Position numbers and translations under genes: made by a program
The notes under the pieces: generated by a model
Database searches by the model: none
What the model saw: the letters and a program-made list of their open reading frames with translations, nothing else
Told to the model about the DNA's origin: nothing
Shown here: in pieces, positions 1 through 28,285 of the stretch
Layout of the letters: every line of letters starts with the position of its first letter
Position numbering within the stretch: the first letter of the stretch is position 1
Virus record (IMG/VR): IMGVR_UViG_3300032516_003760
Span: 1 to 28,285 of that record
Origin: a virus
Strand: one strand, 5' to 3'
Length of the DNA stretch: 28,285 bases

Positions 1-80
1 CCGCAACCCGGCATGGCACCCCCGCAACCCGGCATGGCACCCCCGCAACCCGGCATGGCACCCCCGCAACCTGGGCAGCC
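1..80 (+). repeat. 21-bp tandem repeat coding for a Pro-rich heptad
   Basis: A 21-bp unit starting CCGCAACCCGGCATGGCACC occurs three times in a row from position 1, followed by a degenerate fourth copy (CCGCAACCTGGGCAGCCC). It encodes PQPGMAP repeats. The array probably extends past the left edge of the window. Confidence 0.85.
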
Positions 81-2055
81 CCCGCTGGCTAAAGGTCCGG
101 TGCCTCCGGGCCAGCCTCTGGCTCCCGGACAGCAGCCACCGCCTCCCGGACAGGTGCCCCCCAAGCCCGGCTTGCCGCCTCCGGCCGCCGGCCAGCCGGT
201 GCCCCCACAGCCCGGGCAGATGGCACCTCCGCAACCCAAGCCGGCTCCGGCCATGCCCCCGGCGCAACCCCAGGCTGCCATTGGCGCGCCCCAGGTTCCG
301 CAACCCGATCCGGGCATGAAGACTGTGCCGACCAATCCTGGCGGCGGCCAGGCCCCGTCCGGGCCCCCGAAGCCGGGCCAGCCGGTTCCAGAAAAGAAGG
401 AGAACCCGTTCCAGAAAAAAGGGAAGGAGAACCCGTTCCAGAAAAAAGGGAAGGTGGAGAAATCCCTGGAGGCGATCGAGCAGCTGGACGAGTATCTGGA
501 AAAAGCGGGTGGGGTCTACGGGGGGGACTATTCCCGGAGATGGAGAGGCGCCAACGGGAAATGGCGGTATGAATATCCTGACAGCGTCAAGGACAAGTGG
601 GCGGTTGCGCACCGAAGCGCGATCGATGCTTCCCAGGCGGCAGAGGCGGCTAAGCCCGGGAATGCGTCTGTCTTGGCGCATAAAATGGCAGAGCGGGTTC
701 ACTGGGCCGCTGCGGAGCAGTTTAGCCATCATCCCGATATGAGCGGGGCTCACATGGCAGTTTCCGATCAGCATCGAAAGGCCTGGCAGGGGATGCAGAA
801 GCAGACATCCATGGCGGCAGCGAAAGGCAAGGGCTCGCCGGCGGCAAAGCAGGTCGCTGAGTTCTTGAAAAAGGACAAAGTGATTGGGAAAACCGAGGAC
901 GGGAAGCCGATCCATTCGGCCATGTCCCGGGAGCATTATTCCGCTGCGAGCGTCGGTTGGCGGGCGAATGATGAGATGCGGAAGCAGCGTCCGGATTACC
1001 ACAAGTACGATCATCGGGATGCGGCTGCTGCGCACAAGAAGGAAGCGGAACAGGCTCGGAAGTTAAGTGAGCGGCTCCATGACGAAATCGCTAGCCAGTA
1101 CGGGGGAAATGTTTTCACCAAAGACGATTACACAGGTTTGTACAGGGACGAGGCCCCCGAGAAGTTGCGCCAGAAGTTGGAGGCGATCGAGGAGTACGCG
1201 AAGACCGCTTACGACGCTTCCAGAAATCATGCAGTGGCATCGGGAAATATGTTTGCCCCAGAGGAAGGTGAGACTTACGGGGGCGTACCGTACCAGCCCG
1301 AAGAAAGGAAAAAATCCATGAGTGGGATCGATGCACTGGACGAGTACCTGGCCAAGGCGCAGAGCATGCCCGAGGGCGGGCCGAAGGAAAAGCTCGGCGT
1401 GGGCGAGGAGCAGGGAGGCGACATCGACGGCGTGGGCGAGACCAGCGGGGAGGACGACTCGGACAGCAAGCAGCCCGGCGCCCCCAGCGTGCCCGAGGAC
1501 GTGCTCTCAGAGGACGACGACAAGGTCGCCGACCAGCTCAAGCCGGGCAAGAAGCCGATCGAGACGGCCAAGTCCATGGCTACCCCCCAGAACCAACGCG
1601 ACCTGGTGCGCAAGGAAGTCGCCCAGGCGGTGAGCGAGCTGCGCAAGAGCCAGGATGTGGAGTTCGGTCGCGGGATCGCTTCCGAGCACGGGGCACCGGC
1701 TCCTCGCCCCGAGGGGATCATCTGGAACCAGGGCGCCGACGCGCTGGTGAGCTACGGCAACCAGGCCGACCTGGCCGCCTCTGAGCTGGCCAAGTCGGAG
1801 GGCTTCTACCACGGCGAGAGCCCGCAGGTAGCACCCACCAGCCTGTTCTTGAGCCAGCGGGTGCGCTGCGCCGCTTGCCACAACCTCATGGCCAAGAGCC
1901 TGGCGGTCTGCCCGAGCTGTGGAGAGGGCGCCCAGCGGACGCTCCAGGACGTGGTCAACACCTCTGAGCGCGAGCAGTCGGCGCAGGGTTCCCGGGCAGG
2001 AATGCTCCGGCCGGCGCGGACCCAGGGCGACGTGTACTTCCCGGGCGGCAAGTAA
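1..2055 (+). CDS. Proline-rich virion-region protein with C-terminal zinc ribbon (5' partial)
   Basis: The reading frame is open at the left edge, so the true start lies upstream; 684 residues are visible. Residues 1 to about 130 are low-complexity and rich in Pro, Gln and Gly, and begin with a tandem seven-residue repeat. A duplicated nine-residue unit (KENPFQKKG) follows at about 134-151. Two copies of a short helical motif ending LDEYLxKA lie near residues 161-168 and 447-454. Between them is an Ala-, His- and Lys-rich, probably helical region. Residues about 455-520 are acidic. The C-terminus has four cysteines, C623, C626, C637 and C640 (CxxC-x10-CxxC), typical of a zinc ribbon. It sits 19 bp upstream of the portal gene, so a role in head assembly or as packaged cargo is possible, but I do not recognise the family. 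The existence of the gene is well supported; the function is unknown. Confidence 0.8.
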   Translation, partial: PQPGMAPPQPGMAPPQPGMAPPQPGQPPLAKGPVPPGQPLAPGQQPPPPGQVPPKPGLPPPAAGQPVPPQPGQMAPPQPKPAPAMPPAQPQAAIGAPQVPQPDPGMKTVPTNPGGGQAPSGPPKPGQPVPEKKENPFQKKGKENPFQKKGKVEKSLEAIEQLDEYLEKAGGVYGGDYSRRWRGANGKWRYEYPDSVKDKWAVAHRSAIDASQAAEAAKPGNASVLAHKMAERVHWAAAEQFSHHPDMSGAHMAVSDQHRKAWQGMQKQTSMAAAKGKGSPAAKQVAEFLKKDKVIGKTEDGKPIHSAMSREHYSAASVGWRANDEMRKQRPDYHKYDHRDAAAAHKKEAEQARKLSERLHDEIASQYGGNVFTKDDYTGLYRDEAPEKLRQKLEAIEEYAKTAYDASRNHAVASGNMFAPEEGETYGGVPYQPEERKKSMSGIDALDEYLAKAQSMPEGGPKEKLGVGEEQGGDIDGVGETSGEDDSDSKQPGAPSVPEDVLSEDDDKVADQLKPGKKPIETAKSMATPQNQRDLVRKEVAQAVSELRKSQDVEFGRGIASEHGAPAPRPEGIIWNQGADALVSYGNQADLAASELAKSEGFYHGESPQVAPTSLFLSQRVRCAACHNLMAKSLAVCPSCGEGAQRTLQDVVNTSEREQSAQGSRAGMLRPARTQGDVYFPGGK
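400..453 (+). repeat. 27-bp tandem duplication carrying the TTCCAGAAA nonamer
   Basis: Two adjacent, essentially identical 27-bp units (GGAGAACCCGTTCCAGAAAA and onward) encode KENPFQKKG twice. Each contains one TTCCAGAAA, at 409 and 436. A third nonamer lies just upstream at 386, so three copies fall within 60 bp. Confidence 0.85.
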
Positions 2056-2074
2056 CCCCGAAAGCGAGGGCCCG

Positions 2075-3736
2075 ATGGGCATCTTCGACAACCTGCAGAG
2101 GCTGGGCTGGACCGCGGCGCAGCTGGCCGCGGATGGTTTCCAGAAAGCCGCCGCGGTACTTGCTCCGGCAATTGATGACGGGGCCAACACCATGCCGGGC
2201 AATCTGAACGCGGATACGGCGCTCTCCAATCCGGTGCCGACCGAGAAGGCTGAGCAGGACCCCAAGACGCTGTTCTTTGATCCGTTCTCGATCATCGAGC
2301 AGCTGGGCTTCAAGGACCGACCGAGCCAGGTCACATACGGGACGCTGAAGGCGATTACCTGGCGGGTGCCGATCATCCAGGCCATCGTGCAGACTCGCAT
2401 CCAGCAGGTCGCGGCCTTCTGCCGTCCGCAGCACGATCGCTATCAGCTGGGTTATCGGCTGAAGCTACGCGAGCAGCAGAAGGAGCCGAGCCCGGGCGAG
2501 CGGCAATGGATGACCCAGATGGAGAACGTGCTCATCCGCACGGGGATCACGGACAATCCGCGCGGGCGGGACAGCTTCGAGAAGTTCCTACGCAAGATTA
2601 TCTGGGATTCGTTGATCTACGATCAGATGTGCTTCGAGGTGGTGCCCAACAAGCGGGGCCAGCCGGCCGAGTGGTACGCGGTGGATGCGTCGACCATCCG
2701 GCTCGCTGACAGCGCCTCCACGTACATGAACGAGGATCTGGATACGGCCATCCGTTACGTGCAGATCTACGACGGCATGATCATCGCCGAGTACACCTGC
2801 GATGAGCTGTGCTTCATGACCCGGAACCCCAGGACTGACATTCGGCTGCACGGCTATGGGGTGAGCGAGCTGGAGATGCTCATTCCCACGGTGACCAGCA
2901 TCCTCTACGCGATGGAGTACAACCAGAAGTTTTTCAGTCAGGGTTCCGCGGCGAAGGGCATCATCAACTTCAAAGGCACGGTTCCAGAAAAGCAGCTGCA
3001 GGCTTTCCGACGCCACTGGTACCAGATGTTGAGCGGGGTAGAGAACGCCTGGCGCACCCCGATCACCAACTCCGACGAGTTGCAGTACATAAATCTTCAA
3101 CAATCTTCAAGGGATATGGAATTTAACAGCTACATGGATTTCCTCATCAAGATCGCCTGCGCCATGTACACCATCGATCCCGCAGAGATCAACTTCAAAT
3201 ATGGCAACGTCGGCCAGAAGGGCGGCCTCCAGGAGTCGAGCAACAAGGAGAAGGTCGTGGAGAGCAAGGAGCGCGGGTTGCGTCCCTTGCTTCGCCATGT
3301 CGCGCAGGCCCTCAATCAGTACATCATCTGGCCACTCAATGAGGAGTTCGAGTTCGACTTCGTGGGGCTGGATGCGAAGACCAAAGATGAGATCGCTGAC
3401 CTCAACATGAAGCGGGTGAAGTCGTTCTACCTGGTGGATGAGCTGCGCGCCGAGGACGATCTTCCGCCGTTGCCCGACGGGCAGGGCGAGCTGATTCTGG
3501 ATCCTACCTGGCTTCAGTTCACCGCGCAGAAGCAGGCTGCCGCGATGGGCGGGATGCCTGGAGCGGGCTCGCAGATGGGCAACGAGCCCCAGCCGGGCGG
3601 CACTGTTCCGGGGGGTGGCAATCCCGTGGACTTCGAGTCTCTACTTCGCCAGTATGATGGGGAGGACGATACCGGAGAAGACATGAACGCGAGCATGACC
3701 AAGTCGGGTCAAAAGAAGTGGGTAGTGAACCTCTAA
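2075..3736 (+). CDS. Phage portal protein (HK97-type family)
   Basis: The portal is the dodecameric ring at the capsid vertex through which DNA is packaged and ejected and to which the terminase and connector attach. The 553-residue product (MGIFDNLQRLG start) has the usual portal arrangement. There is an N-terminal alpha/beta region, then a GYGVSELEML segment near residue 258, typical of the Phage_portal family. A long stem/wing region with FFSQGSAAKGIINF follows, then a C-terminal tail rich in Gly, Pro and Met. An in-frame ORF extends back to 1919, but the ATG at 2075 has a GAGG ribosome site at about 2066-2069 and avoids a long overlap with the preceding gene, so I chose it. Nonamers lie at 2138 and 2982. 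Confidence 0.93.
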   Translation: MGIFDNLQRLGWTAAQLAADGFQKAAAVLAPAIDDGANTMPGNLNADTALSNPVPTEKAEQDPKTLFFDPFSIIEQLGFKDRPSQVTYGTLKAITWRVPIIQAIVQTRIQQVAAFCRPQHDRYQLGYRLKLREQQKEPSPGERQWMTQMENVLIRTGITDNPRGRDSFEKFLRKIIWDSLIYDQMCFEVVPNKRGQPAEWYAVDASTIRLADSASTYMNEDLDTAIRYVQIYDGMIIAEYTCDELCFMTRNPRTDIRLHGYGVSELEMLIPTVTSILYAMEYNQKFFSQGSAAKGIINFKGTVPEKQLQAFRRHWYQMLSGVENAWRTPITNSDELQYINLQQSSRDMEFNSYMDFLIKIACAMYTIDPAEINFKYGNVGQKGGLQESSNKEKVVESKERGLRPLLRHVAQALNQYIIWPLNEEFEFDFVGLDAKTKDEIADLNMKRVKSFYLVDELRAEDDLPPLPDGQGELILDPTWLQFTAQKQAAAMGGMPGAGSQMGNEPQPGGTVPGGGNPVDFESLLRQYDGEDDTGEDMNASMTKSGQKKWVVNL

Positions 3737-3745
3737 GGAGAAGCC

Positions 3746-4135
3746 ATGCGGATCAAGCATAAAATAGTCGTGAAGGTTGCCGATGACGCCGACATGAAGG
3801 ACTTGCTGTTCTCGCTCGACGATCAACTTGCCGAGGTAGTGATTGACGCCTGGACCAAGTCTTTTTCTGGAAAAGTCACGGTCGCGCTCAACACCAATGA
3901 GGACCTTTCGCTGGGGGATATCGGACTGGTGAAGGGTCTCTACCTCAAGGCCAACAAAGACTGCATAGTCAAGCTGAACGGCGCTGTTACGGGCATCTCG
4001 TTGAAGCGGGCTGGAACGCTGACCACTTGCTTCGCCAAACTGTTTCTGGAAGCGGCCGTCACTTCGATCAACGTAGCGGCGCCAGCCAGCGAAGACACTG
4101 AAGTGCTCTACTGCATTTGGGGTGTGGACGCTTAG
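3746..4135 (+). CDS. Small protein of unknown function between portal and SNF2-fusion genes
   Basis: The product has 129 residues, and its ATG is preceded by a strong AAGGAG site nine bases downstream of the portal stop codon. The sequence alternates hydrophobic and polar residues (IKHKIVVKV, KVTVALN, DCIVKLNGAVTGI), suggesting a mostly beta fold. The end, LYCIWGV, is hydrophobic. No signal peptide or membrane helix is seen. A virion decoration or structural role fits the position but is not shown by any motif. It carries two TTTCTGGAA copies (3864 and 4043) in different frames, encoding FSGK and FLEA. Confidence 0.8.
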   Translation: MRIKHKIVVKVADDADMKDLLFSLDDQLAEVVIDAWTKSFSGKVTVALNTNEDLSLGDIGLVKGLYLKANKDCIVKLNGAVTGISLKRAGTLTTCFAKLFLEAAVTSINVAAPASEDTEVLYCIWGVDA

Positions 4136-4155
4136 GCCATAGAGGGGAGCGAGCG

Positions 4156-7100
4156 ATGCGGCTGGAGTTGCGAGCGAGCCCGGACGAGATCCGGGAGAAG
4201 TCGGGGCAGCTGCTGGAGCGGTTGGGGGAAATGCTGTCTAGCGAGGCTCCAGAAATATCCGAGATGCTGGAGAAAGCTCTGCCGCAGAAGGAACGCGAGC
4301 TGAAGTATCCGGTGCTTCAGGAGCTGGCTGCGCGCACCCGCGAGCTGTACGCGCACCAGATGGATCTCATGATTCAGGAGATTGGGGACACGGTCATCCC
4401 GGGCATCGGCCAAGAGGAGGAAGGGGAGCCGCTGGGCAAGGGCCTCTACATCGGTCCGCATGGGGGCAAGTGGGCCGACGCGGCTCATACCATCCATTGG
4501 ACTGGCGATCAACCAGTCAGTCGCCAGGCACCCGAGCCAGAGGCACCCAAGATTGACCTCTATCCTGAATCCGAGTTGAAGGACAAACTCATCGAGATCG
4601 GCGACGCGCTCTACGCCATGCAGCACGGCATGCACAACGTCATCGACGACACCGGGCTCAACCACTACGATTTCGGCTACTGGCATTCAGTGCGCGGCAA
4701 TATTTCTGGAATGAGCAAGATGCTCAAGAAGTACAAGGGGCAGATCGCTTCCCATTTCGGGGCGGAGGTCTATCTCAAGTGCGGCCTGCACCAAGTAGAG
4801 AAAGCCAAGACCTCCAACTTCACCATCCAGCCCCAGTATCACGATACTTTCGGTTCGCTCTACCTCCCGCTCAATGGTTTCCTGAAGAACGATTTCAAGG
4901 AGTATTGCGAGGTACAGAAGAAATACGGTGGGATCTACGACGGCAACAAGAAGGCCTTCGCGATCAGCAAGCTCAAGCTCGCCAGCTTCGACTTCGCCGC
5001 CTACAAGCAGGACATGGCCAAGTTCGGCATCGAGGTCGCCGATCCCATTGGCGCCCCACCCAAAGTTTCTGGAACTGCGGGGGGCGAAGCGCTCACCGGA
5101 AACAAGGTCGAGGAGTACATCAAGGGCATCAACGCCCACCAGGTCACGGACGTGATCGTGGTGCGCCAGCGCCCTGACGGGATCTTCGAGTTCTACGCGC
5201 CCTATGCCCCAGCCTTCAATAATCTCTTCGCCAACAAGGGCGGACAAATTTCTGGAATCACCAAGTACAACCCGGTCACTCACGCCCGGGAGACCTTTGA
5301 CCTGGAGCTGACTGAAGAGGCAATAGGTAAGCTCACCGTGCTCTTCCCCAAGTGGCAGATCATGACCCACGGGGTGAAGGAAGCGCGGATCAAGCGCGAC
5401 CAGGAGATCGCCGAGCTGCAGAAGCCTATCCCCGAGGTGCAGGCCAAGATCGGGCCTGACCTGAAGCTCATGAGCTTCCAGAACGAGTGCGTGCGTTTTC
5501 TGGATAAGGCCAACGGCAATGCGCTCATCGGCGACGAAATGGGCCTAGGGAAAACGATCCAGACACTTGCCTGGGCGGCTAAGAACAATAAGCGGGTGCT
5601 CGTTGTTTGCCCAAAAGTCGTGCGGCGGAACTGGCTGGAGGAGGCCGAGAAGTTCTTCCCTGGCTATTTCCACGGGGTGGAACTGATCGCTGCGGATTTG
5701 AAGAAGGGGAAGGTCCCTGACCTTTCTGGAATCAACATCGCGGCGGTCAACTACGAGTCGCTCTCCAAGTTCGAGGAGACCATCGCCGCGGCTGGGTTCG
5801 ATACCATCGTGATCGATGAGTCGCACCGCATGAAGAACCCCAAGGCCCAGGCCACCCAGAACATCCAGAAAATCGGCATGGGAATGAAGCACCACATCCT
5901 GCTTTCTGGAACGGCGGTGAAGAACAAGAAGGAGGAGTTGTTCACGCAGCTGGAAATGGTGGCGCCGGGCAAGTTCAGCAAGAACGCGATCAAGACTTCT
6001 CCCATCGGCGGGCTGTGGATGGACATGCACGATGTGTACATCGCCCGGCAGAAGACCGCGGTGCTCAAAGATCTTCCAGAAAAGACCACCTCGATCGTCA
6101 AACACCCGGTCCCTGGACTGCCGGACATGGGGGCGCAGAACACGGTCGGGGCGATCAGCAAGCTCAAGGCCGAGATTGCCAAGGGCAAGGTGCCGGTCAC
6201 GATCTCCATGGTGCAGGAGATCCTGGACACCTCCGACTCCAAGGTGATTGTGTTCACCGACTCGGTCGAAGCGGCCAAGGCACTCCAGGAAAAGTTCGGC
6301 GCGCTGGCGATACTCAACCACGGACAGCTATCGGACGATGAGCGCGAGGCGAACAAAAAAGAGTTCCAGAAAAAAGACGCGGCTGGCAACTTCATAAGCG
6401 AGAAGCGCGTCTTTGTTACCACCCGTCAATCCATGGCTGTAGGGGCGACGCTGACTGCGGCCGATAAGGTGGTCTTCAACGACCTGCCCTGGACGGCGGC
6501 CGATGTCAGGCAGGCGGAAGATCGTGCTCATCGCATCGGGCAGAAGAACGCGGTCAACGTCTACTGGATGACCGCCGAGGGCAATCTTTTCGATGAGAAC
6601 GTGAACGACATCTTGCGCCGCAAGTACGAGCTGGGCCAGAAGCTGAACCAGGGCAAGCAGCTGACCGCGTCCGAAATGGAGTGGTTGAGCACGCCGGTGT
6701 CGATTGAGGAGTTGATCGCTCAGATTCACGGGAAGGCTGCCGGACCCAAGGGGGGCGGAGCAGCGGAGGAGGCTGCTCCCCAGGTCCCGGCCTTGGCTGA
6801 CATGGCTCACCCCGAGCTGGCCCCCAATCTGCCCGAGCCCCAAACGGCTGGCACCGAGGTGTTGCCCGGTTCGGCGACGGTGGTGGAGGTTCCCTGGCAG
6901 GAGGTGCCTTCGGCCAGTTCTGGAGTGGACAAGCCGCTGACCGTGGAGATGCTGGACAAGTTCTATGCGCAGGTTATCAAGGAGTCCGAGCCCGCGCCCA
7001 AGCCGGTGAGCCCCCCTAGCAAGTTTGTGGTAGACCCCGCTGGGATTGCTGAATCGTTCAATGAAGCGCAAAAACAGACCGACGCGCATGTGAAAGGGTA

Positions 7101-8937
7101 CTCAGATAAACTCGATGCGCTGCCGGAGGGCACGGCAATCCATCTGGGGTACGGGCAATCGTTTACCAAAACGAATATCGCTGGCGATCCCTTTTGGATT
7201 TGGGAAGGGAAGGGCGGCAAGAAGAAGGGGTATCTAGCTTCGTCGGAAGCATTCGATCAGATGGGCCATAAAGCCGCCGACAAGGCGATAGCCGCAATGC
7301 AGGAGCCCGCGCCCGAGAAGGCCCCAGAAGCAGTGAAGCCGCCAGCAGTCCAGGCTCCGATCGATGTGCCTGTGCCGGTACCGGTTCCAACGCTTGCGCC
7401 TGAGCATGGTGCTGCGCCGGCACAGGCTTTTTCTGGATTCATCCAGAAGCACGGGATCAAGATCAAAGAGCACTACGGTGACCCGAGCAAGGTGATGGTC
7501 AAGGTGCCCAAGCACGAGACCGACGCCTTGGCCAAACTCCAGGAGTACGGGATCACCGAGCCTACCTTCGAGGGCGGCCAGTACCATCTGGTGGCGATCG
7601 ACAAGCAGAAGGTGAAGGACCTATTGTTCGCCAAGTCGCTGGGCGATTTTCTGGAATTGGAAGATCCTGAAGACGAGCAGCTCTCGCTGTTCAAGGGCGG
7701 CATGTTTATCGGCCCGCGGGGCGGCAAGTGGGCGGACCCGGAGCACACTATCCCTTGGCAGGAGGAGGGGACTGGAGGCGGTGCGGGGGCGCCTGCGGGA
7801 GGCCAGACAGTTTCGGGTGGGGACCGGACAGTTTCGGGTGGAGGAGCGCAAGCGGCTTCGGCTCCCCCACCGCAGATGGGTGCGCCGACCCCCGCCGCCC
7901 AGATCGCTCCGCAGATGCAGACCACTCCCCGGGCTCCCCAGGCCGGGCTGACCCCGCCGGCCGGCGGAGACCCGCTGGCCTATCAGGTCGACCCCTCGGT
8001 GGACGCCGACGGGGACGGAGTGGCCGATGCGGCCCGGGTGGGGCTGCCGGGCAAGACCGTGGCTCCCCCGCCTACCGTCCCCCGGTTGCCCAACCTGACC
8101 TCGGAGGAGCGAGCGGTGGAGGGCAGGTTCGCTGACGCCTACGAGGCGGATCCTGCCGGGATGGCTGACGCCTTCTATGACGTGGCCGAGAAAAACCACT
8201 TCATTTTCGAGACCGACGCGGCCAAGAGCATGATGCCCGAGTGGACCCGGCCCGACTTGCCCCCCGACGAGAAGGGCAAGCCCATTCACCCCGAGCGCGC
8301 CCAGGCCCGGGCGCTCTACAACACCGCGCTCCACCAGACGGCCAACGCGGTGGTCAAGCGTGCCTTCATGCGACGGCTGGACGAGATCGCCAAGATGCCC
8401 GAGGGCGAGCGGAAGATTCTGGTGACCAGCGGCGGGGTGGCCGGCGGGAAGGGCTCCGCGCTGGGTGCGCGCCCCGAGCTAGCCCAGAGCGTGGCCGCGA
8501 CTTGGGATGCCGCGGGCGAGCAGAACGGGACCGAGAACCCCTGGTTGATGGAGGAGTGCGAGAAGCGCGGAATCAAACCAGTTTTTCTCTTTGTGGCTGC
8601 TGACCCGATGGCTACTTGGCCGGGTGCGGTGGATCGCGCGAAAAGCATTGGGCGCATGGTCGACGCCCGGCTGTTCGCCGACAGCTACGCTCACGGCGCC
8701 AAGAACTTCTCGGCCTTCCATGCGAAGAACAAGGACCGGGCGAGTTTCGTTTTCGCCAAAGCCAAGAAGGGCGACCCGGTGCAATTCCTGGATCAGATGC
8801 CCCCGGAAGCGCTTTCGATGGACGCCGAGGTGCTCTACGGCCAGGCCATGCAGTACATCCAGAGCAAGGCGGCTGAGCTGCCGCCGCACATCGTCTCCGG
8901 CGCGACGGCCGGTTCCAGAATTTGGGGTGGCGCATGA
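4156..8937 (+). CDS. SNF2-family helicase fused to zeta-toxin-like kinase domain (putative packaged protein)
   Basis: The product has 1593 residues. Residues 1-90 look coiled-coil. A GPHGGKWADAAHTIHW module lies near 101. Residues about 200-300 form an unassigned alpha/beta region. A complete SNF2 ATPase core follows: DEMGLGKT (Walker A, about 460), DESH (about 553), LSGTA (about 582), a second RecA domain with VIVFTDS (about 700), and QAEDRAHRIGQ (motif VI, about 785). Pro/Ala linkers and a shared alpha/beta module (about 1090-1160) lead to a second GPRGGKWADPEHTIPW copy (about 1186). The C-terminal 250 residues contain a P-loop, GGVAGGKGS (about 1425), and a DARLFADSYAHGAKNF segment like zeta-toxin kinases. 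An ATG at 4117 would overlap the upstream gene; 4156 has a GGGGAG site. Phage P1 DarB, an injected antirestriction protein, also carries a SNF2-type helicase, so an anti-defence role is a reasonable inference. Confidence 0.9.
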   Translation: MRLELRASPDEIREKSGQLLERLGEMLSSEAPEISEMLEKALPQKERELKYPVLQELAARTRELYAHQMDLMIQEIGDTVIPGIGQEEEGEPLGKGLYIGPHGGKWADAAHTIHWTGDQPVSRQAPEPEAPKIDLYPESELKDKLIEIGDALYAMQHGMHNVIDDTGLNHYDFGYWHSVRGNISGMSKMLKKYKGQIASHFGAEVYLKCGLHQVEKAKTSNFTIQPQYHDTFGSLYLPLNGFLKNDFKEYCEVQKKYGGIYDGNKKAFAISKLKLASFDFAAYKQDMAKFGIEVADPIGAPPKVSGTAGGEALTGNKVEEYIKGINAHQVTDVIVVRQRPDGIFEFYAPYAPAFNNLFANKGGQISGITKYNPVTHARETFDLELTEEAIGKLTVLFPKWQIMTHGVKEARIKRDQEIAELQKPIPEVQAKIGPDLKLMSFQNECVRFLDKANGNALIGDEMGLGKTIQTLAWAAKNNKRVLVVCPKVVRRNWLEEAEKFFPGYFHGVELIAADLKKGKVPDLSGINIAAVNYESLSKFEETIAAAGFDTIVIDESHRMKNPKAQATQNIQKIGMGMKHHILLSGTAVKNKKEELFTQLEMVAPGKFSKNAIKTSPIGGLWMDMHDVYIARQKTAVLKDLPEKTTSIVKHPVPGLPDMGAQNTVGAISKLKAEIAKGKVPVTISMVQEILDTSDSKVIVFTDSVEAAKALQEKFGALAILNHGQLSDDEREANKKEFQKKDAAGNFISEKRVFVTTRQSMAVGATLTAADKVVFNDLPWTAADVRQAEDRAHRIGQKNAVNVYWMTAEGNLFDENVNDILRRKYELGQKLNQGKQLTASEMEWLSTPVSIEELIAQIHGKAAGPKGGGAAEEAAPQVPALADMAHPELAPNLPEPQTAGTEVLPGSATVVEVPWQEVPSASSGVDKPLTVEMLDKFYAQVIKESEPAPKPVSPPSKFVVDPAGIAESFNEAQKQTDAHVKGYSDKLDALPEGTAIHLGYGQSFTKTNIAGDPFWIWEGKGGKKKGYLASSEAFDQMGHKAADKAIAAMQEPAPEKAPEAVKPPAVQAPIDVPVPVPVPTLAPEHGAAPAQAFSGFIQKHGIKIKEHYGDPSKVMVKVPKHETDALAKLQEYGITEPTFEGGQYHLVAIDKQKVKDLLFAKSLGDFLELEDPEDEQLSLFKGGMFIGPRGGKWADPEHTIPWQEEGTGGGAGAPAGGQTVSGGDRTVSGGGAQAASAPPPQMGAPTPAAQIAPQMQTTPRAPQAGLTPPAGGDPLAYQVDPSVDADGDGVADAARVGLPGKTVAPPPTVPRLPNLTSEERAVEGRFADAYEADPAGMADAFYDVAEKNHFIFETDAAKSMMPEWTRPDLPPDEKGKPIHPERAQARALYNTALHQTANAVVKRAFMRRLDEIAKMPEGERKILVTSGGVAGGKGSALGARPELAQSVAATWDAAGEQNGTENPWLMEECEKRGIKPVFLFVAADPMATWPGAVDRAKSIGRMVDARLFADSYAHGAKNFSAFHAKNKDRASFVFAKAKKGDPVQFLDQMPPEALSMDAEVLYGQAMQYIQSKAAELPPHIVSGATAGSRIWGGA

Positions 8938-10256
8938 GCGACAAGCCGGCCAAGCCCGGGGTGAATTTGAAGGTCGACCCTGCCGACGAGAAGCGGATCA
9001 GCGAACTGTTCGGCCAGGGATTCGACGAGTCTCAGAAGAACCCCGAGAAGTATTGGGAGGAGCAGCGGCTGCGCGAGGACAAGACCCCGCCCTTCGAGTC
9101 GCTGAAGTTGGAGAAGTCCGGGCCTTTCGTCGGGCCCAAGGGCGGCCTCTGGGCTGACCCCGAGCACACCCACCACTGGAGCCCCGAGCCGCTGAGCGGG
9201 GCGCTGGTGAATTGGGCGGCGCAGCTGGGCGGGAAGGTCGTGCCGCACAAGGCCAATCCCGCGCTCGTGGTCGTGAAGATCCCTCACGCCCAGGCCGCGG
9301 CACTGGCTGCCTTCAAACAGGGGCAGCACATCGAGGCGCCGATCATCTCCGGGGGGAAGTACCTTTTGCTCATGTTGCCGAAGTCCTTCACTCCGGGGGT
9401 AGGAAATGAATTCCAAGCAGAGAAGAAACTTCAGGCGCCGGCTGTGGCATCGGTCCAAGCAGCGCCCCAAGCACCAGCGAGCCCAGATCCAGTATCGGGA
9501 TCCGTCTCCGGCACTGCCCTTCCCAAGCACCAGCTTGTCGACCACTTCACCGGCGCGGTCGAGTCGTTGGCAGCAGCTCATGCTTGGGTGGCTGAGCGCG
9601 CTCCACATCTGTCTGTCAGCTATCCAGACGTGGCTACGGCGAACGCGGTAAACAAGGCGCTGAGCGAGCAGCATCCGCGGGTGGTGCAGCACCTGCGCTT
9701 TCTGGGCACTCCGGAGCAGCTGAAGAAGTGGGCCAAGGCGCATCCCGAGGAGAACCAGATCGCGATTTCTGGAAAGCACTCGATCGACTTGACCCAGCAG
9801 GGCCCGCTCCAGGGTACGGCCATCGCTCTCGCCCATCCCTACGATCAGAAGCCCTATCATCGGTCGGTCATGGTGGTGCAGCCGGCGTACTTCAACGAGG
9901 GTTACGCCAAGGACACCCAGACCACAAGTCACTTCACGGCTGGGCATGGGTTGCTCTCGACCATCCGCCATGAGTGCGGGCACGTTGAGGGGTTTGTGTT
10001 GCGGCACCTGTACCCAAGTGGGTCGCATCTCTCCTGCTGGGAAATCTGGAAGAAGAACTGCGTACCGCAGCTCAAGCAGCACAAGGACGAGATCATGTCC
10101 CAGATCTCCGACTACGCGGCAACCAACCCGCACGAATGCTATGCGGAGGTTTCTGCCGCGCGGCGGGCTGGGAAGCAAGTGCCGCTCTGGGTGCGCAAGG
10201 CTCTTGCTGAGATGCAGATCGATACAGCACAGTGGGATAAGCTAAATCATGGCTAA
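8934..10256 (+). CDS. HExxH metallopeptidase-like protein with shared phage modules
   Basis: The product has 440 residues. Its ATG overlaps the upstream TGA (ATGA), implying translational coupling; a TTG four codons earlier is the alternative start. Near residue 62 is GPKGGLWADPEHTHHW, the same module as in the preceding gene. It is followed by a roughly 65-residue alpha/beta unit (VVVKIPHAQAAALAAF and onward). A second related segment lies near residues 220-280. The C-terminal third has HECGH at residues 346-350, the zincin HExxH motif. About 50 residues later comes NPHECYAEV, whose Glu could be the third zinc ligand as in gluzincins. No signal peptide is present, which suits a protein packaged in the capsid and not one that is secreted. 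The substrate is unknown. A toxin or effector peptidase and a virion-maturation enzyme are both possible. Confidence 0.82.
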   Translation: MSDKPAKPGVNLKVDPADEKRISELFGQGFDESQKNPEKYWEEQRLREDKTPPFESLKLEKSGPFVGPKGGLWADPEHTHHWSPEPLSGALVNWAAQLGGKVVPHKANPALVVVKIPHAQAAALAAFKQGQHIEAPIISGGKYLLLMLPKSFTPGVGNEFQAEKKLQAPAVASVQAAPQAPASPDPVSGSVSGTALPKHQLVDHFTGAVESLAAAHAWVAERAPHLSVSYPDVATANAVNKALSEQHPRVVQHLRFLGTPEQLKKWAKAHPEENQIAISGKHSIDLTQQGPLQGTAIALAHPYDQKPYHRSVMVVQPAYFNEGYAKDTQTTSHFTAGHGLLSTIRHECGHVEGFVLRHLYPSGSHLSCWEIWKKNCVPQLKQHKDEIMSQISDYAATNPHECYAEVSAARRAGKQVPLWVRKALAEMQIDTAQWDKLNHG

Positions 10257-10533
10257 GCCAATGCACTGCGCCGACGGATGCCCGATGTTTCAGCCCAACG
10301 GCTACGTGCCGGGCTGTGGATTCTGGAATACGTTGGTGCCGCGTACTTCCGCGGTCTGTGATACGGAGAAGGTCCTAGCGCTAATCGGAAAAGGTGTGGC
10401 GGTATTGACGTATCTGCGCGGCGGGAATGAGGAGAGCGAGACATGCAAACCAGCCAATGCGGAAACTGTGCCCGATATCGGGGAAAGTTGTCCTGCGATC
10501 GGTATCCCGGAGGTATCTCCGAAGCCATCCTGA
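10249..10533 (+). CDS. Small Cys-rich protein, function unknown
   Basis: The product has 94 residues and starts within the last eight bases of the metallopeptidase gene. The N-terminal half has several cysteines (HCADGCPMF, GCGFWN, VCDTEK), suggesting metal binding. The C-terminal 30 residues overlap the next gene by 91 bp in another frame. That is a long overlap for this cluster, so the true end or the reality of this ORF is less certain. The ribosome-binding site is weak. No family was recognised. Confidence 0.5.
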   Translation: MAKPMHCADGCPMFQPNGYVPGCGFWNTLVPRTSAVCDTEKVLALIGKGVAVLTYLRGGNEESETCKPANAETVPDIGESCPAIGIPEVSPKPS

Positions 10534-10775
10534 CCGGGGTTGAGGCGGATGACGAGGGTTTCCTGCCGGTCGCCAAGCTCGCCAAGCTCGCCAAGGGCTT
10601 CGAGGACTACACCCTGCCCATCGCCGAGCGCGACGGCGCGCTCTACGCGAGGGTGAAGAAGATGCTCTGCGCCCTGGGGTACCAGGAGAGCGATTTTCTG
10701 GAAGGCGGACAGCTGGAAGGGCTCTCGACCAACCAGCTCCTGGAGCTGGCCAACGAGGCGCGAGACAAGAGGTGA
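10443..10775 (+). CDS. Small phage protein with N-terminal Cys cluster
   Basis: The product has 110 residues and a GAGGAG site about eight bases upstream of its ATG. The N-terminus (CGNCARYRGKLSCDRYPGGI) resembles the start of many small uncharacterised phage proteins, in which three cysteines precede an aromatic-proline-glycine turn and an Ile-rich helix. The remainder is helical. It contains a short AKLAKLAKG run from a 9-bp tandem repeat at about 10570-10596. A TTTCTGGAA at 10695 encodes DFLEG. The stop codon overlaps the GTG candidate start of the methyltransferase. Confidence 0.75.
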   Translation: MQTSQCGNCARYRGKLSCDRYPGGISEAILTGVEADDEGFLPVAKLAKLAKGFEDYTLPIAERDGALYARVKKMLCALGYQESDFLEGGQLEGLSTNQLLELANEARDKR

Positions 10776-10777
10776 GG

Positions 10778-12046
10778 ATGCTACCTTGCTCTTTTTCTCT
10801 GGGAGACTGCCGAGAAGTTCTACGCGGTATTCCAGAAAATCACTTCGACGCTTGCGTGACCGATCCACCTTATGAGCTAGGTTTCATGTGCAAGAGCTGG
10901 GACAGCCGGGGGGTCTCTTTCCAGTCGGAGACCTGGGCGGAGGTCTACCGGGTCCTGAAGCCCGGGGCGCACCTTTTGGCTTTCGGCGGGACACGGACCT
11001 ATCACCGGATTGCCTGCGCGATCGAGGATGCCGGGTTCGAGGTTCGGGATTGCATCATGTGGCTCTACGGGCAAGGCTTCCCGAAGAGTCTGGACGTGAG
11101 CAAGGCGATCGACAAGATGCAGGGGGCTGAACGGGAGGTTGTTTGCCGAAATAGGTATATCGATGGGAGGGAAAGAAAAAATCTTGGGCATGTAGGAACT
11201 GGTTTTATCGGATTGCCTAATGGGGTAATGATGGACTCATTACCCGCTACTGAAGCCGCGAAAAAATGGGAGGGCTGGGGCACCGCACTGAAACCCAGCT
11301 ACGAGCCAATCATCGTGGCCCGCAAGCCTCTGGCGGGGACGGTCGCGCAGAACGTCTTGGAGTACGGGGTCGGTGGGATCAATATCGACGGGTGCCGGAT
11401 ACCGACAACGGATGCTCTCTGCGGTGGCGCGTATAGTGGGGGGCTGCGCCCGAATTCAGCGATGCGCTGCACAGGAGAGGTGGGCGGGAAATCGTCCATC
11501 CTGGAAGCTGGTGGCCCGCGTTTAGAGAAACGGGATTTTGTCCAACCCCCGGGCCGCTGGCCAGCCAACGTGATTCTGGATGAAGAGGCTGGCCAGGCGC
11601 TAGATGAGCAAACTGCTGGCCAATTGCATAGTCCCGGGGGGCAGACTGCTGGCGCTCATTTGAACGTAGCAGATACATATAATGCGAGTTCTATTATGAT
11701 GGGGCGGCATAATACTTTCCGATTTGGGGATGGAAATGAAGGCGCTTCCCGTTTCTTTTACTGCGCCAAGGTCTCCTCCAAAGAGCGCGGCAAGGACAAC
11801 CGCCACCCGACGGTCAAGCCGGTCGCCTTGATGCGCTACCTGGTCAAGCTGGTGACTCCTCCCGACGGTTTGGTGCTCGACCCGTTCATGGGGTCGGGCT
11901 CGACCGGGATTGCTGCGCTCGCCGAGGGATTTTTGTTTCAGGGTATCGAGCAAGAGCTTGAGTATTTCAACCTGGCTAGGCAACGTATTTACAACAGCCT
12001 GCGTAAGCCGGTGACTCAGTGTGAAAAGGCGGCGTCATGCTACTGA
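10778..12046 (+). CDS. DNA methyltransferase, beta-class (N6-adenine or N4-cytosine)
   Basis: The product has 422 residues. Motif IV, DPPYEL, is near residue 30 and the AdoMet-binding motif I, DPFMGSGST, is near residue 370. The DPPY-first order marks the beta class, which transfers a methyl group from AdoMet to N6 of adenine or N4 of cytosine. LGDCREVL precedes DPPY, as is usual. The middle part (about 120-330), with GWGTALKPSYEPI and KDNRHPTVKPVALM, is also typical of phage and orphan methyltransferases. A GTG at 10772 overlapping the previous stop is an alternative start; I prefer the ATG because the N-terminus then fits the family. No restriction enzyme is adjacent, so self-protection of phage DNA is more likely than a restriction-modification pair. 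Parts at about 11140-11260 and 11640-11760 look more AT-rich. Confidence 0.9.
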   Translation: MLPCSFSLGDCREVLRGIPENHFDACVTDPPYELGFMCKSWDSRGVSFQSETWAEVYRVLKPGAHLLAFGGTRTYHRIACAIEDAGFEVRDCIMWLYGQGFPKSLDVSKAIDKMQGAEREVVCRNRYIDGRERKNLGHVGTGFIGLPNGVMMDSLPATEAAKKWEGWGTALKPSYEPIIVARKPLAGTVAQNVLEYGVGGINIDGCRIPTTDALCGGAYSGGLRPNSAMRCTGEVGGKSSILEAGGPRLEKRDFVQPPGRWPANVILDEEAGQALDEQTAGQLHSPGGQTAGAHLNVADTYNASSIMMGRHNTFRFGDGNEGASRFFYCAKVSSKERGKDNRHPTVKPVALMRYLVKLVTPPDGLVLDPFMGSGSTGIAALAEGFLFQGIEQELEYFNLARQRIYNSLRKPVTQCEKAASCY

Positions 12047-15000
12047 CCCCCGAGCAGCTCCAGAAAGTCCAGAAGATCGTGGAGAAGCACCACAACGCCT
12101 TCATCGTCTCGGCCATCGGCCCGGAGGCGGTCGACCCCGCGGTGCTCCAGGAGCTGGAGCAGGCCGGGCTCATCGAGGGGCACCTGAATTCGGTGGAGCA
12201 GGCCTACCTCTACGGCCAGCTCCTGGGGGTGCTCCAGAACAAGGCCGCAGCCAGCATGAGCTTCGACGCTTTCCAGAAATACGTGCGCAAGAACCCCATC
12301 CCGCTTTCGGTCCCCGAGCAGCGGGCGGTGAAGTTCGCCCAGCTCAACGCCGCCGGCTACCTGAAGGGCCTGGGCAACAAGGTCAACCAGCAGACCGGCA
12401 ACATCCTCATCGAGGCCGACGCCAAGCTCCGCGCCAAGCTGGAGAAGATCACCCGGGACAAGACCGCCCAGAATATCGCCAAGCGTGAGACGGCGAAGCA
12501 GCTCAAGAGCGACCTCGGCTGGGCGAGCGAGGACTGGACCCGCGACTGGGATCGCATCGCCGTGACCGAGAAGCAGACGGCCATGCAGACCGGGCTCGCC
12601 GACCACATCGCCAAGCGCTACGGCGAAGACGCCCTGGTAGCAAAGAGGGTAATGCCGGACTCGTGCCGGCATTGCTCGCGGCTCTACGACGGCCCGGACG
12701 GCAATCCGCGCATTTTCCCGCTCTCGGTCCTGGTCGCCAACGGCACCAACGTGGGCAAGAAGACCGCCGAGTGGCAAGCGGTTGTAGGGACGATCCATCC
12801 GCACTGCGCTTGCCAATTACTAAGGATTCCGGACGGTTACGGCTTCAACAAGGAAGGCGAGCTGGTGCCCGGGGGCAAGGGCGGCAAGGTCTACAAGAGC
12901 GAGGCCGAGCTGTGCCGCGCCGTTCTGCGCGAGGACGATCTGCGCAAGGCTCTCTCTGGCGGCGAGCAGCTGGTGCATCTCTGGGGATTGCCCATCCACA
13001 TTGAGAACCCAAAGGGCACCTCGCGGACCTTCCACACCCCGGACGGGGGCACCGACAAGACTTGGATGCTGCACGCCTACGGGGAGATCTTGGGCACCAC
13101 CGGCGCCGACGATGATCCTCTCGACGTGTTCATCGGCCCGGACCCCGACTCCGAGATGGTCTACGTCATCGAGCAGCAGAATCCCGAGACCGGCATCTGG
13201 GACGAGCAGAAGTGCATGCTGGGCTTCTCCAACCAGGAGGACGCCGAGCGCGCCTACGGATTGGCCTACGATCGGCCGGAGAAGTTCTTTCTCCAGACCA
13301 ATCCGATGGAGGTCGAGGCCTTCAAGCGTTGGGTGGGGTTGACCCGGGTGCAGAGCGCCGAGGAGTCGCCCAAGATTCGCCTGGTCATTCCCCTGCCAGG
13401 ATTTGGCAAGAGCGGGCAGGTATCGGCGGACATCGGCGCGGCCACCAGCCAGGAGGGCAACCGCGCGGGCGGCCACGGCACCGCGGCCAACTACTTGGTC
13501 GAGACCCCCAAGCGGCGCGTTCCAGAAAAAGGTCCCAATCCGCACATCGATCCGACTGACTTGCTCCGCGACTGGAAGGATGAGGAGGAAGAGGTCGCCG
13601 AGGGGTTGAAGCGAGACAAGGAGATCTACACGGTCACCGAGCCCCTGCGCAACGTCTATCCGATCGTCTTGCCCGACGCGGCGGTGACCGGGCAGGATTC
13701 TGCCCGGGAGGGAACCGAGGAGCGTAGGCGCTACGTCATCGGCAACGCCGCCAAGGTAGCGCTCCGTCCCCAGGACAAAGCTGACCTGGAGAAGTCGATG
13801 ATCTCGGTTATTGCGACTGGGCCGCGCGGGGGTAAGATCGTCGGCTGGGATGGCTCGACCCCCATCTACCTCCGCAACGGCCAGGAGACCAAGGAGCCGG
13901 GGTGGACTGCGCGGCTCTTGGGCTATCTGAACGGTCACCTGCGTCCGCACCACACCGATCCCGATCTGGTGGTGTTGAAGTTCTCTCCGGGGCACAAGGG
14001 AGTCATCGAGCAGCTACGCAAGCACTTCGGCCTCCAAACGCAGGTCGAGCCTGGCCCAACCTATCACCGGATCACGGTGAGCCGCGCGGTATTCCAGAAA
14101 ATCGAGGACTCCGACCCGCGGGTGATTTTTCCAGAAAAAGAGAAGCCCGCCCCTGCGCCAGCGCCCAAGCCCGCGCCCAAGTCCTCGGCCAAGGCAGACA
14201 TCGTATTCGCTCCAGAAAAAGTAGAGCGGGTGGGCGAGATTCAGCTCGTCCCCAAGAGCGAGATGAAGGTACCGGCGGTACTCAAGGGATTCATGCGCAA
14301 CGGGGCCAAGGTCACTGCGACGGTGAAGGGCAAGAAGCAGGAAGGGACATTCATCGGCACGGATCAAGCAGGGCATCCGATCATTGACTTTGGCCCGGGC
14401 TATCAGGGGCCGCATGATGAGCATCACGCCACCCAACTCCACTTCGCGGACTGGAAGAACTTTGAATCCCATGAGGCGGGCCCTGAGTATTACAAATCCG
14501 CTACCCACGATCTTCCAGACAAGTGTTTCGTTCGCCCTAACGAACGGCACCAGAAGATTCTCGACGAGTTGATGACGACCCCCGCGGTGGGATCGCACAC
14601 GTCTACTGAGTATACCGAATGGTTGTGGAAGCGAGGCCGCGAGACCTATCTGGTTGGCGGGGCGGTGCGCGATCTGCTCAACCTGGTCAAGCCCGGGAGC
14701 GACATCACTGACGAGAAGGTGATTTCCAAGCTCAAGGATTTCGACATGGTGACCACGGCCGATGCGTCGGTCATGAAATCCTGTTTCAATCAGGTTGGCG
14801 CGGATCTGCCCCCGAATAAGCGCATCACAAGCAAGCCTCCTGGGGATGAGGCCTGGATGACTGTTTGCGCAACCAAGAGTGGGCCGGGTATCGACTTGAC
14901 CGGCATGGTGTCCTATACGACGGCGGACGGCGAGCAGTGTGAAAATCCGGTCAACGGCAAGTATTGGCCGGACATCCGAGTGGACCACGAGATGCGCAAG

Positions 15001-15447
15001 GACTACGAGCGCCGCGACTTCACCTGCAACAGCATCTACTACGATCCGAAGAACAAAGTGATCATCGATCCCACTGGTCGCGGCATCGCCGACGCCCAGG
15101 CCATGGTTCTGCGCCTGCCCATCCCGATCAAGGACATGCCCCAGAATGATTCGCTTTCCTGCCGCTATTACAAGTTCCGGATGCGCGACTGGATCCCTGA
15201 CAAGGATACCCACGACCAGTGCATCGCGCACTTCGAGGCGACGTTCAAGCGTCTCGACGTACCGCATCGCGCTGCTATCCTGCACCGTACAATTTGCAAG
15301 AAGGGGGGAACGCCCGAGGAGAATCTGGCCAACTTGCGAAAGATCATGGAGCGGGATGGAGTCGGAGATCTATACGCTGACTACATTGCGGCGGATCACG
15401 CTGCAATTGTTGGGTGGATCAACGAAAAATTAAAAGCGCACAAGTGA
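12037..15447 (+). CDS. MuF-like minor head protein fused to pyrophosphatase-like and CCA-enzyme-type nucleotidyltransferase domains
   Basis: The product has 1136 residues and overlaps the methyltransferase by 10 bp. Residues about 80-265 are MuF-like (Phage_Mu_F): DWDRIAVTEKQTA, CRHC near 210, and HPHCAC near 255. Residues about 300-460 contain DDDPLDVFIGPD near 357, which fits the inorganic pyrophosphatase signature D-x-D-P-L-D-V, and DEQKCMLGFSNQEDAERAYG. This is the pyrophosphatase-like domain found in phage polymorphic toxin-type proteins. A GPRGGKIVGW module lies near 593, then the shared alpha/beta unit (about 630-690) and a basic/Pro linker with three nonamer-like sites. The end (about 865-1050) has YLVGGAVRD, DFDM, RRDFTCNSIYYD and DPTGRGIADAQ. 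These are the hallmarks of the poly(A) polymerase/CCA-adding nucleotidyltransferase head. The MuF part places the protein in the head near the portal; the other domains are likely cargo. Confidence 0.9.
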   Translation: MLLTPEQLQKVQKIVEKHHNAFIVSAIGPEAVDPAVLQELEQAGLIEGHLNSVEQAYLYGQLLGVLQNKAAASMSFDAFQKYVRKNPIPLSVPEQRAVKFAQLNAAGYLKGLGNKVNQQTGNILIEADAKLRAKLEKITRDKTAQNIAKRETAKQLKSDLGWASEDWTRDWDRIAVTEKQTAMQTGLADHIAKRYGEDALVAKRVMPDSCRHCSRLYDGPDGNPRIFPLSVLVANGTNVGKKTAEWQAVVGTIHPHCACQLLRIPDGYGFNKEGELVPGGKGGKVYKSEAELCRAVLREDDLRKALSGGEQLVHLWGLPIHIENPKGTSRTFHTPDGGTDKTWMLHAYGEILGTTGADDDPLDVFIGPDPDSEMVYVIEQQNPETGIWDEQKCMLGFSNQEDAERAYGLAYDRPEKFFLQTNPMEVEAFKRWVGLTRVQSAEESPKIRLVIPLPGFGKSGQVSADIGAATSQEGNRAGGHGTAANYLVETPKRRVPEKGPNPHIDPTDLLRDWKDEEEEVAEGLKRDKEIYTVTEPLRNVYPIVLPDAAVTGQDSAREGTEERRRYVIGNAAKVALRPQDKADLEKSMISVIATGPRGGKIVGWDGSTPIYLRNGQETKEPGWTARLLGYLNGHLRPHHTDPDLVVLKFSPGHKGVIEQLRKHFGLQTQVEPGPTYHRITVSRAVFQKIEDSDPRVIFPEKEKPAPAPAPKPAPKSSAKADIVFAPEKVERVGEIQLVPKSEMKVPAVLKGFMRNGAKVTATVKGKKQEGTFIGTDQAGHPIIDFGPGYQGPHDEHHATQLHFADWKNFESHEAGPEYYKSATHDLPDKCFVRPNERHQKILDELMTTPAVGSHTSTEYTEWLWKRGRETYLVGGAVRDLLNLVKPGSDITDEKVISKLKDFDMVTTADASVMKSCFNQVGADLPPNKRITSKPPGDEAWMTVCATKSGPGIDLTGMVSYTTADGEQCENPVNGKYWPDIRVDHEMRKDYERRDFTCNSIYYDPKNKVIIDPTGRGIADAQAMVLRLPIPIKDMPQNDSLSCRYYKFRMRDWIPDKDTHDQCIAHFEATFKRLDVPHRAAILHRTICKKGGTPEENLANLRKIMERDGVGDLYADYIAADHAAIVGWINEKLKAHK

Positions 15448-15454
15448 GGACGCA

Positions 15455-15748
15455 ATGGAAGATCTGGACGAGACAAACGAGCAGGTTCTCTTTTTGCTGA
15501 AGCGGGCCGACGGAACCTACGAGCCGCGTCTTTCTGGCGCGACGCTCAAAGACGACATCATGTGGACCGAGGAGATCATGAACCCCAAGGCGCTGGAGGT
15601 TCCGGTTTACTGGGAGGGGCAAGTGAAAAAGCTCCCGGCCATTCTGGAGCAGAGCAAGGTGCTGGACGGGATCGTTTACATCCGCGCAAGCGACGCCTGG
15701 AGGTTCATCCATGAGGTACGTAATGCCGCTAAGCAAGGCTCTCAGTAG
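15455..15748 (+). CDS. Small protein of unknown function
   Basis: The product has 97 residues and starts eight bases after the MuF-fusion stop codon, with a GAGGA site at about 15447-15451. The sequence is mixed alpha/beta with a hydrophobic core (VLFLLKRADGTYEPRL, KVLDGIVYI) and no Cys, signal peptide or membrane helix. No family was recognised. It overlaps the next gene by 38 bp. Confidence 0.7.
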   Translation: MEDLDETNEQVLFLLKRADGTYEPRLSGATLKDDIMWTEEIMNPKALEVPVYWEGQVKKLPAILEQSKVLDGIVYIRASDAWRFIHEVRNAAKQGSQ

Positions 15749-15929
15749 GTCCACCGAGGACGCGGAGGGGATATTGACCCCGCTCGGAATGGGAGTCGCG
15801 CACCGCTACGCCGCGGCCTGGGTTGAAGGGCGGCGTGATCTCGACATCGAGCGCCAGTATCCTGAGCTGGCTGGGTTGTTCTGGGACGTGCGGATGGATC
15901 TGGAACTGGCTCGCGCGCATGCCCTCTGA
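15711..15929 (+). CDS. Small protein of unknown function
   Basis: The product has 72 residues. GGAGG at 15699-15703, inside the preceding gene, is well placed for the ATG at 15711; an ATG four codons later is the alternative. The second half is helical and rich in Arg and Asp (AAAWVEGRRDLDIERQYPEL). Family and function are unknown. The ribosome-binding site and gene packing support it as real. Confidence 0.6.
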   Translation: MRYVMPLSKALSRSTEDAEGILTPLGMGVAHRYAAAWVEGRRDLDIERQYPELAGLFWDVRMDLELARAHAL

Positions 15930-16086
15930 GCCGCGTTTCCAGAAATCGATCGCTAGCCGGGTGCATGCGCAACGGGGTGCGCCCAACGCCTTGCGTGATC
16001 GGTTGCGGCCAACGGTATTTTGGGAAGGGTTTTCCAGAACCAGATATGCACGGTTCGGTAACTTGATCGCCGGCGAGACTGTCTAG
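15919..16086 (+). CDS. Very small basic protein, doubtful
   Basis: The product has 55 residues from the ATG at 15919, which overlaps the preceding stop by 11 bp; the frame is open further upstream but lies inside the other gene. The product is Arg-rich (SRVHAQRGAPNALRDRLRP) with an aromatic end. It contains a TTCCAGAAA encoding RFQKS and a near-match at 16031. No convincing ribosome site is seen. It is kept because it fills the only gap between the preceding gene and the giant gene. Confidence 0.4.
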   Translation: MPSEPRFQKSIASRVHAQRGAPNALRDRLRPTVFWEGFSRTRYARFGNLIAGETV

Positions 16087-16098
16087 GGAGCTAACTCA

Positions 16099-19000
16099 AT
16101 GAATTCACTACCAGCTTTCTATTTTCTGGAACCGGAGCCGCTGGTCAAGGCACTGGTCAAGACCGCGAAAATCAAGATCAATCTGGGAAGCTGGCAGGGC
16201 CTACCGATCATCGCCTACGGTCCGCGGAACGGGAAGATTGTCGGCTACAAGTCTAACGGCAAGCCCATCTACGCCGGCAGCTCCGCCGCTCAGCAGTTGG
16301 TCGCCATCCTCCAGGCCAAGCACGCCTACACCCCCGAGCAGCAGGATGTGGCCCTGGTGAAGTGGCTCCTGGAGCTGGGTCTCCAGGGGGCGATAGACGC
16401 GGAACAGGTTCACTTGTCCAAGGAGGGAGCCAGCCTCCTCCAGGAAGCGTTCTCCTTGACCCCGCAGCCCCTCGGCGGGGGGAAGTGGGCGGTGAGTAAG
16501 GCCTCTCTCCTCCCCCACCTCGGAGAGCCCCTGCGGCCTTCTGAGGAGAAACAGACCGGGTGGGCGGCGGAGATGGCTAGCGGGCAGTACGGGGACGGGT
16601 CGTTTCCCCCGCTCTCCGAGCTGACGGAGCTTCCGGCCGGGAAGTTCGCAGGGTCTCACGGCAACCTGTTATTTGTAGACAAGGGTGGGCACAAGTGGGT
16701 TTTCAAGGCTTCCGATCCCATCATCGCTAGAGCGGAAGAGGCCGCCTGCCGGCTGGGGCGTCTGCTTCTGGGGAACCTGATTCCGGCGGTCAAGTACGTG
16801 GAAGTCAAGGGGAAAGGTGGAGCGCTTATCCAGATTCTGGAAGGGCAAACCTGGCAGGAGAGTTCCAGCCAGCACTCCGACCCCCAGATGGAAAACCTGA
16901 AGAAGTACAAAGAGTTGATCATCAAACACCAGGTGGTTGACTGGCTTGTTTCCAACCATGACTCGCATGCTGGGAATTTCCTGAGTCAGGGTGGACAGTT
17001 GGCGGCCATCGACAAGGGGCAGAGTTGGAAATTCCTGGGCAAGGACAAGCTGGAGGCGGACTATTCCCCCAACCCTAGCCACCCGATATATAACAAGTTC
17101 TGGGAGAAAATCTCCGAGGGAGCGATCGATCCGAAGGGGCTCATCGAGGCGGTGGCCGATGTAGTGAATCGTGCGGACCAGATATCTCCTGAGCAATTTC
17201 AACTGATTGTCGCTCCTTACGTGTCAACGGCCTCTGGTTGGACGCACGCGGACCCGCAAGCGCAGCTCCAGAAAATGCTCTCACGCCTTCAGAATTTGCG
17301 CTCGGATTTTGAAGGGTTCCTGAGCAAGGAGCTGGGGAAGAAAGTGGTGCTGCCGAAACCCGAGACGGTCCAGGTAGCCTGGGAGGTAGCACCCGGGGAT
17401 AAGCCAGCGACGCCGGCGGTGAAGAAGCCCCCAACCAAGCTGGAGATCCCTCTCGCCCCGGCGGTCCCGGTGGTTCCAGAATCGCCGCCGAAGCTCAAGG
17501 CGGTGGAAGTCGCCCCGGTGGTTGCCGGGAAGGCTAAGGCTGGTTGGCCGCTCACGAAGAAGGGCGGCAAGTCGGTCGAGGTGACCATCCACACCCCGGG
17601 CGTGGTTCCGGCCAGCTGGTGGCCGCCGGGAGTGCCCGCACCCGGGATGAAGCTGACCACTGTGTACAAGGGCAAGCAGTACGGGCTGGAAGTCGGCGAG
17701 AACTGGGAAGGGAAAAAGCCGTCGTTCGTGGTGACTTACCCGGACGGAAAGATGGTCGGGTTTACCTCGCTCAACGCGGCTGGCGATAGCTTGTACTTGT
17801 TCAACCAGGGTTTGCCGCTCACGCTGAGCGCGACTGAGAAGAAGGCCAAGGGCATCTCGCTGGGGAGCAAGGTCTTCCAGCTCAAGCTCTTTGAGCAGGA
17901 GCTGTCCGAGGCCGCGGGCAAGGCCGAGGAGCCACCCGCGCCGGTGACCCAGACCGTTGCCGAGCTGGAGGAGCAGAAGGTCGTTGCCCCTGAGCAGAAG
18001 TCGGTCACGGTGTTGGGGCTGTTGGGAAAGTTGATAGATGGCGCGATATTCAACCCAACCGCTGCGTTACCGCAAGAGGTGAAGGAATTTCTCGCGGCGT
18101 ACCAGGGGACTGACCAGCTGACCACGGCCTGGAATTTGGCGTTGACGCCGGGCTACGCGGTGAAGGTCACTTCGTCGGTCGTGGGCACGATGCTGATTAC
18201 CGCGCGGCTGGGCAAGGAGGGGCATCCTGAGTTGTGGGGCTGGTGGGAAGGGGCGGACGGCACGCTCCAGCACTCGGTTTGGTCTGGGGTAATGGCGTCG
18301 AAGTTCGAGAAGGAATATGGGCTGGACACCCACGGTACTCTCGACGATTTGAAGGGCGACTACCTGAAATCGGCGGAGGCGGAGGAGAAAACCGCGCAGC
18401 ATATTGCGCCCGCGGGTGCCCCGCCAGAGGCCATCCTACCGGCGACCGCGGTGGTTCCAGAAAGCGCGCCGAAGTTCACCGAGGGACCGCTCGCCAAGGG
18501 CACGGTCATCAAGGTGAAAAAGAAGGTACCCGGCTACGAGAAGAAGCAGGAAGTCACGCTCACCGTTCTCCAGAATGGACAGTTGCTGGTGGAGATCCCC
18601 GGGCAGACCGCGCAGACCTTCCTGACGCTGAGTGCCGCGTCGGATCATGTCTGGGTTGTCCAGAAAGGATTCACCGATGCTGCGGACTACAAAGCCAAAA
18701 ACAAAACCAACAAAGTCCCTTCTGGGGGTGGATGGAAGTTTTGGGGTATCAGTCCAAAAGCGGTTCCGGATACTCCAGCAAGTGAACTGGGTGCTGGAGC
18801 TGGCCCTGTTCCTGCTCCTGTTACTATTGCTCCTCCAGTTCCTGGGCCAGGAGTCGCCGTTCCCATCGGAACTGATCCCGTAGTACCAAAGGGCGGGGCT
18901 ACCCTGGAATTTCTGGAAGCCGCTGCATACGGAACCAAGATTCAGACCGACGACGGCAAAGGTAACAAGACCGTCTACGAGAAGCTCTATGGGGGCAAAT

Positions 19001-22000
19001 GGAAGGTGACGCTGATCAACAAGTTTGCGTCGGCAGACACGGCGGAAATAACTACTGCTGAAGCCTACAACATGATGCAGGACGAGAAGATCGAATCATG
19101 GGAAGGGCTGGGCGCGCCGGTTCCAGAAAAAGCGGGCGGGAAGTTTCCCACCGACCTGGAAGCGTTCTCACAGTTGCCTGTGTGGACTACCGCCCAGACT
19201 AAATCGAGTTGGGGCGCGACGACCACTTACGTCAAGGAGGCCGCGGACAAGTGGATGGCCATGCCTGAATCGGGTGAATCTCAGAGCTATGATGACATTC
19301 AAGCGTTGGGGGCGATCAACGGCGAGAAGCTCGACGCCTGGAAGTTGGGCGTGGATAAGAAACCCGCGGCAATCCCCAGCGGCCCGCTGCCTCCGCCGAG
19401 TCTGGAGCAGATCAAGGCCTACCCGCTGGGCACCAAGGTTCATGTGAATGTGAATGCGCATTCCCATCCTTCTTATGTGTATGTCAAGACAGCGGCGGGT
19501 TGGAGCAATTTAGAATCGGGAAATACATACAAGGATCTGACGGTAGCCAATTCTTGGAAACAGCCGTTCAATGAGATCACCAAGATCAAAGTTCCAGAAA
19601 AAGAGGAGAAGCCCGGTGAGGGGGGTCTCCAAGCCCAGCTAGAGCTGCTGATAAAAACCGGAGACTTCGCGTTTTTGCCGAAGGGCACGGTTATCCAAAG
19701 CGAGTCCAAGAGTGGGGCGATCCAGTATAAATACGTCAAGGAGTCCGACAATTTCTGGAAGACGTATTCAGACGGAACCAATGTGGGATCGCTCAGTAGC
19801 GACGTGGTGGCTACTGAGTTGAAGGGCGCAGTCATCACAAGTTGGAAGAAGCCTGGAGGGGCGGCGTTTACTCCAGAGACTGAATCCACCCCAGCCGAGG
19901 AAGTGTCCCCGGAAGTACCTTCGATCGGCAATCAGGTGGAGCTGGTCAACCAGATCAAGGCCTCGGCGAAGCTGGGGGGAATTTCTGGATTCGGGGGCAT
20001 CGTTAAGGCGCTCATTGCATTGCCGGCGGGGATCGTGCTCAAGACTGAGGGCACGATGGGCCAGGAGTACCAGTACCAGAAGCAAGCCGACGGGTCTTGG
20101 GCTACGGTATCCGGCGGGTTGAACCTGGTGACGGGGATCCCGCCGGGCTCATTGGCAACTGATCTGGAGCATGAAATTATCACGGCGTTTACCCCTGCTG
20201 GTCAGCCAGTCGTTCCAGAAAAAGATAAGGCCGCCAAGGGGGCTCCGCCGTTGTTGATGAAGCCTGTAGCGGATTTTCCGAAGGATAATCTGGAGGCTTT
20301 CAAGAAACTGCCTATTGGAACCACGGTGCTAGCCACCACTGCGTTTGGGAATACGTGGACGTATACCAAAACCGGAGAGAATTCCTGGAGTTCCAAAAGT
20401 CCCGTGACGGGTAAAACACACCCGGAGGTTCCTGATCATGCCTTGTTCGCGGACGTGGCTACTGAAACGGTGGTCACGTTCGGGGTGCCGACGCAAAATC
20501 TCCCAGCTACTTGGGAGGAGTTTGGCAAAATTGCGGAGGGTAAGGTAAGCGGAAAGCAGACCGTGACCAACTCCGAGTATGCCCCGTACCTGAACAACCC
20601 TGCTAAATTTAGCGCGCTCCCGGTGGGTACGGTGATCAACACCCAGCATAAGACGGGAAACACCTACGAGTACACCAAGCTTGCGCCGGATGCGTGGGAA
20701 ATAGTTAGCAGTGGAGGGCAGAAATACGCCTTCCACGATACAAATGCGCTCCCTGATATTAAGGGTGAAACCATCCTGAGCTGGGCGCAGCCGGTGGGCA
20801 CAGTGTTTCCAGAAAATGTGCATACCGACTACAGTACGCTGCCCACGATAGTGCAGGATGTGCTTTCTGGAATTAAAGACAGTGCGGAGAAGGGGAAGAC
20901 CCCCAAAGACGGCGCGACCCATGCCCCGGTTGAGAAGCCGTCTGGGTGGGCGGATTGGGTGCCTCCACCCGGGGTGATAGTGTCTGGGGAGTGGCAGGGC
21001 AAGAAATACTACGTGATCAACGGGCAATTCGGTTACCCCGTGGGGTCAGACACCCCCAACAAGCTGGTGCAGTTTGGCATCGTTGATGAGGACGGTAAAA
21101 TCCATCTGGGCTCAACGGGCGAGGACCCGGACGATGCGCTCGCCTATGCGCTGACCGCGGCAGGGATCGGTACCTCGGCCGCGCAGTTCAAGGAGGTCTG
21201 CGGGCTCGGCAAGATCACCTTCCCGGTAGGGTCGAGCATCTACAATCTTTCTGGAACGCAGAACCCCCTGGCGAGCAAGCCAGTTGCCCAGATGACTCCG
21301 GCGGAGAAAGCCACCAAGGTCAAGACCTCCATGGCGCTCCAGGACGCGCTCAAGACCCACCCGCTGCTCCAGGAGGGGATGCTCAAATTCAAGAAGGCCA
21401 AGGGCACGGCCATGTACGTGTGCCTGGACGGGGTGGAAGGCGCCAGTACCAAGCTCTACAACGCGTTCAAAGAGCTGGGCGTCGAGCACCACATCAAGAA
21501 CAAGGGCGGGCTACCCAAGGTCAACGCCCAGGGCGCTTTCGTGACCATCGACGGCCAGGTGCTCAAGTACACGCAGGTCGAGGTGGAGACCACCGCGCTG
21601 GAGTCGTCGAGCGTCAAGCACGAGCCCAGTGACCCCAACTGGCAGACCATGCCCGAGGCCAAGCCCAAGCCCAAGAAGAAGAAGACCAAGGCCCAGCTGG
21701 CCGCCGAGAAGGAAGCCGCCAAGAACCTTGAAGCGGCCAAGCAGAAGGCCGTCGCAATCAAGGCCTGGGCGGTAGCGCATCCACCGATGACCGACAAGGG
21801 CCAGCTCCAATTGCTAGCCTATCTGCAGAAGGATTTCGCCAGCTACCAGATCCCGGTGGGAGTCATCGCGCGGGTGGAGGACGGGGCGCTGGTGCTCTCC
21901 CATAAAACGCACCAGAAGCAGCTTGCCTACTACTTGAAGTTGCTCCAGGCGGGCGAACCCTTTCAGGTGGAAGCAATCGAGACGCCTTGGGGCGAGGCGG

Positions 22001-23808
22001 TCAAGGTCGATATCGACGGGATCCAGAAGGCGCTGGAGAAGAAGTTCAAGGTAGGTATCGGCAAGATGATCACTGGCCCCGACGGCAAGCAGTATCCGGA
22101 TGGGACCACGTTCCAGAAAAAGACCTCCGAGCACAAGGTATCCGATCTGATTTCGTCCGAGCCGGGGTTTTACAAGATCAAGGAGCACGCCACCGACCCA
22201 GAGAACCTCGCTTTCCTCAAGGTGTCCGGCACCAGTCCGGAGTCGATGGCGCAGATGAAGGCCATCATCGTCAAGTACGGACTGGAGAGCCCGCACGCGG
22301 AGCCCAAGCTGGGATCGGGCTCAGTGGTACATTCGATCTTCAAGAAGTCGTTGGAGAAGGTGTACAGTTCCGAGGAGACCTACCAACCCACCATTCCCGA
22401 GCAACCGGATGATTTTGTCCAGAGCGGGTTGCCGTATGTGGATACCGGAGAATATTGGGCAGAAGTCGGAGACGGGTCGGCGGATCTCGTGGATGTGGCT
22501 TCGATCAAACCTTCGCGCTACGGGCATGCGATTCGCGTGGGTGCCCCCGGAGAATTGCGTGATTTTTGCATCCGCTTCCGTCGGGTAATAGATCCTGTAG
22601 GGCAGCTGTACTACGAGTTCACCGGGGATCTGGTGCAGTTCGACGGGATGAGTTCCAAACTAGGTAGCGGTAAATCAAAGTTCGGATCTACTCTTGGGGC
22701 CACCATTCCCGGGCCAGACGGTGATATTTTAACTACTATTGGTTTTGATACTGATACTGGGACGCATACCGAATACGATTCTTCAATTTCCGGTGCTCCG
22801 AATTACGATGGATTTTTCGGCAAGACCGATGCAGGTAGCTCCATCATGGTCATTCCCCCCAGTAGCATGCAAGATACGTTCAAAAATACTTTCCGGGTGC
22901 GAATTCCAGCGAGCGAGAATCCGTTGAGCGAACTGCGGGAAGCGCTCCAGAAAATGGGCAAGGACCCGGACAAGGTTCTTGCACCCATTACCGAGGACAG
23001 CGATCGTATCTATAAGAAGTCGGTTCTGGTGCGCGGATTGATGGGAGCTTCGGGCTGGAACGATGACAAGTTTCCGTTGGGGGTGATGCACGATGAGAGT
23101 TGGCTGGATAGTAAACTTTCCGTTTTTGGAAGCAAGGGGATGGTGAGCGGGTTGAAGGTAGTAAAGACCTTTGACAATCAGCTCTCAGTGATCGCGGATG
23201 ACGCTGAGCAATTCAAGCACTGGTCTTTCCCTTACGTTGGCGCGGGCCTTGACGGGACCTTCCTTCAATTTATGCAGGGGTCGGGCTGGGCGAGTAGAAA
23301 GAATTGCCTCATGCACGGGGTCTGGCACGGGGGCCAGTCGCCTGGACCGGACATGCAGTCCGGAGGATCGAAGGGTGCTTTCTTTCGGGTGGCTGGTAAA
23401 GGATCTGAGATGAGCGAATCGTATGAATGTCAGATCATTTTCCATCCGCGGCTATTCAAGCGAGTTGATTGGTGGCGGTACAATGGGGATGGTTACGGCA
23501 ACACCAACTCAAACTCTAAGCATGGGCATACTGTAAGCCAAGCACCTAAACGGAAGGATGCTGATCTGAATAGCACGAACGAGATTTTGTTTGAGGGCGG
23601 CGTAGGCCTGAAGGACGCTATCGCGGTAGTAATTGGGAATGAGAGCAAACGCCAGCAGTTGATTGCCGCGCTGAAAAAGGCAGGCAAGACTGAGGTCAAT
23701 GGAAAGTCGCTGGAGGATTTTTTTATTAGAAAGATTCATAAGGGTGCTGACGCTTACGCTACGCCAGCGAAGTTTGCTGCGGCGCTGGGCATCACGCCGC
23801 TGGAGTGA
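16099..23808 (+). CDS. Giant multidomain protein: kinase-like domain, beta-repeat array, C-terminal ART-like domain
   Basis: The product has 2569 residues. A GPRNGKIVGY module lies near residue 41. Residues about 160-430 resemble HipA/PI-kinase-like phosphotransferases: VFKASD (Lys for ATP), DWLVSNHDSHAGNFL near 281-295 (catalytic loop with Asp, His and Asn), and AIDKGQSWKF near 304 (metal-binding Asp). Pro/Val linkers follow, then two modules near 515 and 798 resembling small RAMA-type beta domains. At least seven copies of a repeat of about 85-115 residues start near 941, 1026, 1108, 1193, 1308, 1404 and 1508 (pattern LPxGTxV, YxYxK, W, then IxSW). Residues about 1770-2100 hold more alpha/beta units. 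The last 450 residues contain MHGVWHGG, SGGSKGAFFRV and STNEILFEGGVGLKDA. These recall a C-terminal domain of long actinophage proteins that may be ADP-ribosyltransferase-like; this is from memory and unverified. It is probably a packaged or injected protein. Confidence 0.85.
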   Translation: MNSLPAFYFLEPEPLVKALVKTAKIKINLGSWQGLPIIAYGPRNGKIVGYKSNGKPIYAGSSAAQQLVAILQAKHAYTPEQQDVALVKWLLELGLQGAIDAEQVHLSKEGASLLQEAFSLTPQPLGGGKWAVSKASLLPHLGEPLRPSEEKQTGWAAEMASGQYGDGSFPPLSELTELPAGKFAGSHGNLLFVDKGGHKWVFKASDPIIARAEEAACRLGRLLLGNLIPAVKYVEVKGKGGALIQILEGQTWQESSSQHSDPQMENLKKYKELIIKHQVVDWLVSNHDSHAGNFLSQGGQLAAIDKGQSWKFLGKDKLEADYSPNPSHPIYNKFWEKISEGAIDPKGLIEAVADVVNRADQISPEQFQLIVAPYVSTASGWTHADPQAQLQKMLSRLQNLRSDFEGFLSKELGKKVVLPKPETVQVAWEVAPGDKPATPAVKKPPTKLEIPLAPAVPVVPESPPKLKAVEVAPVVAGKAKAGWPLTKKGGKSVEVTIHTPGVVPASWWPPGVPAPGMKLTTVYKGKQYGLEVGENWEGKKPSFVVTYPDGKMVGFTSLNAAGDSLYLFNQGLPLTLSATEKKAKGISLGSKVFQLKLFEQELSEAAGKAEEPPAPVTQTVAELEEQKVVAPEQKSVTVLGLLGKLIDGAIFNPTAALPQEVKEFLAAYQGTDQLTTAWNLALTPGYAVKVTSSVVGTMLITARLGKEGHPELWGWWEGADGTLQHSVWSGVMASKFEKEYGLDTHGTLDDLKGDYLKSAEAEEKTAQHIAPAGAPPEAILPATAVVPESAPKFTEGPLAKGTVIKVKKKVPGYEKKQEVTLTVLQNGQLLVEIPGQTAQTFLTLSAASDHVWVVQKGFTDAADYKAKNKTNKVPSGGGWKFWGISPKAVPDTPASELGAGAGPVPAPVTIAPPVPGPGVAVPIGTDPVVPKGGATLEFLEAAAYGTKIQTDDGKGNKTVYEKLYGGKWKVTLINKFASADTAEITTAEAYNMMQDEKIESWEGLGAPVPEKAGGKFPTDLEAFSQLPVWTTAQTKSSWGATTTYVKEAADKWMAMPESGESQSYDDIQALGAINGEKLDAWKLGVDKKPAAIPSGPLPPPSLEQIKAYPLGTKVHVNVNAHSHPSYVYVKTAAGWSNLESGNTYKDLTVANSWKQPFNEITKIKVPEKEEKPGEGGLQAQLELLIKTGDFAFLPKGTVIQSESKSGAIQYKYVKESDNFWKTYSDGTNVGSLSSDVVATELKGAVITSWKKPGGAAFTPETESTPAEEVSPEVPSIGNQVELVNQIKASAKLGGISGFGGIVKALIALPAGIVLKTEGTMGQEYQYQKQADGSWATVSGGLNLVTGIPPGSLATDLEHEIITAFTPAGQPVVPEKDKAAKGAPPLLMKPVADFPKDNLEAFKKLPIGTTVLATTAFGNTWTYTKTGENSWSSKSPVTGKTHPEVPDHALFADVATETVVTFGVPTQNLPATWEEFGKIAEGKVSGKQTVTNSEYAPYLNNPAKFSALPVGTVINTQHKTGNTYEYTKLAPDAWEIVSSGGQKYAFHDTNALPDIKGETILSWAQPVGTVFPENVHTDYSTLPTIVQDVLSGIKDSAEKGKTPKDGATHAPVEKPSGWADWVPPPGVIVSGEWQGKKYYVINGQFGYPVGSDTPNKLVQFGIVDEDGKIHLGSTGEDPDDALAYALTAAGIGTSAAQFKEVCGLGKITFPVGSSIYNLSGTQNPLASKPVAQMTPAEKATKVKTSMALQDALKTHPLLQEGMLKFKKAKGTAMYVCLDGVEGASTKLYNAFKELGVEHHIKNKGGLPKVNAQGAFVTIDGQVLKYTQVEVETTALESSSVKHEPSDPNWQTMPEAKPKPKKKKTKAQLAAEKEAAKNLEAAKQKAVAIKAWAVAHPPMTDKGQLQLLAYLQKDFASYQIPVGVIARVEDGALVLSHKTHQKQLAYYLKLLQAGEPFQVEAIETPWGEAVKVDIDGIQKALEKKFKVGIGKMITGPDGKQYPDGTTFQKKTSEHKVSDLISSEPGFYKIKEHATDPENLAFLKVSGTSPESMAQMKAIIVKYGLESPHAEPKLGSGSVVHSIFKKSLEKVYSSEETYQPTIPEQPDDFVQSGLPYVDTGEYWAEVGDGSADLVDVASIKPSRYGHAIRVGAPGELRDFCIRFRRVIDPVGQLYYEFTGDLVQFDGMSSKLGSGKSKFGSTLGATIPGPDGDILTTIGFDTDTGTHTEYDSSISGAPNYDGFFGKTDAGSSIMVIPPSSMQDTFKNTFRVRIPASENPLSELREALQKMGKDPDKVLAPITEDSDRIYKKSVLVRGLMGASGWNDDKFPLGVMHDESWLDSKLSVFGSKGMVSGLKVVKTFDNQLSVIADDAEQFKHWSFPYVGAGLDGTFLQFMQGSGWASRKNCLMHGVWHGGQSPGPDMQSGGSKGAFFRVAGKGSEMSESYECQIIFHPRLFKRVDWWRYNGDGYGNTNSNSKHGHTVSQAPKRKDADLNSTNEILFEGGVGLKDAIAVVIGNESKRQQLIAALKKAGKTEVNGKSLEDFFIRKIHKGADAYATPAKFAAALGITPLE
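18919..20800 (+). repeat. Array of at least seven degenerate protein repeats in the giant gene
   Basis: Diverged repeats start near 18919, 19174, 19420, 19675, 20020, 20308 and 20620. Each encodes a small beta unit with an L-P-x-G-T opening, an aromatic YxYxK strand, a conserved Trp about 27 residues in, and an I/V-x-S/A-W/F closing strand. Each is separated by a Pro/Glu linker that often contains VPEK, encoded by the nonamer. DNA identity is low, so these are old duplications. Confidence 0.7.
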
Positions 23809-23810
23809 TC

Positions 23811-24149
23811 ATGCGTACCGATCTGGTATACGAGACCCATTGCGTTTCAGACCCCAATTCTCCTATCGGCCGTTTCGGTGTAGTGCGGGGCATGCCTGGG
23901 GGGTTGATGTTACAGACCGACGGCGGGGTAGATCTGGCACTACCCATCGAGGACATTGACGAGCAACTCGTTGACGATTGGCAGAATGGATATCTGGAGA
24001 TCAACACCCCCAAGGGGCATTTCATCCTGAATCGCATCGACAAGGAAGCGGGCGAGGAGCTATCTCCCTTCTGTCCTGGCGCGCCGATAGAATTCGACAC
24101 TGACGCCGCGGCGCAGGCATACTACAAGCAAGCGTTAGGACCAATATGA
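23811..24149 (+). CDS. Small protein of unknown function
   Basis: The product has 112 residues. The ATG follows the giant gene's stop by two bases with GGAG at 23802-23805; a GTG at 23805 overlapping the stop is a less likely start. The product begins with beta-strand-like segments (RFGVVRGMPGGLMLQTDGGVDLAL) and ends in an Ala-rich helix. It is acidic, with no Cys beyond two scattered residues and no membrane segment. Function is unknown. Confidence 0.7.
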   Translation: MRTDLVYETHCVSDPNSPIGRFGVVRGMPGGLMLQTDGGVDLALPIEDIDEQLVDDWQNGYLEINTPKGHFILNRIDKEAGEELSPFCPGAPIEFDTDAAAQAYYKQALGPI

Positions 24150-24352
24150 GATGCCCGCACTGCGATAACCATCTGTTGCAGAAATCTGGAAGCCGAGTTC
24201 GGCTGCGCACCCAAGGCCCGATCGACTTCGACGGCAAGCGCTGCCGGGCGAAGTGCTACTGGTGCGCTTCCCTCGTCGAGCTGCCCATCCAGATTCTGGA
24301 CGGCACCCCGATCAGCCGCGAGCAGTTCATCCTCCCCCGGAAAAGAGATTGA
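24146..24352 (+). CDS. Small zinc-ribbon protein
   Basis: The product has 68 residues. The ATG overlaps the upstream TGA (ATGA), with AGGA five bases before it. The pattern CPHC near residues 3-6 and CYWC near 37-40 predicts one zinc ribbon. There is little else in the protein, so it may be a nucleic-acid- or protein-binding adaptor. It is the last gene of the long transcription unit before the terminator at 24427-24468. Confidence 0.72.
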   Translation: MRCPHCDNHLLQKSGSRVRLRTQGPIDFDGKRCRAKCYWCASLVELPIQILDGTPISREQFILPRKRD

Positions 24353-24376
24353 CAGAATTCTGAAATCGTATACGTT
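24349..24376 (+). promoter_or_regulatory. Putative sigma70-type promoter
   Basis: A perfect -35 box, TTGACA, at 24349-24354 is followed after 16 bp by TACGTT at 24371-24376, which keeps the conserved TA and final T of a -10 box. The spacer and downstream 20 bp are AT-rich in a GC-rich window, and this is one of very few intergenic stretches. A start near 24383 would yield a short transcript ending at the terminator below, or reading through to the protease gene. Confidence 0.45.
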
Positions 24377-24426
24377 GAAATTAATTAGAGATGTGCGGCG
24401 ATAGGCCCAGTACGGTGGTTGCCGGT

Positions 24427-24468
24427 AGGGGCGGACGCTTTGAGTCAAGCGATCCGCCCTATTTTTTT
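24427..24468 (+). terminator. Strong intrinsic terminator upstream of the protease gene
   Basis: The left arm, GGGCGGACGCTT at 24429-24440, pairs with AAGCGATCCGCCC at 24447-24459 with one bulged A and a six-base loop, giving about 12 bp of GC-rich stem. The run TATTTTTTT (24460-24468) follows directly. It separates the long upstream unit from the protease/scaffold/capsid genes. It lies downstream of the promoter-like sequence at 24349 and upstream of the protease ATG, so it could also act as an attenuator or as the end of a small RNA. Confidence 0.8.
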
Positions 24469-24480
24469 GGTGAGGATCAC

Positions 24481-25305
24481 ATGCAGGTATTTGATTTCGA
24501 TCTTCCAGTATCGTTCTTCGAGAAAGCCGACGCGGAGCCGGGCAAAGAACGGCGCATCGGTGGCATCGCTACTCTGGAGACCAAAGATCGCCAGGGAGAA
24601 ATCATCCTTGCCAGAGGGGTCGATTTCTCGGATTTCGTCCAAAATGGGTGGTTCAATGACAACCACTCCAAGAACACCACCGACATTTTGGGCTACCCTG
24701 AGCAGGCCAAGTTTTTCCGAAAGGGATCCGCGCTACCCAATGGCGAGACGGCCAAGGCGGCTGGGCACTGGGTGGAAGGGTATCTGCTCAACACCCCCGG
24801 CGCCGACAAGGTCTGGGAGTTGGGCCGTGCTCTCGCCCAGACCAATCGCCGGCTGGGATTCTCGGTTGAGGGGAAGATCGAGAAGCGCACGGGTCCGCTC
24901 CAGAAAACCATCGCCAAGGCGCTGGTGCGCAATATTGCCATTACTAACTGTCCGGTTAACGCGGGAGCGCGGATGGAGATCTTGGCCAAGAGCCTTCAGG
25001 CAGCGGGGCTCGACGAGGAGATGGAGAAGATGCTGGGCATGGGCACCGCTACGCCTGGCGCTCCGGTCGTTGGCCCGCAGAGCGGCATGGGCGCTGGGCG
25101 GGTGGTCACCGGCGAGAGTCTGGAGCACGACGAGACCAACACCGCGGCAGATGAAGACGAGAAGAAGCGCAAGAAGCGCGTGAAGAAATCCATGACGGAA
25201 GGTGGGGCGTTTGTGTGGCTGCGCGCCCGGCTGCCGCACGCCACCCCGGAACAACTCGGGCGCATCATCACCCTGACCCGTGCCGCTAAAGCGCGGGGCA
25301 AGTGA
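24481..25305 (+). CDS. Prohead protease (HK97-type, serine protease)
   Basis: The product has 274 residues. The assemblin-like fold cleaves scaffold and other head proteins during capsid maturation. The likely catalytic His is H62 in WFNDNHSKN and the likely Ser is S128 in LGFSVEG, the usual spacing for this family. The start of the fold (RIGGIATLETKDRQGEII) and GHWVEGYLL are also typical. Residues after about 185 form an added acidic, then basic tail (KKRKKRVKK) and end in a conserved-looking helix. An ATG at 24391 is in frame, but it would translate the terminator stem. The ATG at 24481 has GGTGAGG at 24469-24475 and begins where the family does. The position just before the scaffold and capsid genes supports the assignment. 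Confidence 0.9.
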   Translation: MQVFDFDLPVSFFEKADAEPGKERRIGGIATLETKDRQGEIILARGVDFSDFVQNGWFNDNHSKNTTDILGYPEQAKFFRKGSALPNGETAKAAGHWVEGYLLNTPGADKVWELGRALAQTNRRLGFSVEGKIEKRTGPLQKTIAKALVRNIAITNCPVNAGARMEILAKSLQAAGLDEEMEKMLGMGTATPGAPVVGPQSGMGAGRVVTGESLEHDETNTAADEDEKKRKKRVKKSMTEGGAFVWLRARLPHATPEQLGRIITLTRAAKARGK

Positions 25306-25316
25306 AGGAGAGAGGC

Positions 25317-26153
25317 ATGGCAACGACCCAGGAGAACGACAAAGTCGATGAGGAAGAGGGCGGAGAAAGCGTGGGCGACGGCCAGGATGAGGGCGAGATG
25401 GACAAGTGCGGCGGCGTGAAGAAGGGCTGCGGCACGAAAAAGGCTGAAGACCTCACCGAGGACGATCTGGAGAAGTCGATCGAGCAGCTCCAGTCGCTCA
25501 CCGAGGGAGCGGGCCCGTCCCGCAAGCAGACGCTCCTGGAGAAGGCCCAGGGCGCCGAGCTATCCAAGAGCGAGCGGATCGAGCTGTTCGAGCTGCTCGG
25601 CAAGAGCGAGGCATCCAAGGCATCGCTCAGCTCCGAGATTACCAAAGGGCTGACCGAGAACGACACGCTGCAGAAGGCGCTCGACGTGAGCGACTTTCTC
25701 ACGGAGCAGCACAACGAGCTGGTCAAGTCGCTGACCGGGCTCGCCGACGCGCTGGAGAAGTCCGACGGCCGACAGCACGAGTTCAACCTGGTGCTTGCCC
25801 GCGCGGTCTCCGGCATCGGCCAGCTGACCAAGGGGCTGGGCGAGCGAGTCGGGATCATCGAGTCCCAACCTGCCCGCGGTCCCAAGAGCAGGGGCGTCAC
25901 CGGCGCACAGGCGCTGGAGAAGTCCTTCGCTGGGGCAACTCAGCCGTCCGGCGGGATCTCCAAGGGGGCGGTGCTCGATGAGCTGGAATTGATGGTCCAG
26001 GAGTCGGTGTCGAAGTCGCTCAACGGAGCGACCGAGGATGGAGTCGATCTGGTCATGGCCAGCTCGAAGTACGAGCAGTTCAATCTGATCAGCCAGGGAT
26101 TGCTCGATCAGGTGCAGCAGAGGATCCAGAGCAAGAAAGCGGCTGCCCGCTGA
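25317..26153 (+). CDS. Putative capsid scaffold protein
   Basis: The product has 278 residues with an AGGAG site six bases before the ATG. The N-terminal 40 residues are very acidic with two Cys. The rest is Lys-, Glu-, Leu- and Ser-rich and predicted helical or coiled-coil, with a few KS-containing repeats (LEKSIEQLQSL, ALEKSDGR, ALEKSFAG). It ends in a Gln/Lys-rich helix. The composition, and the place between the protease and major capsid genes, are those of a scaffolding protein that directs prohead assembly and is later degraded. There is no sequence motif that proves it. An in-frame GTG at 25302 is a poorer start. Confidence 0.7.
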   Translation: MATTQENDKVDEEEGGESVGDGQDEGEMDKCGGVKKGCGTKKAEDLTEDDLEKSIEQLQSLTEGAGPSRKQTLLEKAQGAELSKSERIELFELLGKSEASKASLSSEITKGLTENDTLQKALDVSDFLTEQHNELVKSLTGLADALEKSDGRQHEFNLVLARAVSGIGQLTKGLGERVGIIESQPARGPKSRGVTGAQALEKSFAGATQPSGGISKGAVLDELELMVQESVSKSLNGATEDGVDLVMASSKYEQFNLISQGLLDQVQQRIQSKKAAAR

Positions 26154-26198
26154 GTAATCGGGCCAGCGAACGATAGACACTTTGACCCCTTCGGGGAC

Positions 26199-26204
26199 AG
26201 GAGG
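26199..26204 (+). promoter_or_regulatory. Consensus Shine-Dalgarno of the major capsid gene
   Basis: AGGAGG lies eight bases before the ATG at 26213 and is one of the strongest ribosome sites in the window, as expected for the most abundant protein. A small CCCC-TTC-GGGG hairpin at 26186-26196 lies just upstream and may stabilise the 5' end. The site rules out the TTG at 26207 as the start. Confidence 0.75.
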
Positions 26205-26212
26205 TTTTGGTA

Positions 26213-26472
26213 ATGGAAGCCAACATGGTGAGCTGGAAGGATTACGAGGGCATCGAGGGATTCGGGGCCGCCACTCAGGCAGATGTCGATTCGCTCAACA
26301 AGGCCCTCCTGGCCGGCCAGGCCATCACGGGCCCGGGCGGAACGGCCGGAGACGGCTTCGCGCTCCGCGTGGAAAGCCTTGAAAGGACGCTGAAAAATAC
26401 CACCTACCGGATGGAGCATATCCGGTTCTGGAAGGCCATCCCGAAGCTGCCCGCGTACAACACCGTCAACTT
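26213..26472 (+). CDS. Major capsid protein, exon 1 (HK97 fold)
   Basis: Exon 1 encodes about 87 residues (MEANMVSWKDYEGIEGFGAA start), the N-terminal arm of an HK97-fold capsid protein, up to PAYNTVN. Without splicing, the frame runs 20 bases into the intron-like sequence and stops at 26494, giving a 93-residue dead-end product. The text RVESLERTLKN, RMEHIRFWK and IPKLPAYNTV is that of phage major capsid proteins, which continue directly into the SQYGSN...GFISEGDLP text coded from 26752. The end of exon 1 is 26472 (CTT|) or 26473 (CTTT|). Paired with exon 2 starts at 26736 or 26743, these give in-frame proteins of 477 or 475 residues. I prefer the first pairing because the intron then ends in ATG, as in T4 introns. 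Confidence 0.85.
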
Positions 26473-26735
26473 TTCGGCGGCTCTTGCGGCGTGAGCCCAA
26501 GGAGAAAACCGGGTGAATTGCTGGAACGCTAAAGCGATGAACAACGCCAAGCCAATCAGCAGCCAAGCTGCCCGAAGCGCGATCAGTAGGGCAGAAGGTT
26601 CAGAGACTAGGGGCGTGACAAGCGCACTGAATAACCGCCCCCACGAGTGCCCGGCATCCCAATTTGGGATGGTGATATAGTCCGACACTCCGGGGAAACC
26701 CGGAGAGCGGGCATAAACAGCCCGCGTAACTGATG
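26473..26735 (+). ncRNA. ORF-less group I intron in the major capsid gene
   Basis: The intervening sequence of about 263 nt has the group I core elements in order. P is GAATTGCTGGAAC at about 26515-26527. Q is AATCAGCAGCC at 26554-26564, whose CAGCAG can pair with TTGCTG of P. R is GGTTCAGAGACTA at 26597-26609. S is GATATAGTCCGAC at 26674-26686, whose TAGTC pairs with GACTA of R to form P7 at the guanosine-binding site. Near the 5' site, CTTTT can pair with AGGAG at about 26500-26504, giving the U-G pair required in P1. The 3' end GATG resembles T4 introns. The size leaves no room for a homing endonuclease, and none is encoded. Exact boundaries are uncertain by a few bases. Confidence 0.88.
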
Positions 26736-27909
26736 CGAAGAGCACAACGAGATGAGCCAGTACGGGTCGAACCCGGATGCTGGCTTCATCTCCGAAGGAG
26801 ATCTTCCCGAGGAAGACGACGCGATCTACACGAGAAAATACCACATCGTGAAGTACCTCGGGACCACCCGCAAGGTGTCCCACGTCATGAGCCTGGTGAA
26901 GCCGGCCCATGGCAACGTGGTCGCGCAGGAAACGGTCAACGGCACCATGCACCTGCTCCGGATTCTGGAGCGGGCGCTGTTCTACGGGGACAGCAGCTTG
27001 TCCGCCCTCCAGTTCGACGGCATGGAAAAGCTCATGAAGGATCTGTGCCCGGCGACCAACATCATCGATCTCCGCGGTCTGCCGCTGAGCGAAGATCTGC
27101 TGACAGATGGAGCACTTACGGTCCAAGATGCGCCCAACTACGGCACGCCCACCCACCTTTTCCTGAACCCTAAGACCAAGACGGATTTGGTCAAGACGTT
27201 CTTCCCCAAGGAGCGGCACGACACGTTCCAGAAACAGGGCGGCTTCATCGGTCTCGACATCAAGGGCTTCACGTCCCCTGCCGGTGACGTGCTGTTCGAG
27301 CCAGACGTGTTCATCACCGACGGTGGCGCCCCCAACGCCGGAGCCCTGGGCGACCAGACCAAGCGCCCGGGCACCCCGACCAACTCCACCGGCGCAACCG
27401 CTCCGACGGAGGCGCTGGGCAAGTTCGTGGCCGACGACGCTGGCGACTACCGCTACAAGGTCGTCGCGGTGAACCGCTTCGGCCGTTCGGCTCCGCTGGC
27501 GTTCGGAGCCGCGGTGACCGTGCAGGCTGGCGACAAGGTGACCTTCGGCCTGACCCCCTCCAGCGCGACCACCGGCTGGTACGAGATCTACAGGACGAAG
27601 AAGAACGGCGCGCTCGGCACCGAGCGACTCATCCTCCGGGTGCCCAACGCGGCTGGCGCGGGCGAGACCATCGTCAACGACTTCAACGAGAACCTGCCCG
27701 GCTGCACCTCGGCCTTCCTGTGGCAGCTCAACCTGGAGTCCATGAGTTTCAAGCAGTTAGCCCCGATGGTCAAAATCCCGCTGGCGACAATCGACAGCAG
27801 TATCAGATGGATGCAGCTCCTGTACGGAACTCCCGTACTTTACACACCTGGTAAGAATGTTCTCTACAGGAACATCGGCCGGGCGACGGGGTACGTCGGC
27901 TCACCGTAA
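26736..27909 (+). CDS. Major capsid protein, exon 2 (HK97 fold with Ig/Fn3-like insertion)
   Basis: Exon 2 encodes about 390 residues; an ATG at 26752 makes it look like a separate gene, but it has no ribosome site. It continues the capsid fold with GFISEGDLPEEDD (E-loop region) and YLGTTRKVSHVMSLV, followed by the P-domain helix and beta strands. From about 27370 to 27690 it holds an inserted domain after a Pro/Thr linker. GDYRYKVVAVNRFGRSAPL and GWYEIYRTKK are the strands of an immunoglobulin/fibronectin-III-like fold. HK97 text resumes with TSAFLWQLNLESMSFKQLAP and ends LYRNIGRATGYVGSP. The insertion probably projects from the capsid surface. A nonamer lies at 27226. Confidence 0.9.
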
Positions 27910-27937
27910 GGGTTGAGAACGACTGACAAAAATTGAT

Positions 27938-28009
27938 TTTCTGGAAAAGGCGTCGGGGTACCCCGGCTCCCCTTCCGGCTCCTCGGCGCCTTTTTCAGAT
28001 TTCCAGAAA
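27938..28009 (+). terminator. Terminator hairpin bracketed by an inverted pair of nonamers
   Basis: AAAAGGCG at 27945-27952 pairs with CGCCTTTT at 27987-27994, and T runs to 27995. An inner CGGGGTACCCCG (27954-27965) can form its own stem. TTTCTGGAA at 27938-27946 overlaps the left arm, and its inverse TTCCAGAAA lies at 28001-28009, so the two nonamers can extend the stem with a short interruption. It ends transcription after the capsid gene and precedes the next ATG by 25 bp. Confidence 0.7.
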
Positions 28010-28020
28010 GCGAGGAAGTC

Positions 28021-28285
28021 ATGGAGAACACACTCAGCGATGCGGTCAAGGCCCGCATCCCCTCCGAAGAGGAGGACGAATTCATCCAGAAAAGCCTGGC
28101 CGGCGCGGTCTCGCTGTTCATGGGCCTCCCGGTTCTCGCCGACGCCGATCGGATCGTGACCACGATCCTGTTCAGCAATGCCACCAAGACCATCGCGGCA
28201 CAACCCGACTGCCCGCGCAACGTCACCGCGACCCTGACCGATGCCGACGATAGCGTGGTGGGTCTGTTGACCATCACCGGCAAGG
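28021..28285 (+). CDS. Probable virion protein, 3' partial
   Basis: The frame is open from the ATG at 28021 to the right edge; 88 residues are visible. GAGGA at 28011-28015 is well spaced. The N-terminus is helical and acidic (SEEEDEFIQKSL). A beta-rich part follows with NATKTIAAQPDCPRNVTATL, a pattern I associate with small structural proteins downstream of capsid genes. A head decoration, head completion or tail protein is plausible. It cannot be assigned from this fragment. Confidence 0.7.
   Translation, partial: MENTLSDAVKARIPSEEEDEFIQKSLAGAVSLFMGLPVLADADRIVTTILFSNATKTIAAQPDCPRNVTATLTDADDSVVGLLTITGK

What the first reader, a model, noticed from the sequence alone, without database searches (positions are those of the whole stretch)
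16099..23808. 2569-residue protein with a kinase-like head, beta-repeat body and effector-like tail
The N-terminal catalytic loop (NHDSHAGN) and AIDKG point to a HipA/PI-kinase-like phosphotransferase. A body of at least seven beta repeats separates it from a C-terminal domain with HGVWHGG and NEILFEGG segments. At 7.7 kb it is over a quarter of the window. The repeats could be an extended internal or tail structure, or a passage/delivery device, with an enzyme at each end.
Basis: partly seen in the sequence, partly recalled or inferred. Interest (0 to 1): 0.72.

Follow-up and report, generated by a model that had tools for sequence, protein, structure and literature searches.

The report
Phage head-gene kinase–ADP-ribosyltransferase giant protein
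[quoted passage not shown] the same enzyme pair recurs in many other phages, and the back-end enzyme has diverged between two otherwise almost identical phages.

Summary
One uninterrupted 2,569-aa ORF (16099-23808) lies between portal/helicase genes and head protease/scaffold/major capsid genes. Residues ~150-415 model confidently as a kinase of the PI4KII/CtkA/HipA type (VIA Z 14.8-11; profile match to HipA 96%), with K203, D288 and D305 invariant in 68 relatives. Residues 2367-2561, which Pfam and PHROGs do not recognise, model as a DarT/KptA-like ADP-ribosyltransferase (ART): the top five PDB matches are all ARTs (Z 9.5-7.2, next row 5.3). Between them lie seven tandem ~70-aa beta repeats (4-8 in orthologues). 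In 57 of 63 related phage proteins with complete C-termini the kinase is paired with this tail, often behind a MuF head domain; five of the other six have a known ART instead. Two phages 98-100% identical over most of 16 kb differ by an ~800-bp block covering the ART end of the gene. Best reading: a virion-carried, injected polyvalent effector with a kinase and a fast-changing ART tip. Packaging, catalysis and substrates are inferred. It is a new variant of a known kind (polyvalent/MuF-type phage effectors).

The parts
16099..23808 (+). Gene of the 2,569-aa protein P0001
   Evidence: orthologues
16546..17343 (+). Kinase domain, residues ~150-415 (PI4KII/CtkA/HipA type)
   Evidence: AF2 model; VIA Z 14.8-11; hhalign to HipA 96%
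16705..16707 (+). K203, candidate ATP-binding Lys; invariant in 68 relatives
16954..16977 (+). Catalytic loop NHDSHAGN 286-293 (D288, H290 invariant; N293 is Q in MuF-class relatives)
17005..17019 (+). AIDKG 303-307 (D305, candidate metal-binding Asp; invariant)
17548..17916 (+). Body domain R1, residues 484-606; related to R2 and R3
   Evidence: hhalign R1-R2 60%, R1-R3 74%
18451..18768 (+). Body domain R2, residues 785-890
18907..20802 (+). Seven tandem ~70-aa beta repeats (LPxGT type), residues 937-1568
20866..21174 (+). Body domain R3, residues 1590-1692
21271..21648 (+). Domain R4, residues 1725-1850; related to R5
   Evidence: hhalign R4-R5 81%
22048..22383 (+). Domain R5, residues 1984-2095
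23197..23781 (+). ADP-ribosyltransferase-fold domain (DarT/KptA type), residues 2367-2561
   Evidence: AF2 model; VIA Z 9.5-7.2
23581..23583 (+). E2495, candidate catalytic Glu; kept in 97-100% of 51 tails
23001..23800 (+). Block of divergence from the near-identical phage L002 (62-95% nt, flanks 97-100%)
23811..24149 (+). 112-aa ORF that follows the gene in close relatives; unknown function
1919..3736 (+). Portal protein (context)
4117..8937 (+). SNF2-type helicase giant protein (context)
12037..15447 (+). InPase plus PolyA-polymerase-head giant protein (context)
24391..25305 (+). Head maturation protease (context)
25302..26153 (+). Head scaffolding protein (context)
26752..27909 (+). Major head protein (context)

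Best explanation
The protein is a polyvalent phage effector encoded in the head-gene module. It is probably packaged in the capsid and injected with the DNA (inferred). In the host, the N-terminal HipA/PI4KII-type kinase would phosphorylate a target, and the C-terminal DarT/KptA-fold ADP-ribosyltransferase would transfer ADP-ribose from NAD+ to a host macromolecule, nucleic acid or protein, early in infection (both inferred). The beta-repeat body would be a length-variable spacer or docking scaffold between the two enzymes (inferred). Shown here: the gene and its context, a confident kinase fold with invariant catalytic residues, an ART fold at the tail, recurrent pairing of the two enzymes across phages including on MuF head proteins, and allele divergence at the ART end.
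For: Kinase fold: all 50 VIA rows are kinases, best PI4KIIalpha Z 14.8, CtkA 14.3, HipA 11.5; HipA profile match 96%, controls under 3%; K203/D288/D305 invariant in 68 sequences. ART fold: top five VIA rows are DarT (four) and KptA, Z 9.5-7.2, next unrelated row 5.3; E2495 nearly invariant. Pairing: 57 of 63 kinase proteins with complete C-termini end in this tail; five of six exceptions have PF03496 or DRAT ARTs. Delivery context: gene between portal and MCP in a conserved head module; relatives are MuF head proteins. Arms-race sign: divergence from L002 concentrated at the ART end.
Against: No assay, no virion proteomics. The window protein itself has no recognisable MuF domain. Sequence profiles do not link the tail to DarT (2.9%), so the ART assignment rests on one AF2 model. 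The first-strand His of the MuF-class tails (HHxLT) is not kept in the window's subfamily, so NAD+ binding there may differ or be lost.
Confidence: 0.68

Rival explanations
1. Antirestriction or DNA-protection factor, DarA/DarB-like in role: injected with the genome, the DarT-like ART and the neighbouring helicase, methyltransferase and nucleotidyltransferase proteins act on the phage's own incoming DNA to shield it, and the kinase tunes this.
For: Neighbouring giant proteins have SNF2 helicase and InPase domains; the InPase stretch matches a DarB-like antirestriction PHROG. DarT is a DNA-modifying ART (PMC9503650).
Against: The substrate of this ART is unknown and DarT membership by sequence fails. 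In other phages the same kinase is joined to PF03496 or DRAT ARTs, whose characterised members modify proteins (the last point is general knowledge), which does not suggest DNA protection as the common role.
Confidence: 0.15
2. The kinase is a built-in regulator of the ART (keeps it silent in the producing cell and virion, or switches it on after injection) and not an independent effector.
For: The kinase is almost always joined to an ART, and ARTs of different families take the tail position.
Against: The same ART tail occurs on a MuF protein without a recognised kinase in Pseudanabaena phage Pan1. No data on cis phosphorylation.
Confidence: 0.3
3. Structural internal head protein with enzymatically dead relic domains.
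For: Gene sits in the head module; the first-strand His is missing in this subfamily's ART.
Against: Invariant kinase catalytic residues in 68 diverse sequences and near-invariant E2495 are not expected of relics; divergence is concentrated at the ART end.
Confidence: 0.1
4. Extended tail or passage (translocation) device made of beta repeats with enzymes at its ends.
For: Length, and beta repeats whose copy number varies between alleles.
Against: The gene is in the portal-protease-scaffold-MCP module, not a tail module; relatives carrying the same enzyme pair are MuF head proteins.
Confidence: 0.03

Closest known systems
Polyvalent proteins of phages and conjugative elements (Iyer et al. 2017, PMC5512222)
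   Same: Large multidomain phage protein joining enzymes, next to virion genes, predicted to be injected; the neighbouring protein carries an InPase domain of the kind described there; ARTs are their commonest modifying enzymes (PMC9503650).
   Different: Their described kinases have lost the C-terminal lobe and occur mainly in Verrucomicrobia/Chlamydia and Bacteroidetes elements; this kinase keeps a helical C-lobe and is HipA/PI4KII-like. The DarT-like tail is not in Pfam or PHROGs as a named domain.
MuF-fused phage effectors, and the mycobacteriophage minor capsid-ADP-ribosyltransferase fusion proteins (e.g. BK061312 gp54)
   Same: The same kinase domain (27-30% identity) followed by an ART in a head-gene protein.
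   Different: No MuF domain found in the window protein; its ART belongs to a different family; the kinase is not named in those records.
DarT (DarTG) DNA ADP-ribosyltransferase and KptA
   Same: Predicted fold (Z 9.5-7.2); E2495 aligned with the DarT AEFL glutamate.
   Different: No PF14487 match; no DarG-like partner found beside it; fused to a giant phage protein; substrate unknown.
HipA / HipT / CtkA / PI4KIIalpha kinases
   Same: Fold (Z 11-14.8) and catalytic motifs; profile match to HipA 96%.
   Different: No PF07804 match in the window protein; no HipB-like partner annotated beside it; always a domain of a large phage protein in the complete ORFs examined.
Phage T4 Alt
   Same: Working idea: an ART packaged in the head and injected to act at the start of infection.
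   Different: Different ART family, an added kinase, and packaging not shown here.

Membership tests
Polyvalent proteins | two or more distinct effector-type domains in one phage-encoded polypeptide | tested here: met
   kinase and ART folds
Polyvalent proteins | encoded among virion or transfer genes | tested here: met
Polyvalent proteins | packaged in the virion and injected | not testable with these tools
   needs virion proteomics
Polyvalent-protein kinase group of Iyer 2017 | loss of the C-terminal kinase subdomain | tested here: not met
   helices at 330-412 follow the catalytic loop in the model and are aligned to kinases in VIA
MuF-type effectors | MuF (PF04233) domain | tested here: not met
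   no Pfam hit in P0001 at E up to 1; present in 11 of 24 sampled relatives
Kinase of the HipA/PI4KII/CtkA superfamily | kinase fold | tested here: met
Kinase of the HipA/PI4KII/CtkA superfamily | catalytic Lys, loop Asp and metal-binding Asp | tested here: met
   K203, D288, D305 invariant in 68 sequences; HipA loop aligned
HipA proper (PF07804) | match to the Pfam model | tested here: not met
   no hit in P0001; only sub-threshold hits in relatives
ADP-ribosyltransferase superfamily | ART fold | tested here: met
   VIA Z 9.5-7.2 to DarT and KptA only, on a predicted model
ADP-ribosyltransferase superfamily | catalytic Glu | tested here: inconclusive
   E2495 nearly invariant and aligned to the DarT Glu, but that profile alignment is not significant
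DarT (PF14487) | match to the Pfam model | tested here: not met
   no hit in P0001 at E up to 1
DarT (DarTG) | adjacent DarG macrodomain antitoxin | tested here: not met
   no Pfam hit in the adjacent 112-aa ORF nor a macrodomain in other window proteins scanned
DarT (DarTG) | ADP-ribosylation of DNA | not testable with these tools
   needs an assay

The most novel reading that the evidence does not exclude
A large, unannotated class of phages carries in its virions a kinase coupled to a DarT-like enzyme that ADP-ribosylates DNA, host or phage, immediately after injection, with the ART tip exchanged between phages as a cassette under arms-race pressure and the kinase acting as its built-in switch.
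Probability: 0.18. Interest if true: 0.85.

Novelty: new variant of a known kind. Interest (0 to 1): 0.62.

Why it matters
If right, it names a widespread phage enzyme pair (221 viral contigs matched the kinase search) that current family libraries miss at both ends, joins HipA/PI4KII-type kinases to ADP-ribosylation in head-encoded proteins, and puts a DarT-fold ART on the phage side, where DarT itself is known as an anti-phage toxin of hosts. The allele divergence concentrated at the ART end gives a direct handle for finding its target or the host immunity it evades.

Tried and rejected
Whole-protein searches of Pfam, PHROGs and PDB sequences gave nothing for P0001; kinase-profile hits in PDB sequences were chance, and the single tail-profile hit (2leq, E 0.0027) lies outside the ART in linker-like sequence. 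RAMA (modified-DNA-reader) domains were suspected at 484-606 and 785-890 from their look (GW.FW ending), but profile comparison with RAMA gave 1.6-3.2%, so this is not claimed. DarT and KptA are not detectable from one another by the same profile test (1.1%), so that test has no power at this distance and its failure for tail versus DarT says little. A co-exchanged immunity gene beside the ART was considered and rejected for the 112-aa ORF: it stays 99% identical where the ART differs. The VIA list for the C-terminal model barely tests R3-R5 and 2104-2366, so no fold is claimed for them. The C-terminus of L066, the one complete kinase protein with neither this tail nor a Pfam ART, was not assigned. 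Literature searches for HipA-type kinases in phage head proteins found nothing in the held library, which does not show that none exists.

Full report
Observation. The window is a 28,285-bp IMG/VR virus record. The ORF at 16099-23808 is real and intact, 2,569 aa. Homologues cover the full length in four independent contigs (L002 and L004-L006) and the N-terminal 1,588 residues in L003.

Context. The order is portal (1919-3736), a 1,606-aa SNF2 helicase protein (4117-8937), an unknown 444-aa protein, an N6/N4 methyltransferase (10772-12046), a 1,136-aa InPase/PolyA-polymerase-head protein (12037-15447), the finding, a 112-aa ORF, head protease, scaffold and major head protein. L002-L006 hold most of this order as far as their loci reach, without the methyltransferase. 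The major head protein is closest to SPO1-type Bacillus phages at 37%; several relatives lie on contigs of 97-110 kb. The host is not known.

Kinase head. A 28-sequence alignment gave an AlphaFold2 model of residues 1-890 (mean pLDDT 84; mostly above 90 in the kinase). All 50 VIA rows are kinases: PI4KIIalpha Z 14.8, CtkA 14.3, MavQ 12.8, Fam20 12.5, CotH 12.0, HipA 11.5, HipT 11.1-10.9. Foldseek's best match is HipA, E 2e-4. Profile-profile comparison with 16 HipA proteins fetched here gave 96% and E 3.6e-9 for this single comparison, pairing the catalytic loops; DarT and KptA as controls gave 0.4-2.3%. K203, D288, H290 and D305 are 100% conserved among 68 sequences.

Tail. The model of residues 1480-2569 (mean pLDDT 80, about 90 over most of the last 450 residues) matched, for residues ~2367-2561, four DarT structures (Z 9.5, 8.8, 8.6, 7.8) and KptA (7.2); the next, unrelated row is 5.3. 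Foldseek alone put DarT1 sixth, at E 0.12 and probability 0.98. Viral predicted structures among the matches include a pithovirus protein (E 2e-4), a baculovirus ORF and IIV-6 422L; a published survey reports that an arthropod-virus ART family (ORF28) is DarT-related (PMC9503650); I did not check that these hits belong to it. Across 39 MuF-class and 12 window-class tails, G2407, D2418, G2422, G2423, D2464 and G2467 are invariant and E2495 is kept in 97-100%. Sequence profiles alone connect neither tail and DarT (2.9%) nor DarT and KptA (1.1%); the weak tail-DarT alignment places E2495 opposite the DarT AEFL glutamate.

The pair recurs. Searching viral contigs with the kinase alignment found 221 relatives; the best 80 were kept. 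Every complete ORF examined is 828 aa or longer; no free-standing kinase was seen. Of 63 with a complete C-terminus, 57 end in this tail. Of the six exceptions, three carry PF03496 ARTs (Aikoy gp15, prophiFSQJ01-1 gp54, L065), two carry DRAT (L081 and L089, an apparently identical protein of which only L081 was scanned) and one (L066) is unassigned. These loci are partly redundant: 51 distinct tails were counted, and the search was seeded from the window family, which biases the sample. Eleven of 24 sampled proteins carry a MuF head domain, and 12 match phrog_6577, a PHROG of unknown function. Pan1 carries MuF plus the tail without a recognised kinase. Relatives of the kinase also occur in bacterial genomes, many of them Desulfobacterota by record title.

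Variation. The body has seven repeats here, eight in L002, six in L004 and L006, four in L005. Against L002, which is 98-100% identical over most of 16 kb, the stretch 23001-23800, ending at the end of the gene, falls to 62-95% nt, and the last ~270 residues fall to 72-84% aa, while the following ORF is 99% identical. This fits exchange of the ART end by recombination with a divergent allele, or strong diversifying selection; I did not test between these.

Mechanism. By analogy with T4 Alt, MuF and polyvalent proteins (PMC5512222, PMC9503650): packaged in the head, injected, acts early. Enzyme activity, packaging and targets are not shown. Independent effectors, or a kinase controlling its own ART, remain open; Pan1 shows that the ART can occur without the kinase.

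Verdict. This is a new variant of a known kind: a polyvalent head-module effector with a kinase/ART pairing and an ART domain that Pfam and PHROGs do not recognise.

Noticed in passing
window 10772-12046: The N6/N4 DNA methyltransferase gene has no counterpart in the syntenic loci L003-L006, where the flanking genes are adjacent; it looks like a recent insertion or a loss elsewhere.
   Followed up: partly
window 23811-24149: A 112-aa ORF of unknown function starts a few bases after the giant gene in all close relatives (57-99% identity) and recurs in L013, L021 and L039; a candidate chaperone, regulator or immunity gene.
   Followed up: partly
window 26401-26800 versus L002: About 270 bp of the intergenic region before the major head protein gene is missing in L002.
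   Followed up: no
window 12037-15447: Neighbouring giant protein joins an InPase domain with a PolyA-polymerase/tRNA-nucleotidyltransferase head domain.
   Followed up: no
window 13-2055: 680-aa ORF with only weak zinc-ribbon-like hits near its C-terminus and no PHROG match, directly before the portal gene; no terminase was recognised in the window.
   Followed up: no
L189 3570-5504; L190 3129-5423: The DarT-like tail also matches C-termini of hypothetical proteins on Streptomyces and Kitasatospora plasmids (about 30% identity); an ADP-ribosylglycohydrolase gene lies downstream in L190.
   Followed up: partly
L009 5635-11724: Mycobacterium phage Phrappuccino gp195 (2,030 aa) has the kinase at its N-terminus and what looks by eye like several ART-type repeats behind it.
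   Followed up: no
L065 5755-10896; L066 4678-7767: Two kinase proteins also carry a NUDIX domain, which could process ADP-ribose products.
   Followed up: no

Follow-up and report, generated by a model that had tools for sequence, protein, structure and literature searches.

The timing of phage head gene expression is usually attributed to sigma factors, activators or long-range antiterminators. In riboswitches of the ON type and in antiterminators that depend on a protein, the domain with its ligand is a direct competitor of a terminator or a start-codon hairpin, and both transcriptional and translational platforms occur within one family. The put element of phage HK022 is a phage leader RNA that prevents termination; it acts on RNA polymerase over a long distance and does not pair with the terminator. 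The Com protein of phage Mu is a small zinc protein encoded just upstream of mom; a structure in the mom leader RNA inhibits expression, and Com binds an adjoining hairpin and activates translation (PMC6483171).

The locus described here is a leader between the genes for a 68-aa zinc-ribbon protein and a prohead protease. It is found in a virus record of 28,285 nt, the whole of which was analysed and is referred to as the window. The leader is likely to act in cis on the protease-scaffold-capsid operon, as an RNA switch with two states that is operated by an effector. It resembles ON-type riboswitches and antiterminators in having a strand of its P1 helix in common with the terminator, but it controls a phage capsid operon and matches no Rfam family. 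Like put, it is a phage leader RNA linked to termination control; however, one strand is common to the domain and the adjacent hairpin, which sets the leader apart from the put type. The closest known way of working is that of Com and mom, where a small zinc protein gene also lies upstream and the leader structure is inhibitory, as is proposed here. The mom gene is a DNA modification gene, whereas the target here is the head operon, which in most members has a transcription terminator. For Listeria phage CKA15, promoters ahead of the capsid gene are reported, and the available part of that report describes no such leader.

Promoter, RNA domain and terminator ahead of the protease

The original prediction placed a promoter, a strong terminator and then the protease ATG in this order, and all three are present in the window. 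The -35 element TTGACA (24349..24354) overlaps the end of the zinc-ribbon gene and is followed, after a 16-nt spacer, by a weak -10 element, TACGTT (24371..24376), with a predicted start at about 24383; these and the other leader and gene features given here are on the + strand. The intrinsic terminator (24428..24468) consists of a GC-rich bulged hairpin at 24428-24460 (stem 24428-24440/24447-24460), which has an energy of about -22.6 kcal/mol when folded alone, and a run of seven T at 24462-24468. The run is followed by a Shine-Dalgarno-like GGTGAGG (24469..24475, by eye) and the protease ATG at 24481. A generic consensus scan of the window reported neither the leader promoter nor the leader terminator, because the -10 element is weak and the stem is bulged; the scan was set aside as too rigid for the present leader.

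The P1 helix is formed by a 5’ strand, GCCC (24405..24408, the antiterminator strand), and a 3’ strand, GGGC (24429..24432). Internal loops at 24409-24412 and 24425-24428 separate P1 from the P2 hairpin (24413..24424), in which CGGT at 24413-24416 pairs with GCCG at 24421-24424. The GGGC strand also belongs to the terminator, within its 5’ arm; therefore, P1 and the terminator are mutually exclusive. The isolated domain (P1, loops and P2) folds at -14.0 kcal/mol, and the window leader has a better fold than its dinucleotide shuffles in 195 of 200 cases (z -2.6). For the full leader, the fold of minimum energy contains the terminator, and the P1 5’ strand pairs differently, which counts against the switch model. 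Extra copies of the GGCCCGKTANGG core with up to two mismatches number 20 in the window against 20.6 expected, so they do not constitute a repeat family.

It had also been suggested that an in-frame ATG at 24391, read across the stem, would allow translation-coupled control. The ATG exists and its frame is open to the protease, but such an ATG occurs in one of 69 leaders (the window only) and an open frame in 17 of 69, which does not support this form of control. The same ATG was rejected as the true protease start: in most protein matches the alignment starts at residue 4 as counted from the ATG at 24481, and leaders do not conserve the upstream frame.

The operon comprises the prohead (head maturation) protease (24481..25305; phrog_1028, E 2.3e-33; 36% identity to SPO1 gp3.2), a head scaffolding protein (25302..26153; phrog_15087, E 2.7e-7) and the major head protein (26752..27909; phrog_752, E 3.9e-76; 36% identity to SPO1 gp6.1). 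The head genes match those of SPO1-like phages and are in the SPO1 order. At the DNA level, no relatives of the window were matched among cultured phages. Elsewhere in the window, a 1136-aa protein (12037-15447) carries two domains, inorganic pyrophosphatase and poly(A) polymerase head, and also matches minor head and tRNA nucleotidyltransferase families, and the window starts with 21-nt tandem repeats at 1-74 (CCGCAACCCGGCATGGCACCC).

The promoter spacer contains a possible operator, TTCTGAA (24358..24364), which is near the genome-wide motif TTCCAGAA/TTCTGGAA. The spacer (24355-24370 in the window) holds one of the top five enriched 7-mers of its own record in 17 of 66 loci, against 6.3 expected (sd 2.4). 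This enrichment suggests a candidate lineage-specific operator in the head-operon promoter. Throughout the window, TTCCAGAAA is present 38 times (22 on the + and 16 on the - strand; for example at 386, 409, 436, 3865, 13520, 19121 and 22111), with 0.33 expected under a second-order Markov model; we take this genome-wide motif to be reminiscent of mycobacteriophage stoperators. Two relatives’ records, of 97 and 109 kb, each contain 23 occurrences of CCGTTCCAGAAAA at up to one mismatch; its reversed control is found there 1 and 0 times. Other clades have different enriched words (TTCCGCA, ATTGTCGT and TCCAGAC).

Conservation and covariation in relatives

Protease searches gave 13 loci at first; a larger set followed, made up of the 80 best among 175 relatives in viral contigs together with 4 in genome contigs; 95 further confirmed protease relatives lie outside the leader set. 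Fifteen of the 84 loci were set aside, and the remaining 69 plus the window make 70 distinct leaders. Those set aside had a leader identical or almost identical to that of another locus or of the window (L027, L028, L031, L043, L050, L061, L068, L079, L090, L091, L103 and L107; mostly judged from the listing and printed sequences), were on a contig that starts inside the gene (L086 and L097) or had a run of N (L106). A more distant locus, L013 (34% identity), is outside the 70 and by eye lacks the domain.

Comparison of the leader in relatives had been named as a check on the original prediction. The unit of TTGAC promoter, compact RNA domain, hairpin and protease is conserved in 69 of the 70 leaders; L075, with no detectable element, is the sole exception. 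In 66 of 69 leaders, the 62 nt that precede the domain include TTGAC, while 4.8 are expected from Markov shuffles. The best-scoring -10 is at a spacing of 16-18 in 62 of these 66 and fits TAnnnT in 39, the spacing having been picked by score. A strict signature, GG(CCC/CTC/CCT/TCC) followed by its complement, is present in 42/69 leaders compared with 80/3201 random windows (2.5%). For 63 of 69 leaders, the isolated domain has P1 in its minimum-energy fold. A second domain shape, in 18 leaders, has P2 close to P1 and a RAG-like bulge on the 3’ side.

The pairing of P1 is kept through compensatory changes (GCCC:GGGC, GCTC:GAGC, GCCT:AGGC and GTCC:GGAC). Across the 69 leaders, pair 1 is GC, GU or AU, pair 2 is CG, UG or UA, and pairs 3 and 4 are CG, UA or UG, with one unpaired P1 cell (L056 has one mismatched pair), but these counts are biased because the parser demanded pairing and 22 of the 69 leaders were placed by eye. 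Two sets, of 32 and 18 of the 69 leaders, were aligned with MAFFT, and both alignments inherit the parser or by-eye choice of the P1 region. In the 32-leader alignment, 100% of P1 cells and 74.4% of P2 cells are paired, and the covariation score is 0.358 against 0.170 in shuffles (0/500 as high), with slid versions reaching no more than 0.219. In the 18-leader alignment, P1 is again 100% paired and the score is 0.338 against 0.223 (0/500), with slid versions at or below 0.132.

In P2, each of the four pairs is altered on both sides among the 32 aligned leaders. P1 has only 4 bp; in this alignment two of its pairs are invariant, and variation in a third is confined to one side. The tree of the 69 proteases requires at least two changes for the GCTC/GAGC type of P1. 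Independent contrasts for P1 pair 4 on the protease tree are in the same direction in 3.5-3.7 of 5 cases and opposite in none, which is non-significant alone because the contrasts are too few. On the 5’ side the loop letters of the 32 leaders are approximately G-N-T-A, and on the 3’ side approximately G-G-T-A-G; the conserved columns are 13 (G, 26/32), 39 (T, 28/32) and 41 (G, 32/32).

Terminator and start-codon hairpins as alternative outputs

The middle strand is used by a downstream hairpin in 65 of 69 leaders, and at least four T follow within the next 10 nt in 49 of those 65. In 10 of 69 leaders the protease start codon is inside the hairpin, which represents a translational version of the element. 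The three strands of L099 (GGTCC, GGGAC and CCCATGTCC) are an example of mutual fit. The output type, terminator or translational, needs four changes on the protease tree (hand labels, 15 leaders). Neither a plain terminator nor a stand-alone small RNA explains this pattern well.

An ordinary terminator could insulate a new promoter or end upstream transcription, with P1 being incidental. SPO1 speaks for this, since it has the protease-scaffold-capsid order and, in the interval from portal to protease, a plain hairpin resembling a terminator (L109:2425-2470), without the domain; within the part of SPO1 that was searched, model R1 does not match the P1/P2 domain. However, the covariation of P1 and P2, the excess of the strict signature over random windows and the start-codon hairpins of relatives that have no terminator make this explanation very unlikely for the present leaders.

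The small RNA of about 85 nt in the original prediction would be the terminated product, as promoter and terminator do bracket about this length. A bare small RNA is unlikely to be the main function because 10 of 69 leaders swap the terminator for a start-codon hairpin. It is highly improbable that the terminated 85-nt transcript acts in trans as a small RNA, given that relatives without the terminator retain the domain and have it placed over the protease start. The alternative offered with it, an attenuated leader that works through antitermination, has fared better at the level of sequence: the promoter, an antiterminator-like P1 and a terminator with a shared strand are all conserved. The two-way fold is kept in distant relatives; therefore, the leader is probably a switch. 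It very likely has the anatomy of P1, P2 and shared strand described above, and it probably sets the timing of viral shell production.

Judged by its letters, the leader has the features of the attenuator or riboswitch-like class, namely a promoter-to-gene leader with an intrinsic terminator and a conserved domain helix that excludes the terminator or start-codon hairpin. Rfam 15 covariance models gave no match at the window leader with E up to 10, and none at the leader in 12 relatives’ loci with E up to 1. A literature search at the level of titles, by which absence from print is unproven, surfaced no description of such a leader RNA. As a separate observation, L036 carries a group I intron (L036:4400-4665; Rfam RF00028, E 2.3e-18) among its head genes, 3’ of the protease.

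The element is single in each of the phage records searched with models R1 and R2 and occurs only ahead of the head operon. R1 detected the leader in 10 of 20 records, with no other match at E <0.06. R2 detected it in 6 of 11 records, as judged from the coordinates, with extra matches at E 0.068 in one record and, unassigned, at E 0.148 in one bacterial genome. Neither model is fully sensitive, since in the remaining records even such leaders as are visible by eye were missed.

This distribution bears on the possibility of a small-molecule or ion riboswitch, in which a metabolite reflecting the stage or success of infection would permit head-gene expression. The compact two-helix domain with conserved internal-loop letters would suit such a riboswitch, as would the presence of both transcriptional and translational platforms. 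The restriction of the element to one operon in the records searched, loop letters that are less fixed than those of most riboswitches and the conserved zinc-ribbon gene that adjoins it all point the other way, and this reading is unlikely.

The zinc-ribbon protein and proposed operation of the leader

The 68-aa zinc-ribbon protein of the window (24146..24352), with two CxxC pairs, is encoded directly upstream of the leader and is a candidate regulator. A zinc-ribbon gene (RCPxCxNxLLQKSG...CYWCK) is in the same position in 58 of 69 leaders. L073 and L084 have two more upstream zinc-ribbon genes in which, by eye, the first cysteine pair is degenerate. A search beyond the adjacent position covered L009, L047, L069, L105, L034, L071 and L052. 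The gene occupies another place in the record in the first three of these and is about 770 kb distant in the assembly that contains L105; the fragments with the last three (4.6-17 kb) yielded no match. The records of SPO1, MA9V-3, Lb338-1 and L013, all of which have a related protease without the domain, gave no zinc-ribbon match. The adjacency may be plain synteny.

The AlphaFold2 model of the protein is a beta ribbon with a mean pLDDT of 89.6. For the window protein, no Pfam family scores above cut-off; when Pfam, solved structures and Foldseek were searched with the zinc ribbon, only generic zinc ribbons or zinc fingers came up, with no Foldseek match at E 0.001 or better, and two queries against 50,697 phage records gave no match. 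Comparison with Mu Com by hhalign gives a weak similarity (probability 57.8 over 14 columns). Among 37 members, 18 have weak PHROG matches (E 0.0073 at best) to phrog_6417, ‘translational regulator’, and 2 to gpCom. The Com SELEX motif CC(N)2-3GAG is loosely similar by eye to CC(N)3AG on both loop sides here.

In the proposed mechanism, the unaided RNA would form the terminator or hide the start codon, resulting in little head protein and in the RNA of about 85 nt. An effector on the domain would hold P1 together, block the second hairpin and turn the operon on; that binding corresponds to the ON state is favored, with some reservation. The neighbouring zinc-ribbon protein is the best candidate for the effector, although a tentative one, and would act as Com does on mom mRNA.

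The opposite direction of control would apply in autogenous feedback, where P1 is the default and excess protease, scaffold or capsid protein binds, frees the terminator and lowers expression of the operon. Ribosomal protein leaders provide a parallel, the element precedes exactly the protease, scaffold and capsid genes, and the upstream domain would be transcribed first. However, the conserved neighbour is a different gene, that of the zinc ribbon, and feedback of this kind seems rather improbable.

It is possible, though at present doubtful, that a widespread group of SPO1-like phages, as yet uncultivated, carries a dedicated new RNA switch and an adjoining zinc-ribbon protein which together gate the head operon, the output having been swapped between termination and start-codon masking while the sensing domain was kept. 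The leader offers a small, defined and testable RNA with a candidate partner protein. If the model is true, a capsid-operon RNA switch with interchangeable outputs would be an added regulatory layer in a sizeable group of environmental phages.
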